This document shows, piece after piece, positions 1 through 64,000 of a DNA stretch of 64,000 nt (positions are counted from its first letter, which is position 1; each line of letters begins with the position of its first letter). The notes under the pieces are model-generated. The model saw only the letters and a program-made list of their open reading frames with translations. It was not told the origin of the DNA and made no database searches. Origin of the DNA: Planotetraspora kaengkrachanensis (lineage in GTDB: Bacteria > Actinomycetota > Actinomycetes > Streptosporangiales > Streptosporangiaceae); the NCBI RefSeq assembly GCF_016862895.1, contig NZ_BONV01000021.1, positions 122,784 through 186,783 of the forward strand. Reading direction: 5' to 3'. A program made the position numbers and the translations under genes.

Positions 1-1690
1 ACCCGCCCATCGCCAGAACGGGCCGGCCCGTGGACAGGATGATCGACGACGCGCTGTGCGCCTGGCCGACCGCGAGCAGCCAGGTGGCCCCGCCCTGGTT
101 GCGCTCGAGATAGTCGATCATCCCCTCGGCGACGCTCGCGTTCCGTCTCGTCCAGGGGCTGAGCGCGCGCGCCAGGACGCCCTGCGACCGTGTGGCGCCC
201 GGCCAGAACGCGCGCCGCTCCGACGCCGGCCCTGCGGTCGGGTCGCCCCCGCGCACCGTGACGGTCAGCGGGGTCAGGGCGTAGGAGGCCGGCCCGGCGA
301 GACAGGCGAACAGGCCGGCGAGCGAGGTCGCCACGAGCAGCCGCCGCCTGCCTGGCCGTATCAGGAGGATCCGGCGGCTCACGGCGACCAGGCCGATCAC
401 CGCGACCGCCGTCGCGGCCGCGACCGCCCAGGGCAGCCACGGCACGAAGTCGGGCGTACGGCGGAGCACAACGAACGACCACCCGCCGGTGACGGCCACC
501 CCCGTGGGCAGCACCCACCTCCAGACGGGCGACTCGCGCTGCGCCCGCCAGAGCAGGACGGCCCCGATCCCGGTCAGCGCCGAGACCGCCGGAGCCATCG
601 CCGTCGTGTAGTAGGGATGGAAGGTGCCGTGGGAGAAGCTGAAGACGGCGAAGTGAACCACGAGCCAGGACCCCCACAGGACCAGCGCCGCCTGAGCGGG
701 CGAGCGGCGGGAGGCCAGCATCAGGCCCGCCACGAGGGCCAGGGCCGCGAACGGCAGGAGCCAGGAGATCTGCCCGGCCATGGAGTCGTTGAAGAGCCGC
801 CCGGCGCCGGACCGGCCGCCGAAACCGCCGAAGCCGCCCCACCCGCCCGCTTCGCCGGCGATCGCACCCGGGACGTTCCCGGCCTCCGCGCCGCGGCCGA
901 CGATCCGGCCGATGCCGTTGTATCCGACGACGAGGTCCAGGACGCTGTTGTCCGTGCTGCCTCCGATGTAGGGCCGGGAGGACGCCGGCCACAGGTCGAC
1001 CACGACCATCCACCAGACGCTGCAGACCGCCAGGACGGCCCCCGCCGCGAGCAGGTGCCGTACCCGCCGCGCCAGACCTCCCCCGGCCACGCACAGGTAC
1101 GCCAGGCAGAGCGCGGGGACGGCGAGATACGCCTGCAGCATCTTGGCGTTGAACGCCAGGCCGGCGAAGGCCGCCGCCAGCAGGAGGGGCCGCAGGCGGT
1201 CCCTGCGCACCGCCTCCAGGCAGAACCACGCCGCCGTGACGAGCAGCAGCACGAGGATCGTGTCGGGGTTGTTGTCCCGCGTGATGGCGACGGTGATCGG
1301 CGTCAGCGTCATCACCAGGGCCGCGATCAGCGCCGCTACCCGGGCCTGCGTGCCCCTGAGGGAGCGCAGCACCGCCGAGTGGACGACGGCGACCGACGCC
1401 ACCCCGGCGACGGCCTGCGGCAGGAGCATGCTCCACGTGCCGAAGCCGAAGATCCGCGCCGACAGGCCCATCACCCACAGGGCGAGGGGCGGCTTGTCGA
1501 CGGTGATGAACGACCCGGCGTCGAGCGCGCCGAAGAAGAACGCCTTCCAGCTCCGGGTCCCGGAGTAGACCGCCGCGGCGTAGTACTCGTTGGCGTAGCC
1601 GTTGCGGCCGAGCGCCCAGGTGTAGAGCACCGCCGCGAGGGCGAGGACGCCCCACATGGCGGGTCGTGCCCAGCGTGCCGTCCCGGTCAT
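1..1690 (-). CDS. Glycosyltransferase family 39 (ArnT/PMT-like) membrane protein, 3' end cut by window edge
   Basis: This is a polytopic membrane protein of the family that moves sugars from polyprenyl-phosphate donors onto lipid or protein on the outer face of the membrane. Only the first 563 codons are present; the frame is open to the left edge. After one N-terminal membrane helix comes the family's conserved loop, including the stretches YANEYYAAAV, SWKAFFFG and TVDKPPLALW, followed by about ten hydrophobic segments and a Gly/Phe-rich loop near residue 270. ATG at 1690 is chosen because GGAGGAGAAC lies just upstream. It reads in the same direction as the oxidoreductase gene 201 bp upstream. 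The family is clear; donor and acceptor cannot be read from sequence. No protein with the same fold occurs elsewhere in the window. Confidence 0.85.
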   Translation of the reverse strand, partial: MTGTARWARPAMWGVLALAAVLYTWALGRNGYANEYYAAAVYSGTRSWKAFFFGALDAGSFITVDKPPLALWVMGLSARIFGFGTWSMLLPQAVAGVASVAVVHSAVLRSLRGTQARVAALIAALVMTLTPITVAITRDNNPDTILVLLLVTAAWFCLEAVRRDRLRPLLLAAAFAGLAFNAKMLQAYLAVPALCLAYLCVAGGGLARRVRHLLAAGAVLAVCSVWWMVVVDLWPASSRPYIGGSTDNSVLDLVVGYNGIGRIVGRGAEAGNVPGAIAGEAGGWGGFGGFGGRSGAGRLFNDSMAGQISWLLPFAALALVAGLMLASRRSPAQAALVLWGSWLVVHFAVFSFSHGTFHPYYTTAMAPAVSALTGIGAVLLWRAQRESPVWRWVLPTGVAVTGGWSFVVLRRTPDFVPWLPWAVAAATAVAVIGLVAVSRRILLIRPGRRRLLVATSLAGLFACLAGPASYALTPLTVTVRGGDPTAGPASERRAFWPGATRSQGVLARALSPWTRRNASVAEGMIDYLERNQGGATWLLAVGQAHSASSIILSTGRPVLAMGG

Positions 1691-1818
1691 CGCGTTCTCC
1701 TCCCCGATGGGCCTGCGGGTGGCCCAGCCGCAAGTGTCACGGCGACCGGCACGCGGCCGCGGAAGGCGGCGCCGCCGGCAGGAGGACTCCTTACGGGGAT
1801 ATGGCGTGCCAATCAGGC

Positions 1819-1865
1819 GGGAAAGGGAAACCGCGGAAACCGGGGAAACCGGACCGGGAAACGGG
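1819..1865. repeat. GGAAACC-rich short direct repeats in intergenic DNA
   Basis: The 201-bp gap between the oxidoreductase and the glycosyltransferase carries four or five loosely spaced copies of GGGAAAC / GGAAACC at roughly 10-bp intervals. No open frame explains them. They could be a regulator array or simple slippage repeats; nothing in the sequence decides. Confidence 0.5.
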
Positions 1866-1891
1866 ACAGGGGATGCGAGAACGCGCGGCGA

Positions 1892-3466
1892 TCAGGCGAG
1901 GACGGCCATCGCGGCGTTGTGCCCGGGGATTCCGCTGACGCCGCCGCCCCTGCGGGCTCCGGCGGCGCACAGCAGGACGCGCGGGTGCGGGGTCTCGACG
2001 CCCCAGGGGCCGTCGTCGCCGGATTCCGCGAACGGCCAGGACAGATCGCGGTGGAAGATGTGGCCTCCGGGCAGTCCCGCGTCCCTCTCCAGGTCGGCGG
2101 GCGTCTTCACCTCGAGGCACGGCTCGCCGGAGGGAGTGCGCAGCAGGCAGTCCTCGATCGGCTCCGCGAGCACCGCGTCGACGGACGCGATGGTCCTGCG
2201 CAACGCCTCGTCCCGCGCGCGCGGGTCCTGGAAGAGCCGGGCGGGCATGTGCAGCCCGAACAGCGTCATCGTCTGCGCGCCGGACTCCCGCAACGGCTCG
2301 CCGAGGATCGACGGGTCGGTGAGCGAATGGCAGTAGACCTCGACGGGCGGCAGGTCGGGGATGCTTCCCGCGGCCGCCTGCGCGTAGGCCGCGGCGAGCT
2401 GGTCACGGCTCTCGTTGATGTGGAAGGTGCCGCTGAACGCCTCCGCCGGGCTCACGGCGGGATCCTTCAGGCGGGGCAGCCGCGACAGCACCATGTTGAC
2501 CTTGAGCTGGGCGCCCTCCGGCGTGCCGGCCTCCTGCCCGAGGAGGCGGGCGAGCACGGCGGGCGGCAGGGCGGCCAGCACCCGTTCGCCCGTGACCACG
2601 TGCTCCGTGCCTTCTGATCCGGCCGTTCCGTCGGCTGTGTCGGCTGCGTCGGCTGTGTCGGCTCTGTCGCTGAAGGTGACGTCGCCGGTGTCCGGGTCGA
2701 TCGCCAGCACCTCGGCGCCGGTTCTGATCTCCGCGCCCGCGCGGAGGGCGATCTCGGCGAGGGAGGTGGTGACGGCGCCCATCCCGCCGACGGGGACGTT
2801 CCAGTCACCGGTCCCGTCGCCGATGACGTGGTAGAGGAAGCAGCGGTTGGCCAGCAGGTCGGTGGCGGGGTCGGCGAAGGTGCCGATGAGGGCGTCGGTG
2901 AGCACCACCCCGCGGACGGTGTCGTCGGCGAACCGCTCGTCGACGACCGCGCCGATCGGCCGCTCGAACAGGTCGCGCCACGCCTCGTCGTCGCCGACGA
3001 CGTCGCGCAGCGCCGCACGGTCCCGGAGGGGCTCCAGGAGGGTGGGGGCGACGCGGGCGGCCACGTGGGCCGTCATCCGGTAGAAGCGGTGCCAGGCTTC
3101 GAGGTCCCCGGTGCCGCCCGTGACCGCGGCGAACGAGGCGGCCGTGCGCCCGGCGTCGCCGTTGTCGACGAGCAGCCCGGTGTCGCCGACTGGTGTGTAG
3201 GACGCGAAGCGCCGGTGGCGCAGCTCCACCCCCAGCCCGAGATCCTTGACGATCTTCGTGGGCAGCAGGCTGACCAGGTAGGAGTACCGCGACAACCGCG
3301 CGTCGACGCCGGGGAAGGCCCGCGCGGAGACGGCGAGGCCGCCGACGTGGCCGAGCCGTTCGAGCACGAGCACCCGCCGGCCGGCTCCGGCCAGGTAGGC
3401 GGCGGCGACCAGGCCGTTGTGCCCTGCGCCGGCGATGACGACGTCGTAGCGCGAGCTAGGCGACAT
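1892..3466 (-). CDS. NAD(P)/FAD-dependent oxidoreductase, phytoene desaturase (CrtI) family
   Basis: A 524-residue flavoprotein. It opens with a dinucleotide-binding fold, YDVVIAGAGHNGLVAAAYL, followed by an acidic end of strand 2 (VLVLERLG) and GG, the FAD signature of the CrtI/amine-oxidase superfamily. Near the C terminus HPRVLLCAAGARRGGGVSG is the second FAD contact. Family members desaturate carotenoids or oxidise other hydrophobic substrates, but no other carotenoid gene is nearby, so a carotenoid role is not supported. ATG at 3466 puts the Rossmann motif at residue 8; a GTG nine bases upstream is possible, and a much longer upstream frame has no family similarity. A low-complexity Ala/Asp/Thr stretch near residue 270 comes from a 9-bp repeat. 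Divergent from psuG. Confidence 0.8.
   Translation of the reverse strand: MSPSSRYDVVIAGAGHNGLVAAAYLAGAGRRVLVLERLGHVGGLAVSARAFPGVDARLSRYSYLVSLLPTKIVKDLGLGVELRHRRFASYTPVGDTGLLVDNGDAGRTAASFAAVTGGTGDLEAWHRFYRMTAHVAARVAPTLLEPLRDRAALRDVVGDDEAWRDLFERPIGAVVDERFADDTVRGVVLTDALIGTFADPATDLLANRCFLYHVIGDGTGDWNVPVGGMGAVTTSLAEIALRAGAEIRTGAEVLAIDPDTGDVTFSDRADTADAADTADGTAGSEGTEHVVTGERVLAALPPAVLARLLGQEAGTPEGAQLKVNMVLSRLPRLKDPAVSPAEAFSGTFHINESRDQLAAAYAQAAAGSIPDLPPVEVYCHSLTDPSILGEPLRESGAQTMTLFGLHMPARLFQDPRARDEALRRTIASVDAVLAEPIEDCLLRTPSGEPCLEVKTPADLERDAGLPGGHIFHRDLSWPFAESGDDGPWGVETPHPRVLLCAAGARRGGGVSGIPGHNAAMAVLA
2632..2667. repeat. Four tandem copies of a 9-bp unit inside the oxidoreductase gene
   Basis: CGGCTGTGT is repeated four times with single-base variants (CGGCTGCGT, CGGCTCTGT). 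On the coding strand it makes an in-frame Ala-Asp-Thr repeat, so copy changes would keep the frame. It sits in a loop between conserved blocks. Confidence 0.8.
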
Positions 3467-3486
3467 GGCGGGCACAATATCCCGAA

Positions 3487-3501
3487 GCGGACATATTCCG
3501 C
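3487..3501. promoter_or_regulatory. Inverted repeat between the divergent oxidoreductase and psuG genes
   Basis: GCGGACATATTCCGC has perfect 5-bp arms around CATAT and lies 21 bp upstream of the psuG start and 21 bp upstream of the oxidoreductase start on the other strand. It sits centrally in a 55-bp divergent promoter gap, which suits an operator for both genes. No regulator gene is adjacent. Confidence 0.4.
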
Positions 3502-3521
3502 CAACCCCAATCAGGAGAGTC

Positions 3522-4427
3522 ATGCGCATTACCGATGAGGTCGCCGAGGCCATCGCCGAGGGCAGGCCTGTCGTGGCCCTGGAGTCCACCATCATCTCCC
3601 ACGGCCTCCCCCAGCCGCGGAACCTGCAGGTCGCCGCCGAACTGGAGGCGACCGTCCGCGAGGCGGGAGCCGTACCGGCCACGATCGCGGTCCTCGACGG
3701 CGTGCCGCGGATCGGCCTCGACAAGGAGGGCCTGGAGCGGATCGCGACCGAGCCCGGACTGCGCAAGCTCGGTTTCCGCGACCTCGCGCCGGCCGCCGCG
3801 CTCGGGCTCAGCGGAGCCACCACGGTGTCGGGGACGTCGTTCCTGGCCGCCCGCGCGGGCATCCGGGTCTTCGCCACCGGAGGTCTTGGCGGCGTGCACC
3901 GAGACTGGACCACCGTCCAGGACGAGTCCGCGGACCTCGACACGCTCAGCCGTACCCGGATCACGGTCGTCTGCGCGGGCGTGAAGTCGATCCTCGACGT
4001 GCCCGCCACACTGCAGCGGCTGGAGACCAGGCAGGTCGGCGTCGTCGGCTATCGCACCGACCAGTTCCCCGGGTTCTACCTGCACACCTCGGGCGAGCCC
4101 GTCGACTGGCGCATCGAGACGCCCGAGGAGGCCGCCGGGATCATGCGGGCCCAGGACGCCCTCGGCGGCCCGGAGACCGCGCTGATCGTCGCCAACCCGG
4201 TTCCCGTGGCCGACCAGCTCGACCCCGCCCTGCACGACCGCGTGCTCGCCGAGGCGCTGGCCGCGGCCGACGCCCAAGGGGTGACCGGCCAGGCGATCAC
4301 GCCGTTCCTGCTGGAGTACCTCGTGAACGGCACGGGCGGGGCGTCCCTTGAGGCCAACTTGGCGGCCGTCCGCGGCAACGCCGGGCTCGCGGGGCGGATC
4401 GCGGCCGCCTTCAGCCGGGAGGGCTAG
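3522..4427 (+). CDS. psuG: Pseudouridine-5'-phosphate glycosidase
   Basis: PsuG splits the C-C glycosidic bond of pseudouridine 5'-phosphate to uracil and ribose 5-phosphate, a cytoplasmic step in salvage of modified RNA. The 301-residue product has the usual family length. Recognisable blocks are VVALESTIISHGLPQPRN near the N terminus, IAVLDGVPRIGL, SGATTVSGTSFLAARAGIRV, FATGGLGGVHR, and VCAGVKSILDVPATLQRLET, where the lysine is the expected catalytic residue. ATG at 3522 is preceded by AGGAGAG at 3513-3519. The stop codon shares one base with the start of the following PfkB kinase, so the two are translationally coupled and almost certainly work in sequence. Confidence 0.95.
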   Translation: MRITDEVAEAIAEGRPVVALESTIISHGLPQPRNLQVAAELEATVREAGAVPATIAVLDGVPRIGLDKEGLERIATEPGLRKLGFRDLAPAAALGLSGATTVSGTSFLAARAGIRVFATGGLGGVHRDWTTVQDESADLDTLSRTRITVVCAGVKSILDVPATLQRLETRQVGVVGYRTDQFPGFYLHTSGEPVDWRIETPEEAAGIMRAQDALGGPETALIVANPVPVADQLDPALHDRVLAEALAAADAQGVTGQAITPFLLEYLVNGTGGASLEANLAAVRGNAGLAGRIAAAFSREG

Positions 4428-5365
4428 TGGGCGGCCTGCTCGTGATCGGCGACGTCGTCACCGATGTCGTGGCGCTGCACGAGCGGCCGCTCGCCACCGG
4501 TACGGACACGGCCGCCGACATCGTGCTGCGTCCGGGCGGCTCGGGGGCGAACACCGCCTCCTGGGCCGCCCGCCTCGGAGCGGACACCCGTTTCCTGGGC
4601 CGGGCCGGCTACGACACCGGCGACTGGCACACGGCCGAACTGGTCAAGGCGGGGGTCCGGCCGCACGTGCGGGTGGACCCCGACCGGCCGACCGCGATCG
4701 TGATCGCGATGGTGGACGTGACCGGCGAACGGTCGATGCTCACCAACCGGGGCGCGGGCGGGCACATCTCGGCCGCCGACTGGTCGCCCGGCCTGCTCGA
4801 CGGTGTACGGCACCTGCACATCTCGGGGTACACGCTGTTCGCCGAGCCCGGCCTGGACCTCGCAGGGCTCGCCATGCGGGAGGCGGCGGCGCGCGGCGTC
4901 ACCGTGAGCGTGGACCCCGCGTCGACGGGACCGCTGCGCGCCTTCGGCGTCGAGCGGTTCCTCAGCGAGACCTCACCCGCGGGGATCGTGATCCCCAACC
5001 TGGAGGAGGCCCTGGTGCTCACCGGGGAGCGTGAGCCCGAGGCGGCGGCGCGCACCCTCAGCGCGCGGTACGGCACGGCGGCCGTGAAGCTGGGGCCCGG
5101 CGGGGCGATCCTCGGGGTGGACGGCCGGGTGGTCGCCAGGGAGCCCGCGGCCCCGGCGGAGCCGGTCGACTCGACTGGGGCCGGCGACGCGTTCGCGGCC
5201 GGATTCCTGGTCTCGCTGCTCGCCGGATCCTCTCCCGCGGAGGCACTCAAAAAAGGTTGTGCGGCGGGTGCGGCGGCGGTCTCCGAGGTGGGAGGCCGAC
5301 CAAGCGCTGGGAACTTTACCCGATTGACACCAATTGCTCGCTTCCAGCGTAAGCTGCCTCAGTAG
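4427..5365 (+). CDS. PfkB-family carbohydrate kinase, probable pseudouridine kinase
   Basis: A 312-residue ribokinase-superfamily enzyme. The N-terminal signature (LRPGGSGANTASWAARLG) and the C-terminal signature PVDSTGAGDAFAAGFLVSLL, with the catalytic Asp of GAGD, are both intact. The GTG start overlaps the last base of psuG. In bacteria with PsuG the partner kinase phosphorylates pseudouridine before PsuG cleaves it, so coupling makes pseudouridine kinase (PsuK) the best guess. The specificity is inference from context, because PfkB kinases for other sugars look alike. The sequence just before the stop contains a TTGACA element that may drive the next gene. Confidence 0.85.
   Translation: MGGLLVIGDVVTDVVALHERPLATGTDTAADIVLRPGGSGANTASWAARLGADTRFLGRAGYDTGDWHTAELVKAGVRPHVRVDPDRPTAIVIAMVDVTGERSMLTNRGAGGHISAADWSPGLLDGVRHLHISGYTLFAEPGLDLAGLAMREAAARGVTVSVDPASTGPLRAFGVERFLSETSPAGIVIPNLEEALVLTGEREPEAAARTLSARYGTAAVKLGPGGAILGVDGRVVAREPAAPAEPVDSTGAGDAFAAGFLVSLLAGSSPAEALKKGCAAGAAAVSEVGGRPSAGNFTRLTPIARFQRKLPQ
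5324..5355 (+). promoter_or_regulatory. Candidate sigma-70 type promoter for the 5403 gene
   Basis: TTGACA at 5324-5329 is a consensus -35 box inside the last codons of the kinase gene, and TAAGCT at 5350-5355 is a plausible -10, though the 20-bp spacer is long. A weaker GTAAGC gives a better spacing. The local base composition is unusually AT-rich for the window. Confidence 0.4.
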
Positions 5366-5402
5366 CAACACGCGTCACTCGCGGGAGGGTGCGGTCTAAC
5401 AG

Positions 5403-7343
5403 ATGGACGCCGAGTCAACGATCTGCCTGAGCGACATGGTTCCGGCCCTGCGCTGGAGCCGTCCTCAGCAGGTGGCCGAAATTCTGGCCGATCCTCGCCT
5501 GCCCGGCGGCTGGTGGGCCTCCGTCGCGTTGAAGCGCGCTCTGGATGCGACCGGCGTTGACTGGCTGTGCGAGCGGCTCGCCCGGCTGGCCGTGAGCCGC
5601 TGGGATCATCTGACCCTCACCGATCTGCTTCCGGCGCTCCAGGTCCATCCGGTGGACCCGGCGCTGCCGGGCTGGCCGGAGCCGGTCCAGGCGGCCGTCA
5701 AGGGAGCGGGCGGCTGGTTCCGCCTGCGCCGGCTGACCCCGCACGACCTCCAGTCGGCGTCGGCCGCGCCGGAGGCGGTGCTGGCGACGCTGTTCCGGGA
5801 GATCTTCACCCATCCGCTCATTCACCCGGGGCCCCAGTCCGCGGCACAGGCCCCCGGACAGCCGGCGGCTCAGGTGACCCTGCAGCCCCAGGCGCAGCAG
5901 CCAAACGCTCAGCAGCCAAACGGGCAGCCTCAGGTGGCGGCGCAGGCCGGGCCCCTGGTGCCGGGCCCGCGCGCCCCGCAGACACCGGTCCTGCCCGCCC
6001 CGGTGCCGCAGGTGCCCGTCCAGCAGGCGCCCGCGCAGCAGGCACCGGCCCAGCAGGCACTCGCGCCGCAGGCTCCGGCACAACAGCCGCCCGTACAGCA
6101 GCCGCACATACAGCAGTCGCCCGTGCCGCAGGCGCCCGGAGTGCAGGCGCCCGGAGTGCCGCCGGTCCAGGCGCCCGCCGGTCAGACCCCCATGCAGGCG
6201 CCTCCCGCACAGGGTCAGCCGCAGGCCCAGGCGGCGCCGGCCGACGAGACGCCCTCCCTCCTCGCCCCGCCGCCGCCCTTGCCTCCGGCGCTGGCGAGCG
6301 AGCACCCGATGGTGGGCGTCGTCGACGGTCTCTTCCGCTCGTGGGACCCGCTGGCCAGGGCCGTCGCGGCCCAGCGGCTGTTCGCCGCCGAGCCGGTCGG
6401 CCTCCGCACGCTCGCCCATGAGCTGAACGTCGACCGCGAGACGTTGTCGCACGCCCAGCGGGCCGCCGAGGAGCGGGTGCTGCACTGGCTGCGGTCCCCC
6501 GACTCGACGGCGCTGACCGGCCATCTCTTCGGGCTCACCGAATGGCTGGGCGCGGCCGCCACCCAGGAACAGCTGATCGCCGCCGACCCCTCCCACCCGA
6601 TCGAGGTGCCCGTCCTCGGCACTCCGCTGTGGCGGGTCCTCGTCACGCTCATGCCCGACCGCCGGCTTCAGGACGGCTGGCTGGTGGTCGGCGACCTCGC
6701 CGGCCTGCGTGACAAGTCGCGGCAGATCCTGGCGGGCAGCCCGCCGGACGCCGACGTCGTCCAGGTGCTCGGCCAGCTGGGCATCCGCGCCCACTCGGCT
6801 CGCGCCTGGCTGGACTCGATTCCCCCGACCTCCGACCCGCGTTCATTCGCACCGCTCCCGCCCATGGAAAATTCTCAGCCGCTGCCCCGCCGTACGCCAG
6901 GTGCGAACGGCCACCAGCTCCAGCGGGGCGGCGTCCCCATCCCGTCGCAGGCGAACAACGGGCCCGACGCGGCGACCGCCCTGGCGGCGCTCAACGCGCT
7001 GACGGGCCAGGCGCCGCGGCCCCACCTCGTCCCCGGGCCGCGCGCGACGCCGGGCCCGGCCTCGGACCCGCGCCGCTGGCAGCGCATCGACGTCACGAGC
7101 GGCCACCTCCGCGGCGAGCCCGTCGCCGTCCCCGAGGTGTACGCGACTCAGCTGGGGATGCGGCCGGGCACCCTGCTGTCGGTCACGGGACCGGGCGACA
7201 ACGCGGTCGTCCTGATCTGGCGGGACAGGCAGCCGATGTTCGACTCGCTCCAGCCGGTGCTGATGCGGCTCAACGCGCGGCCGGGCGACGCCGTCTACGT
7301 CACCGTGGACGGCTATCGCCTGGACGCCCAGCTCACTTCGTGA
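5403..7343 (+). CDS. Large protein with Pro/Gln-rich linker and a sigma-4-like helix-turn-helix
   Basis: I do not recognise a characterised homologue. The 646-residue protein has three parts. Residues 1 to about 140 look folded (Trp/Leu-rich, WSRPQQVAEIL). Residues 140-290 are a low-complexity linker of Ala, Pro and Gln with repeated QQAPAQQ and QAPGV units. Residues 300-365 contain LARAVAAQRLFAAEPVGLR followed by TLAHELNVDRETLSHAQRAA, which resembles region 4 of sigma-70 factors (helix-turn-helix ending in an RAL-like helix). A second Pro-rich linker leads to a small C-terminal domain (residues 560-646). ATG at 5403 has GGGAGGG upstream at a long spacing. Its 3' end overlaps the convergent acetyltransferase gene by 11 bp. 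No signal peptide or membrane segment is visible. Confidence 0.6.
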   Translation: MDAESTICLSDMVPALRWSRPQQVAEILADPRLPGGWWASVALKRALDATGVDWLCERLARLAVSRWDHLTLTDLLPALQVHPVDPALPGWPEPVQAAVKGAGGWFRLRRLTPHDLQSASAAPEAVLATLFREIFTHPLIHPGPQSAAQAPGQPAAQVTLQPQAQQPNAQQPNGQPQVAAQAGPLVPGPRAPQTPVLPAPVPQVPVQQAPAQQAPAQQALAPQAPAQQPPVQQPHIQQSPVPQAPGVQAPGVPPVQAPAGQTPMQAPPAQGQPQAQAAPADETPSLLAPPPPLPPALASEHPMVGVVDGLFRSWDPLARAVAAQRLFAAEPVGLRTLAHELNVDRETLSHAQRAAEERVLHWLRSPDSTALTGHLFGLTEWLGAAATQEQLIAADPSHPIEVPVLGTPLWRVLVTLMPDRRLQDGWLVVGDLAGLRDKSRQILAGSPPDADVVQVLGQLGIRAHSARAWLDSIPPTSDPRSFAPLPPMENSQPLPRRTPGANGHQLQRGGVPIPSQANNGPDAATALAALNALTGQAPRPHLVPGPRATPGPASDPRRWQRIDVTSGHLRGEPVAVPEVYATQLGMRPGTLLSVTGPGDNAVVLIWRDRQPMFDSLQPVLMRLNARPGDAVYVTVDGYRLDAQLTS

Positions 7344-7776
7344 CCGTCAGCAACTTCCGGTAGTAGGTCGCCGACACCTCGAACCCGAGCGCGCCGTAGA
7401 ACTCCGCGGCGCGCCGGGTCGCGAGGGCGACGTATCCGGCGTCGCGGGAGCGGGCCCAGGTCTCGAACTCCTCCAGCAGCATGCGGCCGATGCCGTGCCG
7501 CCGGTAGGCGCTCTCGATCATGGCCTCCTCGACCCAGGCGACCCTTCCGTTGGCGAAGAGCGTCAGATGGGTGAACCCCAGCAGGTAGCCCCGGACCGTC
7601 CCCTCGACGGTGGCCACCAGCAGCAGGGCGTCCTCGTTGTCGAGCAGTTGCGGGAACGCGTCGTCGAACGCCTGCCGTTCCGGGCGGAACGTCAGCGCGA
7701 ACTCACGAGCCAGCGCGAATATCTGATCGGCATCGGTCTTCTCTGCCTGCCGTAGCTTGAGATCACCAGATGTCAT
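7333..7776 (-). CDS. GNAT-family N-acetyltransferase
   Basis: A compact 147-residue GCN5-related acetyltransferase, transferring an acetyl group from acetyl-CoA to an unknown amine. Motif A is intact: IESAYRRHGIGRMLLEEFETWAR (read in two pieces here, with the pyrophosphate-binding RRHGIG loop), followed by YVALATRRAAEFYGALGFE, the usual C-terminal strand and helix. ATG at 7776 gives a start just before the first beta strand (LKLRQAEKTDADQIF). The gene is convergent with, and overlaps by 11 bp, the large 5403 protein, and is divergent from the AlkC/D-like gene 28 bp away. The substrate is unknown. Confidence 0.85.
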   Translation of the reverse strand: MTSGDLKLRQAEKTDADQIFALAREFALTFRPERQAFDDAFPQLLDNEDALLLVATVEGTVRGYLLGFTHLTLFANGRVAWVEEAMIESAYRRHGIGRMLLEEFETWARSRDAGYVALATRRAAEFYGALGFEVSATYYRKLLTVTK

Positions 7777-7804
7777 GACAAGGACTCTAAGCCACCGCCG
7801 AAAA

Positions 7805-8905
7805 ATGTCGGCACCGCCTGGCACCCTGTCGGCTGTGGCCGAGCCTTTGAAAGAAATGATCAATGTGGCGTCCGTGCGCCTCCTCGCCGACGGGGTGGGG
7901 GCGGCGTGCGCGCCGTTCCGGCGTGACGACTTCGTCTCCGCCGCAACGACCGGCCTCGACGGCCTGGAACTGAAGGACCGCGTCCGCCACGTCGCGGGGG
8001 CACTGGACGGCGCTCTTCCGCTGCCGTTCCCCGAAGCCGCGGCCGCGCTCCGCGAGGCGGCCGCCCACGTCCCGCTGGACATGTGGAGCGGCTGGCCGGC
8101 CACCGAGTACGTCGGCGCGCGCGGGATCGAGCACCTGGACGAGGCGATGGCCACACTGGCCGTCCTCACCCCGTACGCCACCGGCGAGTTCGCGGTCCGC
8201 CCCTTCCTCGACCGCTACCGCGACGACGCCCTGAAGATCATGTACGGCTGGGCCGGCTCGGCGGACGAGCATCTGCGGCGCCTCGCGTCCGAGGGGTCAC
8301 GCCCCCGGCTGCCGTGGGGATCGCGCGTCCGCTGGCTGATGTCGCCTGGGCCGACCCTGCCCATCCTCGACCTGCTCCGCGACGACCCGAGCGAATACGT
8401 CCGCCGTTCGGTCGCCAACCACGTCAACGACCTCGCGAAGGATCACCCCGAGGTGGCGGTCGGCCTGCTGGACCGCTGGCGGTCCGAGGGCGGCTCGCAT
8501 GTCGAGCGCGTGGTCCGCCATGCCGTGCGCGGTCTGATCCGCGCCGGCCATCCCGAGGCCCTGTCGCTGATGGGCGCCGTCCCCGGCAGCGGGACGGTCG
8601 AGTCGCTGGCCCTCGACGGCTCCGAGGTGGCGGTGGGCGGGCGACTGCCGTTCACGGTCACGGTCCGCGCCGACGCCCCCGGCCCCGTGGTGCTCAAGTA
8701 CGCCGTTCGCCGGGACGGTTCGAGGAGGATCTTCCACCTCGGCGAGCGTGCCGCTTCCGGTGCCGGGCAGCGGTTCACGGTGACCAAGTCGCATTCGTTC
8801 CGGCCGGTCACGACCAGGGCGGAGCCTCCCGGCCCGCGCGTGCTGGAGATCATCGTCAACGGCGCGGTCCGGGCGAGCGCGGGCTTCACCCTGGTCGAGG
8901 GCTAG
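7805..8905 (+). CDS. DNA alkylation repair protein-like HEAT-repeat protein (AlkC/AlkD type)
   Basis: About 366 residues. The beginning (AEPLKEMINVASVRLLADG) and the helical-repeat core with YVRRSVANHVNDLAKDHPEV resemble AlkC/AlkD-type DNA glycosylases, which remove alkylated bases by wrapping DNA in HEAT-like helices. The last 110 residues (from about ESLALDGSEVAVGG) are beta-rich and look like an added C-terminal Ig-like domain seen in some AlkC proteins. The start is uncertain: ATG at 7805 and GTG at 7835 are both in frame and neither has a clear ribosome-binding site; the GTG gives the family-typical AEPLK N terminus. The stop overlaps the convergent 8902 gene by 4 bp. The family call rests on motif memory, not an alignment. 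Confidence 0.6.
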   Translation: MSAPPGTLSAVAEPLKEMINVASVRLLADGVGAACAPFRRDDFVSAATTGLDGLELKDRVRHVAGALDGALPLPFPEAAAALREAAAHVPLDMWSGWPATEYVGARGIEHLDEAMATLAVLTPYATGEFAVRPFLDRYRDDALKIMYGWAGSADEHLRRLASEGSRPRLPWGSRVRWLMSPGPTLPILDLLRDDPSEYVRRSVANHVNDLAKDHPEVAVGLLDRWRSEGGSHVERVVRHAVRGLIRAGHPEALSLMGAVPGSGTVESLALDGSEVAVGGRLPFTVTVRADAPGPVVLKYAVRRDGSRRIFHLGERAASGAGQRFTVTKSHSFRPVTTRAEPPGPRVLEIIVNGAVRASAGFTLVEG

Positions 8906-9474
8906 TCGAAGTCGGTGCAGGTCGCATACCAGTCGCCCGTCAGGTGGTCGGCGGTGGTCACTGGGAGGGCCTGACCGTCTCCGCCCGGCGCGTAGGCGAA
9001 TCCGCACTGCTCCAGCATTCCGCCGACACCGTCGACAGCGAAGATCAGGACGCCGTCGGACCGCTGGACATCGCTGATGGGGAACACTCCGACGAACCGG
9101 TCCACCGGAAGGTAACCGTCCTCGGCCGGAAGCGACTCGGCGTAGTCGAGCAGCGCCGCTTCGGAGACGAGGAAGGCTGCGCGCGTCGGCAGCCCGGTGA
9201 CCACGAGAGCGGCGGTCACCACGGCGATGACGGGCGGCCAGGCATTCCACCTGTTCCGCCTGGTCGCGGGAACGATCAGCAGGCCCAGCCACCACACACC
9301 GGCGAGGAGCCAGGCCCCGATAGCGGCGACGACGCCGAGGAAATGACCGCCGGGAGGGGCGGAAGCGATCAACGTCAGCGTCGCCGCGAAGGCGGCCGGT
9401 CCGGCGAACCACAGCCATCGCCACCGGCCGGATCCCGCGTCCCGCCGGACGCCGGGCGCCTCATTGATCACCAC
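8902..9474 (-). CDS. Membrane protein of unknown function
   Basis: A 190-residue protein with three hydrophobic segments in its first 100 residues (around WLWFAGPAAFAATLTLIA, FLGVVAAIGAWLLAGVWWLG, and PPVIAVVTAALVVTGL), then a hydrophilic domain with Cys157 and Cys187 that would lie outside if the three-helix topology is right. I do not recognise the family. ATG at 9474 is the first start after the upstream stop. It is convergent with the repair gene, overlapping 4 bp, and divergent from the hydrolase at 9594. Confidence 0.6.
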   Translation of the reverse strand: MVINEAPGVRRDAGSGRWRWLWFAGPAAFAATLTLIASAPPGGHFLGVVAAIGAWLLAGVWWLGLLIVPATRRNRWNAWPPVIAVVTAALVVTGLPTRAAFLVSEAALLDYAESLPAEDGYLPVDRFVGVFPISDVQRSDGVLIFAVDGVGGMLEQCGFAYAPGGDGQALPVTTADHLTGDWYATCTDFD

Positions 9475-9593
9475 AAAGCGACCTTAGCCACCTGGAACCC
9501 CTCATGATGACGAAACCACCCATCACACGGATGATCACATCTCGTGCACCGCCTGGCACGATGTAACCGGAGACGAGGGCGACGGGAGTGATC

Positions 9594-10421
9594 ATGCGCA
9601 TCGACCTGAATGGCGTCGGCATCAACGTGGCCGACACCGGGCAGGGCCCGGCGGTCCTGCTGCTGCACGGCTGGCCGGACGACCATCACCTGTGGCGCCA
9701 CCAGGTGGCCGCCCTCAACGCTGCCGGATACCGGACGATCACCCCCGACCTGCGCGGACTGGGCGATTCCGACAAGCCCGACGACGTCGCGGCGTACGGG
9801 GTGATGCGGCTGGTCCGCGATCAGGCGGCGCTGCTCGACCATCTCCAGGTGCCCGCGGCTCACCTCGTCGCGCACGACTGGGGGGCGGCGGTCGCATGGG
9901 CGATGGCGGCGCTGATGCCCGAGCGCGTGGCCAGCCTCACCTGCCTGTCGGTCGGCCACCCCCGGGCGTTCGCCGCCGCGGGCTGGGCGCAGCGGCAGAA
10001 GTCGTGGTACATGCTGCTGTTCCAGTTCCGCGGGATCGCCGAGCGCTGGCTCTCCCACGATGACTTCCGCAACCTTCGCGAGTGGGCGCATCATCCCGAC
10101 CACGACGAGGTGGTGACCAGGCTCCGCGATCCCGGGGCGTTGCGCGCGAGCCTAGGTCTGTACCGCGCCAACGTGGCTCCGAAATCGCTGCTCTCGCCGC
10201 CGCCTGACCTGCCGATGATCCAAGCGCCCACCATGGGCGTGTGGAGCACCGAGGACATGGCGCTGATCGAGGCCGGCATGACCGGATCGGCGGCCTTCGT
10301 GGCCGGATCGTGGCGCTACGAACGGGTCGAAGGGGCCGGGCACTGGATGCAGTTGGAGGCACCCGACCGGGTCAACGGCCTACTGCTCGACTTCCTGAAC
10401 TCGGTCACCGCCCGATCCTGA
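9594..10421 (+). CDS. Alpha/beta hydrolase, epoxide hydrolase-like
   Basis: A 275-residue alpha/beta hydrolase. LLLHGWPDDHHLWRHQ carries the HGWP oxyanion-hole motif, PDLRGLGDSDKP follows, and the nucleophile elbow is VAHDWGAAVAW, with Asp in place of Ser. HGWP plus an Asp nucleophile is the pattern of epoxide hydrolases and haloalkane dehalogenases. The cap domain is Trp/Tyr-rich and the catalytic His is in EGAGHWMQLEAPD. ATG at 9594 is preferred over the in-frame GTG at 9588 because GGGAG then sits five bases upstream. The substrate is unknown. Confidence 0.8.
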   Translation: MRIDLNGVGINVADTGQGPAVLLLHGWPDDHHLWRHQVAALNAAGYRTITPDLRGLGDSDKPDDVAAYGVMRLVRDQAALLDHLQVPAAHLVAHDWGAAVAWAMAALMPERVASLTCLSVGHPRAFAAAGWAQRQKSWYMLLFQFRGIAERWLSHDDFRNLREWAHHPDHDEVVTRLRDPGALRASLGLYRANVAPKSLLSPPPDLPMIQAPTMGVWSTEDMALIEAGMTGSAAFVAGSWRYERVEGAGHWMQLEAPDRVNGLLLDFLNSVTARS

Positions 10422-10454
10422 TCAAACCCACCCCCCTTCTGAACGGATACATCG

Positions 10455-11147
10455 ATGAAACTGCGAGCCGCCGCACTCATTGCGTGCTCGGTGTTGCTGA
10501 CCGCGTGCACCGAGGAGGCCGGCACAGCGGAGCAAGCCACCGGCTCTCCCCCCACCGCGACAGGGGCCGACGACTCCGGCGGGGCGATCCTGGAGACAGG
10601 CTTCGGCCAGGAGGGCACGCGCGTGCGCGCGATCGCGATCGTGCACAACAGCTCCGACGCCGCCGGGCAGAAGGTCACGGTCCGGTTCGACGTGAAGGAC
10701 GCCACAGGGAAGACGCTTGCGAGCGGCTCTCGGATGGAGCAGTTCGCTCACGCCGGAGAGAAGATGCCGGTGAGTGCGGAAGTGGCCCTTCCTGTGCACA
10801 AGAAGGCGGCCTCGGTTGATGCGGCGCTACTGGTCGAAGACGGCACCGCCTCGTCGGAGCCGTTCCCCGAGGTCACGGTCGACGCGGTCGAAACGGTGAA
10901 ACTGGGCGGAGGGTGGGCGGCCAGCATGTGGGTGACCAATCCGAAGCCGGAGCCGCTCAGGCAACCGCGTGTGGAGACCGTCTGCTACGACGAAGCAAGG
11001 AAGATCATCGGAGGCGGTCACACCAGCCCCGTATACCTCCCTCCCTCCGGCGACACCATCGTGGAGGCGTGTTGCTTCATCACCAGCGGCAAGCCGGCCT
11101 CCTGCACCGGCTACGTCGGTGTCAACACCTTCAATCCTGTGCCATGA
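10455..11147 (+). CDS. Secreted lipoprotein of unknown function
   Basis: A 230-residue protein with a short signal peptide and a lipobox, SVLLTAC, with the lipidated Cys at residue 18. After a Thr/Ala/Gly linker comes a beta-rich domain (VRAIAIVHNSSDAAGQKVTV, FDVKDATGKTLASG) that looks like a FxLYD/Ig-like fold, repeated weakly in the second half. Cysteines near the C terminus (ETVCYDE, EACCFIT, PASCTGY) could form disulfides. It is 33 bp downstream of the hydrolase and could share its transcript. No function can be assigned. Confidence 0.7.
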   Translation: MKLRAAALIACSVLLTACTEEAGTAEQATGSPPTATGADDSGGAILETGFGQEGTRVRAIAIVHNSSDAAGQKVTVRFDVKDATGKTLASGSRMEQFAHAGEKMPVSAEVALPVHKKAASVDAALLVEDGTASSEPFPEVTVDAVETVKLGGGWAASMWVTNPKPEPLRQPRVETVCYDEARKIIGGGHTSPVYLPPSGDTIVEACCFITSGKPASCTGYVGVNTFNPVP

Positions 11148-11293
11148 CGCGTCTCTGCCTGTCGAACGACTGCACGTCGACGTGTCCGTCCCTTACCGGG
11201 CGCGGCTGGAGTGGACCGGCACCTGAACGTCCCGCTCCCTCAGGGGCCTAATTGACTGGACGCCGACGGACGGCGGCAGGTAGGAAAGCGTGG

Positions 11294-11821
11294 ATGTTCA
11301 TCCGACCTGCTGAACCCGCGGACGCCGATTCGATCGCCACCGTCCACGTCCGATCGTGGCAGGCCGCCTACGTGGGCCTCATGCCCCAGGATCATCTCGA
11401 CGGCCTGGAACCCGCCATGCGCCTCCCGCTGTGGGAGCGACTGCTGCGGGAGTCGTCCTTGCCGCGTTCGGGGGCACTCGTGGCGGACGTGGACGGATCC
11501 GTAGCGGGATTCGCCGGGTTCGGCCCCGGGCGGGACGATGACGTCGACCCCGAGTCGGTGGCGGAGATCACGACGATCTACCTGTTGCCCGAGGTGTGGG
11601 GCGCCGGAGTCGGCGGAGGCCTCATGAACGCGGCACTGGACGTCCTCGCCTCCGCGGGATACGAGCGGGCCGCGCTCTGGGTCGTCGACGCGAACACCAG
11701 AGCTCGGCGGTTCTACGAGCGCGGCGGCTGGCGTCCGGACGGCGCCGTCCAGCGGGACGAGTCAGACGGCTTTCCTCTTACGGAGATCCGCTATCGCCGG
11801 CCGCTGAGCCGGCTGGGCTGA
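11294..11821 (+). CDS. GNAT-family N-acetyltransferase
   Basis: A 175-residue acetyltransferase starting MFIRPAEPADADSIATVHVR. Motif A is LLPEVWGAGVGGGLMNAALD (acetyl-CoA pyrophosphate loop with GAGVGGG), and the C-terminal part is AALWVVDANTRARRFYERGG. This arrangement is typical of the RimI/PhnO-like subgroup. ATG at 11294 is chosen over an earlier in-frame start at 11252 because AGGAAAG lies at 11282-11288. The 3' end overlaps the antisense 11778 frame by 44 bp. The substrate is unknown. Confidence 0.85.
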   Translation: MFIRPAEPADADSIATVHVRSWQAAYVGLMPQDHLDGLEPAMRLPLWERLLRESSLPRSGALVADVDGSVAGFAGFGPGRDDDVDPESVAEITTIYLLPEVWGAGVGGGLMNAALDVLASAGYERAALWVVDANTRARRFYERGGWRPDGAVQRDESDGFPLTEIRYRRPLSRLG

Positions 11822-12134
11822 AGTTCCTCATGCGTCGACGGCGCGGAGCCCTGAGGCAGTTCGCAGGAATCAGAGCTACGCTCGCCTCATCCCGACAAAC
11901 GGTGACGAGAGGGCGCCTGAGGCGGCAACGCAGACGAGGGTTGGCCTGCGAGCCCACGAACACGCCGCCCGCCGCATCGGCTCCGTCGTCGATATTCACC
12001 TCGGCGCCGGCGGCCAATACGGAATCCAGGCCAGGCGCGAGCACCGGCAGGCCTGCGGCGGCAAGCTCGTTGCGCACCGCCGACGCGAGCACCTCCATTC
12101 GCGCCAACTCTTCAGCGCCCACTCGCTCGAACAC
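11778..12134 (-). pseudogene. Probably truncated or frameshifted small gene
   Basis: The first 60 codons from ATG at 12134 read like a real actinobacterial protein (FERVGAEELARMEVLASAVR, LPVLAPGLDSVLAAGAEVNI, DDGADAAGGVFVG). After about residue 65 the frame becomes Arg/Cys-rich, with no conserved-looking pattern, and runs into the 3' end of the convergent acetyltransferase. The simplest reading is a gene that lost its proper 3' part to a frameshift or deletion. It could also be a short intact protein with a poor tail. I do not recognise the family. Confidence 0.4.
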
Positions 12135-12401
12135 TCGCTCAATCTAGCCGCCGTGCGGTCCGCCCTGAATCTGCCTGTGGACCGCAGTTTGGAATACTTC
12201 GGGCCATCCTCGCCTGACCTGCTGGGGTGCGGCTCAGTACGTGGCGGACACTATCCGTGAGACTCCGTGAATGCCCCCTTGTGGACCGCTACGTCTGGCA
12301 CGTCCGTGGCACGCGGACGGGAGTTCACCCGACAACGACCATTGCCGGTTGGTCACCTGTGCTCGGCTCGATTGATCCGCTCACCCCCCCGAGAGGCTCC
12401 C

Positions 12402-12773
12402 GTGTCAGAGTCCACCACGACCGACTTGATGCCGCGAGAAGTGAAGTCTGCTCGCCGGGTCATGTGGACACAGCTGGCGATCTCGCTGCTTGGGCTCTGG
12501 GGTCTCGTGAACACGGCCAGCCTCAGGTTCTCCGTGGCTACACTCATCGCCATCGTGAGCACGGCAGTGGTCGGCGTGCTGGCGGCTGGCTACCATTCCC
12601 GCAAGAAATGGGTACGGGTCGCTGCGCTCGTGATCGAAGGCTTAGTGATTCTCGACCATGGCTACGGGCTCATGTTCGATTTCAACCTCATCAGCCTGCT
12701 CTACCTGATCCTTGCAGTGATCGTGGTAGTCCGGCTCTCTCGCTCTGCTGCGGCGGCATGGTTCAATCGATGA
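12402..12773 (+). CDS. Small membrane protein, four helices
   Basis: A 123-residue protein with four hydrophobic segments (around QLAISLLGLWGLVNTASL, VATLIAIVSTAVVGVLAAG, VAALVIEGLVILDHGYG, and ISLLYLILAVIVVVRL). GTG at 12402 is chosen because GAGAGG precedes it and the earlier ATG at 12267 adds a non-conserved Arg-rich leader. The gene has a TTA leucine codon at 12642-12644 and a visibly lower GC than its neighbours. Function unknown; a PH-domain-like gene follows 19 bp downstream. Confidence 0.65.
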   Translation: MSESTTTDLMPREVKSARRVMWTQLAISLLGLWGLVNTASLRFSVATLIAIVSTAVVGVLAAGYHSRKKWVRVAALVIEGLVILDHGYGLMFDFNLISLLYLILAVIVVVRLSRSAAAAWFNR

Positions 12774-12792
12774 TCACTCTTCGAGTGGCCGG

Positions 12793-13422
12793 ATGTCCCG
12801 GATCAGAGTCCCCTCTCCTCTCTGTCAGACTCTCGTGAGAACTCTTGCAGGCGTCCCTGCAGCGTGCGATCGTGCTCGCGTGTCGCGAGAATCGGACCGG
12901 CAAAAGGTCCAGCGCGAACTCGGCTCAGATTCGTTCCTCGTGCGCTACTCCGCCCGTGATCTTGTCTGGCCGCTTACGACATCTTTCGGCCCGGTCATCT
13001 ATGGGGCCGTGACGTCAGGGCGCGTCGCCTTCGCAGCGGGCCTCGGGTTCTTCGCGTACGTCTTCGGCCAGTTATGGCGTGTCGTCCGCAGGCGGATCGC
13101 CTTCGCCGTGGGGCCGGCGGGCATATATCTCGGTAGACAGTCGAAAATCCCTGCAGAGGTGATCCCCTGGGCGGACATCTCTGCTGTGGAAATATCGCTG
13201 AAGCCTCGCGCCTTCGGAGATGGTCGGCCACACGCACTGATCATCTCCCTTAGGAGAGAAGACGAGAGTGACCGGGAGAAGGTAGCAGACGGCTGGATCC
13301 TCGATCCGGGACGCCTCACTCAGGCGGTCCTCCAGTTCGGAGGGATGACGGTAGGACTCCGAGAATTGCCGGCCGCCATCCACATCCGAGCCTTGCGAAG
13401 GATCCGCGGTCTCACGCCTTGA
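12793..13422 (+). CDS. Membrane-associated protein with bacterial PH-like domain
   Basis: Up to 209 residues; the true start may be later (GTG at 12880). A hydrophobic hairpin near residues 67-92 (FGPVIYGAVTSGRVAFAAGL, FFAYVFGQLW) is followed by a beta-rich region: IAFAVGPAGIYLG, IPWADISAVEISLK and HALIISLRRED, the pattern of small bacterial PH-like domains, with Gly-Ile-Tyr-Leu and the I-P-W-x-D-I strand. A TTA codon lies at 13072-13074. It is probably co-transcribed with the 12402 membrane protein. Function unknown. Confidence 0.55.
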   Translation: MSRIRVPSPLCQTLVRTLAGVPAACDRARVSRESDRQKVQRELGSDSFLVRYSARDLVWPLTTSFGPVIYGAVTSGRVAFAAGLGFFAYVFGQLWRVVRRRIAFAVGPAGIYLGRQSKIPAEVIPWADISAVEISLKPRAFGDGRPHALIISLRREDESDREKVADGWILDPGRLTQAVLQFGGMTVGLRELPAAIHIRALRRIRGLTP

Positions 13423-13735
13423 GGGGCACGCACCATGTCCTGATCTCTGTCCGCTATCGACCCATCACGTGGCGGCAGCGCTGCCCTCAATGTGCCATCC
13501 GGTGAAGGGCGGGTGAGGTGCTCGCTGCCCTGGGAAAAACCAAATGGCCAACCGCGCATATGCAGCCTGGCTCACATGATCGTGCCCGACAGGCCATCGA
13601 TCAGCGGCTGTTCCGTCCGTCCCCCGGCCCTGACGGAACAGTGACGGAACAGGGCCGATCTTGAGGCCGCCTGGCGCATCGCCAACGGATGCCGGCCAAC
13701 CCTGCTCCGACACGTATTCGCAGGTGAACCCTCTC
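13423..13735. other. Gene-free gap between convergent transcripts
   Basis: No credible gene lies here. The only visible structure is the inverted and direct repeat at 13608-13652, described separately. The gap separates the end of the small PH-like gene from the end of the leucine-catabolism operon. Confidence 0.6.
13608..13652 (-). terminator. Inverted repeat with duplicated arm downstream of the leucine operon
   Basis: CTGTTCCGTC at 13608-13617 pairs perfectly with GACGGAACAG at 13632-13641, with a 14-base GC-rich loop; the right arm is then repeated directly (13643-13652). It lies about 85 bp past the last stop codon of the minus-strand operon. A bacterial transcript could fold a 10-bp stem here. 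There is no U-tract, so termination is plausible but unproven; two alternative pairings are possible. Confidence 0.45.
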
Positions 13736-14881
13736 TCAGGCGCCCAGGCCGAGTTCCCGGGCGATCAGCATGCGCTGGACCTCGCTGGTGCCCTCCCCGA
13801 TCTCGAGGATCTTGGCGTCACGGTAGAAGCGCCCGACCGGGAACTCGTTCATGAAGCCGTAGCCGCCGAAGATCTGGGTGGCGTCCCGGGCGTTGTCCAT
13901 CGCCGCGTTCGACGAGACGAGCTTGGCGATCGCGGCCTCCTTCTTGAACGGCAGGCCGGCCAGCATCCGCTCGGCGGCGTGGTAATAGGCGAGCCTGGCC
14001 GTGTGGACCCGCGCCTCCATGTCGGCGATCTTGAACTGGATGGCCTGGTATCGGCCGATCGCCTGGCCGAAGGCCGTACGCTCCCCGACGTACCTGACCG
14101 ACTCGTCCACGCAGCCCTGGGCGAGTCCGACGGACAGCGCCGCGATGGCGACGCGTCCCTCGTCCAGGGTCTGCAGGAACTGGGCGTATCCGCGCCCGCG
14201 TTCGCCGAGCAGGTTCTCCGCGGGCACCCGGCAGGCCGAGAAGGACAGCTCGCGGGTGTCGGAGGCCGACCAGCCGACCTTGGAGTACTTCTTGGACACG
14301 GTGAAGCCCGGCGTGCCGGAGGGCACGAGGATGGTCGAGATCTCCGGCTTGGCGCCGTTCTTCCCGGTGATCGCGGCCACGGCTACCACACCGGTGATGT
14401 CCGTCCCCGAGTTGGTGATGAACGCCTTGGTCCCGTCGATCACCCATTCGTTCCCGTCGAGCACCGCGGTGGTCCGCATGCCGCCGGGTACGTCGGATCC
14501 GCCGCCGGGCTCGGTCAGGCCGAAGGCGCCGAGCATCTCCCCCGAGGCCAGTTTGGGCAGCCAGCGTTCCTTCTGCTCGGCCGTACCGAACCGGAGGATG
14601 GGCATCGTGCCCAGCGACACCGCCGCCTCCAGCGTGATGGCGACCGAGGAGTCGACCCTGGCCAGTTCCTCGAGTGCCAGGCACAGGGCGAAGTAGTCCC
14701 CGCCCATCCCGCCGTACTCCTCGGGGACGGGCAGGCCGAACAGTCCCATGGCGCCCATCTTGCGGACGATCTCGTAGGGGAACTCGCACCGCTCGTAGTA
14801 GTCGCCGATGACGGGGGCCACCACTTCGCGGGCGAAGGCCTCGACCGTCTTGCGCAACTCGTTGTACTCGTCGCCCAACAT
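13736..14881 (-). CDS. Acyl-CoA dehydrogenase, probable isovaleryl-CoA dehydrogenase
   Basis: A 381-residue FAD-dependent acyl-CoA dehydrogenase of normal length. Signature 1 is AFGLTEPGGGSDV and signature 2 is the C-terminal block QIFGGYGFMNEFPVGRFYRD followed by AKILEIGEGTSEVQRMLIAR. In this subfamily the catalytic base is either the Glu in YGFMNEF or the Glu of EGTSEV. The ATG directly follows the HMG-CoA lyase stop, with AAGGAG seven bases before it, so it is the last gene of the leucine operon. Position next to methylcrotonyl-CoA carboxylase makes isovaleryl-CoA to 3-methylcrotonyl-CoA the likely reaction; the fold alone would also allow another short-chain acyl-CoA. Confidence 0.85.
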   Translation of the reverse strand: MLGDEYNELRKTVEAFAREVVAPVIGDYYERCEFPYEIVRKMGAMGLFGLPVPEEYGGMGGDYFALCLALEELARVDSSVAITLEAAVSLGTMPILRFGTAEQKERWLPKLASGEMLGAFGLTEPGGGSDVPGGMRTTAVLDGNEWVIDGTKAFITNSGTDITGVVAVAAITGKNGAKPEISTILVPSGTPGFTVSKKYSKVGWSASDTRELSFSACRVPAENLLGERGRGYAQFLQTLDEGRVAIAALSVGLAQGCVDESVRYVGERTAFGQAIGRYQAIQFKIADMEARVHTARLAYYHAAERMLAGLPFKKEAAIAKLVSSNAAMDNARDATQIFGGYGFMNEFPVGRFYRDAKILEIGEGTSEVQRMLIARELGLGA

Positions 14882-15775
14882 CTAGATCTCCTTCGCGAGC
14901 GCCTGCACGACCCGGGAGGGGCTCGGACGGCCGAGCCTCCCGGCGAGCCACAGGCTGGTGGCGGTCAGTGATCGCACGTCGACCCCGGTCTCGATGCCGA
15001 GTCCGTCGAGCATCCAGACCAGGTCCTCGGTCGCGAGGTTGCCGGTGGCGCTCTGGGCGTAGGGGCAGCCCCCGATGCCGCCCGTCGAGGCGTCCACCGT
15101 GGTCACCCCCATCCGCAGCGCGGTGAGCGTGTTGGCCAGAGCCTGGCCGTAGGTGTCGTGGAAGTGGACGGCGAGCCGTTCGGGGCCGACGCCCTCGCTC
15201 TGGAACTCATCCAGGAGCGCGGTGACATGCGCGGGGGTGCCGATGCCGATCGTGTCGCCCAGCGACAGTTCGTAGCAGCCGAGATCGAGCAGCCGCCGCC
15301 CCACCCGGACCACCTGGGCGGGCGCGACCGTGCCCTCCCACGGGTCGGCGAAGCACATGGACACGTACGCCCTGACGCGCAGGCCGTGCTCCAGCGCCCG
15401 TGCGACGACCGGCTCGAACATCTCGAACTGGGAGTCCAGCGACCTGTTGAGGTTGCGCCGCGCGAAGGTCTCCGTCGCGCTGCCGAAGATCGCGATCTCG
15501 GTCACCCCGTGCTCCAGGGCGCGGTCCAGGCCGCGCTCGTTGGGCACCAGCACCGGGTAGCGCACACCGGGCACGCGGGGCAGCCCGTCCAGGAGTTCGG
15601 CCGCGTCGGCCAGCTGGGGAACCCACTTGGGATGGACGAAGCTGGTCGCCTCGATCGTGGTCAGGCCCGCGGCGGCCAGCCGGCCGATGAACTCCCGCTT
15701 CACCTCGACCGGGACGACGACGTCCTCGTTCTGGAGCCCGTCCCTCGGCCCGACCTCGTAGATCGTCACTCGCAT
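14882..15775 (-). CDS. Hydroxymethylglutaryl-CoA lyase
   Basis: This 297-residue enzyme cleaves 3-hydroxy-3-methylglutaryl-CoA to acetyl-CoA and acetoacetate, the last step of leucine breakdown. It is an HMGL-like TIM barrel: [10 protein letters not shown] holds the metal-binding Asp and catalytic Arg; [29 protein letters not shown] and [13 protein letters not shown] (metal His pair) follow; and [15 protein letters not shown] contains the active-site Cys. ATG at 15775 overlaps the end of the biotin carboxylase gene by 10 bp, indicating coupling. Length and motifs match the bacterial family. Confidence 0.92.
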
Positions 15776-17688
15776 GGCGTCACCCTCGCCAGCACGGCGT
15801 CGAGCTCGACGGTCTGCCCCGCCCGCGCGCGCAACTCGGCGACCACGCCGTCGTGGGGCGCGGTCACGGTGTGTTCCATCTTCATCGCCTCCACGATGAG
15901 CAGGGCCTGTCCCGCGGTCACCTTGTCGCCCTCGGCGGCCTTCACCACCAGCACCGTTCCGGGCATGGGGCTGCGGACGACGCCGTCCCCCGTACGGGCG
16001 CCACCGGGCCGGTCCCCCGGGTCTCCGGGCTCGTGCCGGGGGAACTGCCACGCCCGGCCGTCACGGCCGAGCCAGACCATGTCCCGGTCGCCCGCGACCA
16101 GGTATCGCCGGGTGGTTCCGGCCAGCGTCACGGCCGCCTCTCCGGCCTCCAGTTCGATGCGGCCACGGCCAAGTGAACGACCATTAACTTCAATCTCCGC
16201 GTCGCCCGCCGGCCCGCGCACCTTCGCGTACCGGTGATCGGTCCAGGCGCGCTCCCCCAGTCGCCAGCCGTCCGCCACGTCCCACGGGTCGCCCAGGGGG
16301 TCGCCGGCGGCACGTACGTGGAAGACGAGCGCGGCCGCGGCCAGGACCTCGTCGGGCACCGGCCCTCCGGCGAGGTCGGCGAGGTGCCGCTCGACGAGGC
16401 CCGTGTCCAGGCGTCCCGCCACGACCTCGGGGTGGGTCAGCAGCGCGCGCAGGAAGGCGATGTTCGTGGTCACGCCGAGGATCGCGGTCGACGCCAGCGC
16501 CCGGTCCAGCCTTCTCAGGGCGCCCTCCCGGTCGGGCGCCCACGCCACGATCTTCGACAACATCGGGTCGTAGTCGCTGCCGACGATCACGCCTTCTGCC
16601 AGCCCGGAGTCGACTCTGACGCCCTCGGGCTCCCGCAGGGCCAGGACGCGGCCGCCGGTCGGCAGGAAGTCACGTGAGGGGTCCTCGGCGTAGACGCGCG
16701 CCTCGACGGCGTGGCCCTCCATGCGGACGCCGTCCTGGCCGAACGGCAACGGCTCCCCCGCGGCGACCCTGAGCTGGAGTTCGACGAGGTCGAGGCCGGT
16801 CACCATCTCGGTCACCGGGTGCTCGACCTGCAGCCGCGTGTTCATCTCCATGAAGAAGAACTCGATCGGCCCGGGACCTCCGGGGACGATGAACTCCACC
16901 GTGCCCGCGCCGACGTAGCCGACCGACCTGGCCGCCTCGACCGCCGCTGCGCCCATCCGCTCGCGCGTCTCGGGATCGAGCAGCGGGGACGGCGCCTCCT
17001 CGATGATCTTCTGGTGCCTGCGCTGCAGGCTGCATTCGCGTTCGCCCAGATGGACGGCGTTGCCGTGGGCGTCGGCCATCACCTGGATCTCGATGTGCCT
17101 GGGGGTCTCGACGAACCTCTCGACGAGCAGCGTGCCGTCGCCGAACGCGGCCAGCGCCGTACGGCGGGCGGACTCGACCGCGTCCGGCAGTTCGGCCGCG
17201 GTCCTGACCAGCAGCATGCCCTTGCCCCCGCCGCCGGCGGAGGGCTTGATCAGCGCGGGGAACCGGTCCCATGCGAGGAGGTCGTCGCCGGGCTCGGCGG
17301 CGCCGGGCACCACCGGCACCCCGGCCCGGGCGACGGTCGCCTTGGCTCTGATCTTGTCGCCCATCGCCTCGATCGCGCCGGGCGGCGGGCCGACGAACAC
17401 CAGGCCCGCCTCGGCGCACCGCCGGGCGAAGTCCGCGTTCTCGGCGAGGAACCCGTAGCCGGGATGCACCGCCTGCGCCCCGGCCTCGAGTGCGGCCTCG
17501 ATGATCCCGCCGGCGTCCAGGTATCCCCGCGGGAGCCGTACGGCGAGGTCGGCCGCACGGACGTGGGGGGCGTCGCGGTCGGCGTCGCCGTACACGGCGA
17601 CCGAGCGGACGGCCATGGCCCGCAATGTCCGGATGATCCGGACGGCGATCTCGCCCCGATTGGCGATCAGCACGCTGTCGAACATCAT
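15766..17688 (-). CDS. Methylcrotonyl-CoA carboxylase alpha (biotin carboxylase/carrier) subunit
   Basis: A 640-residue biotin-dependent carboxylase subunit. Biotin carboxylase spans about residues 1-445: it begins [19 protein letters not shown], has the glycine-rich ATP loop [11 protein letters not shown] and the catalytic [20 protein letters not shown]. After a linker domain, the biotin carrier motif [10 protein letters not shown] places the biotinylated lysine at about residue 603, 37 from the end. It carboxylates biotin with ATP and bicarbonate for transfer by the beta subunit encoded 4 bp upstream. ATG-ATG at 17688 is used. Substrate assignment to 3-methylcrotonyl-CoA comes from the operon; acetyl- or propionyl-CoA carboxylases are similar in sequence. 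Confidence 0.9.
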
Positions 17689-17692
17689 GCGC

Positions 17693-19267
17693 TCACATCC
17701 GGAAGACGCCGTAGCCGACGGGTTCGAGCGGCGCGTTGGCCGCGGCGCCGAGTGCAAGGCCGAGGACCGTACGGGTGTCGGCGGGGTCGATCACGCCGTC
17801 GTCCCAGATCCTGGCCGTCGAGTAGTAGGGGTTGCCTTGGTGCTCGTACTGCGCGCGGATCTCGTCAGCGTCGGCGTTGCCCACGGTGGACAGGACGGTG
17901 GCCGCCTGCTCGCCGCCCATGACGGAGATCCGGGCGTTGGGCCACATCCACAGGAACCTCGGCGAGTACGCCCGGCCCGCCATCGCGTAGTTGCCGGCGC
18001 CGAAAGAGCCGCCGATGATCACGGTGAGCTTCGGCACCCGCGCGCAGGCGACGGCCGTGACCATCTTCGCGCCGTGCTTGGCGATCCCCCCGGCCTCGTA
18101 GGCCTTGCCGACCATGAACCCGCTGATGTTCTGCAGGAAGACCAGCGGGATGCCGCGGCGGTCGCACAACTCGATGAAGTGCGCGCCCTTCAGCGCGGAC
18201 TCGCTGAACAGGATGCCGTTGTTGGCGATGATCCCCACCGGGTGGCCGTGGATCCGGGCGAAGCCGGTGACGAGGGTGGGACCGTACTCGGCCTTGAACT
18301 CGAGGAAGCGACTGCCGTCGGCGATCCGGGCGATGACGTCGCGCACGTCGTAGGGCGTCCGGGTGTCCTGGGGGACGATGCCGTACAGCTCGCGCGGATC
18401 ATGGGCCGGGGGCTCCCCCGGGAGGACCTCCCACGGCGGGGCCGGGCGCGGCCCGAGCGTGGCGACGATGTCCCTGACGATCTTGAGAGCGTGGGGGTCG
18501 TCTTCCGCGAGGTGGTCGGTGACGCCGCTGACCCGCGCGTGGACCTCGCCGCCGCCCAGTTCCTCGGCGGTGACGGTCTCGCCGGTCGCGGCCTTCACCA
18601 GCGGCGGGCCGCCGAGGAAGATCGTGCCCTGGCCGCGGACGATCACGGCCTCGTCGCTCATCGCGGGAACGTAGGCGCCGCCCGCCGTGCACGAGCCGAG
18701 GACGGCGGCGATCTGGGGGATGCCCCGCGCCGACATCGTCGCCTGGTTGTAGAAGATCCGCCCGAAGTGCTCCCGGTCCGGGAAGACCTCGTCCTGCCTG
18801 GGCAGGAACGCACCGCCCGAGTCGACCAGGTAGACGCACGGCAGGTTGTTGTGCAGGGCCAGCTCCTGGGCGCGGAGGTGCTTCTTGACGGTGACCGGGT
18901 AGTACGTCCCGCCCTTGACGGTGGCGTCGTTGACGACGATCACGCACTCGCGGCCGGAGATCCGCCCGATTCCGGTGATGATGCCCGCGGCGGGCGCCTG
19001 GTCGTCGTAGAGGCCGGTGGCGGCGAGCGGGGACAGTTCCAGGAACCGCGCCCCCGGGTCGAGCAGCGTGTCGACCCGATCTCGCGGCAGCAGCTTGCCC
19101 CGCTGGACGTGCCGCTCGCGGGACCGCTCGGGACCGCCCAGGGCGGCGGCCGCCAGCCGGTCGCGCAGATCGGCGACGAGGCCCTCGTTCGCCTCCGCGT
19201 TCCGCTTGTACGGCTCGGCGCCCGGGTCGCACGTGCTCTCCAGCACCGGCCAGGCACTCATGCTCAT
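17693..19267 (-). CDS. Methylcrotonyl-CoA carboxylase beta (carboxyltransferase) subunit
   Basis: A 524-residue carboxyltransferase that moves CO2 from carboxybiotin to the gamma carbon of 3-methylcrotonyl-CoA. Both crotonase-like halves are present. The N-terminal half has [20 protein letters not shown] and [19 protein letters not shown]; the C-terminal half has [39 protein letters not shown] and [28 protein letters not shown] and the QNxSGFMVG pattern are characteristic of the MCC branch rather than PCC. It is the first gene of the operon; ATG at 19267 lies nine bases from an operator-like palindrome, implying a very short leader. Confidence 0.92.
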
Positions 19268-19275
19268 GCTCGGAT

Positions 19276-19291
19276 GTTAGTCATCATTAAC
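19276..19291. promoter_or_regulatory. Operator-like palindrome between the MCC operon and tetR
   Basis: GTTAGTCATCATTAAC is an imperfect palindrome, with 5 of 6 arm positions matching across a CATC centre. It occupies the 48-bp gap between two divergent starts, so a bound TetR dimer would cover both promoters. The role as TetR operator is inference. Confidence 0.5.
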
Positions 19292-19315
19292 TGGCTTCGT
19301 CTACCATGGGGTGTC

Positions 19316-19894
19316 GTGACCACCGCACGAACCCCTACCCGCAATCGGCGCGCCGAGATCCTGGGCGCGGCGGCCGTCCTGTTCGCGGCGCGGGGCTACC
19401 ACGGGGTGTCCATCGAGGACATCGGCTCGGCCGTGGGGATCTCGGGACCGGCGCTCTACCGCCACTTCAGCGGCAAGGAGGCGCTGCTGCGCGAGATGCT
19501 GCTCGACATCAGCGAGCGGCTGCACGAACAGGGCGCCCGGCTCGCGACCGCGCCCCCGACCGCCGAGGCCGCCCTCGACGCGCTGCTGGGCGGCCACATC
19601 GCGTTCGCGCTCGGCGATCCCGCGCTCATCCGGGTCCACGAGCAGGAGCTCGACAACGTGCCCGAGCCCGCCCGCCGCGCCATCCGGCGGCTCCAGCGCC
19701 TCTACGTCGAGGAGTGGGTGACGGTCCTCAGCGAGCTGCACCCCTCCTGCGAACCGGCGCGGCTGCGCGCAGCCACCCACGCCGTCTTCGGCCTGCTCAA
19801 CTCGACGCCCAGAAGCGCGGGCGAGCTGGCGCCTGAGGCGATGGCCGCCCTCCTGCACGAGATGGCACGCGCCGCCTTCGACGCGCTGCCCTGA
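19316..19894 (+). CDS. TetR-family regulator of the leucine-catabolism operon
   Basis: A 192-residue TetR protein. Its N-terminal helix-turn-helix reads RRAEILGAAAVLFAARGYHG, then VSIEDIGSAVGISGPALYRH and FSGKEALLREML, matching the family closely. The C-terminal ligand domain (residues 70-190) is the type seen in actinobacterial regulators of acyl-CoA genes. GTG at 19316 is chosen because it starts just before the first helix; an upstream frame adds unrelated sequence. Divergent from the MCC operon with a palindrome between, it is very likely the local repressor, with an acyl-CoA intermediate as the natural inducer candidate. Confidence 0.88.
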   Translation: MTTARTPTRNRRAEILGAAAVLFAARGYHGVSIEDIGSAVGISGPALYRHFSGKEALLREMLLDISERLHEQGARLATAPPTAEAALDALLGGHIAFALGDPALIRVHEQELDNVPEPARRAIRRLQRLYVEEWVTVLSELHPSCEPARLRAATHAVFGLLNSTPRSAGELAPEAMAALLHEMARAAFDALP

Positions 19895-19953
19895 GGCCCG
19901 CGCCGCTCTGAGGCCCGCGCGACCTTCGAAAGCCGGCCGCGAAGGGGCGTGCG

Positions 19954-22167
19954 TCAGGCGAGCAGTTTCCTGGCCGCGTCCTCGATGTCGGCCTCCGAGA
20001 GCAGCACGGTGCCGGAGGCGTCGCCGAGCGGGATGAAGCTGTCCCGCGAGGTCACCCGGGCGATCTTCCCGGTGAACCCGTTGTCGATGAGTGCGGCGAT
20101 CACGCTCTCTGAGACCCCGCCGCTGCGCCGCGTCTCGTCGGCGATCAGGACCTTGCCGGTGAGCTCAGCCGACTGCATCAGATCCTCGACGGGCAGCGGC
20201 GACAGCCAGCGCAGGTCGAGCACCCGGCAGCCCTTGTCCTCCGCCGTGAGCTTCACGGCCGCGCGCAGGCTCATCCGGACGCCGTTGCCGAACGTCACGA
20301 TCGTGAGGTCGCGGCCGTCGCCGTACGAGCGCGCGCGGCCGACGGGCACATGGGTCTCCCCCCACCTGGCGGGCGGTGCGTACGACGCGAGCCATCCGCC
20401 GTCGCCCTCGTCGAACAGGTCGCGGGTGTGGTAGAGCGCGATCGGCTCCAGGAAGACGCAGACGCTTCCGTCGGCGCGGGCGGCGGCGAGGCAGGTCCGC
20501 AACATGGCCGCCGCGTCGTCGGGCCGGGCCGGCGACGCGATGACGACTCCGGGGATGTCGCGGAGCGCGGCGATCGAGTTGTCGTTGTGGAAGTGACCGC
20601 CGAAGCCCTTCTGGTAGGCGTACGCGGCCACGCGGAGGACCATCGGGTTGCGGTACGCCCCCTGCGAGAAGAACTGCAACGTGGCGGCCTCCCCCCGGAT
20701 CTGGTCGAGCGCGTTGTGCAGGTAGGCCAGGTACTGGACCTCGGGCACGGGCAGCAGTCCCGCCACCCCGGCGCCGAGCGCGAGGCCGAGGATCGCCTGC
20801 TCGTCCAGCAGCGTGTCGAAGACCCGCTCGGAGCCGAACTTGCGCAGCAGACCGCGGGTGACGCCGTAAACGCCGCCCTTTCTGGCGACGTCCTCGCCGA
20901 ACACCATGACGCCCGGATCCAGCGCCATCATGTCCGCGAGGGTGCGGTTGACCGCCTGGGCGAGGGTGAGCCTGCCCTCCATCTCGGGAAGCGTGCCGAA
21001 CGTCCGGTCCCGCACCTCGCCGAGCGCCGCCCTCGCGACCTCGGCGGATACGGCCTCGGGATCGCGCGGGGCGAGCGGCGCCATCACCTCCTCCGCGGTG
21101 GTGAGGCGCGGCCGGCGGGTGCACTCCATCGCCAGCTTGACGATGTGCTCCCGCTCGGCCTCGTAGCGGGCCAGCAACTCGTCCGGTACGGCGAGGCCGC
21201 CCTCGACGAGCAGCCGCGCGGTGGCCACGAGGGGGTCGCGCTCCAGGTCGAGGGCGATCTCCTTGCGAGTCCGGTAGGCGATCTCCACGTCGGAGCCGGC
21301 GTGCCCCATCAGGCGGACCGTCCGCATGCGCAGGAACGCGGGCGAACGGGTCGACCGCACGTGCTCGGCGGCCCGCATGGCCGTGTCGTAGACGTCCGCC
21401 AGGTCGCAACCGTCGGCGTCGAAGTACTCGAGCAGCGGGTGGCGGGCCTGCTCGACCCAGCCAGGGGGCGTCTTCACGCTGATCCCGAGGCCGTTGTCCT
21501 CGCAGACGAACAGGATGGGGAGCTGGAGCCCGCGGACCCGGCTGTAGGCGGCGGTGTTGAACCCGCTCAGCGCGGAGGCGTGGTTGAGGGAGGCGTCGCC
21601 GAAGCTGCAGACGGCGATGGCGTCCTGCGGCCATCCCGACGGGACGCCGAGGGTCTTGGCGCGCTCGATGGCGAAGCCGACGCCGACGGCCCGCGGGAGG
21701 TGGCTGGCGACCGTGGACGTCTGCGGGATCACCGCGAGGTCGTGGTGGCCGAACACCTTGTGCCTGCCGCCCGCTATCGGCTCCTCGGCCGCCGCGGCGA
21801 GGCCGAGGAGGACGTCGCGCAGCCCTTCCTCGGCCAGCCGTCCGGCCTGGGCGGACCGGGTCAGGTAGAACGCGCCTGATCGGTAGTGCAGGAGCGCGGG
21901 ATCGGACACGCGGAGCGCGGCGGCCACGGCCGCGTTGCCCTCGTGCCCGGCCGACCCGATCGTGTAGAAGCCCTCACCCCGCTCCCGCAGGAGCCGGGCG
22001 GAGACGTCGAGGAGCCGGCTGGCCAGTTGCACCTCGAACAACTCTCGGCACCGCGTGCCCGTGAGGGTCGTTCCCGATCGCACCGGCAGGCTCGGATCCC
22101 TTGGGGGTCCCGGCGTCAGAGCACCGACGGCCTCGGCGAAATGAATCTCCACAGCGTCCCGCACCAC
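19954..22167 (-). CDS. Fused E1 alpha/beta subunits of a branched-chain 2-oxoacid dehydrogenase
   Basis: A 737-residue thiamine-diphosphate enzyme in which the usually separate E1 alpha and beta chains are joined. Residues about 40-370 are E1 alpha: FYTIGSAGHEGNAAVAAAL, LHYRSGAFYL, then the ThDP motif starting VCSFGDASLNHASALSGFNT and ending in CEDN. Residues about 395-737 are E1 beta: VNRTLADMMALDPGVMVFGE, EAATLQFFSQGAYRNPMVLR and DLRWLSPLPVEDLM. It decarboxylates the 2-oxoacids of leucine, isoleucine and valine and passes the acyl group to an E2 that is not in this window. Convergent with tetR; 64 bp downstream of the ABC permease. GTG at 22167 has a weak ribosome-binding site. Confidence 0.85.
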   Translation of the reverse strand: MVRDAVEIHFAEAVGALTPGPPRDPSLPVRSGTTLTGTRCRELFEVQLASRLLDVSARLLRERGEGFYTIGSAGHEGNAAVAAALRVSDPALLHYRSGAFYLTRSAQAGRLAEEGLRDVLLGLAAAAEEPIAGGRHKVFGHHDLAVIPQTSTVASHLPRAVGVGFAIERAKTLGVPSGWPQDAIAVCSFGDASLNHASALSGFNTAAYSRVRGLQLPILFVCEDNGLGISVKTPPGWVEQARHPLLEYFDADGCDLADVYDTAMRAAEHVRSTRSPAFLRMRTVRLMGHAGSDVEIAYRTRKEIALDLERDPLVATARLLVEGGLAVPDELLARYEAEREHIVKLAMECTRRPRLTTAEEVMAPLAPRDPEAVSAEVARAALGEVRDRTFGTLPEMEGRLTLAQAVNRTLADMMALDPGVMVFGEDVARKGGVYGVTRGLLRKFGSERVFDTLLDEQAILGLALGAGVAGLLPVPEVQYLAYLHNALDQIRGEAATLQFFSQGAYRNPMVLRVAAYAYQKGFGGHFHNDNSIAALRDIPGVVIASPARPDDAAAMLRTCLAAARADGSVCVFLEPIALYHTRDLFDEGDGGWLASYAPPARWGETHVPVGRARSYGDGRDLTIVTFGNGVRMSLRAAVKLTAEDKGCRVLDLRWLSPLPVEDLMQSAELTGKVLIADETRRSGGVSESVIAALIDNGFTGKIARVTSRDSFIPLGDASGTVLLSEADIEDAARKLLA

Positions 22168-22231
22168 AAGCCCGATTATGTCGCAGGATGCACGCTCCGT
22201 CCCGCACAGTGATGAGTCTGTTCAGATCTCT

Positions 22232-23092
22232 TCACTCAGCGCGCCGGAACTGGGTGACGGCCACCCCGAGCAGGACGACGCCGATCGCCGCGACCAGGCC
22301 GATCTCCAGGATGACGGGCAGCCGCCAGCCGAACCAGGTCACTCCGGGGTTGAGCAGCGCGTTCACCTGCGCGGGCACGTCGAGCCTGCCGAAGACCGCC
22401 TGGCGCATCGGGTCGACGGCGTAGGTCAGGGGGTTGACCGTGGTCAGGACATGCAGCCACGAGGGCAGGTTGGCCAGCGGGAACATGGCTCCCGACAGGA
22501 ACATCATCGGCATGATCGCCATCTGCATGACCCCGAAGAACGACTGCATGTTCCGCATCCGGGCGGCGAGCAGCACGCCGAAGGCCGTGATCGAGAAGGC
22601 CGCGAGGAACATCTCGCCCAGCAGGGTGACGAGCAGGACCGGCGAGTACGGCACGCCGACGAGCCCGGCCATCGCGAGGATGATCACGCCCTGCGCGGTG
22701 GCGACGACGGCGCCGCCCAGGCACTTGCCGACCACGATCGCGCCCCGGCTCACCGGGGCGACGAGCATCTCGCGCAGGAAGCCGAACTCGCGGTCCCAGA
22801 CGATCGAGCCGGCGGAGAACATCGCGGTCATGATCACCGTCATCGAGATCATGCCGGGGTACATGAACGTGCGGTAGTCGATGCCCGGGATCACGCCGCG
22901 CACCAGCGTGCCCAGCCCGGTGCCCATGACGAACAACCAGAGGATCGGCTGGATCAGCATCGTGATCATGCGGGTGCGGTCGTTCACGAACCGCAGCAGC
23001 TCCCGGTGGAGCACCACCTTGATCGCCCGGGCGTCGTGCGAGCCCGTTCTCGGGGGGATGCGGACCCCGGCCCCGGCCACTTCGGCTGCCAT
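22232..23092 (-). CDS. ABC-2 type exporter permease (DrrB-like)
   Basis: A 286-residue membrane subunit with six hydrophobic segments and the ABC-2 signature. Recognisable parts are LHRELLRFVNDRTRMITMLI at the N terminus, QPILWLFVMGTGLG, and MLVAPVSRGAIVVGKCLGGA, the conserved cytoplasmic loop that docks the ATPase. Together with the ATPase 4 bp upstream it should form a homodimeric exporter for a hydrophobic compound. DrrAB-type pairs confer drug resistance or export natural products, but no biosynthetic cluster is adjacent. The reading direction and spacing place it third in the PadR-led operon. Confidence 0.88.
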   Translation of the reverse strand: MAAEVAGAGVRIPPRTGSHDARAIKVVLHRELLRFVNDRTRMITMLIQPILWLFVMGTGLGTLVRGVIPGIDYRTFMYPGMISMTVIMTAMFSAGSIVWDREFGFLREMLVAPVSRGAIVVGKCLGGAVVATAQGVIILAMAGLVGVPYSPVLLVTLLGEMFLAAFSITAFGVLLAARMRNMQSFFGVMQMAIMPMMFLSGAMFPLANLPSWLHVLTTVNPLTYAVDPMRQAVFGRLDVPAQVNALLNPGVTWFGWRLPVILEIGLVAAIGVVLLGVAVTQFRRAE

Positions 23093-23096
23093 CGGT

Positions 23097-24067
<971 letters not shown>

Positions 24068-24068
<1 letters not shown>

Positions 24069-24613
24069 CACTCGCCCTCCGAGAGAATCCTGAACATCGC
24101 CTGGCGGGTGCTCCGGAGGAGCTTCTTCGTCTCGGCGACCTGGCGGTCGTCCGCCACATGCGTGAGGTGTATGAACGCCTCGCCGAGCGCGCCCCACAGC
24201 AGCCGCAGCTCGTGCCGGTCCTCGGGGAGGCTCCGGGCCACGTCGTTCCACGGCTCGGCGTTCTCGTCCGCGCTTTCGCGGCCCCTGTCGGTCAGCCGAT
24301 AGGTACGGCTGCCGCCCGACTCCTCGCCCCGGACGAGGCCCTCGTCCTCCAACTGCTGCAGGGCGGGGTAGACGGACCCGGGGCTGGGCCGCCACACGCC
24401 GCCGCTGCGCCGGGCGATCTCCTCGATCATCTGGTAGCCGTTGCGCGGTTCCTCCGTGAGCAGCCGGAGCAGGGCGATCCTTACGTCGCCGCGCCGTACG
24501 CGGGGTGCGAAGTGCGGCGGCACGGGCGGCGCGGGAGGCATCGGCGGCAGCGGGGGAAGCCCGGGGTGGGGCGGCATGGGGGCCATCCAGCGCGGGTGCT
24601 CGTCTTCGTACAT
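24068..24613 (-). CDS. PadR-family transcriptional regulator
   Basis: A 181-residue PadR regulator. A Pro/Met-rich N-terminal tail (residues 1-38) precedes the winged helix: RRGDVRIALLRLLTEEPRNG, YQMIEEIARRSGGVW, RPSPGSVYPALQQLEDEGLV and RTYRLTDRGRE, all standard for the family. The C-terminal helices would dimerise. It leads an operon with the ABC exporter, sharing a base with the ATPase start. GGAGAAGGAG is just before ATG at 24613. Two palindromes directly upstream suit autorepression relieved by the exported compound. The Pro-rich tail is longer than in most PadR proteins. Confidence 0.93.
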
Positions 24614-24627
24614 CTCCTTCTCCTCAA

Positions 24628-24659
24628 CTATCGAGATAGCGTGACGATATATCTAGATA
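24628..24659. promoter_or_regulatory. Paired palindromes upstream of padR, probable PadR operators
   Basis: CTATCGAGATAG (24628-24639) and TATCTAGATA (24650-24659) are both palindromic and share the half-site TATC. Their centres are 21 bp apart, two helical turns, so two dimers would bind the same face. They lie between the likely promoter and the ribosome-binding site of padR. Confidence 0.65.
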
Positions 24660-24698
24660 GTTGACAGAGCAAGGCACTTTTTACGGTGCCTTGGGCGA

Positions 24699-25790
24699 TC
24701 AGAGCCAGTCGCGGCGTTTGAAGACGAGGTAGAGCGTGAGGCAGACCACGCCCATGAGCACGACGGCGAAGGGATAGCCGACGAGCCAGTGCAGCTCGGG
24801 CATGTGGTCGAAGTTCATGCCGTAGATGGTGCCGACCAGCGTCGGCGCGAACAGGATGGCCGCCCACGCCGAGATCTTCTTGACCTCGTCGCCCTGGGCG
24901 ATGCTGGCGGCGGTGAGCTTGGTCATCTCCTCGTTCTGGGCCTGGCTGACCAGGGTCGAGTTGACGATCAGGATGTCCTGGAGCATCTGCCGGAACACCG
25001 CCACCCGTTCGGTCACGGTGATGGCATGGTCGGAGACGTCACGGAGGTAACTCTGCAGCTCCTCGTCCACGCCGTACTTCGGCGAGGCGGCGATGAACCC
25101 GTCGAGCATGCCCACCAGGGGGCTGGTCGCGCGCTGAAACTCGATGACCTCGCGCGACAACGCGTAGATGCGCCGGGGCGCGGCCGGGTCCCCCCCGAAG
25201 ACCTGGACCTCGATCTCGTCGATGTCGTTTTGCAGGCCGGCGACTACGGGCGCGTAGCCGTCGACCACCGCGTCGAGGATCGCGTACAGCACCGCCTGCG
25301 GGCCCTGGCGCAGGAGGTCGGGGTTCGACTCCATCCGGCGGCGCACGCGTGACAGGTCCGGCGCCTCACTGTGCCGCACGGTCAGCACGAAGTCCGGCCC
25401 GATGAAGACGTGGAGTTCGCCGAACTCGACCTTCTCCTCCTGGTCGAGGTAGCGCGCGGCCCGCAGGACCACGAAGAGTGTCTGCCCGTACCGGTCGGCC
25501 TTCGGACGCTGATGGGCGACGATCGCGTCCTCGACCGCGAGTTCGTGCAGGCCGAACTCCTCGGACGCCTTCGCCAGCTCCGTGTCCTCCGGCCGGTAGA
25601 GGCCGATCCACGCCATGGCTCCCGGACGCGACCGCAACGACGTGATCGCGGCGGCGACCGACGGCGGCGAGTCCACCCGTCTGCCGCCGAGATAAATCGC
25701 GTTGTCGACCACGCTCTCCCGGGCCGGCGCGTCGTCGGCCGACCGGGGATCCATCGAATGCTCGGGGGCGTGTTCCGCCTTCATCCGCAT
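24699..25790 (-). CDS. CorA-family magnesium/divalent cation transporter
   Basis: A 363-residue inner-membrane cation channel. A large cytoplasmic N-terminal domain ends in a long helix, then two membrane helices close the protein. The first is preceded by KKISAWAAILFAPTLVGTIY and carries the invariant GMNF selectivity motif; the second is WLVGYPFAVVLMGVVCLTLY, with the basic tail KRRDWL. These fix the family. The start is uncertain: ATG at 25790 or 25784 both give a typical N terminus, and no strong ribosome-binding site is visible. Divergent from the M50-like gene at 25855. Confidence 0.92.
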   Translation of the reverse strand: MRMKAEHAPEHSMDPRSADDAPARESVVDNAIYLGGRRVDSPPSVAAAITSLRSRPGAMAWIGLYRPEDTELAKASEEFGLHELAVEDAIVAHQRPKADRYGQTLFVVLRAARYLDQEEKVEFGELHVFIGPDFVLTVRHSEAPDLSRVRRRMESNPDLLRQGPQAVLYAILDAVVDGYAPVVAGLQNDIDEIEVQVFGGDPAAPRRIYALSREVIEFQRATSPLVGMLDGFIAASPKYGVDEELQSYLRDVSDHAITVTERVAVFRQMLQDILIVNSTLVSQAQNEEMTKLTAASIAQGDEVKKISAWAAILFAPTLVGTIYGMNFDHMPELHWLVGYPFAVVLMGVVCLTLYLVFKRRDWL

Positions 25791-25854
25791 CAAGCCACGC
25801 AATCCACGTAATCCACGCTCAGCCACACATAGACGGTAGAGCCTCGGCGCCACA

Positions 25855-26610
25855 ATGCGCCCGGAGGCCGTACGATTCCCCGCGGAGGTGGCCCACCTGA
25901 ACGCCCTCTGGAACGAACTGACCGCGACCGAGGTCGCGCCCCCGCTCTGGCTGATCGTCGTGTCCGGCTGCGTCGCGCTCGGGGTCATCGCCTACCGGCC
26001 GTCGTGGCATGTCTCCCGCGGGCTGATCACGATCGCGCACGAGGGGGGCCACGCGCTGGTGGCCGTGCTGACCCGGCGCAAGTTGCAGGGCATCCGGCTG
26101 CATTCGGACACCTCGGGCGTGACGCTCACGCGAGGCAACCCGAGGGGTCTGGGGATGGTGGCGACCGCGGCCGCCGGCTACGTCGCGCCCTCGCTGCTCG
26201 GGTTCGGCGCCGCCTGGCTCGTCGCGGACGGCTACATCACCCTGCTCCTGTGGGCCGTGATCCTTCTGCTCGCGTGCATGCTCTTCAAGATCAGGAATCT
26301 GTACGGCGCGGTGGCGCTGCTCGCCGTCGGCGGGGCCGTCTTCAGCCTGTCCTGGTTCGCGCCCCCGACCGCCCAGTCCGTGTCCGCGTACGGAGCGGTC
26401 TGGTTCCTGCTGCTGGGCGGCATGCGCCCGATCCTCGAGTTGCAGAGCAAGCGGCGCAGGGGGCGGGCGCCCGACTCCGACGCCGACCAGCTCGCCCGGC
26501 TCACCCGCGTGCCCGGGACCTTCTGGGTGCTGCTGTTTCTGCTCGTCTCCACGGTCTCCCTGGTCAGTGGCACCTACCTGCTCGCGGTCCGGTGGATACC
26601 CGGCGCCTGA
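25855..26610 (+). CDS. M50-like membrane metallopeptidase
   Basis: A 251-residue protein with about six membrane helices. The motif IAHEGGHALVAVLTRRK contains HExxH inside a hydrophobic helix, the zinc site of M50 (site-2-type) peptidases, which cut substrates within the membrane. The second zinc ligand would be expected in a later helix near KIRNLYG, where an Asn/Asp pattern is present but not decisive. Such small M50B-like proteins are common in actinobacteria and none nearby has a clear substrate. Starts at ATG 25855; a later GTG at 25888 is possible. The gene is convergent with sbcC. Confidence 0.75.
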   Translation: MRPEAVRFPAEVAHLNALWNELTATEVAPPLWLIVVSGCVALGVIAYRPSWHVSRGLITIAHEGGHALVAVLTRRKLQGIRLHSDTSGVTLTRGNPRGLGMVATAAAGYVAPSLLGFGAAWLVADGYITLLLWAVILLLACMLFKIRNLYGAVALLAVGGAVFSLSWFAPPTAQSVSAYGAVWFLLLGGMRPILELQSKRRRGRAPDSDADQLARLTRVPGTFWVLLFLLVSTVSLVSGTYLLAVRWIPGA

Positions 26611-26620
26611 CGCCTCCCCC

Positions 26621-29600
26621 TCACGCGAGGGTCGAGCCCGCCCGGCCCTTGACGATCCGCAGCTGAACGGGCACACGCACCCGCAACTCGGCGACGTGGC
26701 TGACGATGCCGACCGCCCGGCCGCCCTCGCGCAGCCCGTCGAGGATGTCGAGCACGTCGTCGAGCGTCTCCTCGTCGAGGGTGCCGAAGCCCTCGTCGAC
26801 GAAGAGGGTGCCGATCTCGGCGCCTCCCGCCTCCGCCGTCACCACGTCGGCCAGCCCGAGCGCGAGGGCGAGCGAGGTGATGAAGCTCTCCCCGCCGGAC
26901 AGCGTGGCCGGGTCCCGGTCGACTCCGGTCCACGCGTCGAGGACGCGCAGGCCCAGCCCGCCGCCCGACCGGCCCCGGTCTCCCGCGGCCCGGCGCAGGT
27001 CGTGCTGGAGCAGGTAGCGCCCTGACGACATGTGCCCGAGCCGCTCGTTGGCGGCCTCGACCACCTGCCTGAGCCGCTCTCCGAGGACGAACGCCGACAA
27101 CCGCATGTGCCACTGGTTGTCGGCGGAGGTGCCGCCCGCGAGCTCGGCGAGCCGCCGGGCGAGCCGGTGCCGCTCGGCGGCGGGGCGATGGCGGGCGAGG
27201 GCGTCGCGCAACTCCGCCGCCAGGGCCGTGAGCCGGGTGGCCGTCTCCCTCGCGAGATCCCTGGCGGAGGTGCGGGCGCCGTGCTCCCGGTCGGCCTGAT
27301 CGTGCTCGCGGTCCAAAGTCACGAGGTCCGGCGCGGGTTCGGCCGCCGCCGCGACGAGTTCGGGGTCGGCGAGCAGCCGCCCGACCGCCACCTCCTCACC
27401 GTCGAGGAACCTCAGGCGCTCGGCCATCGCCTCCAGATCCGCCGGCGCGCGGACCGCCGCCCCGGCGTGCTCGATGCCGGCGAAGCCCGCTCCGGTCGCG
27501 GCCTCGGCGGCCCGCGTGAGCGCCGCCCGCCGTTCGCCCTCCGCGGTGACGGCGGCGCGGGTCGCCTCGCCCGCCTCCCTGAGGAGCGCGGCCTCGTCGG
27601 TGAGCCGGTCGAGCCTGGCCGCGAGGGACGCGTCGTCGCTTCTGGCGGCATCGACCAGCGCGGCGAGCCTGCCCTCGTCGGCGGTCAGCTGCTCGTCCCG
27701 CGCCCGGGTGTCCGCCGCATCGATCGCGGCCTCCTGCGCCAGCACCGCCAGCTCGTCACGCTCGGCGGCCAGCCGGGCCGCCCGGCCGGCCAAATCGGGC
27801 ACCCGGGCCGCCGCCTGCTCGGCATGCCGGAGATTCCGCTCCGCCTCCTCGAGGTCCGCGGGGTCACCGGCGAGGCGCCCCGCCTCCTCCCGCAACGCGG
27901 CGAGCGCCGTCGTGGTCTCGGCGACGCGGCGACCGGCCAGGGCGACCTGGTCGCGGAGCTCGCCGGCGAGCCGCGACGACCACTCGGCGCAGCGCGCCTC
28001 CGCCTTCTCGCGGGCCAGGCGGGTACGCTCGAAAAGGTCCTGGGCCGCCTGCTCGTCGTCGCCGCTCAACGCCCGGCCGGTGGGCGTGGCCGGCGCGGGA
28101 TGGTCGGCCGACCCGCACACCGCGCACGGCTCGCCCTCGACGAGGGACGCCGCCAGCTCAGCGGCCATGCCCTCGATCCTGGCGCGGCGCACCTCCTGCA
28201 GCCGATCGCGGGCCGCCTGCGCCTCGTCGACGGCGGCGTGCCTGACGCGCTCGGCCGTCCCGAGCTCCTGGGCCAGCCGCGCGGCGTCCGCCAGCACGGC
28301 GATCCCGGCCGCGGCCGCCCTCAGCTCGTCCGGCCGGGCCCGGGAAGCGGCGAGGATCGCCTGCTCGCCTTCCGTGAGCGCCGTGAGCTCCGCCTCCAGC
28401 ACGCCGGACCGCCGCGTCACCTCGGCGGCCCGCGCCGCGCCGTCCCTGGCGGCCAGCAGCCCGGGGACGCCCGCCGCGGCCAGGCGCGCCTCGTCGAGCA
28501 GCCGCTCGGCCTCACGAAGGCCCTCGGGCAATGCCGCGAGCCGTCCGGCGAGGGCCGAGCCGCGCTCCTCGAGAGCGGCGAGCCTGCGCCGGCCGGCGTC
28601 GAGGTCGGCGCGCACCTGCCGCAGGCGGATCTCCTCGGGAAGCAGTTGCCGCACGCGGGCGATCTCGTCGAGGCGCTCACGCTCCATGTCGGCCAGGACC
28701 TCTTCGCCGGGGGGCTCCTCTCCCGGCAACGCGCGGCCCGTGGCGTCGGCGGCCAGCCGCAGCGCCTTGGCCGCGGCCTCGGACCGCTGCTCCGCCTGGC
28801 GGATCAGCGGCAGCACCTGTGCGGCCCTGGCCGCGTCGTCGAGGAGCGCCTGGATGTCCGCCCGTTCCTCGGCGGCGCCGTCCAGGGCCTCACGCCTCGC
28901 GAGCGCGTCCGCGTGCCTGCGCCGGCGCTCGGCCAGCTCCCGGCCCTCCTGGAGCCGGCCCCTTGCGGTGCGCAGCCGGGTCTCGCTCGCCGTCCATGCC
29001 GCAGCCTCCCGCTCGAAGGCGGCGGCGGCGAGGCCGACGACCGTCTCCGGCTCGTCGTCCGGCACGGGGAGGTCCGCGCCCGCCGCCCCCCGCATGCGGT
29101 CGACGACGGAGTCGGCCCGCCGGCGGAGCTCCTCCTGCTCACGCCCGGTGCGCGTGCGGAGGTCGGCCAGCCACGTCTCCATATCGGTGTAGATCTTGAC
29201 GGAGAAGAGCTTCTCGAGGAGCCTTCGGCGGTCGTCGCCGTCCGCCTGGAGGAAACTGGCGAAGTCTCCCTGCGGCAACATCGCGACCTGCCAGAACTGC
29301 TCGGCGTTCATCCCGAGGAGCTCGCCGATGAGGTGCCCGGCCTCGTCGGCGCGGGTGGTACGGCCGATCCACGTGCCGGTGAACTCCTCGACGACGACCT
29401 TGGCCTTCTCCTCGACCAGGCCCTCTCCCCTCTGCTTGGACCGCATCCAGGCGGGCGACCGGGTGACGCGCAGCCGCCGCCCCCGGATCGTCGCCTCCAG
29501 CGTGACGGCAGGGCCCCTCCCGGGCGGGGCGTGGTCGCAGCGCAGACTGCGGGCGCTGTCCCGCCGGCCGGGCACCCGGCCGTACAGCGCGTAGCAGACC

Positions 29601-29740
29601 GCGTCGAGCACGGTCGTCTTTCCTGCGCCCGTCGCACCGTGGATCAGGAACAGCCCCGCCTCGCCGAGCGCGTCGAAGTCGACCTCCTCGCTGCCCGGGA
29701 ACGACCCGAACGCCTCCAGCCGCAACCGGTGCAGTCTCAC
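26621..29740 (-). CDS. sbcC: SbcC (Rad50-like) exonuclease subunit
   Basis: A 1039-residue SMC-like ATPase of the SbcCD nuclease, which opens DNA hairpins and resects blocked ends. Walker A is LIHGATGAGKTTVLDAVCYA at about residue 36. Two very long Ala/Glu/Arg-rich coiled coils flank a zinc-hook CAVCGSADHP near the middle. The C-terminal lobe has the ABC signature LSGGESFITSLALALGLADV, Walker B TLFVDEGFGTLDEET and the D-loop/His switch in GIVSHVAEL. GTG at 29740 overlaps the sbcD stop by four bases (GTGA), so the two subunits are made together. Length and architecture are normal. Confidence 0.96.
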   Translation of the reverse strand: MRLHRLRLEAFGSFPGSEEVDFDALGEAGLFLIHGATGAGKTTVLDAVCYALYGRVPGRRDSARSLRCDHAPPGRGPAVTLEATIRGRRLRVTRSPAWMRSKQRGEGLVEEKAKVVVEEFTGTWIGRTTRADEAGHLIGELLGMNAEQFWQVAMLPQGDFASFLQADGDDRRRLLEKLFSVKIYTDMETWLADLRTRTGREQEELRRRADSVVDRMRGAAGADLPVPDDEPETVVGLAAAAFEREAAAWTASETRLRTARGRLQEGRELAERRRRHADALARREALDGAAEERADIQALLDDAARAAQVLPLIRQAEQRSEAAAKALRLAADATGRALPGEEPPGEEVLADMERERLDEIARVRQLLPEEIRLRQVRADLDAGRRRLAALEERGSALAGRLAALPEGLREAERLLDEARLAAAGVPGLLAARDGAARAAEVTRRSGVLEAELTALTEGEQAILAASRARPDELRAAAAGIAVLADAARLAQELGTAERVRHAAVDEAQAARDRLQEVRRARIEGMAAELAASLVEGEPCAVCGSADHPAPATPTGRALSGDDEQAAQDLFERTRLAREKAEARCAEWSSRLAGELRDQVALAGRRVAETTTALAALREEAGRLAGDPADLEEAERNLRHAEQAAARVPDLAGRAARLAAERDELAVLAQEAAIDAADTRARDEQLTADEGRLAALVDAARSDDASLAARLDRLTDEAALLREAGEATRAAVTAEGERRAALTRAAEAATGAGFAGIEHAGAAVRAPADLEAMAERLRFLDGEEVAVGRLLADPELVAAAAEPAPDLVTLDREHDQADREHGARTSARDLARETATRLTALAAELRDALARHRPAAERHRLARRLAELAGGTSADNQWHMRLSAFVLGERLRQVVEAANERLGHMSSGRYLLQHDLRRAAGDRGRSGGGLGLRVLDAWTGVDRDPATLSGGESFITSLALALGLADVVTAEAGGAEIGTLFVDEGFGTLDEETLDDVLDILDGLREGGRAVGIVSHVAELRVRVPVQLRIVKGRAGSTLA

Positions 29741-30840
29741 AGGCTCTCCTTGATCCGGGAGGCCTCGACGGCCTCCCCGAGCAGGCGGATCTCCTCGTCG
29801 TCGGCCGGTTCGCCGCGGACCTCGCGGACGAAGTCGGCGGCCACGTCGATCTCGGCCCGCCCCGCGGCGGCGAGCGGCCGGGCGGCCGCTGCCGCCGGGC
29901 CGTCGGGTCTGAAGGCGAGCGCCAGCGTGTGCGGGAACCTGCGCCGCAGGCGGTCCATGGCCTCACGCGGACGGACCGGGTCGGTGAGGGTCACCTGGAG
30001 CCAGTGGCCCTCGCGGTCCGCGTGCCGGGGGTCGGTCAGCAGGTCGTCGAGACGGCCGGTCAACGTGCCTACGGGCCGGGGAACGGGCGCGAGGACGAAG
30101 TCGGCCCGGGCGGCGTCGAGATCCACCAGCCACGAGCCCTTGCGCTGGCCCGCCTCGGAGAAGGAGTAGGCGATCGGCGAGCCCGAGTAGCGCACGGTCT
30201 CGCTCATCACCTGACGCCCGTGCAGATGGCCGAGCGCCACGTAGTCGGCGCCCGCGAAGGCGGCCAGCGGCACGTGGGACACCCCGCCCACGCTGATGTC
30301 CCGCTCGCTGTCGCTCGCCTGTCCGCCGGTGACGAACGCGTGGGCGAGCACCACCTTCCGCCGCCCGGGGCGGTCGGCGCGGATCCGCTCCATGGCATGG
30401 GTGATCGCGGCCGTGTGGCTGCGCTCGGCCAGCTCCCAGGGACCCCTGACCAGCTCGGGCTCCAGGTAGGGGATGCCGTAGAAGGCCACGTCGCCGATGA
30501 CGACCGGCTCCCACGCCCGGGCCGGGTCGGTCCGCAGGTGCACGCGCTCCATGAGGCCGGCGCCGAAGCCGAGCCGTACAGAGGAGTCGTGGTTTCCGCT
30601 GATCAGAACCGTGTGCACGCCCTCCGCCTTCAGCCGGCCGAGCGCCTCGTCGCACAGCGCGACCGCGTCGACCGGCGGCAGGGCCCGGTCGTAGACGTCG
30701 CCGGAGACCACCACGACGTCGACCCGCTCGGCCCTGACGGTCTCGACGAGATGCTCCACGAAGGCGGCCTGGGCGCCGAGCAGGCTCTCCCGGTGGAACG
30801 ACCGGCCGAGATGCCAGTCGGAAGTGTGGAGGACACGCAT
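29737..30840 (-). CDS. sbcD: SbcD (Mre11-like) nuclease subunit
   Basis: A 367-residue metallophosphoesterase that supplies the nuclease site to SbcC. The five phosphoesterase motifs are clear: VLHTSDWHLGR, VVVSGDVYDRALPP, VLISGNHDSSVRLG, VVLAHAFVTGG and YVALGHLHGRQ, with all Mn-binding Asp/His/Asn positions. The C-terminal capping domain follows (residues 260-367). ATG at 30840 is the natural start because the first motif begins at residue 3. It is the first gene of the pair; the divergent hydrolase starts 126 bp away. Confidence 0.96.
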   Translation of the reverse strand: MRVLHTSDWHLGRSFHRESLLGAQAAFVEHLVETVRAERVDVVVVSGDVYDRALPPVDAVALCDEALGRLKAEGVHTVLISGNHDSSVRLGFGAGLMERVHLRTDPARAWEPVVIGDVAFYGIPYLEPELVRGPWELAERSHTAAITHAMERIRADRPGRRKVVLAHAFVTGGQASDSERDISVGGVSHVPLAAFAGADYVALGHLHGRQVMSETVRYSGSPIAYSFSEAGQRKGSWLVDLDAARADFVLAPVPRPVGTLTGRLDDLLTDPRHADREGHWLQVTLTDPVRPREAMDRLRRRFPHTLALAFRPDGPAAAAARPLAAAGRAEIDVAADFVREVRGEPADDEEIRLLGEAVEASRIKESL

Positions 30841-30966
30841 GTCGCAGGAAGCTAACAGTTCCCTCCGACAAATGCGGCCCCACTGATCCCAAGTCCATCC
30901 GGGCCATGGAACGAGTAATGACTTAGCCTGGATTCGGTACAGGATGATCAACCGGGGAGCGGCCTC

Positions 30967-32460
30967 ATGAACGTCGGCCGGAGCACGCTGGGTGTCGCCG
31001 CGGGTGTGCTGTTGGTCGTGCTGGCGGCGATCGGCTACGTGCTGTCCCCTCCCGCGTTCGATCCCCCGCTCCTGGCCGCGTCCCCGGAATTCAGCAGCCT
31101 GCCCGCCCAGCCGGCGTCGGAGACGAGGCCGGTCGACACCTCGACGCCGATCAGGACCGAGCACGTCAAGGTGGCCGCCAAGGACGAGACGCTGACCGCC
31201 ACGATCAGGTCGCCCATGTCGCCGGGCAGGCACCCGGCGATGGTGTTCGTCCAGGGCTCCGGATCGGGCAGCGGGTCGGAGTTCACCACGCAGTCGGAGT
31301 GGCTCGCCCGGGCGGGCGTCGTGACCCTCTCCTATGACAAACGCACGGTGGGCTACGACTTCCGGCAGCGCGACTTCTCGCTGCTCGCCGACGACGCGCT
31401 GCGCATGGTGCACACGCTCCTGCAACGGCCCGACGTCGACCCCTCGAGGACCGGGCTGTGGGGCGTCAGCGAGGGCGGCTGGGTGGTCCCGATCGCCGCG
31501 GACTCCAGTGACGTGGCGTACGTGGTCCTGGTGTCGTCGCCGAACGTCTCACCCCTGCGGCAGGTCGCCTGGGCGCTGAACGAGCAGCTGGTCCGTCTGC
31601 ACGCCCCGACCGGCGTGCGTGACCTGCTGACCCGCGCGATGGGCGGCGTGGGCTTCGACTTCCTGCGCCACGACGGCGTGCCCGCGCTCGAGGGCATGAA
31701 GCAGCCGATCCTCGCCCTGTACGGCACGACCGACCCCTCCATCCCCTTCGTGGAGAGCACCGAGACGCTGACCCGCGCGCTGCAGAAGGCCGGGAACCCC
31801 GACTACACGATCCGTTTCCTCCCGGGCGCCGACCACGCCATGAGGATCTCCGGCGGCCCGTTCGTCCCCGACTACCTGCCCACCCTGGCGAACTGGATCA
31901 AGGACCTTCCCGCCACGGCCAAGCCGGCGGTCCAGATCGCGGGCGCGACCCCCGTGCAGCGGTTCGAGGCGAGCGACGTCCCCGCCGCCCCGTGGTACGG
32001 CGGCGGCACGATCCTGTGGCTGACCATCTGCCTGGCCGCCGTCGGCTACGTCGCGGCGCCGGTCACCGAGATGGTCGTCCGCATCAGGGGGCGGGACACG
32101 CGCCTTCAGGCCCCGGTGGTCGACATCTGGCCCGCCGTCCGGCGCCGGCTGCGCCGGATGGCGTGGACCGGCCTCGGAGAGCTGGCGGCCGTCCTCGCTT
32201 TCATCACGCTGATCGTGCTGTTCTCGGTCAACCAGGCGGGGGCATGGCCGGCCGTACAGGCCGGATGGCTGGTCGTGCGGCTGCTCGCGGTCGTGATGCT
32301 CCTGCAGGAGGTCGCCGTGGTCGCGGCGGTGCTGAGCGGCCTGCGCGACGGCTGGCAGCCGAGCCGCTGGCAGAAGAACGTCCTGATCGGCGTCCTCGGC
32401 GGCACGGGCCTGCTGTTGCTGACCGCCGCCTACTTCGGGTTGTACGCCTTCCCCTGGTAG
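30967..32460 (+). CDS. Membrane-anchored alpha/beta hydrolase with C-terminal helices
   Basis: A 497-residue protein. An N-terminal helix (LGVAAGVLLVVLAAIGYVLS) leads to an extracytoplasmic alpha/beta hydrolase: AMVFVQGSGSGSGSEF forms the oxyanion loop, the nucleophile elbow is GLWGVSEGGWVVPIA, the acid is in LYGTTDPSIPFVES and the His in PGADHAMRISGG. The last 150 residues hold four hydrophobic helices, an addition not found in soluble homologues. GGGGAG lies before ATG at 30967. The enzyme acts on an unknown ester or peptide at the membrane surface. Its 3' end overlaps the convergent hydrolase gene by 31 bp. Confidence 0.8.
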   Translation: MNVGRSTLGVAAGVLLVVLAAIGYVLSPPAFDPPLLAASPEFSSLPAQPASETRPVDTSTPIRTEHVKVAAKDETLTATIRSPMSPGRHPAMVFVQGSGSGSGSEFTTQSEWLARAGVVTLSYDKRTVGYDFRQRDFSLLADDALRMVHTLLQRPDVDPSRTGLWGVSEGGWVVPIAADSSDVAYVVLVSSPNVSPLRQVAWALNEQLVRLHAPTGVRDLLTRAMGGVGFDFLRHDGVPALEGMKQPILALYGTTDPSIPFVESTETLTRALQKAGNPDYTIRFLPGADHAMRISGGPFVPDYLPTLANWIKDLPATAKPAVQIAGATPVQRFEASDVPAAPWYGGGTILWLTICLAAVGYVAAPVTEMVVRIRGRDTRLQAPVVDIWPAVRRRLRRMAWTGLGELAAVLAFITLIVLFSVNQAGAWPAVQAGWLVVRLLAVVMLLQEVAVVAAVLSGLRDGWQPSRWQKNVLIGVLGGTGLLLLTAAYFGLYAFPW

Positions 32461-33392
32461 GCGTAGGCCGTCCAGCGGTCGATCTCGGCGAACACCCGCG
32501 TGCGTACCGGCTCCGCCGACAGCACGAGGTCGTGCATGCCGCCGGGCACGCGGACGCAGGTGACGTGCGGGCCGATCCGGGTCGACCAGCGGGCGATCTG
32601 CTCGGTGTCGAGGACGACGTCGGCGCCGTGCGCCCCCGGGACGAAGTCGCGGACCCTCAGGCTCTGCTCGGCCGCCAGGACGAGCACCGGCACGTCCACC
32701 CGCAGCCCCGCGTGGAGGCGCCGGTGCGCCCGCCGGATCGCCGCCAGCCATACGGCGTGCACGGAGAAGCCCTCGAGCGGTTTCCACGCGAGGTCGTAGT
32801 CCCACTCGCCCCGGTGGTCGCGGTGGAGGCTCGTGCCGTACGCGGTGGCGACGCCGAGCGGGAGCACCGTCTTCGGCGGCAACTTGGCCAGGACGCCGCC
32901 GAGCGCGTCGGCTGTGCCCCTCAGGAGGACGGGCACGTTGAGGTCGAGGAACGGGCTGTTGAGCACGAGGGCGTCGACCAGCCCGCGGCCGCGCACCCGG
33001 TCGGCCCACAGGACGGCGATCAGCCCGCCGGTCGAGTGCGCCATGATCGTCAGCTCGTCGCAGTCCTCCCTGACGATGCGGACGGCCTCGTCGATCTCGG
33101 GGAAGTAATCGGTGACGCTGCGGACGAGGCCCCTGGTCTGGTGAGGCAGCAGCGACCGCCCGTACTTGCGCAGGTCGAGGGCGTAGAAGCCGATCCCCTG
33201 GGAGACGAAGTGGTCGGCGAGGTGCGTCTGGAAGAAGTAGTCGGTGAAGCCGTGGAGATAGAGGACGGCCCGGCGGGATCCCGGCACCGGCCGCCGCACG
33301 AGCGTCGCGACGACCTCGCCCTCGGCGTCGCGGCCCATGGGAAGGGTGATGGCCTCGTAGTCGGGGCCGAGGATGTCGTGCACGGCGCACAT
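32430..33392 (-). CDS. Alpha/beta hydrolase, monoacylglycerol-lipase/S33-like
   Basis: A 320-residue soluble hydrolase. VLYLHGFTDYFFQTHLADHF gives the HG oxyanion motif, ALDLRKYGRSL is the usual second strand, MAHSTGGLIAVLWAD holds the nucleophile Ser, and VPGGMHDLVLSAEPVR the catalytic His. This arrangement is that of monoacylglycerol lipases and serine aminopeptidase-like lysophospholipases. It is convergent with the membrane-bound hydrolase, overlapping by 31 bp, so read-through on either strand would give antisense RNA. No signal peptide is present. Confidence 0.82.
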   Translation of the reverse strand: MCAVHDILGPDYEAITLPMGRDAEGEVVATLVRRPVPGSRRAVLYLHGFTDYFFQTHLADHFVSQGIGFYALDLRKYGRSLLPHQTRGLVRSVTDYFPEIDEAVRIVREDCDELTIMAHSTGGLIAVLWADRVRGRGLVDALVLNSPFLDLNVPVLLRGTADALGGVLAKLPPKTVLPLGVATAYGTSLHRDHRGEWDYDLAWKPLEGFSVHAVWLAAIRRAHRRLHAGLRVDVPVLVLAAEQSLRVRDFVPGAHGADVVLDTEQIARWSTRIGPHVTCVRVPGGMHDLVLSAEPVRTRVFAEIDRWTAYAYQGKAYNPK

Positions 33393-33520
33393 CGTAAACG
33401 GCGTCGGTTAACGGACAAGAGGTGGTCAAGCACTCAGGGGTCCGGCAAACCGCGGGTCGCGACTCGCTAGGCGTCATTCGCACGTCGGTACATCCGGGGA
33501 CAGACGGCTTCAATGTGAAA

Positions 33521-34906
33521 ATGCGTTCCTGTGGTGTGTCGTCGAGAAAAGCCGCCGCGCTGATCGGCTGGGTCGCCCTGTCGGCCCTCGTGCCGGGCGC
33601 CGCCCACCTCCGGGCCGGCTGGCGGCGTACGGGGTTCGCCCTGCTCGGCGGGTATGCGACCCTCGTGGCCTGCCTGTGCGTGGTGACGGCGGTCGCCGAC
33701 GCCGGCCTGGCGGGCCGGGCGCTGGCCTGGCTGACGCAGATCACCGTGGCGGCCCTCGCCGGCGCCGTCGCCTGGCTCTGCCTTGTCGTGCACTCCTTCG
33801 TCGTGCTGCGCCCGGGCACCCTGCCGCAGGGCGCGCAGGTGGTCGTCGGCCTGGCCACCGGCACGCTCGCCGTCCTGGTCGCCGCGCCATTCACCGTCGT
33901 CGCCGAGTACGCGGCGATCTCGGAACGGACGATCGACACGGTCTTCACCGAGCCGGGGGTCCCCGGCGAGCCCGTCAGGCCGGAGGACCCCTGGGCCGGC
34001 AGGAACCGCGTGAACGTGCTCCTGCTCGGCGGGGACGGGGACATCAGCCGGGTCGGGATCAGGACCGACAGCATCAACGTGGCCAGCGTCGACGTCCGCA
34101 CGGGCAGGACCGTGCTGCTGGGGTTGCCGCGCAACCTCGAGCACGTGCGGTTCGCGCCGGGCAGTCCGATGGCGGCGCGCTTCCCGTCCGGGTTCCTCCT
34201 GCCGGAGTCCAGGCCCGGCTGGCGCGAGGACCTGCTCTACTCGGTGTGGCAGTACGCCGACGACCACCCGGAACTGTTCGGCGGGCGCACGGGCATGGGC
34301 CCCCAGGTGCTGAAGGAGACGGTCGGCCACATCCTCGGCCTCAGGATCGACTGGTACGCGATGGTCAACATCTGGGGCTTCGCCAAGATCGTCGATGCGC
34401 TCGGCGGGCTGGTGATCAGCGTCGACAGGGACATCACGTTCGGCACGTACGGCGAGGGGACGGTCGCCGCGGGCACCCGCAGGCTGAACGGCACCGACGC
34501 GCTCTGGTACGCCCGATCGCGCACCGGCAGCGACGACTACGACCGCATGCGCCGGCAGCGCTGCGTGTTCGGCGCGCTGCTCCAGCAGGCGGACCCGGCG
34601 GCCGTGCTCAGGCACTACGCCCAGATGGCCGAGGCGACCGAGGAGATCATCCGGACCGACGTGCCCCGGCCCATGCTGGAGCACCTGGTACCGCTGGCCT
34701 GGAAGGTCAAGCAGGCCGGAGTGACGAGCCTGCAGTTCATGCCGCCGCTCATCAGCACGGTCTCCCCCGACTGGGCCCGGATCAGATCGCTCACCGCCCA
34801 GGCCCTCGCCGAGTCCGCCGCTCCCGAAGCGGCGCCCCCGCAGCCTCTCGTCGCCGAGCCCGCGCCGAGCTTCTCGCCCATCGGCGAGGGCTGCGCCACC
34901 GTCTGA
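33521..34906 (+). CDS. LytR-CpsA-Psr (LCP) family cell-wall glycopolymer ligase
   Basis: A 461-residue membrane protein of the family that attaches wall polymers from polyprenyl-phosphate carriers to peptidoglycan. Three or four N-terminal helices (residues 10-130) precede the LCP domain, longer than the single anchor usual for the family. The LCP core shows NVLLLGGDGDISRVGIRTDS with the conserved Asp, RTVLLGLPRNLEHV, YAMVNIWGFAKIVDALGG and ALWYARSRTGSDDYDRMRRQ, the Arg/Asp active site that grips the pyrophosphate. A Pro/Ala-rich tail follows. ATG at 33521 is one of several possible starts; none has a clear ribosome-binding site. Confidence 0.88.
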   Translation: MRSCGVSSRKAAALIGWVALSALVPGAAHLRAGWRRTGFALLGGYATLVACLCVVTAVADAGLAGRALAWLTQITVAALAGAVAWLCLVVHSFVVLRPGTLPQGAQVVVGLATGTLAVLVAAPFTVVAEYAAISERTIDTVFTEPGVPGEPVRPEDPWAGRNRVNVLLLGGDGDISRVGIRTDSINVASVDVRTGRTVLLGLPRNLEHVRFAPGSPMAARFPSGFLLPESRPGWREDLLYSVWQYADDHPELFGGRTGMGPQVLKETVGHILGLRIDWYAMVNIWGFAKIVDALGGLVISVDRDITFGTYGEGTVAAGTRRLNGTDALWYARSRTGSDDYDRMRRQRCVFGALLQQADPAAVLRHYAQMAEATEEIIRTDVPRPMLEHLVPLAWKVKQAGVTSLQFMPPLISTVSPDWARIRSLTAQALAESAAPEAAPPQPLVAEPAPSFSPIGEGCATV

Positions 34907-34921
34907 GGCCCGCCGCGGCCG

Positions 34922-35917
34922 TCAGACCCGGAAGGACTCCCTGGCCAGCCGGCGCACCCGCGCCTCGTCGACGGTGTGGCCGAGGCCCGGCTGGGTGAGC
35001 GGGATCGCGACGACCCCGCCGGAGGCACCGACCGGGGGCACGACGACCTGGGCGCTCTGCGGCGGCTCGGCCACGGCGCTCGGGAGCGTGCATCCCGGCA
35101 GGCTGGCCACGGCCACGGTCGCGGCGCGGGCCAGCCCCGCGCCGAGGCCGCCCATGCAGACGATGTCCCATCCGGCCTCCACCGCCCGGTCGTGCGCGGC
35201 GCGCACGGCGCCGAGCGAACCGAACCGCGACGGGCGCAGCAGCAGGGCGCGCCCCGCGTGCACGCCGACCGCCTCGTCCAGTTCGGCCACCGAGTGCACC
35301 TCGACCGCCACGGGCGCGTTCACCCGGTCCTGCAGCTCCGCGCTGGTCAGCAGATCGGCGAACGGCCGCTGGATGGCCGCCAGGTCGTAGGAGTCGAGCG
35401 CCTCGAGCTGGGCGATGTCGGTGTAGGCGCCGCGGCCGTCCACCGCGATGGCCAGCCCCGGATACGCGGCCCGGACCGCGCGGACCGGCTCGACGTCCCA
35501 GCCCGGGTGCACGTCGATCGTGACGTGGGCGTAGCCCCCGCCGACGTGGCGGTTCACCCGGGCGACCATGCTCTCCAGCGAACGGTCGGCGGGCACCCGC
35601 ACGGTGGCGATCAGGGAGGTGCGGCTCCCGCCGAGGGCGTGGGAGAGCGGGACTCCGCTCATCCGCCCCCACAGGTCCCAGCAGGCCATGTCGCCGGCCG
35701 CGCCTCCGGGGATCTCCCCCAGTTCGGACGGGTGCTCCCAGTCGACGCCGATCAGGGCGGGCAGCGCCTTCTCGAGCGGGTCGTCGTTCGACGGCTGGAC
35801 GATCTCGCCCCAGCCGGTCATGCCGCCGTAGTCGGTGAACTTGACCAGAGCGCTCTCAGGGCGCCTGCCGTACGGCAGGGTCATCCTGAAGATCTCGAGC
35901 TCCCGAACGCGCGGCAA
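34922..35917 (-). CDS. Enolase-superfamily protein with altered catalytic residues
   Basis: A 331-residue protein with the overall layout of mandelate racemase/muconate-lactonising or o-succinylbenzoate synthase enzymes: an N-terminal capping domain (ALVKFTDYGGMTGWGEIV), then a barrel. The catalytic positions are not canonical. Where the family has Lys-x-Lys, it reads HVTIDVHPG; the first metal Asp may survive in AVDGRGAY; the second metal Glu region reads AAIQRPFADL and the third VAVEVHSVAEL; the far Lys is Arg in LLLRPSRFGSLG. It may be a non-catalytic relative or use other chemistry. TTG at 35917 is taken as start because AAGGGGGAT precedes it. The MFS gene ends 38 bp upstream on the same strand. 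Confidence 0.75.
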   Translation of the reverse strand: MPRVRELEIFRMTLPYGRRPESALVKFTDYGGMTGWGEIVQPSNDDPLEKALPALIGVDWEHPSELGEIPGGAAGDMACWDLWGRMSGVPLSHALGGSRTSLIATVRVPADRSLESMVARVNRHVGGGYAHVTIDVHPGWDVEPVRAVRAAYPGLAIAVDGRGAYTDIAQLEALDSYDLAAIQRPFADLLTSAELQDRVNAPVAVEVHSVAELDEAVGVHAGRALLLRPSRFGSLGAVRAAHDRAVEAGWDIVCMGGLGAGLARAATVAVASLPGCTLPSAVAEPPQSAQVVVPPVGASGGVVAIPLTQPGLGHTVDEARVRRLARESFRV

Positions 35918-35955
35918 TGGAAATCCCCCTTGTTTCAGATCTCCATGGTGCCCGC

Positions 35956-37302
35956 TCAGCGGGTGTGGTCAAAACGCCCGGCGATGGCGGCGCCCGTTCC
36001 GGCCATCGCGGCGAGCAGCCCGAAGCACACCAGGTAGACGGCCACGGTGCCGCCGAAGCCCGCGAAGATCGCGCCAGTGGAGGCGACCGCGACGATCGAG
36101 AACGCGGACTCGCCGATCGACAGGGACGCGGAGTTGCGGCCCTCCTCGCCGGGCGCGGACAGCGCCAGGACGAGAACGGACAACGTCGGGTAGACGAGGC
36201 CGACGCCCAACCCGGCGACGACCCACCCCATGAACACGGCGACCACGGGGACGCCGTCGAAGACGGCCAGAGCGGTGAACGCGATGCCTGCCGCGATCAG
36301 CGCCGTCCCCACGCGGAGCACGACCGCCCTGCCGAACCTCCCGCGGCCCTGGATCCACGAGCCGAGGGACCACGCGAGCGCGCCCCCGGTGAGCGCGACG
36401 CCCGCCTGTGCCGGGCTGAACCCGCGCTCGGTCGTCAGGCTGAGCGGGACGAACACCTCGGTGGCGAAGAAGGCTCCGGCCGCCAGCCCGCGCAGCGCCA
36501 CGACGGTCGGCAGGCCGCGTGCCGCCCGCAGGGTCCCCGGGGGGAGCAGCCGGGGCAGCGCGAGCGCGAGGAGCGCCAGGCCGACGACCGCCAGCGACGA
36601 GACCGGCCACGCGGCGCCGCTGCCGTACTGGAGCAGGGCGGCTCCCACGGCGGCCACCGCGCCCCACGCGAGGGCCGGGGCGAAGTCCCGGTTCGCGTGC
36701 GTTTCCGCGGGCGGCGCGGTCCGCGCCGGGAGACCGCGCCACAGGACCAGCACCGCCGGCGCCGCCAGCACCGGCACGCCCAGGAACACCCAGCGCCAGC
36801 TCAGATGCTCGGCGACGACCCCGGTGATCGCGGGCCCGACCACCGAGGGCAGCACCCAGGCGGCGGCCAGCAGCGAGAACACCCTGGGATGCGACTGCGC
36901 CGGGTACACCTGGGCGACCAGCACGTAGAGGGCGACGTTGAACAGGCCGCCGCCGAGCCCCTGGACGAACCGGCCCGCGAGGAAGATCTCCATGGTGGGC
37001 GCCGTCCCGGCGACGAGGAGCCCGGCCATGAACGCGGCGATCCCGGTCCACAGGGGCGCGCGGGGGCCCTTCACGTCGCTCCAGCGCCCGCCGGCGACCG
37101 TCGCGATCACTCCCGCGGCCAGGCCGCCGCTGAAGGCCAGGCCGTACAGGTGGTAGCCGTCGAGCTCGCGGCCGACGACGGGCATCGCCGTCGCCACCGC
37201 CAGGTACTCGAAGGCCACCAGCGTGCTCAGCGCGACCATCCCGGCGCTCAGCGCGCGCAGTCGCGGGGAGAAGACGGCGGGCTCGGTCGACGTCGCGGTC
37301 AT
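35956..37302 (-). CDS. Major facilitator superfamily transporter
   Basis: A 448-residue transporter with 12 to 14 membrane helices. Typical motifs are the A loop GGRWSDVKGPRAPLW between helices 2 and 3, and the helix 4-5 stretch FLAGRFVQGLGGGLFNVALY, with GPAITGVVAEHLSWRWVFLG (motif C-like PxxGG region) after it. The pattern is that of the drug:H+ antiporter DHA2-like exporters. It starts ten bases after the VWA gene ends, without a strong ribosome-binding site, and may be the sixth member of that operon. Substrate unknown. Confidence 0.85.
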   Translation of the reverse strand: MTATSTEPAVFSPRLRALSAGMVALSTLVAFEYLAVATAMPVVGRELDGYHLYGLAFSGGLAAGVIATVAGGRWSDVKGPRAPLWTGIAAFMAGLLVAGTAPTMEIFLAGRFVQGLGGGLFNVALYVLVAQVYPAQSHPRVFSLLAAAWVLPSVVGPAITGVVAEHLSWRWVFLGVPVLAAPAVLVLWRGLPARTAPPAETHANRDFAPALAWGAVAAVGAALLQYGSGAAWPVSSLAVVGLALLALALPRLLPPGTLRAARGLPTVVALRGLAAGAFFATEVFVPLSLTTERGFSPAQAGVALTGGALAWSLGSWIQGRGRFGRAVVLRVGTALIAAGIAFTALAVFDGVPVVAVFMGWVVAGLGVGLVYPTLSVLVLALSAPGEEGRNSASLSIGESAFSIVAVASTGAIFAGFGGTVAVYLVCFGLLAAMAGTGAAIAGRFDHTR

Positions 37303-37312
37303 GTCATGGACC

Positions 37313-38443
37313 TTACGGACGCCCGTCCGCGGGTGCCATCAGACGTTGGTCGTAGGACCTCCGCTCGATCGCCGCGGCCATGAGCTCGGGGAACGCGTCG
37401 GGCGTGCAGGCGAACGCCGGCACCCCGAGCTGCGCGAGGGCCGCCGCGTTGTCGTGGTCGTACTGCGGCGTCCCCTCGTCGGACAGCGCGAGCAGCACGA
37501 TGACCTGGACGCCCGCGGCGGTCATCGCGGCCACCCGCCGCAACATCTCCTCACGCACACCGCCTTCGTACAGGTCGCTGATCAGCAGGAAGACAGTGTC
37601 GGCCGGCCTGGTGATCAGACCCTGGCAGTAGGCGATGGCGCGGTTGATGTCGGTGCCGCCGCCGAGCTGTGTGCCGAACAGCACCTCGACCGGATCGTGG
37701 AGCTGGTCGGTGAGGTCGACGACCGCGGTGTCGAACACGACGAGCGAGGTGCGCAGCGACCGCATCGAGGCGAGCACGGCGGCGAAGACGCTCGCGTAGA
37801 CCACCGAGGCCGCCATCGACCCGCTCTGGTCGACGCACACGACGACCTCCCGCTGGACGGCCTGCTGCCTGCGGCCGAAGCCCACGAGCCGGGACGGCAC
37901 CACCGTGTTCCGCTCGGGCAGGTAGTTCTTCAGGTTGGCCGCGATGGTGCGGTTCCAGTCGATGTCGGCCACCCGTCTCGGCCGGTGGGTCCTGGCCGAG
38001 CGGTCGAGCGCGCCGGTGACGGCGGCGCGGGTCTTCCGCTCGAGCCTGGCCTCGAGCTCGCTCACCACCTTCCTGACGACCGCCCTGGCGGACTCCCGCG
38101 CCTTGTCCGGCATCACCCGGTTGAGCGACAGCAGCGTCCCGACGAGATGCACGTCGGGCTCGACGGCCTCCAGCATCTCCGGCTCCAGGAGCAGCCTGGT
38201 CAGGTTGAGCCGCTCGATCGCGTCCTTCTGCATGATGTGGACGACGGTCGAGGGGAAGTACTCCCTGATGTCCCCCAGCCACCTCGCCACGCGGGGAGCG
38301 GAGGCGCCGAGACCGGCGTCACGCTCGTAGAGCGCCGACAGCGCGGCGTCCATGCCGGCGTCCGGGCCCTGCAGCGCGCCCTGGAGCGCGCCCTCCGACG
38401 CGCCGCCGAGCACCAGCCTCCACCGGCGTGCCCGCTCGTCCAT
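37313..38443 (-). CDS. VWA-domain protein of the MoxR/SWIM operon
   Basis: A 376-residue protein. Residues 1-195 are a helical region (GASEGALQGALQGPDAGMDA is low-complexity) with no recognised fold. The C-terminal half is a von Willebrand A domain with an intact metal site: VCVDQSGSM gives Asp205, Ser207 and Ser209, GGGTDI gives Thr264 and LISDLYEGG gives Asp290. VWA proteins paired with MoxR ATPases usually act as substrate or adaptor subunits in metal insertion, assembly or stress systems. The start codon overlaps the stop of the DUF5682 gene by one base. It is the last gene of the five-gene coupled block. Confidence 0.85.
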   Translation of the reverse strand: MDERARRWRLVLGGASEGALQGALQGPDAGMDAALSALYERDAGLGASAPRVARWLGDIREYFPSTVVHIMQKDAIERLNLTRLLLEPEMLEAVEPDVHLVGTLLSLNRVMPDKARESARAVVRKVVSELEARLERKTRAAVTGALDRSARTHRPRRVADIDWNRTIAANLKNYLPERNTVVPSRLVGFGRRQQAVQREVVVCVDQSGSMAASVVYASVFAAVLASMRSLRTSLVVFDTAVVDLTDQLHDPVEVLFGTQLGGGTDINRAIAYCQGLITRPADTVFLLISDLYEGGVREEMLRRVAAMTAAGVQVIVLLALSDEGTPQYDHDNAAALAQLGVPAFACTPDAFPELMAAAIERRSYDQRLMAPADGRP

Positions 38444-40596
38444 CACGTCCTCCCCAGGATTTGCAGAACGGTCAGTACGGCTCCCGCGGCCAGTTCGTCG
38501 TCGGCGTCGGACGCCTCGCGGGCGGGAGCAGGGGCGTCGGACCGCACGCGATCGCCGATCATGCGGCGCTCGGGCGGGGCGAAGGCCCCGAAGGTGCGCC
38601 GGAGCAGCGGCAGCACGTCGACGAACGCCTCCGGTGGCAGGCCCGTGAGCCAACCGTCCACGATCGCGAGCAGCCTCGGATCGTGGACCAGCAGCAGCCC
38701 GCCGCCGGAGAGGAAGCCCTCCATCCACGCGGCGGCCCGCTCGGGCGGGTTGCCGGACGACATCGCCCGGGCCATGCGGACGGACACGTCGTCCACGGTC
38801 GCGTCGGCGTCGAAGAGGATGCGGACGATCCGGCCCTCGATGATCCCCGGCAGCCCGGTGCGCCGGGCCAGGTTCGCGAGCGTCGACTGCCACAGGTCGC
38901 TCCCGAGCAGCCCTACCGCGCTGTGGACACCGTCGATCAGGGCGGTCATCTGCCGCGCCGAGTCGTCGTCGAGGCCGACCAGCGCGGGCGCCAGGCCGGC
39001 GCAGATCCGCGCGAGCAGCGAGTCGGTGATCGCCGCCAGACCGCCGCTCCCGCGCACGTCTCCGTAGCGCTGTGCCCGGACCAGGGCGGGAAGGGCCGCC
39101 ATGAGGTGGGAGACCTGCCCGTCGAGCGCGGCCTTGTCCTTGATCGCCTGCAGGATGCCGGGCAGGGCGGCGGTCAGGTCGGCGAGCAGGCACCGCTCGA
39201 CGATCGAGGTGAGGTCGGCCAGCGACGCGTCCTCCCGCGCCGCGAGCTCCCCCGCCCGGGCGGCCGCCGCGTCGTCGACGGTGACCCCCCAGGGGGCCGC
39301 CTCGATGAGCGCCACATCGAACTCCGGCCGCCACTCCAGCGTCCACGACTCCCTGAAGGTGCCCTTCCCGCGGGCCTGCCGCGTCGTGCCCCACGGCACG
39401 CCGATCATGTCCAGCCGGTGCAGAAGACGGCTCCGGCCGAGATCGAGCGGCTTGCGCAGGTCGAGGTCGTGCTCGCGGGCGAGCGCCTCGGGCTTGAGGC
39501 GCAGCCGCCGCTGCTCCTCCCGCAGGTGCCGTTGCAGCGGGACCATCGGGGTCGAGCCCGGCACGCCGCCGAGCCGCTCACCCACGACCATGCGGCGCTG
39601 GATCAGCTCGACGGGCAGGTCGTCGCCTTCGCACAGCACGGCCCTGGCGGCCTCCATCACCTCCGACAGCCCGGGGAGGGGCCGGCCGCGCAGGCCGGCC
39701 AGGCTCTGCGCCAGCCGTACGGACTCGATCACGTGGGCGGAGGAGACCGGCAGGCCCTCCTCGCGCAGGACCGCGGCTGCCCCGGCCAGCCAGCGCTCGA
39801 CTGGCCGGTCGGGGGCCGAGAACAGGTGGTCGTACCAGCCCGGTGAGGCGACGCCGGCGCCGTATCCGCTGCGGGCGGCGAGCCGCCCGTGCGTCCACGG
39901 CACCCACGTCATGTCGACCTTGACCTTGGGGATGCCGCGCAGCAGCCGCTCGTCACGCGCCGCGGGAGGCAGGCCGGTCAGCGCGGGAACGTGCCACGCG
40001 CCGCAGACGACGGCCACGGAGCCGAATCCGTCCTTGAGCGCGTTGCGCAGCGCCCTGCGCATGGCCGCCTCGCGCAGCGCCTCGGTTCCGGACGGCTCGT
40101 GCCCCTCGCGGAGGGCGGCCATCGCCTCGCCGACCGCGCGGAGGGTCCCGCCCTCTCCGCGATGCTCGACGACGTCGTCCCACCAGCGCTCGGGATCGTC
40201 ATATCCCGCGGCCCGCGCGAGCTCCCCGATGGGGTCCAGCCGTGCGGTCTCCTCCCCCGCCGGCTCCTCCTCGGGCAGGGCGAGGCTGTGGGCGGCGGGC
40301 AGATCGCAGAAGCGCACCTCGACACCCGCCTCCCGCGCGTAGGCGATCGCCTGCCATTCGGGTGAGAACACCGCGAACGGCCAGAACGCGGCGCGTCCCT
40401 GCGCGTGCGCCAGGAGCGCGACGGGGGGTTCCATGCCGGGGTCCCCCGCCAGCGCCACGAGGGGGTCGGCCTCCGGCGGCCCCTCGATCAGGACGACGTC
40501 GGGCCGCAGCCGTTCGAGTTCGGCGCGGACGGCCTTCGCCGAGCCGGGGCCGTGGTGCCGCACGCCCAGGATCGACGGCGCGGCCTCAGCCCGCAT
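38443..40596 (-). CDS. DUF5682 family protein, possibly TIKI/EreA-like hydrolase fold
   Basis: A 717-residue protein of the DUF5682 type. Near the N terminus ILGVRHHGPGSAKAVRAELE leads into VVLIEGPPEADPL, and around residues 196-205 there is VVCGAWHVPAL. A GxxH pair with an intervening conserved Glu is the active-site pattern of the EreA/ChaN/TraB (TIKI) hydrolase fold, which I infer but cannot prove. The rest is helical, Arg/Leu-rich, with repeated VERCLLADLTAALPGIL-like segments. ATG at 40596 overlaps the MoxR gene's end by 11 bp. It is the largest gene of the coupled block and has no signal peptide. Confidence 0.8.
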   Translation of the reverse strand: MRAEAAPSILGVRHHGPGSAKAVRAELERLRPDVVLIEGPPEADPLVALAGDPGMEPPVALLAHAQGRAAFWPFAVFSPEWQAIAYAREAGVEVRFCDLPAAHSLALPEEEPAGEETARLDPIGELARAAGYDDPERWWDDVVEHRGEGGTLRAVGEAMAALREGHEPSGTEALREAAMRRALRNALKDGFGSVAVVCGAWHVPALTGLPPAARDERLLRGIPKVKVDMTWVPWTHGRLAARSGYGAGVASPGWYDHLFSAPDRPVERWLAGAAAVLREEGLPVSSAHVIESVRLAQSLAGLRGRPLPGLSEVMEAARAVLCEGDDLPVELIQRRMVVGERLGGVPGSTPMVPLQRHLREEQRRLRLKPEALAREHDLDLRKPLDLGRSRLLHRLDMIGVPWGTTRQARGKGTFRESWTLEWRPEFDVALIEAAPWGVTVDDAAAARAGELAAREDASLADLTSIVERCLLADLTAALPGILQAIKDKAALDGQVSHLMAALPALVRAQRYGDVRGSGGLAAITDSLLARICAGLAPALVGLDDDSARQMTALIDGVHSAVGLLGSDLWQSTLANLARRTGLPGIIEGRIVRILFDADATVDDVSVRMARAMSSGNPPERAAAWMEGFLSGGGLLLVHDPRLLAIVDGWLTGLPPEAFVDVLPLLRRTFGAFAPPERRMIGDRVRSDAPAPAREASDADDELAAGAVLTVLQILGRT

Positions 40597-41653
40597 CGCG
40601 GCAGGCCCGGTAGAAGTCGCGCCAGTCGTCGCGGTCGCGGACCACGGCCTCGAGGTACTCCTGCCAGACCACCCGGTCGGCCACCGGGTCCTGGATGACC
40701 GCTCCGACGATCCCGCCCGCGATGTCGGCGGGGCGGAGCACCCCGTCGCCGAAGTGGGCCGCGAGGGCGATCCCACTGGTCACCACCGAGATCGCCTCGG
40801 CGGTGCTCAGCGTGCCGCTCGGCGACTTGACCTTGGTCCGTCCGTCCGTGGTCACTCCGGAGCGCAGCTCACGGAAGACGGTGACCACGCGGCGGATCTC
40901 CTCCATGCCGGCCGGGGTCTCCGGCAGTTCCAGCGAGCGGCCGAGCTGGGCCACGCGCCGGGACACGATCTCCACCTCCTCCTCGGCGCTCGCGGGCACG
41001 GGCAGCACGACGGTGTTGAAGCGCCTGCGCAGCGCGCTCGACAGGTCGTTGACGCCCCGGTCCCTGTCGTTGGCGGTGGCGATGACGTTGAACCCCTTGG
41101 TCGCCTGGACCTCCTCGTTGAGCTCCGGGATCGGCAGCGTCTTCTCGGACAGGACCGTGATCAGCGCGTCCTGGACGTCGGAGGGCATCCGGGTGAGCTC
41201 CTCCACCCGGGCCAGGCGTCCCTCGGCCATCGCCCTCATCACCGGGCTCGGCGTCAACGCGTCGCGGGAGGGGCCCTCCGCCAGGAGGCGCGCGTAGTTC
41301 CAGCCGTAGCGGACGGCCTCCTCGGCCGTGCCCGCCGTCCCCTGCACGAGCAGGGTCGAGTCACCGCTGACGGCGGCGGCCAGGTGCTCGGACAGCCAGG
41401 TCTTCGCGGTGCCGGGCACGCCGAGCAGGAGCAGCGCCCGGTCGGTGGCCAGGGTGGCCACCGCGACCTCGACGATGCGGCGCGGGCCGATGTACTTGGG
41501 CGTGATCTGGTCGCCGTCCCCGAGGATGTACGTGGTCACCGCCCACGGGGAGAGCCGCCAGCCTGGCGGCCGCGGCCGGTCGTCGCCCTTGGCGAGGATG
41601 GCCAGTTCCTCGGCGTAGAGGTCTTCCGCGTGGGGGCGCAGGACGGTGGTCAC
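40586..41653 (-). CDS. MoxR-family AAA+ ATPase
   Basis: A 355-residue AAA+ ATPase. Walker A is LLLGVPGTAKTWLSEHLAAA at residues 76-95. The Walker B region RLARVEELTRMPSDVQDALI has Glu-Glu instead of the usual Asp-Glu. Sensor 1 is NVIATANDRDRGVNDLSSAL and the arginine finger is in RRRFNTVVLP. MoxR ATPases remodel partner proteins, usually a VWA protein, and both neighbours fit. The GTG at 41653 is chosen over an upstream ATG because GGAGCT precedes it and it sits in a GTGA overlap with the DUF5691 stop. Coupled to DUF5682 downstream. Confidence 0.9.
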   Translation of the reverse strand: MTTVLRPHAEDLYAEELAILAKGDDRPRPPGWRLSPWAVTTYILGDGDQITPKYIGPRRIVEVAVATLATDRALLLLGVPGTAKTWLSEHLAAAVSGDSTLLVQGTAGTAEEAVRYGWNYARLLAEGPSRDALTPSPVMRAMAEGRLARVEELTRMPSDVQDALITVLSEKTLPIPELNEEVQATKGFNVIATANDRDRGVNDLSSALRRRFNTVVLPVPASAEEEVEIVSRRVAQLGRSLELPETPAGMEEIRRVVTVFRELRSGVTTDGRTKVKSPSGTLSTAEAISVVTSGIALAAHFGDGVLRPADIAGGIVGAVIQDPVADRVVWQEYLEAVVRDRDDWRDFYRACRDAG

Positions 41654-43002
41654 GAAAGCTCCTTCGACATGTCGTGCCGGAACCGCAGGGTGGCGGCCAG
41701 CTCGGGGATCTCCTGGACGTGGCCGTGCATGGCCGGGTCGAGCCGTTCGCCCGCCAGCCGGATCAGCTCGCCGGCGTTCCACGGCTGCGTCCCGGACATC
41801 TCCACGATCTTCTTGAGTACGGCCTTGGCCAGGCGTGGACCCCAGGGCCTGGCCACACCGCCCAACATCATGATCATCTGCCCGTCGACGGGGTGCCGTG
41901 CGACGAGCTCGGCGGCCCTGGCCGACTGCTCCTCAGGCGGGAGCACGGCCAGCAAGTCGGTCAGCGGCTCGACCTCGAACAGGGCGCGGGCCCATCGCGG
42001 GTCGTGCTGGAGGATGGCCGCGCGGGTCCAGCCCATCGCGACCTCCCTGGCCCAGTCGCCGATCTTCGACCGGACGACGTCTTCCGGGCTCCGCCCCAGA
42101 TGAACGGTCCAGAAGGCCAGGGGCGTGCGGGCGATCACCTGCTGCAGCCACCAGCCGCGCTGCGCCGTGCCCGCGGGGGGCCGGGGCCGCACGCCGTCAC
42201 GCTCCATCGTGCTGTCGCACGCCTTCGGCGGCTCCGCGCGCAGACCGCCGCCGTCCACGACGAGGAGCCTGGCGGACCGTTCGGTCATGCGCCGGGCCAG
42301 CCGCGACTCGGGCAGCCGGGTCAGCAGGTCGGCGGCGGCCTGGCGCACCTCGCGCCTGCGGTCGTCGAGTGCCGCCTCCAGGAACGGCTCGTCGTCCATG
42401 CCCAGCCCGTCCGACAGAACGAGCACGAACGCGGCCCGGTCTTCTGGCGTCTCCTTGTCCCAGCCCTGTTCGAGCAGCTCGCGAGCTTGGCCGGGGTCTG
42501 CCGCGCGCGACGCGGTGAGGTACGCCCTCCGGTCGCCGCTGGTGCCGAACTCCCACACGTCGCCAGAGGGCACGCCTGCCGCCTCGGCCAGGAGATATTG
42601 CCACGAGGAGTTGAGCTCGGCGAGCCACCGGCCGCGTGCCCCGCTGAGGGCGCCCAGGTGCGATCGGATCGACCTGTCGCGCGCGCCGAGATCGAGCAGC
42701 CCCGGGATCAGCTGGGCGGGGACCCGCACGCCGACCGCCGCGGCGGCTTCCAGCCACTCGGGCAGCAGCCGCGCCTGCTCGCCTCCCAGCATGCGGGCGA
42801 GCCTGTCGCCTGCCGCGCGGGAGGCGAGTGGACGCGTCTCCTCCATGGCGGGAGCGGGCGGGCGACTCGTGTGAGTCCGCCGGCCTGCTCGTGCGCGCAC
42901 CACCTCCACGGCCGCCTGCTCCAGCACCTCGCCGGGCGACGCGGAACGGCGGTCGGCGCCCACCAGGGCGGTGGAGACCAGGTCCTCCCATGACGTGCTC
43001 AC
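41650..43002 (-). CDS. DUF5691 family protein
   Basis: A 450-residue protein of the DUF5691 type, largely helical. The beginning WEDLVSTALVGADRR is characteristic. The middle (DDEPFLEAALDDRRREVRQA, AADLLTRLPESRLARRM) reads like HEAT-like repeats, which often act as protein scaffolds. The C-terminal part is WNAGELIRLAGERLDPAMHG. GTG at 43002 overlaps the SWIM gene's stop by four bases (GTGA). I know of no experimentally established function. Its strict neighbourhood with SWIM, MoxR, DUF5682 and VWA genes argues it is an obligate partner. Confidence 0.8.
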   Translation of the reverse strand: MSTSWEDLVSTALVGADRRSASPGEVLEQAAVEVVRARAGRRTHTSRPPAPAMEETRPLASRAAGDRLARMLGGEQARLLPEWLEAAAAVGVRVPAQLIPGLLDLGARDRSIRSHLGALSGARGRWLAELNSSWQYLLAEAAGVPSGDVWEFGTSGDRRAYLTASRAADPGQARELLEQGWDKETPEDRAAFVLVLSDGLGMDDEPFLEAALDDRRREVRQAAADLLTRLPESRLARRMTERSARLLVVDGGGLRAEPPKACDSTMERDGVRPRPPAGTAQRGWWLQQVIARTPLAFWTVHLGRSPEDVVRSKIGDWAREVAMGWTRAAILQHDPRWARALFEVEPLTDLLAVLPPEEQSARAAELVARHPVDGQMIMMLGGVARPWGPRLAKAVLKKIVEMSGTQPWNAGELIRLAGERLDPAMHGHVQEIPELAATLRFRHDMSKELS

Positions 43003-44309
43003 AGCCGGACCACCTGGCCCTCCTCGTCCCATACCGTCAGCGGGCGCGACCCGCGTGGCGTCCACTCGGCGGCGACCGTCACCGGGCGCCCGCCGGACAC
43101 GGCAAGCAGCCGCCAGGGCACTCCGCCCTCCGGATGCAGCGGGAGCCCGTTCCCTTCCTCGTCGGCGAGACTCCCGGTGGCGGGGATCACGCCTTCGAGG
43201 ACGACGGGCCAGGAGTCGGCCCAGGGGTCGCCGGTAAGCACGCCGGCGATCCGGCCGGGCACCTGGGAGAGCTCCGTTCCGGCCGGGCGGCCGGAGGCCG
43301 CCGGCCCGTGCCGCTCCGCGACGACCGCGCGCAGCGGCGACGCCCCGGGGTAGTACGCCAGGCTGGCGTCGACGGCGGTGCCGGTGACGAGCGACGCGTC
43401 GAGTGCCTGGCCGATCGGCGCGAACGACAACACCAGCGCGACGCGGCCCGTCGCCCTGCCCTGCAGCCAGATCCGGCGCGCGACCAGCCGGTCCTGCTCC
43501 TCGTCCCTGCCGCCGATCACGTCCCATTCGTCCCTGACCCAGGGCGTGGCGAGGACGTCCTCCCTGGTGATCGGGAATCCGACCCGCGAGCGCACGGTCT
43601 CGGCGAGGCCCGCGGGAAGCTCGGCCGTCCGCCGATGCGCGACGGCGAGCAGATGGATCAAGGCGTACTCCCCCAGCAGGAGACCGGGCCAGTCCTCCTC
43701 ACGCAGCACGCGGGACAGCCGGGACACCGAACCGGCGACTCCTGGCGCCTGCGCGTCCACGAGGCGCCTGCCGAGCTCGTCCCAGTCGGCGAGGCCGGTC
43801 TGCCGCGCGCCCGCGATCCCCTGCGCGATCTGGTCGGTCAGCCAGCGCTCCAGCTCGGACAGACCGGCCGTCACCCTGGTCTCCCGCTGGGCGGAACCGC
43901 CCGAGGAGCGGGCCGCCTTCGCGCGCTCGCTCGGCTCCTGCCTGTCTCGCTTCTCCTGCTTCTCGGCCCGGCTGCGCCGTTGCTCGAGCCATTCGGCCAC
44001 CCACCCGGCGGGCTCTCCGCCGTCGGGCACCCCGTCTGACGCCCACAGCAGCAGGAGCCCCAGCGCGTGCTTGCAGGGGAACTTCCTGCTCGGGCAACTG
44101 CACTTGTAGGCCGGTTCGGACAGGTCCACACACGCCCGGTACGGCGTGGCGCCGCTGCCCTTGCATTCGCCCCAGACCACGTCGGGGAGGGCGCCGCTGC
44201 CCGACCACTTCCCCGGCGCGCTCACGCCGGCCGCCGCCTTCTGCGACGCCGCGTCGGGGGCCAGAGAGAGCACCTGGTCCCGGCTCCACCGTTCGATCAC
44301 GCGCCGCAC
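42999..44309 (-). CDS. SWIM zinc-finger protein, first gene of the MoxR/VWA operon
   Basis: A 436-residue protein. The SWIM motif is YKCSCPSRKFPCKHALGLLL, giving Cys70, Cys72, Cys79 and His81, the CxCx(n)CxH zinc site that binds DNA or protein. It follows a short N-terminal region, VIERWSRDQVLSLAPDAASQ, and a charged linker (AEKQEKRDRQEPSERAKAAR) comes after. The C-terminal 220 residues are a mixed domain of unknown fold. Starts at GTG 44309 or 44300. Its GTGA overlap with the DUF5691 gene begins a run of five translationally coupled genes, suggesting a fixed stoichiometry. Confidence 0.85.
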   Translation of the reverse strand: MRRVIERWSRDQVLSLAPDAASQKAAAGVSAPGKWSGSGALPDVVWGECKGSGATPYRACVDLSEPAYKCSCPSRKFPCKHALGLLLLWASDGVPDGGEPAGWVAEWLEQRRSRAEKQEKRDRQEPSERAKAARSSGGSAQRETRVTAGLSELERWLTDQIAQGIAGARQTGLADWDELGRRLVDAQAPGVAGSVSRLSRVLREEDWPGLLLGEYALIHLLAVAHRRTAELPAGLAETVRSRVGFPITREDVLATPWVRDEWDVIGGRDEEQDRLVARRIWLQGRATGRVALVLSFAPIGQALDASLVTGTAVDASLAYYPGASPLRAVVAERHGPAASGRPAGTELSQVPGRIAGVLTGDPWADSWPVVLEGVIPATGSLADEEGNGLPLHPEGGVPWRLLAVSGGRPVTVAAEWTPRGSRPLTVWDEEGQVVRL

Positions 44310-44344
44310 ACTAGCCACACCCGCCGACAAATCCACTCGCCTCC

Positions 44345-44595
44345 TCACCCGGCGGCGATCACTTCGATCTCCACCGGCCAAGTGGCACCCGCCGCGCCTG
44401 TGGGGTCCAGCCCCATCGTCCCGGAGACGAACAGCAGCCGCCGCGCGTTGCGGACCTCCATCGAGTGCACGTAGTCACGGGTAGGGGCGTACACCCCGGT
44501 ACCGACGACCTCGGGCGTGTTCTCCAGCTGGCGGCTGGGTTGCCCGGGTCGATGCGCGCCGGGCCGTAACCCAGGAAGGGATATGGGCCGCACAA
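44345..44595 (-). pseudogene. Mosaic of gene fragments: nucleotide-sugar dehydrogenase plus RidA-like
   Basis: The first part, read from 44595, has FLGYGPARIDPGNPA and, after a frame change, LENTPEVVGTG. This matches a stretch of the intact nucleotide-sugar dehydrogenase at 58965-60224 (FLGYSPERIDPGN and LDNTPKVVSG), with clear DNA similarity too. The second part, YAPTRDYVHSMEVRNARRLL and FVSGTMGLDPTGAAG, is the N-terminal part of a RidA/YjgF enamine deaminase, cut off before its catalytic Arg. Neither product can be complete. The fragment lies just upstream of the SWIM gene, reading the same way. It fills most of a 328-bp gap and nothing else is seen there. Confidence 0.7.
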
Positions 44596-44637
44596 CGCCA
44601 GGGACAGCCCACTTATCCCTTGAGTTCCTGGACGCGG

Positions 44638-46197
44638 TCAGTCCATCCGGCGCGTGGGCAGCGGGTCGCAGCGGGCGTTGAGACAGGCCCCGGTCTCCAG
44701 GTCGAACTCGAGGTTGTGACCCAGACAGCGCACCTTCCCGTCCTCGACGATGCCTCCGATGGTCAGGTCGGCTCCCGCATGCGGGCAGTAGCGCGCGATC
44801 TCATACCTCTGACCGCCGTCCTCCACGACGATGCGCTCGGACGCGTCCCGCCCGGTTTCGTACGCCTCCACGGCGTCGAGTGCCACGGCGTCGGCGAACT
44901 TGAGGAAGGTGATCAGATAGCTGTTGTGGACGTCGGGGTCACGATCGAGCTCAACCCGTAGCGAGAGGAAGAGGTCCTCCCAGCCCGCGCGCTCGGTCAG
45001 TACAGCATCCACCCATCGTCCCGCGACCTTGATCTGGTATTCCACCCGGGCTGACGGGTCGGCCTGGACCACATCGATCCCCTCGGGGGTGATGCGCACG
45101 TCCCAGAGTCCTCCGGCGTCGCCGGTGACCTCGAACCGCACGGTCATGTCAATGCGCGTCAGGAAATACGGGCTCAGCATGCCCAGTTTGGCGAAATAGG
45201 CGGCGAACCGCTCATACAGATCGCCCTCCGGCTCCGGGTGCTCGTCCTTGAAGTGGCGGACCTGTTCCGCGCGCTCCTCCGCGTACCGCGCCAGATAGTC
45301 CTCGCGGCCCGTCGAGTAATCGAACTTGGCCGAGATCGGATCGCGCGTCACGGCACAGGTGTCCAGGTCGAGGACGTCGCCCGGCCTGAAGTCCGCCCAC
45401 CGCTGCCGTGGAAGGTGCTCGCTCAGCCATGCGACCGCCGCCTCGGCGTCGATGAAGGCTCCATCCTCTTGCCGAAGCACCCAGTTGTGCTGGAAGACCT
45501 CGGGATCGAGAAAACACGGCGGCCCGGCGAACGGAACCGCGAGCTCCGGGCCCGTCGCGCGCACGAGCCGCTGGACTCCGCGGAGCTTGGCGACGCGCTT
45601 CTCCATTGCTATCCGGCGGATCTCGTCCGGAGGGTAGGCGTAGCACATCGGGTGCCAGGACGCAGCCGCCGCCTGGAGCAGCATCAAATCGATGCGCCCG
45701 CCCACAAGATGCTTGGCTCGCCTCGCCTGTTCTGCGGTGAGCATGGCGTCGTTGCAGTTGAGCACCGCCCGCCCGGCCAGGGAGAACAGCAGTGCGGCGT
45801 CGTGGTAGCGCGGTGACGGCTCAGGAATCGCCATCACCCAGGCGCCGCTCTCTCCCAGCGGATACTTCTCCCACGGCTCCAGTTCCGTGATGGGGTTCGC
45901 GCAGACGCCCGATAGCAGATCGCGGAAGATCGGCGCCGGATACCTCGGGATCAGCACGCGGGTCCGGCGCGGCAGCCGCTCTATGACGTGCGGATCGAAG
46001 TGGTCCGCGTGCTCATGGGAGATCACCAGGTAGTCGACGTCGACCAGCCGCGTCAGGTCGAGATGATCGTTCCTCGGGTACGGGAACCATGACCCGAGAA
46101 AGGCTCCGGACGGCGAGAACCAGGGATCGACGAGAACCCTGAGACCTTCCGCTTCGAGCGCCATTCCCGCGTGTCCCAGAAAAGTGATGCCAGTCAC
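44638..46197 (-). CDS. MBL-fold protein with C-terminal Rieske [2Fe-2S] domain
   Basis: A 519-residue protein. Residues 1 to about 240 are a metallo-beta-lactamase fold: ITFLGHAGMALEAEGLRVLV and VISHEHADHFDPHVIERLPR, giving the HxHxDH site at 61-66. The middle region (RITPEGIDVVQADPSARVEY, LSLRVELDRDPDVHNSYLIT) resembles a SCP2-like/alkyl-sulfatase-type domain. The C-terminal Rieske domain has Cys471, His473, Cys491 and His494 (ARYCPHAGADLTIGG, VRCLGHNLEFDLETGAC). MBL plus Rieske is the pairing seen in CMP-N-acetylneuraminate hydroxylases, but there the Rieske domain is N-terminal. GTG at 46197 has GAGGAG eight bases upstream. Function unknown; the neighbours are gene fragments. Confidence 0.8.
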   Translation of the reverse strand: MTGITFLGHAGMALEAEGLRVLVDPWFSPSGAFLGSWFPYPRNDHLDLTRLVDVDYLVISHEHADHFDPHVIERLPRRTRVLIPRYPAPIFRDLLSGVCANPITELEPWEKYPLGESGAWVMAIPEPSPRYHDAALLFSLAGRAVLNCNDAMLTAEQARRAKHLVGGRIDLMLLQAAAASWHPMCYAYPPDEIRRIAMEKRVAKLRGVQRLVRATGPELAVPFAGPPCFLDPEVFQHNWVLRQEDGAFIDAEAAVAWLSEHLPRQRWADFRPGDVLDLDTCAVTRDPISAKFDYSTGREDYLARYAEERAEQVRHFKDEHPEPEGDLYERFAAYFAKLGMLSPYFLTRIDMTVRFEVTGDAGGLWDVRITPEGIDVVQADPSARVEYQIKVAGRWVDAVLTERAGWEDLFLSLRVELDRDPDVHNSYLITFLKFADAVALDAVEAYETGRDASERIVVEDGGQRYEIARYCPHAGADLTIGGIVEDGKVRCLGHNLEFDLETGACLNARCDPLPTRRMD

Positions 46198-46228
46198 TGC
46201 CGCACTCCTCGGATCGGGCACACTGGCA

Positions 46229-46451
46229 TCACGCCGTCGCCGCCATCTTTCGCATCCACTCGCCGGCGACCTCGAGCCCGAGGCTCAGCGGTGTCGGCTC
46301 GACACCGGTGAACAGTTCGGCCGGCCGGTGCCCGCAGGCCCCCACCGTGCCCAAGGTCATCCGCATCGACTCGATCAGGCACGCCTCCACGACGTGTGCT
46401 CCCGTCCGGCGACACGATGAACCCCGCGCCACCGGTCACCAATACCGGCAC
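46229..46451 (-). pseudogene. Deletion scar: epimerase N terminus joined out of frame to a C-terminal fragment
   Basis: Reading from ATG 46451, the first codons give MPVLVTGGAGFI, the nucleotide-binding start of an NAD-dependent sugar epimerase/dehydratase. It then degenerates. From about 46394 a neighbouring frame reads VVEACLIESMRMTLGTVGAC, GHRPAELFTGVEPTPLSLGL and EVAGEWMRKMAATA before a stop, with strong coding character. So two unrelated gene ends are joined out of frame. I cannot name the second protein. This lies just upstream of the MBL-Rieske gene and belongs to the same eroded locus. Confidence 0.6.
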
Positions 46452-46611
46452 GTTTCCCCCTGCTCACGGCGTAGCGTTGCGCCGCATCATCCTTGTCCAA
46501 GCACCGCCGACCACGACTCGATGGCCGCTTCGATTGGCGTACGCTGCCGGAATTCAGGACTGTCGTTTGCCGTAGTCCACGGGCCTGCTTGCGGAGAAAC
46601 GCACAAAAGGC

Positions 46612-46631
46612 ATCAATTACACAGAATTGAT
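46612..46631 (-). terminator. Hairpin after the 19-residue ORF
   Basis: ATCAATT and AATTGAT form a perfect 7-bp stem with a 6-base loop, five bases after the stop of the 46636 ORF on the minus strand. Three bases further on comes TTTT. The stem is AT-rich and weak, but the position suits a terminator for that short ORF. Confidence 0.4.
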
Positions 46632-46635
46632 AAAT

Positions 46636-46695
46636 TCAAACAGAAACTCCGACGTTCCCGACTCGGACTTCGAAGATCTTTTTGATGTCTGCCAT
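46636..46695 (-). CDS. Candidate 19-residue peptide gene
   Basis: The peptide is MADIKKIFEVRVGNVGVSV. It has an AAGGG ribosome-binding site eight bases before ATG 46695, ordinary codon use for the locus and a hairpin after its stop. The E-x-R-x-G pattern (FEVRVGNV) resembles PqqA-like precursor peptides, a loose likeness only. The adjacent frame, after the stop, reads FEFINSV to a stop, so a one-base shift would extend it by seven residues; it may be a damaged longer peptide. It lies in the eroded locus, divergent from the LuxR-type regulator. Also possibly chance. Confidence 0.35.
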   Translation of the reverse strand: MADIKKIFEVRVGNVGVSV

Positions 46696-46776
46696 CGCGG
46701 CACCCTTATCCCGGCAGCGGATCTGCAGGACGTCAGGCAGGCGGATTCCGTCGGAGCCACGTGACATACTCGCGAC

Positions 46777-49647
46777 GTGATGGCGAGAACGGGGCGAACG
46801 GCTCTGATCGGGCGTTCCGCGGAACTCGACCAGTTGACGGGTGTGCTCGACGCCGCCGCCGACGGGCTCGCCGGGGTCGCGCTCGTGGGCGGCGACGCGG
46901 GGATCGGCAAGACACGGCTCATCGCCGAGCTGTGTGAACGCGCCCGCCAGCGTGGTTTCGTCTCGCTCGTCGGCCAGTGCGCGGAGCTCGGCGACGCGTT
47001 GCCGTACCTGCCGCTGGCGGACGCGCTCCGCGGTGCCGCGGCCGAGCCGGACGGCCCGGCCGCGCGGGCGATCAGGGCAAGGCCCGTCCTCGAGCGCCTC
47101 CTGCCGGGCGGCGACGCCGGCTCCGCCGACCTGACGACGGGCGCCCTGGCCCAGCAACGCCTGTTCGGCTCGGTGCTCGACCTGCTGGGCGAGGTCGCCG
47201 CCGAGCGGCCGGTCCTGTTCGTGTTCGAGGACCTGCACTGGGCCGACCGCTCCACCCGCGACCTGCTGGTCTTCCTCACCCGCATGCTGCAGCGCGAACG
47301 CGTCTGCCTGGTCGGGACCTACCGGAGCGACGACCTGCACCGGCGTCATCCGCTGCGCCCGGTGCTCGTCCAGCTCCAGCGCCTGCCGCTGGTCACGTCC
47401 GTCGAGCTGCGCCCGCTCGGGAACGACGCCATGGCCGAATACCTGCTCGCCCTCGACGAGACCGACGTCGGCGTGATCGGCGGCGTGGTGGAGCGGGCCG
47501 GCGGCAACCCCTTCTTCGCCGAGGAGCTGCTGGCCGCCTCGGCCGACCACACCAGCCTCCCCGGCACGCTGTCCGATCTCCTGCTGGCCCGCGTGGAGTC
47601 GCTGCCCGACACGGCGGGCCAGGTGCTCAGGGTCGCCGCCGTAGCGGGCCGCGGGGTCGGCCACGACCTGCTCCGCGACGCCACGGGCCTGGACGACCTG
47701 CCGCTCGAGGAGGCGTTGCGCGAGATCGTCTCCCGCGGGCTGCTGACGGCCAGCAGGGACGGCTACGCGTTCCGCCACGCCCTGCTCCAGGAGGCCGTGT
47801 ACGACGATCTGCTCCCCGGTGAGCGGACCCGGCTGCACGCCACGTTCGCCGAGCTGCTGACCAGGCGAGGGGACTCGCCTGCCGAGCTGGCCCACCACCA
47901 CCTGGCGAGCCACGACCTTCCCGGCGCCCTCAGGTCGTCGGTCGAGGCGGCCCGCCTGGCGGCCGAGCTGGGCGCTCCCGCCGAGGCGCACCGGCATTTC
48001 GAGCGGGCCCTCGAACTGTGGGACAAAGTGGCCGGCGCGGAGGACCTCGCCGGTGAGACGAGGTCCAGGCTCGCGCTGGACAGCGCCGCGGCCGCCGCCG
48101 CGAGCGGCGAGTACCGGAGGGCGATCTCCCAGCTCCAGCGGTTGCGCCGGCTGGCCGACGATCCGCTCCTCATCGCCGAGACCGACGAGCGGATCGCCTA
48201 CTACCGCATCGACTCCGACGACGTGATGCCGGAGCTGGCGGAGACGGCCAGCGAGGCGGTGGAGCTGGCGCCGGAGAGCCCGCTGCTGGCCCGTGCCCTC
48301 GCCACCTACGCCCGTGTCCTGTGGCGGGCCTACCGGGTCGACGAGGCGATCGCCACCGCGACCCGGGCGCTGGAGGTCGCCCGGGGGACCTCGGCCCGCG
48401 ACGCCGAGACGAGCGCGCTGGTCACCCTGGCCGTCATCGAGGAGACGACGGCGACGGCGGCGCGCGCGGCCGAACTGCTGGCCGACGCCACCCGGCAGAC
48501 GTCCGGCGACCTGTCGATCGACCTGCGCGCGCGCTTCACCGAGGCGCGCGTGCAGTACGAGCAGGGCCGGCTCGACGTGGCGGCCGAGTCCGCGGCGCGC
48601 GGCGTGCGGCTGGCCCGCGAGAACGGCCTCATCTGGAGCAGTTACGGGACCGATCTGCGGTTCCTCCAGTACCTGGTGCACTTCGCCGACGGGAACTGGG
48701 ACGCGGCCGAACGGCTGGCGGGCGACTTCGGCATCCGGGTGGGCACGAGGGCGGAGGCGGTCCTGTCGTCCTTCGCCCTTTTCGTCGAGGTCGCCAGGGG
48801 CCGGTCGGCGGCCGCCGAGCGGCTGAGGTGGCTCGCCGGCTTCTGGTCCGACGAGCTCGTCAGCTACATGAGCCGCTGCCTCGCGGCCGAACAGGCGCTG
48901 TGGCGGGGCGACCCGGAGGCCGCGCTCGAGCACGTCACCGCGATCCTGGACGTCATCGAGCCGTTCGACCCCGGGCTCATCCGGGTCGCGGCGACCGGCC
49001 TGTGGGCCCTCGCCGACCGGCGTGCGGACGCCGATCGCTCCTTGGCCGACGACCTGGTCGAGCGTGCCCGCTGGGCGGCCGCCAACAGCCCTTCCGGCCC
49101 CCGGGCCGAGATCGGCCCGGAAGGCCGCGCCTGGCTGGCGCGGGCGGAGGCCGAGTGGCACCGCGTCAGGGGCACGGCGGATCCGGCCGTCTGGCGCGGG
49201 GCCACCGAGGCGTTCGGATTCGGCTTCGTCTACGAGGAGGCCAGGTCCAGATGGCGGCTGGCCGAGGCCCTGCTCGAGGCGGGAGAGCGGGAGGCCGCGC
49301 AGGCCGAATGGTCCGCGGCGTCGGAGGTGGCCGACCGGCTGCGGGCCGAGCCGTTCCGGGGGGCCCTGGCCGAGCTGGGCCGCCGTGCCCGCTTCGCCGG
49401 CGTCGATCCTGAAGCGGAGGGTCCGCTGGCGACGCTGACCGGCCGGGAACGCGAGGTCCTCGCCCATGTCTCGGCAGGGCTGGCGAACAGGGAGATCGGT
49501 GAAATCCTGTTCATCTCGCAGAAGACGGTCAGCGTGCACGTGTCCAACATCCTCGCCAAGCTCGGCGTGACCAGCCGGACGCAGGCCGCCGCGGTCGCCC
49601 ACCGTGCCGGGATGGCCAACGACGCGGGCGCCGGAAATACTGTGTAA
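46777..49647 (+). CDS. Large LuxR-family ATPase regulator (LAL/MalT-like)
   Basis: A 956-residue regulator. The N-terminal ATPase has Walker A in LVGGDAGIGKTRLIAELCER and Walker B in VLFVFEDLHWADRSTRDLLV; a winged-helix and TPR-rich central region (residues 350-880) would sense the signal. The C-terminal LuxR helix-turn-helix is LTGREREVLAHVSAGLANRE followed by IGEILFISQKTVSVHVSNIL. LAL regulators usually activate a nearby pathway gene, and the aldehyde dehydrogenase 38 bp downstream in the same direction is the obvious candidate. Start GTG 46777 or ATG 46780. The ligand is unknown. Confidence 0.9.
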   Translation: MMARTGRTALIGRSAELDQLTGVLDAAADGLAGVALVGGDAGIGKTRLIAELCERARQRGFVSLVGQCAELGDALPYLPLADALRGAAAEPDGPAARAIRARPVLERLLPGGDAGSADLTTGALAQQRLFGSVLDLLGEVAAERPVLFVFEDLHWADRSTRDLLVFLTRMLQRERVCLVGTYRSDDLHRRHPLRPVLVQLQRLPLVTSVELRPLGNDAMAEYLLALDETDVGVIGGVVERAGGNPFFAEELLAASADHTSLPGTLSDLLLARVESLPDTAGQVLRVAAVAGRGVGHDLLRDATGLDDLPLEEALREIVSRGLLTASRDGYAFRHALLQEAVYDDLLPGERTRLHATFAELLTRRGDSPAELAHHHLASHDLPGALRSSVEAARLAAELGAPAEAHRHFERALELWDKVAGAEDLAGETRSRLALDSAAAAAASGEYRRAISQLQRLRRLADDPLLIAETDERIAYYRIDSDDVMPELAETASEAVELAPESPLLARALATYARVLWRAYRVDEAIATATRALEVARGTSARDAETSALVTLAVIEETTATAARAAELLADATRQTSGDLSIDLRARFTEARVQYEQGRLDVAAESAARGVRLARENGLIWSSYGTDLRFLQYLVHFADGNWDAAERLAGDFGIRVGTRAEAVLSSFALFVEVARGRSAAAERLRWLAGFWSDELVSYMSRCLAAEQALWRGDPEAALEHVTAILDVIEPFDPGLIRVAATGLWALADRRADADRSLADDLVERARWAAANSPSGPRAEIGPEGRAWLARAEAEWHRVRGTADPAVWRGATEAFGFGFVYEEARSRWRLAEALLEAGEREAAQAEWSAASEVADRLRAEPFRGALAELGRRARFAGVDPEAEGPLATLTGREREVLAHVSAGLANREIGEILFISQKTVSVHVSNILAKLGVTSRTQAAAVAHRAGMANDAGAGNTV

Positions 49648-49685
49648 CCAGGACTCCAGGCAGGAAATCATTCCGGAGGTCAACG

Positions 49686-51191
49686 GTGACTCTGCAGATC
49701 GTTTCCGTCATCGGCGGCAAGGACGGCCCGGCGGGCACGCCGTACGCGTCGGTCAACCCGGCACGGCCGGCGGAGACGGTCGCGACCGTCCAGCTGGCCG
49801 GCGCGGACGGGTTCGCCGACGCCTGCCGTACGGCCGCCGCGGCTCAGCGGGAGTGGGCCGCCGTCCCCGCGCCCGTCCGCGGCCGGGTGATCGCGTCGAT
49901 CGGGCGGCTCGTCGAGGCCAACACCGAGACGCTCGCGCGGCTGGTCACCCAGGAGATCGGCAAGCCGTACGCCGAGGCGCTGGGCGAGGTCCGCGAGATC
50001 GTCGACACCTGCGACTTCTTCCTCGGAGAGGGCCGCCGCCTCTACGGCCAGACGGTCCCGTCGGAGATGCCGGACAAGAGCCTGTTCACCTTCCGCGTGC
50101 CCGTCGGCGTCGCCGCGGTCATCACTGCGGGGAACTTCCCTGTGGCCGTCCCGTCGTGGTACCTCGTTCCGGCCCTGCTGTGCGGCAACGCCGTGGTCTG
50201 GAAGCCCGCCGAGTACGCCGCGGCCTCCGCGCACGCCCTCTACCGGCTCTTCACCGCGGCGGGCCTGCCCGACGGCGTGCTCAACATCGTCTTCGCCGAC
50301 GGGGCCGGCACCTACGAGGGACTCGACAGGGCGCTCGGCGAGGGCACCGTCAACAAGGTGGGATTCACGGGGTCGACCGCCGTCGGACGGGCCGTCGGCG
50401 AGCTGTGCGGCCGCCACCTCCAGTCCCCCTGCCTCGAACTGGGCGGCAAGAACCCCATGGTCGTCATGCCCGACGCCGACCTCGACCTCGCCGTCGAGGG
50501 CGCCCTGTTCGCCGGGTTCGGCACGGCGGGCCAGCGGTGCACGTCCCTCGGCACGGTGATCGCCCACGAGGACGTCCATGCCGAGTTCGTGGCCCGGTTC
50601 GCCGCCGCCGTGCGGTCCGCGAAGATCGGCGACCCCAACGGCGACGTGCTGTACGGCCCGATGCTCGACCACAAGTTCGCGGAGCGGTACGAGGAGTACC
50701 TGACCTGGATCCAGCCGCACCACACCGTGCTGCCCGGCCCGACGGGCCGGATGGAGGGTGAGGGCCTCTTCTACCACCCGGTGATCGTCGACGGCGTCCG
50801 CGCCGACGACCGGCTCTTCCTTGAGGAGACGTTCGGCCCGATCGTGGGCGTGACGACCTTCTCCACGATGGACGAGGCGATCGAGCTGGCCAACAGGCCC
50901 GGCTACGGGTTGTCGTCGTCGATCTACACGACCGACCCGCAGGCGGTCTTCCGCTTCCGGTCCGGCGTCTCGGCGGGCATGGTCAGCGTGAACAACTCGA
51001 CGTCGGGCGCGGAGGCCCACCTGCCGTTCGGCGGAAACGGCAAGTCGGGCAACGGCAGCCGGCAGAGCGGCATGTGGGTGCTCGACCAGTTCACCCGGTG
51101 GCAATCGATGAACTGGGACTACTCGGGCCGGCTGCAGAAGGCCCAGATGGACGTGACCGAGATCACGCCCGATCTGGGCTTCCGCCTCTGA
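49686..51191 (+). CDS. NAD(P)-dependent aldehyde dehydrogenase
   Basis: A 501-residue aldehyde dehydrogenase of full length. The oxyanion Asn is in AVITAGNFPVAVPSWYLVPA, the general base Glu in CLELGGKNPMVVMPDADLD, and the nucleophile Cys in FGTAGQRCTSLG. GTG at 49686 has GGAGGTCAAC just ahead. Blocks such as VNPARPAETVATV and the NNSTSGAEAHLPFGG near the C terminus resemble ALDH7-like semialdehyde or piperideine-6-carboxylate dehydrogenases, a loose match. It follows the LAL regulator by 38 bp and may share its transcript. The stop codon directly abuts the end of the convergent FtsH-like gene. Confidence 0.9.
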   Translation: MTLQIVSVIGGKDGPAGTPYASVNPARPAETVATVQLAGADGFADACRTAAAAQREWAAVPAPVRGRVIASIGRLVEANTETLARLVTQEIGKPYAEALGEVREIVDTCDFFLGEGRRLYGQTVPSEMPDKSLFTFRVPVGVAAVITAGNFPVAVPSWYLVPALLCGNAVVWKPAEYAAASAHALYRLFTAAGLPDGVLNIVFADGAGTYEGLDRALGEGTVNKVGFTGSTAVGRAVGELCGRHLQSPCLELGGKNPMVVMPDADLDLAVEGALFAGFGTAGQRCTSLGTVIAHEDVHAEFVARFAAAVRSAKIGDPNGDVLYGPMLDHKFAERYEEYLTWIQPHHTVLPGPTGRMEGEGLFYHPVIVDGVRADDRLFLEETFGPIVGVTTFSTMDEAIELANRPGYGLSSSIYTTDPQAVFRFRSGVSAGMVSVNNSTSGAEAHLPFGGNGKSGNGSRQSGMWVLDQFTRWQSMNWDYSGRLQKAQMDVTEITPDLGFRL

Positions 51192-54131
51192 TCAACCGTT
51201 GTCGGGGCCTCGGCGGCCGTCGTAGCCGAGCAGCCGCATCGCCACCTCGGGATCCATGGCCGCGGCGAGCAGCTGGGCACGCTCGGCCGCGAGGTCCCGC
51301 GCCTGCTCCGCCCGTCTGCGTTCCGCCTTGTGCCGGTGGATCGCCGCGGCCGCGACGGCGATGCCGACGATCAGCGCGACGACGGCGGCGACGAGCACCA
51401 GCACCGTGGTCCTGGACAGCGTTCCTGGGGCGGCGACCGTCTGCGGCTGCCCGCCGCCGAGCAACGCCACCCCGGCCAGGACGATGAGCACCAGGACCAC
51501 GAGCCCGCCCACGAAAGCCCACAGCACTCCGGACGACTTCTCCCGGGCGGCGGGCGCGGCGGGCGGCGGCATGGCGGGACCGGCCGGAGACGGCCCGCCG
51601 TTCCAGGGGGCGAAGTCCGGCTGGATCACGAACCCCGTGGAGCCGGCGTTCGGCGGGGCGAACACCGCGGGCTGCGCGCCGCTCACCGGCGCCACCGCGG
51701 TCGACGTGGTCACCGCGGCCGGCTCCAGCGCCAGGACCCGGCTTCCCGCCGTGACCGGCAGTTCGACCTCGACATGGCTGTGGGTGCGGTGGGCCTCCGC
51801 GGCGGCGACGTGGTAGGCCTCGATCTCGTCGTAGAACGAGTCGGAGCCGTACACGCTGCCGTCGATGAGCGGGCCGCGCGTGCCCTCGATGACCGCGACG
51901 ACGTCCTCGCCGTCGAGCGTCTTGTGCGTCTCCAGGGCGTGGGCGACGGACAGCACCGCGCGCCGGTTCTCCCGCAACAGCGCCTCGGTCCTGGCCAGGA
52001 GCCGGACGAGGTTGTGCTCGATGCGCTCGCCCAGCATGTCCGGCACCATGTCCTCGCGCCGCGAGGACGGCTCGTTCCCGGAGCCCGCCCCGCCCTCTCC
52101 GGTCTTGGGCTTCTGCACCGGCTTGCCCGCCATGATCTGGAGCTCCTGCAGCGCGGGCAGCGACGAGACTCCGACGCCCATGCCCCAGTAGGACTCCATG
52201 AGCCCGGTGACGTAGGTCGCGGAGGTCAGGTCGCCGGAGACGCCCGAGGAGTTGTCGTCGGAGAAGAACATGCGCTCACCGGCGAGGGACGCCAGGGAGA
52301 CCATGACGTCCGCCTCGTACTCCGAGCGCCACCCCGTGAACTGGTCCTCCGGCTTGATGCTGGAGACCATGCCCAGGTAGTCGGCGCCCTTCTCGATGGT
52401 GGCGAGGTCGATCTCGAGGTGGTGCCGCGTCCGGTAGGCCACCACCGCGTGGCACGCCTCGTGGACCGCCACCGCGTGCCGTTCGCGCTCGATGTACTCG
52501 ACGTTCTCGGGCGGGCCGAGCTGCTTGAGCCGCTTGGCGCGCACGACGTCCGACCACTGGATGACCTCGCGGCCGTCCCGGATCGCGTTGATCAGGGACT
52601 CGTTGACCAGGTCCTTGATCGTCGCGCCCGTGGCGTACGGCGTGATGGTGGCCAGCTTGTCGATCTGGGCCTCGGTGAGCTCGTGCTGGACCTTGTCGAA
52701 GTATCCCTCGTAGGTGCGGATGCGCCCGGCCTTCGACGGATAGCCCACCTTGTAGATGCGGTCGATGCGGCCGGGCCGCAGCAGCGCCTCGTCGAGGGCG
52801 TTGGGCATGTTGGTGGCCATCATGACGAGGATCCGGTACTTGGGCGGCGGCTTGGGACGCATGCCCAGCAGCCTCCGGACGTGCCGGTTGACGATTCCCC
52901 GCGGCTTCTTCAGACCGGACAGCTCGGTCAGCAGCGCCTGGAGGGTCCCCGGGTCGCCTCCCCCGCCGCCCATCATGTTCCCGCCCATGAAGAACCGGCT
53001 GCGCGCGGCCGGCCGCCCTTCGTCCTGCAGTCCGTTCATCGACTGCCGCGCGATCATCGAGCGGACGTCCTCCGACAGGTAGGAGAAGCCGTGGCAGCCG
53101 GCGTGCGCGGCGCCCGCGGTGAACCGGCCCTGTCCCTGGGGGCCCTGCTGGGCGAGACTGCCGCGCCGACCGAGGGAGTCGGCCTCGTCGAAGAAGACGA
53201 TGACCCCGCCGTACCGCAGGGCGAGCTTGCGCAGCTTCCTGAACAGCGACTTCACCTTCAGGATGCCGATGCCCATGAACATGTTGACGAACGCGCCCGG
53301 GTCGACGAAGACGTACGGCTTGCCGGTCTCGCCCGCCACGGCCTCGGCCATGAGGGTCTTGCCGGTTCCCGGCGGCCCCCACAGGAGCAGGCCGCTCGGC
53401 ACGTAGCCGCCCTTCTCCTCGATGGCGTCCGGCCGCTCCAGGAAGACGATGTTCTCCTTGACCCGCTCGACGACGTGGTCCTGGCCCCAGACGTCGGTGA
53501 ACCGGGTCTTGATGTCGTCGGGGAAGTAGGTCTCGACGCCGCCGCGCGACAACAGCCAGAACAGGCCGATGAACTGGAAGGCGATGAAGAAGAACGCGAA
53601 GGCCAGTTGCGCGGCGTACGGCAGGGCCTGCCAGAGCAGCTGCGGCGCCTTGAACAGCGCCAGCACGGGCGAGGTGTCGAGGACGGCCGCGAGGATCAGC
53701 GCGAGGACCGCGATCCAGAACAGCCACTTGAGCAGCCGCGCCATGCGGAAGCGGTTCCAGTCGCTGAAGCGCCTCTTGCTCCAGCGGTCGGAGCCGCCGA
53801 AGACCTTGTGGGTCCAGAACCGGTGATAACCGGCCGACCGTTCGCTGATCAGGAAGTGCGTCTGGCGGACGACCTCGAGCCCCATCAGGACGAAGATCCA
53901 CGGCCTCTCCCTGGCCGTCACCACCAGGGCGTCGGAGAACGACATGATGCCCTCGAAGGACACCACGTTGTACCAGACGAGGACCAGGTAGATGATCGCG
54001 AAGATCATCAGGAACTTGGCCCGGTCCCACAGGGAGATCTTCTTACGGGTCTTGGGGTCCCTGTCGTCGGGTCCCGAGCCGGGCGGGCGCAGCCCCTCCG
54101 GGTGGACGTGCGGCGGTGGCGCCGTGTTCAT
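51192..54131 (-). CDS. FtsH-like membrane AAA+ metalloprotease with extra insertion and C-terminal helices
   Basis: A 979-residue protein. Three N-terminal hydrophobic segments (residues 38-58, 134-152 and 170-195) precede an AAA+ domain: Walker [19 protein letters not shown] at 251-268 and Walker [16 protein letters not shown] at 310-324. A Gly/Met-rich insertion of about 70 residues (325-395) follows, absent from standard Fts[21 protein letters not shown] is the second region of homology. The protease site is HEACH at 557-561, with the third zinc ligand likely the Asp of [14 protein letters not shown]. After a disordered Pro-rich stretch come two further helices near 880-940, so the C terminus is again membrane-bound. 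The lipoprotein gene upstream ends 13 bp away. Confidence 0.88.
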
Positions 54132-54144
54132 ATGAGGGGCTCCT

Positions 54145-54843
54145 TCATTGGTTGAGAAGTCGCGTGACCTTGAAGGACTGGACGATCTGACCGATCTCCT
54201 CGGCCCGCTGCTGATAGCACGCCGCAGAACAGCGGATCAGCAGAGTCGAGATGCGTGAGCCGTCAGCCGACAGGTACGACGTCTCATCGAAGGTCTGGAC
54301 CCCGTTGGCCAGGCGGAAGTTGAAGACGCTCCGCACCCCCCGGACACCGTCCTGGGGAGGCAGCACCTGGTCGTCCAGGAGCTCGAAGTTCTTGAACGGG
54401 TACTCCGCCGACGTCTCCATCTGCTTGCGGGTGTCGTCCGGCACCGCGACCGGCAGCCCGATGGCGTTGCGCAGGGAGTCGAGCGAGGCCTGGTTCCGCT
54501 GGGCCTCGGTGAGCGTCTGGACCTTCGCCATCACGAAGGGCCGGTCGTCGGCGCCGCTGGTGCCGATCAGGAGGTGATCGGCGGAGGGCTCGGCCTGCGC
54601 GTCGTAGGCGACGCTCCAGGTGAGCTGCTTTTGAACCTGCGCCGTGGCCGACTGAGGGTCGCCGAACAGCTGCCCCTCGAGGGCCGTCTGATCCACTTTC
54701 TTCCACGACGAAGGGACCTTGAAGTAGGTGCCCCCGTCAGCGTCTCGTACGTACGTGTACTCGGGTCCGGCACAGCCGGACAACAACAACAAAGCGGCCG
54801 CAGCCGCAGTCATGACCCCCGATATCGCCCGCGCTCTATCCAC
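54145..54843 (-). CDS. Secreted lipoprotein upstream of the FtsH-like protease
   Basis: A 232-residue protein with a signal peptide and lipobox, LLLLSGC, lipidated Cys at residue 24. The mature part (TYFKVPSSWKKVDQTALEGQ, FNFRLANGVQTFDETSYLSA) is beta-rich, with two Cys near the end (IRCSAACYQQ). I do not recognise a family. It ends 13 bp before the FtsH-like gene and is almost certainly co-transcribed, so it may present or shield substrates at the outer face of the membrane. Divergent from pirin. Confidence 0.75.
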   Translation of the reverse strand: MDRARAISGVMTAAAAALLLLSGCAGPEYTYVRDADGGTYFKVPSSWKKVDQTALEGQLFGDPQSATAQVQKQLTWSVAYDAQAEPSADHLLIGTSGADDRPFVMAKVQTLTEAQRNQASLDSLRNAIGLPVAVPDDTRKQMETSAEYPFKNFELLDDQVLPPQDGVRGVRSVFNFRLANGVQTFDETSYLSADGSRISTLLIRCSAACYQQRAEEIGQIVQSFKVTRLLNQ

Positions 54844-55005
54844 CTGGGCCCAACCTCCGCTTTGCGGGTGTACGAGGTACTACTGCCCGTTTTCTCAGTA
54901 TCACTCTCAGGCCACATCTCGGACAGACTGGAAAACTTGACCAAATCTTGGCCCGATGTTGGCTGCACTTGTGACACCTGGAGGGGAACCCTTGGCCTGG
55001 AATAG

Positions 55006-55017
55006 TTGATTTATCAA
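55006..55017. promoter_or_regulatory. Inverted repeat upstream of the pirin gene
   Basis: TTGATTTATCAA has perfect 5-bp arms and lies 38 bp upstream of the pirin start. A direct repeat ATAGTTG also flanks it. The surrounding 30 bp are AT-rich in an otherwise GC-rich region, so this is a fair operator or promoter candidate. Confidence 0.45.
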
Positions 55018-55055
55018 TAGTTGTTGTGCGGAACGTACTCGACAGAGGAGACCCC

Positions 55056-56057
55056 ATGCCAGCCATCACCGCAGACACGCTCACGTTGCCCCGCCTCCCC
55101 CGGCTGCCCGAGGCGGCCACCGCGTGGCGTCCCGTCTCACGCGTCGTCACCGCGCAGCGCTTCCTCGAGGGAGAGGGCTTCGCCGTGCGGCGCCCGTTCC
55201 CCGGCGTGGACCTGTCGCTCGCCGATCCCTTCCTGCTTCTCGACCACATGGGCGCCGTGGAGTACGCACCCGGCGAGGCGAAGGGCACTCCCTGGCACCC
55301 GCACCGCGGCTTCGAGACGGTGACGTACATCATGGACGGGGCCTTCCAGCATCGGGACACGAACGGGGGCGGCGGGCTCATCTCCGATGGCGATACCCAG
55401 TGGATGACCGCCGGAAGCGGCCTCCAGCACATCGAGCAGCCTCCGCCGGAACTCGTCGCCAAGGGCGGCCTGTTCCACGGGGTGCAGCTGTGGGTCAACC
55501 TGCCCCGCGCCCAGAAGTGGGTGCCGCCCCGCTACCAGGACATCCGCGGCGGCGACGTGAAGCTGCTCGCCAGCGATGACGGCTCCTCGCTCGTCCGGGT
55601 CATCGCGGGCTCGCTCGCCGGCCACGAGGGCCCGGGGATGACCTACACACCGATCACGTACGTCCACGCGACGGTGGCGCCCGGCGCGCGGCTGGCCCTC
55701 CCGTGGCCCGCCGAGTTCAACGCCATGGTCTACGTCCTGAGCGGCGAGGGGCACATCGGCCCGGACGACCGTCCGCTCAACGAGGGCCAGCTCGGCGTGT
55801 TCGGCGGCTACAAGAGCACCGCGGGCGCGCTGAGCATGCGCGCGGCCGACAAGCAGCCGCTCGCCTCACGCCAGGGCTGGGAGATCCTCGTGCTCGGCGG
55901 CCTGCCGATCCACGAGCCGGTCGCCCGCTACGGACCGTTCGTGATGAACACCCGCGAAGAGATCGTCAAGGCCTTCGAGGACTTCCAGGCGGGCCGGATG
56001 GGCGTGGTCCCGGCGGAGCACGTCCCGCACCGGTCCACCGTCGACGAGTCCCTGTAG
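55056..56057 (+). CDS. Pirin family protein
   Basis: A 333-residue cupin of the pirin family. The N-terminal cupin has the metal ligands in WHPHRGFETVTYIMDGAFQH and SGLQHIEQPPPELVAKGG (His-rich, with Glu), followed by VQLWVNLPRAQKWVPPRYQD. The second cupin (AFNA-type: PAEFNAMVYVLSGEGHIGPD) lacks metal ligands, as is usual. Bacterial pirins bind Fe(II) and can modulate enzymes or regulators, or act as quercetin-type dioxygenases; neither can be told from sequence. ATG at 55056 has GAGGAG just before it. Its stop codon lies within the first unit of a 13-bp tandem repeat. Confidence 0.92.
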   Translation: MPAITADTLTLPRLPRLPEAATAWRPVSRVVTAQRFLEGEGFAVRRPFPGVDLSLADPFLLLDHMGAVEYAPGEAKGTPWHPHRGFETVTYIMDGAFQHRDTNGGGGLISDGDTQWMTAGSGLQHIEQPPPELVAKGGLFHGVQLWVNLPRAQKWVPPRYQDIRGGDVKLLASDDGSSLVRVIAGSLAGHEGPGMTYTPITYVHATVAPGARLALPWPAEFNAMVYVLSGEGHIGPDDRPLNEGQLGVFGGYKSTAGALSMRAADKQPLASRQGWEILVLGGLPIHEPVARYGPFVMNTREEIVKAFEDFQAGRMGVVPAEHVPHRSTVDESL

Positions 56058-56130
56058 GCCGGAACGTAGGCCGGGAACGTAGGCCGGGAACGTAGGCCGG
56101 GAACGTAGGCCGGCACGTAAGACGGCAACG
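56054..56130. repeat. Tandem repeat of about 13 bp at the 3' end of the pirin gene
   Basis: The unit GTAGGCCGGGAAC is repeated about five times, nearly perfectly in the middle, then decays (GTAAGACGGCAAC, GTCCGCCAGAAC). The first copy includes the pirin stop. It is not a CRISPR because there are no spacers. It could form a run of weak imperfect hairpins in the transcript or be a slippage expansion. No open frame of interest crosses it. Confidence 0.85.
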
Positions 56131-56279
56131 TCCGCCAGAACGGTGCAACGTCCATGCAACCGTCGTCTTGCGACAATGCGCTCGCACAGGGCCACCCGGT
56201 CATGTAACGCCTGCTCCCCCCGAACGCGACATATTCGTTGCATGTCTCGAAATTTGGGCCGACGGACGTGGAGTGCCGC

Positions 56280-56603
56280 ATGAGCGACAGCATCGATGAC
56301 CTCGACCGCCGGGCCAGGAGCCTGGAATTCGGGATGGCGGTCGAGCACACGTTCGCGGAGGTGTGGTCGGGAGACACGCTGACCATCAGGGATCGGCGTC
56401 TCCTCCTCCTGGGCCTGCTCGTGGCGCAGGGGCTGGACGACATGATCGCGCCGCAGCTGGACGCGGCTCTGCGCACCGGGGAGCTGACGCCGAGCGAACT
56501 GCGCGAGATCGTCGTCTTCCTGACCCACTACGCGGGATGGCCTCGCGGGACGCGGCTGAACGCCCAGGTCGAGGACCTGATCACCCGCTTCATGAATGGC
56601 TAG
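56280..56603 (+). CDS. Carboxymuconolactone decarboxylase-family protein
   Basis: A 107-residue all-helical protein. The C-terminal block LTPSELREIVVFLTHYAGWP followed by RGTRLNAQVEDLI is the CMD fold seen in gamma-carboxymuconolactone decarboxylase. The CxxC pair of the AhpD-like redox branch is absent, so it belongs with the decarboxylase-like branch. ATG at 56280 has GGAG close before it. No other beta-ketoadipate gene is in the window, so the actual substrate is unclear. Confidence 0.85.
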   Translation: MSDSIDDLDRRARSLEFGMAVEHTFAEVWSGDTLTIRDRRLLLLGLLVAQGLDDMIAPQLDAALRTGELTPSELREIVVFLTHYAGWPRGTRLNAQVEDLITRFMNG

Positions 56604-56806
56604 TGACCTGCCGTTCATGCCCACCGAGGTCATCACCGGCCCCGTTCGCGGAGGTACTGTGCGAGGCCGGCGCTGTGCGAGGTGTCGATATAGAGAGAGG
56701 CGGAACGTGCTGTACGTCCTCCGGGGCGCCAAGTAACGGGAAAACATCTCCCCACCACCGTGACGGTGTCCGCGAACGAATCAGACGGGAAGCTAGCTTC
56801 TCGGAG

Positions 56807-57976
56807 GTGAACAGTCGGATTCGCGTCATGGAGATCATCGCCACGATGAACGTCGGCGGACCCGCCACCCAGGTGTCGGGGCTGTGTGAGCGGCTCAATC
56901 CGGAGGAGTTCGACCACCGTCTCTACACCGGTTACGTCGACGGAGGCGAGGGTGACCACCTGCAGTTGCGCGGGATGACGGTGCCGGTGCACCGCATTCC
57001 CAACCTCGGCCGGTTCGTCCGGCCGATCGACGACTCTCGCGCCCTGCTCCGGCTGATCAGCGCCATGCGCGCGTTCCGTCCGCACATCGTCCACACCAGG
57101 ACGACCAAGGCCGGTGCCCTTGGGCGGGTGGCGGCTCGCCTCTCCGGCATAGGCGCCGCCCGGGTCCACGTGTTCCATGGCCATTTCCTCCACCCGCACT
57201 GTCCCCGCCTCAAGCGATCGGTCTACAGGCGTTCCGAGCGGCTTCTCGCACCCATGTCCGATCGCCTCGTCGCGGTCGGGACCCAGGTACGAGACGACCT
57301 CCTGGAGGCCGGGATCGGCTATCCCGAGCAGTATGTCGTGATCCCGCCTGGCGTCCGGCTCGGGCCGATGCCTGACCGTCTGGCCGCCCGCGCGGCTCTC
57401 GGTCTCCCGGCCGGCGCGCCGGTGGTGGCCTACGTGGGCCGGCTTGCCAAATCGAAGCGGCCCGACCGGTTCGCCGAGGTGGCGGGCGCCGTCCTGCAGC
57501 AGGTGCCCGACTGTCGCTTCGTCGTCTGCGGGAGCGGCGAGCTGAAGGAGAAGGTGGAGCGGATCATCCACCCGATGTGGGACTCCTTCCGCCTCCTCGG
57601 ATGGCGGAGGGACGTCGAGCTCGTTTACGCGGCAGCCGACGTTGTGATGCTTACCTCCGATCATGAGGGCACCCCGGTGACTCTGGTCGAAGCGGGAATG
57701 GCCGGCCTCCCGGTGGTGGCCACGCACGTCGGCAGCGTCCCCGAGATCGTCCGGGACGGCTCCACCGGCCTGCTGTCGGGCCCCGACGTCTGGGAGCTCG
57801 CCTCCCATACGGTCAGGCTGCTGTCCGATCCCGCCCTCGCCCGTCGCATGGGAGAGTCGGCCCGCGCGTGGACCACCCGGTCATTCGGCGTCGACCGCCT
57901 GGTCGCGGACACCGAGTCCCTCTACCGGTCGTTGCGCGGTACATCCAGGGCGTGGGCCGACGGGGGCAGCCGATGA
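56807..57976 (+). CDS. Glycosyltransferase family 4
   Basis: A 389-residue GT-B enzyme. The start IIATMNVGGPATQVSGLCER is the acceptor-side GG loop of GT4, and the donor site includes VPGVRLGPMPDRLAARAALG-like sequence and VVAYVGRLAKSKRPDRFAEV. The EX7E motif is in DHEGTPVTLVEAGMAGLPVV. It should add one sugar to a lipid-linked or small acceptor, from a nucleotide donor. GTG at 56807 is the family-like start; ATG at 56828 is an alternative, and ribosome-binding sites do not decide. It ends in a four-base ATGA overlap with the WecA-like gene, so the two are coupled. Confidence 0.9.
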   Translation: MNSRIRVMEIIATMNVGGPATQVSGLCERLNPEEFDHRLYTGYVDGGEGDHLQLRGMTVPVHRIPNLGRFVRPIDDSRALLRLISAMRAFRPHIVHTRTTKAGALGRVAARLSGIGAARVHVFHGHFLHPHCPRLKRSVYRRSERLLAPMSDRLVAVGTQVRDDLLEAGIGYPEQYVVIPPGVRLGPMPDRLAARAALGLPAGAPVVAYVGRLAKSKRPDRFAEVAGAVLQQVPDCRFVVCGSGELKEKVERIIHPMWDSFRLLGWRRDVELVYAAADVVMLTSDHEGTPVTLVEAGMAGLPVVATHVGSVPEIVRDGSTGLLSGPDVWELASHTVRLLSDPALARRMGESARAWTTRSFGVDRLVADTESLYRSLRGTSRAWADGGSR

Positions 57977-58914
57977 GGGTTGCGGAGGCCGTGCCGTTCA
58001 CGCGGTTCGACCCGCGGTGGGGAGGGATCGCGATCACCTTGGGCACGGCCATCCCGTCGGCCGCCGTGCTCGGCTTCGCCGATCTGCGGATCACCGCGAT
58101 CATTCTGGCCGCGACCGCGGTCGCCGCGCTGGGGCTGATCGGCGACATGACGCCGCTCCCTGTGCTCGCCCGCCTGACCGTGCAGTCCGTGGCCGCGGGC
58201 GGCGTCGTGCTCTGCGGAGTCCAGATCACCCTCACAGGGCAGTGGCCCGACGGCCCCGTGACGGTGATGTGGATCGTGGGCGTCGCCAACTGCTTCAGCT
58301 TGCTGAACTCCACGGACAGGCTGCTTCCGGCGGTGACCACGATCACCGCCGTCTTCCTGGCCGGCACCGCCCTCATCCTCGAGGAACCAGCCATCGCGGT
58401 GCTCCTCGCCGCAATGGCCTGCGCGTCATTGGGGCTGCTCGGAGTCAGGACACCCATGGGCGGATCGAGGTCGCTGTTCATTGGGTTCGTCCTGACCTGC
58501 TCGGCGGTCCTGTTGATCGCGGGACGTGGTCAGGACACGATCGCCGCCGGGCTCGTCCTTCCGGCACTCGTGGCCATCGCCGACACCGGCTTCGCCTTCG
58601 CCGGCACCGGCCAGATCACCGACCGCCTCCACCGGGGCGGGCTCGCCCCTCAGGTGGTCGTCGGCACGTACGGGGCCGCGGCCGCGGCCACCGGGCTGCT
58701 CTGCCTGATCGTCGCCATGGGTCTGCTCGCCCCGCTGACGGCCGCTGCGGCCGGGACCGCGCTCGTGGCCGTCGGCGCGTTCCTGTGCCGCCCCCGGCGG
58801 GCCGTCCCCGCCGGGCGCCCGGCGACGGAGCAGATGTCTCGGCTGATCTACGCCGGGGCTGTGCCGCAACAGGCAAGAGACCCCCGCCGTTGGGACGGCG
58901 AGGGCCTCTGCTGA
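57973..58914 (+). CDS. Degenerate WecA/MraY-family membrane protein
   Basis: A 313-residue protein with about nine membrane helices, resembling polyprenyl-phosphate N-acetylhexosamine-1-phosphate transferases. Where those enzymes have a DD-containing loop, it reads GLIGDMTPLPVLARLTVQSV; where they have a conserved NxxNxxDGxDGL, it reads VGVANCFSLLNSTDRLLPAV. The catalytic acidic pair is thus partly lost, and the N-terminal helix-loop with the first DDxxD is missing. It may be a non-catalytic partner of the coupled GT4 enzyme rather than a transferase. The ATG overlaps the GT4 stop (ATGA), and the last codons run into a hairpin. Confidence 0.65.
   Translation: MRVAEAVPFTRFDPRWGGIAITLGTAIPSAAVLGFADLRITAIILAATAVAALGLIGDMTPLPVLARLTVQSVAAGGVVLCGVQITLTGQWPDGPVTVMWIVGVANCFSLLNSTDRLLPAVTTITAVFLAGTALILEEPAIAVLLAAMACASLGLLGVRTPMGGSRSLFIGFVLTCSAVLLIAGRGQDTIAAGLVLPALVAIADTGFAFAGTGQITDRLHRGGLAPQVVVGTYGAAAAATGLLCLIVAMGLLAPLTAAAAGTALVAVGAFLCRPRRAVPAGRPATEQMSRLIYAGAVPQQARDPRRWDGEGLC
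58877..58909. terminator. Hairpin spanning the end of the WecA-like gene
   Basis: CCCCGCCGT and ACGGCGAGGG form a strong GC-rich stem with a short TTGGG-like loop, inside the last codons of the WecA-like gene and before the end of the convergent nucleotide-sugar dehydrogenase. A bidirectional terminator is likely. That a coding region runs into it hints that the true stop of the WecA-like gene may have been lost upstream. Confidence 0.6.
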
Positions 58915-58964
58915 GGTGCTCTACTGGCCGACGTCGGCCTCCTCCGGCCCGAGGCGGCGCTGCC

Positions 58965-60224
58965 TCACAACGTTTCCACGTTGGGGCCGTGGCAGCGGTT
59001 GCGGGTGTCGAAGACGAACATGCTTCCCCGCTGCACCAGGTCGTAGTCGATGTGGTCGTGGTCGGTCAGCACGACGACGGCGTCCGCCTGGGCGAGTTCC
59101 TCGCCCGTCGGCTCGACCAACTCGATCCCGGCCGGCAGCAGGAAGTCGTCGACGAGAGAGTCGGCGGCACGGACGTCCGCGCCGAGCTTGCGCAGGGCCT
59201 TGGCCACCTCGATTGCCGGAGACTCGCGGCAGTCTCCGGTGTTCTTCTTGTAGGACAGGCCAAGAAGGAGGATCCGGCTGCCCTTGACCGGCTTGTACCT
59301 CTGGTTCAGCGCCAGGCTGATCCGACTGACGACATGATCCGGCATGTGGTCGTTGATGTCGTTCGCGAGTTCGACGAACCGGAAGTTGTGCCCGAGGCTG
59401 CGCTTGACCTTCCACGACAGATACGACGGGTCGATCGGCAGACAGTGTCCCCCGACCCCGGGGCCCGGTGTGAAGCGCATGTAGCCGAACGGCTTGGTCG
59501 AGGCGGCGTCGACGGCCTCCCACACGTCGATCCCGAGCTGATGCGCGAAGATCGACAACTCGTTCACCAAGGCGACGTTGACGTGCCTGAACGTGTTCTC
59601 GAGGAGCTTGCTCAGCTCGGCGACCTGCACGGAGGAAACGGGGACGACCTCGTCCACGATCCGGCTGTAGAACGCCTTCACCTTCTCCAGCGAAGCCGCG
59701 TCGATGCCCGACACGACCTTCGGCGTGTTGTCCAGACGCCACCGGGCATTCCCCGGGTCGATCCGTTCCGGGCTGTAGCCCAGGAAGAAGTCCTCTGGTG
59801 TCCGTAGTCCGGACCCGTCCTCGAGCAGCGGCCGAAGGTACTCCTCGGTAGTGCCCGGATAGGTCGTGGACTCCAGGATCACCGTCGCCCCGCGTCGCAG
59901 CGCCGGCGCGATGGCCTCAGCCGCAGAGCCGACGTGGCAGAGGTCGGGCACACCCTCACGAAGGGGCGTCGGCACTGTTATCACGCAGACGTCGAAGCGC
60001 TCGGCGTCGGTGTAGTCGGTGCTCGCGAAATAACGGCCGGACTTGTGGGCGGCGGCCAACTCGCCCTCGCCGACGTCCTCGACATAGGACTCCCCGACGC
60101 TTAGCCGCTTGACTCGCCATTCATCCACGTCGATTCCCACGACGTCGAAGCCGGCCTCGACCGCTCGCATCGCCAGGGGAAGGCCCACATAGCCCTGTCC
60201 GATGACGACTAGTTTTTCTCCCAT
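58965..60224 (-). CDS. Nucleotide-sugar dehydrogenase (UDP-glucose/GDP-mannose dehydrogenase family)
   Basis: A 419-residue NAD-dependent enzyme that oxidises a nucleotide sugar twice, from alcohol to acid, probably to a uronic or aminouronic acid for surface polymers. The N-terminal Rossmann loop is LVVIGQGYVGLPLAMRAVEA. The catalytic Lys is in ELSKLLENTFRHVNVALVNE, and the Cys in FTPGPGVGGHCLPIDPSYLS. FLGYSPERIDPGNARWRLDN is the conserved block also found in fragment form at 44500-44595. ATG at 60224 starts just before the Rossmann motif. Family members of WecC and UDP-glucose 6-dehydrogenase type are both possible. Confidence 0.93.
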   Translation of the reverse strand: MGEKLVVIGQGYVGLPLAMRAVEAGFDVVGIDVDEWRVKRLSVGESYVEDVGEGELAAAHKSGRYFASTDYTDAERFDVCVITVPTPLREGVPDLCHVGSAAEAIAPALRRGATVILESTTYPGTTEEYLRPLLEDGSGLRTPEDFFLGYSPERIDPGNARWRLDNTPKVVSGIDAASLEKVKAFYSRIVDEVVPVSSVQVAELSKLLENTFRHVNVALVNELSIFAHQLGIDVWEAVDAASTKPFGYMRFTPGPGVGGHCLPIDPSYLSWKVKRSLGHNFRFVELANDINDHMPDHVVSRISLALNQRYKPVKGSRILLLGLSYKKNTGDCRESPAIEVAKALRKLGADVRAADSLVDDFLLPAGIELVEPTGEELAQADAVVVLTDHDHIDYDLVQRGSMFVFDTRNRCHGPNVETL

Positions 60225-60381
60225 GTCACAACCTGTCGCTTGCGAGAAGAGGTATGACTCGACTGTAGGAGCCGGACGAGCCCCCATCCTCGATTCACCG
60301 TCGTGGGCGTGTCGTATCGCCTGCCTTCGCCCGAGGGGGGAGATATTGATGTCAACCATCGAATAGCGAATGGAGCCCACA

Positions 60382-60402
60382 ATGAATTACCGGACAAAAT
60401 AA
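60382..60402 (+). other. Six-codon upstream ORF with stop/start overlap
   Basis: ATG at 60382 with GGAG seven bases before it opens MNYRTK and its TAA shares one base with the ATG of the DUF3494 gene (TAATG). This would let ribosomes load on the leader and reinitiate. It is short enough that chance cannot be excluded. Confidence 0.35.
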
Positions 60403-61484
60403 TGCACGCCAGTTATCCTCGCGCCACGCGCCGTGTCGGAACAGGTCGTTACCGGCTGATGGCGGCGCTCGCACCGGTCCTCATAATGGCCGCTCCAGGC
60501 GTCACACCACACGCCGCCCGCGCGGCGGTGCCGCGTGTAGAGCTTCGCGAAGCCGAAGAATGTGCCGTCATGGCGGGAGCCGGGGTGTCCAATACGGATA
60601 TCACCACAATCAGCGGGGACATGGCCGTCAGCCCGGGGACCGCCGTTTCCGGCTTTCCGCCGGGGCAAGTTCGAGGCTCCGTCGAAGTGGACAACGCCGA
60701 GGCGAGGCGGGAGAAGGCCGATGCGGTCGCGGCCTACAACGACGCGGCAAGGCGCACGGCCACCTCCACCATTCCGGCGCAGCTTGGGCGCACCACCAGG
60801 CCATCCGGCGTGTACAAGACCGCGGGAGGAGTCTTTCAGCTGAGCGGGACGCTCATCCTCGACGCCGAAGGCGACCCCGACGCCGTTTTCATCTTCCAGG
60901 CCGCGTCTTTGGTCACGGCGAACGTGAGCAACATCGACCTCGTCGGCGGAGCCCAGGCGAACAACGTGATCTGGCAGCTCAGCGACTCCGCCACGCTGGG
61001 GACGTACTCCACCTTCCGCGGCAACATCCTTGCGCAGAGCTCGGTTGCGGTGAGCGAGGGCGTGGCTCTGTACGGCCGCGCCATCGCTCTCAATGACATG
61101 GTCACCCTCGACGGCACTTCGCAGCATCCGGCCACTCGCATCACCGCACCCGGAGAACCGCCGACCACCACCACTGTGACCTCGTCATCGAACCCCTCTC
61201 GCAGAGGGGAACCCGTCACCTTCACGGCCACGGTGCGCGAGCCGACCGACTCGGTCGTGCCCGCCGGCCAGGTGATCTTCAAGGACGGCTCCACCGTAAT
61301 CGGCTCCGCGTACAACAGCAGCTTGGCTCCCGCGACGTTCACGACCTCAGACCTCACCAGGGGCGCCCACGACATCACCGCGGTTTATCTGAACGGCGGC
61401 ACGGCAGTGAATGAGGCCTGGGTGTACTTCACGCCGAGCACATCCGAAGTGCTCACCCAGGTCGTCCTCAACAGGAGGTCGTAA
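60402..61484 (+). CDS. Secreted DUF3494 (ice-binding/adhesin fold) protein with Ig-like domain
   Basis: A 360-residue secreted protein. A signal peptide (VLIMAAPGVTPHAARA) is followed by DUF3494, the ice-binding beta-solenoid fold: ECAVMAGAGVSNTDITTISG, FPPGQVRGSVEVDNAEARRE and AVFIFQAASLVTANVSNIDL are characteristic. Around residues 260-350 an Ig-like domain follows (TTTTVTSSSNPSRRGEPVTF and ending GAHDITAVYLNGG), like Big-type adhesin repeats. In soil actinobacteria a surface adhesion role is at least as likely as ice binding. No anchor motif is seen at the C terminus. A paralogue is at 62705. Confidence 0.88.
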   Translation: MHASYPRATRRVGTGRYRLMAALAPVLIMAAPGVTPHAARAAVPRVELREAEECAVMAGAGVSNTDITTISGDMAVSPGTAVSGFPPGQVRGSVEVDNAEARREKADAVAAYNDAARRTATSTIPAQLGRTTRPSGVYKTAGGVFQLSGTLILDAEGDPDAVFIFQAASLVTANVSNIDLVGGAQANNVIWQLSDSATLGTYSTFRGNILAQSSVAVSEGVALYGRAIALNDMVTLDGTSQHPATRITAPGEPPTTTTVTSSSNPSRRGEPVTFTATVREPTDSVVPAGQVIFKDGSTVIGSAYNSSLAPATFTTSDLTRGAHDITAVYLNGGTAVNEAWVYFTPSTSEVLTQVVLNRRS

Positions 61485-61622
61485 AGTAAACTCCTGTTCA
61501 CATTTGTTAACCCGAGCTGGAACTCCGGAAAGGCATCACCATATCGCGGAAGGGTATCTCCCGACCGCACCGTCAATTGCGGTGAATCAAAAAGTCCAAT
61601 TATCGCCGCAAAGGGGAACAAG

Positions 61623-62387
61623 TTGATTCCTCGGAGAACTTCCAGCTTGGCCGCGGTCTTGACAGTGGCCTTCGGAGCGATCGCGTTGTCCGATCCCGAA
61701 GTGGTGAGCGCGGCCTCCCACGCGCGAGAACCCCTCCGAACCGAACGCCAGTCGAGCGGGGACGGGCCGCCCGCCCGCTTCCACAGGCACTGCCACGGAC
61801 ACTGCCACGGGCGTCACCGCTGCCGGAATCACTGCAGGCGAGGCCCTCGTGGGCCAAGAGGTCTCCAGGGGAATGAAGGGCCTCAAGGGCCGAGAGGTCT
61901 TCCCGGTCACGACGTTCTTCCTGTTCGTGACTTTCTTCACGGACTTGCCGGGCCCGCCGGACGGCCTGGCCCGCCTGGCCCCCCGGGACCGACCGGACCC
62001 ATCGGACCGACCGGACCCACCGGCTCGGCCGGACCGGCCGGCTCGACTTCGAGCGTCGCCTCCGTACTTGTCGGGCTATTGTTCGAACCGTACGACACGA
62101 ATTTCATGGCGTACGTCTCCGACGGCACGACATGGATCCGCGATCCCCGGACGGCTGAGCCGTGGCACAGCCTCACCTCGGTGAAAAATTATCCCGCCGG
62201 CGTGATCGGCGTCTCGTTGACGGAGGCCGCCGCGCCCTTCAACACCCTGCTGGTCACTGTGCTGACTTCGACCGGTACTCTCGCGCAGTCCGCGTGCACC
62301 CTCACCGCCCCTCCCCCGCCTCCCGGATCGGCATGGGGACCGGCCTACTGCGGCGCGTTCACCACCATCACGCCTCCAGCCTCATGA
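61623..62387 (+). CDS. Secreted collagen-like protein with Cys/His cluster
   Basis: A 254-residue protein. TTG at 61623 is chosen because GGGGAACAAG precedes it and a signal peptide follows. Residues 54-71 are rich in Cys and His ([16 protein letters not shown]). Two Gly-x-y blocks follow: about residues 74-95 and 107-140, the latter including [16 protein letters not shown], with a 12-residue break between. The C-terminal 110 residues form a beta-rich globular domain ([20 protein letters not shown]). This looks like a trimeric collagen-like surface protein whose Cys/His cluster could crosslink or bind metal. The neighbours on both sides are DUF3494 proteins. Confidence 0.8.
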
Positions 62388-62704
62388 TTCACGCGCTCGA
62401 CGATCATTGAGACCTGCTGTCACCGGTTATGACCTGAGACCTGGACGCCATCGTCCGCGGGCTCGCCCCCGCCCGCGGACTCCGCTGCGGAACGTTGGCG
62501 GCCTGCCGTCGATTGAAGATCATTCAACGTCACCACCGTATTGCGGACCATATTGCTCATCACGCAGCACAATTCGGGCGAAATAAAGCAAAGCTACTTA
62601 TATTCAAACGACGAAATGGAGCCATAGAGACTCTCGCGCAAGGGTGGCGATCAAGGGAAGCGCATGAGTAAAGTGAAGTAAATCCCGCGCAAATGAGGTT
62701 CCCC
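62388..62704. other. Gene-free gap between the collagen-like and second DUF3494 genes
   Basis: It holds a strong hairpin (62453-62480) and a weaker TTGAA/TTCAA inverted repeat at 62513-62527, then an AT-rich stretch (62560-62700) that probably holds the promoter of the next gene. A five-codon ORF (MSKVK) at 62664-62681, with GGAAG before it, is the only short frame with a plausible ribosome-binding site. Confidence 0.5.
62453..62480 (+). terminator. Strong hairpin downstream of the collagen-like gene
   Basis: GTCCGCGGGC and GCCCGCGGAC form a perfect 10-bp stem with an 8-base loop, 65 bp after the stop. No U-tract follows, as is common for terminators in high-GC actinobacteria. Confidence 0.65.
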
Positions 62705-64000
62705 ATGGAAGAGCCCGCCCCCTCATTCACCACCAGCCCTTCCAGCAAGCACGACAAAAGCGACCGAACAGCCAAACACACTGCCAGATATCAGACCAAC
62801 TCCGGGCGCTTTCGAATTCGCGGCCGAATTATCGGCCGCCGTTATGCCGCCGCGGTTCTTGCAGCGTTTCTCACGATGACCGCCGTCGTCGCCCCGGCAC
62901 CGGGCGCGGCCGCGGCGCCGAATCCCGTAAGCCTCGGCGAGGTCGCGGCCTTCGGCGTCTTCGCGGGGACCGCGGTGTCCAACACCGACCTCACCGCGAT
63001 CACGGGAGATCTCGGAGTGAGCCCCGGGGACTCCGTCACCGGCTTCCCTCCCGGTACGGTTAGCGGGTCGATCCACGCCGGCGACTCGGCTGCGGCGTCG
63101 GCCAGAGCCGACCTGGTCGCCGCCTACAACGACGTCGCCTCACGAACGCCGGCGACGAGCGTGCCCAGCGAGCTCGGCGGCACGACCAAGGCTCCAGGTG
63201 TCTACAGCCCGCCCGGAGGCACTTTCCAGATAACCGGCACGCTGACGCTGGATGCCCAGGCCGACCCGGATGCCGTCTTCATCTTCCGGGCCACCACCCT
63301 CTCAACCGCCAACGTCAGCAACATCAACCTCGTCGGCGGCGCCCAGGCGGACAACGTCTTCTGGCAGCTCACCGGCTCGGCGACGTTGGGGACCAACTGC
63401 ACGTTCCGAGGGAACGTGCTGGCCTCGAACTCGGTCACCGTCGGCACAGGCGCGGCCGTCTTCGGTCGTGTCTTCGCCATCAACGGCATCGCCGTCCTCC
63501 AGGGCACCGCCAACCCGCCGAGGACCCGCATCACGGTCCCGAACGACCCGCCGACCACGACGACGTTGACGACTTCTCCCAATCCTTCGCGGACGGGTCA
63601 GTCCGTCACCTTGACCGCCACAGTCAGCCCGGTCTCAGGGTCGATCGTGCCTCAGGGACAGGTCGCTTTCAAAGACGGCGCCACCGTCCTCGGCACTGAC
63701 AACCACAACAGCCTTGGCCCGGCGACGATCACGATCTCCACCCTGACGGCGGGCGAGCACTCCCTGACCGCCGTTTATCTCGGGGGCGACACCCCCGACA
63801 ACGAAGCCATCATCCATTTCGCCCCGAGCACGTCACCGGTAGTGACGCAGACAGTGACGAGCAGTCTCTGGAGCGCTGCGGCTACGCCGGAGGACGCCGA
63901 CTACCCCGACGCACAGGCCGTCACCGTCGGCGTGAAATTCCAAGCGGCCACGAGCGGGACCATCCGAGGCATCCGCTTCTACAAGAGCCCGCAAAACTCC
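62705..64000 (+). CDS. Second DUF3494-Ig protein entering a DUF4082 domain, right end cut
   Basis: 432 codons are present and the frame is open to the right edge. A long signal peptide or twin-Arg-like leader (RRYAAAVLAAFLTMTAVVAP) is followed by DUF3494: EVAAFGVFAGTAVSNTDLTA, FPPGTVSGSIHAGDSAAASA and AVFIFRATTLSTANVSNINL. An Ig-like domain follows (TTTLTTSPNPSRTGQSVTLT). The last visible residues, YPDAQAVTVGVKF and SGTIRGIRFYKSPQNS, look like the start of a DUF4082 carbohydrate-binding-like domain. It is a paralogue of the 60402 protein. ATG 62705 is the only good start; the ribosome-binding site is weak. Confidence 0.85.
   Translation, partial: MEEPAPSFTTSPSSKHDKSDRTAKHTARYQTNSGRFRIRGRIIGRRYAAAVLAAFLTMTAVVAPAPGAAAAPNPVSLGEVAAFGVFAGTAVSNTDLTAITGDLGVSPGDSVTGFPPGTVSGSIHAGDSAAASARADLVAAYNDVASRTPATSVPSELGGTTKAPGVYSPPGGTFQITGTLTLDAQADPDAVFIFRATTLSTANVSNINLVGGAQADNVFWQLTGSATLGTNCTFRGNVLASNSVTVGTGAAVFGRVFAINGIAVLQGTANPPRTRITVPNDPPTTTTLTTSPNPSRTGQSVTLTATVSPVSGSIVPQGQVAFKDGATVLGTDNHNSLGPATITISTLTAGEHSLTAVYLGGDTPDNEAIIHFAPSTSPVVTQTVTSSLWSAAATPEDADYPDAQAVTVGVKFQAATSGTIRGIRFYKSPQNS

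Follow-up and report, generated by a model that had tools for sequence, protein, structure and literature searches.

Organization of the five-gene unit

Five genes were noted in a row on the minus strand of the window (i.e., the whole 64,000-nucleotide stretch of DNA that was analysed), with successive overlaps of 4, 4, 11 and 1 bp between genes for a SWIM protein, DUF5691, MoxR, DUF5682 and a VWA protein (Table 1). The overlaps and families listed by the initial annotation were thereby reproduced, the Pfam families of the five proteins being SWIM, DUF5691, AAA_5 (MoxR), DUF5682 and VWA_CoxE; no NCBIfam model was above cut-off for any of the five. A sigma-70 scan of positions 35800-44800 gave neither a promoter-like nor a terminator-like site. 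The MFS gene downstream starts (37302) 10 nt past the VWA stop, and local read-through into it from the VWA gene is possible. This gene and an enolase-like gene, previously proposed as possible parts of the unit, were rejected as members, as these neighbours were present in the fetched flanks of just 3 of 80 related loci (the best 80 of at least 487 confirmed).

Table 1. Positions in the window of the five genes and of the promoter motif that precedes them.
Feature	Position	Strand	Remarks
SWIM zinc-finger protein	42999..44300	-	Start 44300 preferred over 44309; CxCx6CxH motif
DUF5691, predicted HEAT/ARM-like helical protein	41650..43002	-	Pfam and model
MoxR AAA+ ATPase	40586..41653	-	42% identity to E. 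coli YehL
DUF5682	38443..40596	-	Predicted TIKI/Ere-fold N-terminal domain (~residues 1-250) and helical-repeat C-terminal part; 27% identity to YehM
VWA (CoxE-like) protein with MIDAS	37313..38443	-	36% identity to YehP
RecA-NDp (PafBC-type) promoter motif TTGTCGGCG-N8-TAGTGT	44308..44330	-	11/12 scored positions; ends 7 nt before GTG 44300

Conservation and distribution

Related loci were found from DUF5682 and their genes were called with profiles built in this analysis. The best named matches to the window DUF5682 belonged to Planotetraspora, which places the window in or close to this genus. The set comprised 80 loci from named genomes, all of Actinobacteria, which were the best 80 of at least 487 confirmed relatives; counts of motifs and gene order were taken from named loci only, since other Streptomyces rows can duplicate named ones (e.g., one contig appears as both L029 and L103). 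Among these best 80 of at least 487, MoxR preceded and VWA followed DUF5682 in 71 of the 71 named loci with room on both sides. The order SWIM-DUF5691-MoxR-DUF5682-VWA was seen with all genes on the same strand in 39 of the best 80, SWIM-DUF5691 was opposite in strand to MoxR-DUF5682-VWA in 32 (Streptomyces and relatives), and, of the remaining 9, 8 ran into the end of a contig and L100 gave no DUF5691 match. In a survey of 198 actinobacterial genomes, 17 contained DUF5682, and the 16 in which DUF5691 exceeded its cut-off were all among them; the remaining DUF5682 genome (G124) was of the DUF4132 type described below, and three further DUF5691 matches, below cut-off, were in genomes without DUF5682. 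DUF5682 was also found in 122/150 genomes of the window's family and in 97/101 genomes of a genus (g3) inferred to be Streptomyces. Genomes of the latter contained up to four DUF5682 matches each.

Evidence from outside Actinobacteria came from E. coli and from 11 of 36 plasmid-collection records with a match. The five-gene order was noted in records of Deinococcus and Rhizobium, by profile in one of Methylobacterium, and in Hymenobacter, where DUF5691 and a SWIM-profile match (Pfam itself gave no SWIM there) share a single 1009-aa frame. A Fusobacterium locus read SWIM-X-MoxR-DUF5682-VWA, in which X had no Pfam match at E ≤ 0.01. The order is thus kept across actinobacterial loci and several phyla, in agreement with the earlier view of the five genes as one conserved unit. 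DUF5682 and VWA form one 1255-aa frame in Streptomyces atratus, and this fusion, together with that of DUF5691 and SWIM, points to physical partnership between the proteins.

Departures from the common arrangement were also noted. The Methylosinus plasmid pOB3b3 (L149) has the five-gene order with VWA in pieces across frames and unannotated and the other four genes intact; a VapC toxin-antitoxin pair and IS elements were seen close by. In Deinococcus (L147, 9747-9983) and Hymenobacter (L148, 9362-9973), MoxR and DUF5682 are separated by a small additional gene for which Pfam gave no match.

Relationship to E. coli YehLMPQ

A relative of the unit is yehL-yehM-yehP-yehQ of E. coli K-12 (NC_000913.3, 2204596-2210944), which contains counterparts of MoxR, DUF5682 and VWA with the identities given in Table 1 (that between MoxR and YehL extends over 353 columns, E 3e-83). 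By comparison, the best local match between RavA and the window MoxR covered 25 residues (E 0.072), and no extended BLAST match was found. As in the window, DUF5682 (YehM) adjoins MoxR, a CoxE-type VWA protein (YehP) comes next and a SWIM protein (YehQ) is within the same operon, although in E. coli the latter is last. The SWIM motif is common to YehQ and the window protein; no BLAST match was found between them. The window unit has DUF5691 and no DUF4132 or WGR partner among its five proteins, whereas E. coli is without DUF5691 and has DUF4132 (yehI) and WGR (yehF) genes upstream. Because DUF5691 stands in place of DUF4132, the unit was kept apart from the YehLMPQ subtype, a sister system in which DUF4132/WGR proteins take the place of DUF5691.

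The DUF4132 type, in variable gene order, was also seen in Iodobacter, Sinorhizobium, Allorhizobium and one further locus (L046), and DUF5691 was not found in these loci or in that of E. coli. According to the initial annotation, genes that often occurred singly or in unrelated order would not be one system. The order was found to be kept, but DUF5691 is swapped for DUF4132 in the E. coli type, so that the set of five represents a single variant built on a core of MoxR-DUF5682-VWA. With SWIM counted in, this core is accompanied by either DUF5691 or DUF4132. Two other arrangements were noted among the DUF5682 matches of genus g3, DUF4132-MoxR-DUF5682/VWA-SWIM (type C; L040-L042, L044 and L151) and VWA-MoxR with DUF5682 distant (type D; L047 and L048). 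In Actinomadura sp. NBRC 104425, weak DUF4132-profile matches (L063, 17792-21096, minus strand) lie a few kb past a DUF5691-type unit, and this locus may possibly hold both partner types close together.

In the parts of the literature covered, the YehL branch of MoxR is named without a function. Snider and Houry are said to have defined the YehL subfamily in 2006 and may already have noted the operon. The yehLMPQ genes were present at ≥80% query coverage in 5162 of 5426 E. coli genomes; they are absent from the reduced E. coli strain DGF-298 (PMC10652928) and so are not essential in this species.

The initial annotation had also suggested conflict with invaders. Conflict systems built around MoxR-vWA, the effector domains of which may be peptidases or others, were described by Kaur et al. 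2020 (PMC7159879), and the E. coli-type set of Iodobacter adjoins type I restriction genes. However, none of the five proteins (0/5) matched PADLOC-DB 2.0.0 at E ≤ 0.001, viral contigs contained no relative in a single-sequence query, the genes are near-core in the window's family, in genus g3 and in E. coli, and a match to bpMoxR (24.7 bits) was under its cut-off of 27. The first three of these results speak against anti-phage defence and leave the suggestion unsupported, and we accord an anti-invader system of the MoxR-vWA ternary kind scarcely any weight.

A predicted DNA damage promoter motif upstream of the unit

The RecA-NDp promoter, which has the consensus tTGTCRgtg-8nt-TannnT (PMC5656591), is used by PafBC (PMC6789036). 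The sequence ACTGACAA was present on one or other strand in 33/33 divergent intergenic regions examined, whereas no 8-mer was present in more than 11 regions in ten shuffles, and the conserved intergenic sequences fit the RecA-NDp consensus. At divergent loci (named loci among the best 80 of at least 487 confirmed), the motif on the SWIM side scored 12/12 in 31/34 and at least 11/12 in 34/34, and that on the MoxR side scored at least 11/12 in 32/34. Among single operons, scores of at least 10/12 were noted before SWIM in 23/38 as opposed to 3/44 before internal MoxR (Fisher P 1.6e-7), the other 15/38 regions before SWIM scoring below 10/12. Where single operons scored at least 9, the motif ended 6-7 nt before the gene in 21/32, as for a leaderless message; translation of the window SWIM gene is likewise predicted from sequence to start at 44300 on a leaderless message. 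In 1.6 Mb from the best 80 of at least 487 loci, the pattern occurred 84 times when a single mismatch was tolerated, and 81 of these copies preceded SWIM or MoxR by no more than 300 nt. Near-perfect RecA-NDp motifs recur at one locus across Streptomyces, a genus in which an initial search of S. venezuelae had reported the mycobacterial PafBC motif to be not conserved (PMC9380542). In three Streptomyces loci (L081, L086 and L090), the region between divergent SWIM and MoxR genes was unusually long (up to 1033 nt) and appeared by eye to contain an inserted gene for a small secreted protein, with a RecA-NDp motif retained on each side.

Motifs were also noted at loci of other arrangements. Perfect copies were found 55 nt before the WGR-DUF4132 gene of L046, before the first gene of the DUF5682 set in L040, L042 and L044, ahead of a long frame in L047 and ~1.7 kb upstream of the VWA frame in L048, and in L041 and L151 a one-mismatch copy precedes the gene that opens the set, which is DUF4132 in both. 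The motif was not found in L045, the upstream side of which is truncated by the contig.

The window's genome contained 52 matches with at most one mismatch compared with 10 for a reversed control pattern. From these 52, 30 loci were covered and ten genes scanned, i.e., those behind six perfect and four one-mismatch copies. The perfect copies precede uvrA, a helicase gene, a WYL regulator gene, two DUF222 genes and a PLP enzyme gene, and the one-mismatch copies precede uvrB, an exonuclease/GIY-YIG gene, sbcD and an AlkZ-like glycosylase gene; the latter four were chosen by eye after their N-termini were known, which biases the share of repair genes among them. No convincing gene was seen behind several other matches, and the copy at recA had two mismatches. 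PafC was identified in the same genome (HTH_PafC, E 1e-40, with WYL and WCX) beside a neighbouring WYL-WCX gene and with TatC nearby (cf. the pafBC-tat gene order). Within the window, an SbcC-SbcD pair on the minus strand (26621-31425) has a motif (30849-30871, 11/12) 8 nt before the sbcD start and is predicted to be a second DNA-damage operon, ~13 kb from the five-gene unit. The 'stress' role put forward previously can be narrowed to DNA damage by the predicted promoter motif, which is conserved in relatives.

Outside Actinobacteria, a link to DNA damage is suggestive only. In Deinococcus radiodurans, dr2173 (WGR) and drA0165-drA0166 (DUF4132) were reported to be up on DdrO depletion, and a single sentence of the same source, on which the E. 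coli LexA link rests, describes MolR as a member of the LexA regulon (PMC8533742). The candidate regulator in E. coli would accordingly be LexA rather than PafBC. When searches were made with the LexA and DdrO box consensus sequences, a DdrO-like palindrome with two mismatches, equalled by 6/2000 shuffles, was noted before the SWIM gene of Deinococcus taeanensis. A LexA-like box before E. coli yehF, with one mismatch, was rejected, being equalled by 95/2000 shuffles, and L149, L150, L153, L155 and L156 contained no exact copy of the alphaproteobacterial LexA box.

Conserved residues and predicted folds

Residues K84, E151, E152, N195, R210 and R211 of MoxR were kept in 11/11 rows and D205, S207, S209 and D290 of the VWA protein in 12/12 rows (T264 in 10/12). 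The MIDAS is intact, and a remodelling machine of MoxR and VWA, as proposed in the initial annotation, is the natural reading. The VWA match to ViaA was confined to the VWA core (27% of 177), and no solved structure matched the VWA sequence at E ≤ 0.001. The CxCx6CxH residues of SWIM were almost invariant among relatives. DUF5691 was modelled with a pLDDT of 91.2 and resembles HEAT/ARM proteins, a predicted fold for which sequence search of solved structures gave weak matches only, including artificial alphaREP repeats (best E 0.1).

The N-terminal domain of DUF5682 (~residues 1-250), which was confidently modelled, resembles the fold of ChaN and erythromycin esterase (TIKI/Ere superfamily, which includes Tiki), and its GxxH, E, R and GxxH residues are also those of the superfamily. 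Among 103 aligned sequences from several phyla, H14 was kept in 102 and E38, R175 and H202 in 103. By motif order these residues would correspond to H50, E78, R261 and H289 of EreC, and R175-H202 also gave a weak profile match (Ere alignment and profile from 28 of 30 loci). DUF5682 differs from EreC (E47xxH50) in that the position three residues ahead of the first His holds G and not Glu, and from the superfamily in carrying ~450 extra helical residues and sitting in a MoxR/VWA operon. Sequence search of solved structures gave nothing at E ≤ 1, and the match to E. coli YbaP (TraB family) was weak (E 0.09). Comparison sets from Actinobacteria were not obtained for ChaN (PF04187 in 0/119 genomes) or TraB (PF01963 in 1/149). 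Judging from the model and the conserved H/E/R/H set, the N-terminal domain is probably a hydrolase, and DUF5682, like DUF5691 not found mentioned in the full text of the literature searched, gains a predicted active site.

The same data bear on two other explanations. If the unit were a maturation chaperone, damage-induced or housekeeping, MoxR and VWA would remodel one client, as in NorQ-NorD, CbbQ-CbbO and RavA-ViaA, and DUF5682 would be an adaptor or inactive enzyme. The intact VWA MIDAS and MoxR motifs and the partly helical-repeat nature of DUF5682 are compatible with this, and the characterised pairs named in the portions seen of two reports (PMC9976466, PMC13036017) all act on a dedicated client. 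However, an adaptor would not need the H/E/R/H set kept in 102-103 of 103 DUF5682 sequences, and no constant client gene was seen beside the unit, so that a chaperone seems rather unlikely. CoxD/CoxE and chelatases provide the model for a machine that inserts metal cofactors, in which SWIM would be the metal carrier. Although the VWA protein belongs to a CoxE-like Pfam family, the neighbourhoods examined share no metalloenzyme gene and the promoter motif is of the DNA-damage class. Metal handling, as the initial annotation had it, retains a weak hint from mutations of yehM in copper-evolved E. coli (PMC12409786); an insertion machine is very improbable.

A proposed damage-induced machine and its relation to known systems

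On balance we favour, with moderate confidence, a MoxR/VWA AAA+ machine that would be induced by DNA damage and would drive DUF5682, a predicted TIKI/Ere-fold hydrolase. DNA damage would activate PafBC, in keeping with the PafC and WYL-WCX genes in this genome, and a probably leaderless mRNA with overlapping genes would give rise to all five proteins. By homology with NorQ-NorD, a MoxR hexamer would carry the VWA protein on top, and the VWA MIDAS and the C-terminal helices of DUF5682 would couple this motor to the hydrolase domain, in which the conserved H14, E38, R175 and H202 would form the active site. SWIM (Shu2/SWS1) and WGR (PARP) have links to DNA. The SWIM zinc finger and the HEAT-like DUF5691 may serve as a recognition arm, possibly touching nucleic acid or damaged complexes, and the machine may contribute to survival of damage.

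A wider proposal, decidedly unlikely as it stands, is that of a bacterial DNA-damage hydrolase motor, in which a MoxR-VWA engine induced by PafBC (SOS-linked in E. coli) and steered by SWIM/HEAT or WGR/DUF4132 arms would open or pull at protein complexes trapped on damaged DNA and feed them to a TIKI-fold peptidase or esterase. In eukaryotes, crosslinks are cleared by the pair p97-SPRTN. If true, the hydrolase motor would be the functional counterpart of this pair in most Streptomyces and E. coli. MoxR/VWA machines are already known; by the linkage of a damage promoter and a predicted hydrolase domain to this set, a near-core, uncharacterised gene set of Streptomyces and E. coli becomes a testable candidate for a repair or damage-tolerance machine.

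With the PafBC/RecA-NDp regulon of Actinobacteria, in which membership of the unit is predicted from sequence, the window shares promoter motif and spacing, and its genome has PafC with a WYL-WCX neighbour. The ternary conflict systems resemble the unit in combining MoxR, vWA and a third protein that is often enzymatic; according to the parts seen of PMC7159879, the third place is taken in them by VMAP, inactive STAND, FtsH or beta-propeller proteins. Apart from the sub-cut-off bpMoxR match, Pfam gave none of these for the five proteins at E ≤ 0.001 (presuming Pfam models for them), and yeh, SWIM, WGR, DUF5682 and DUF4132 are absent as terms from the main text of that paper. In NorQ-NorD, the pore of the MoxR protein is occupied by a VWA finger, and client binding is believed to be a function of the MIDAS (PMC9976466, PMC13036017). 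The unit likely works like such a MoxR-VWA remodeller: it shares with NorQ-NorD and RavA-ViaA a MoxR AAA+ protein and a MIDAS-bearing VWA protein, and likely the motor principle, and differs from them in DUF5682, SWIM and DUF5691, none of which is named for those pairs in the portions of these reports covered.
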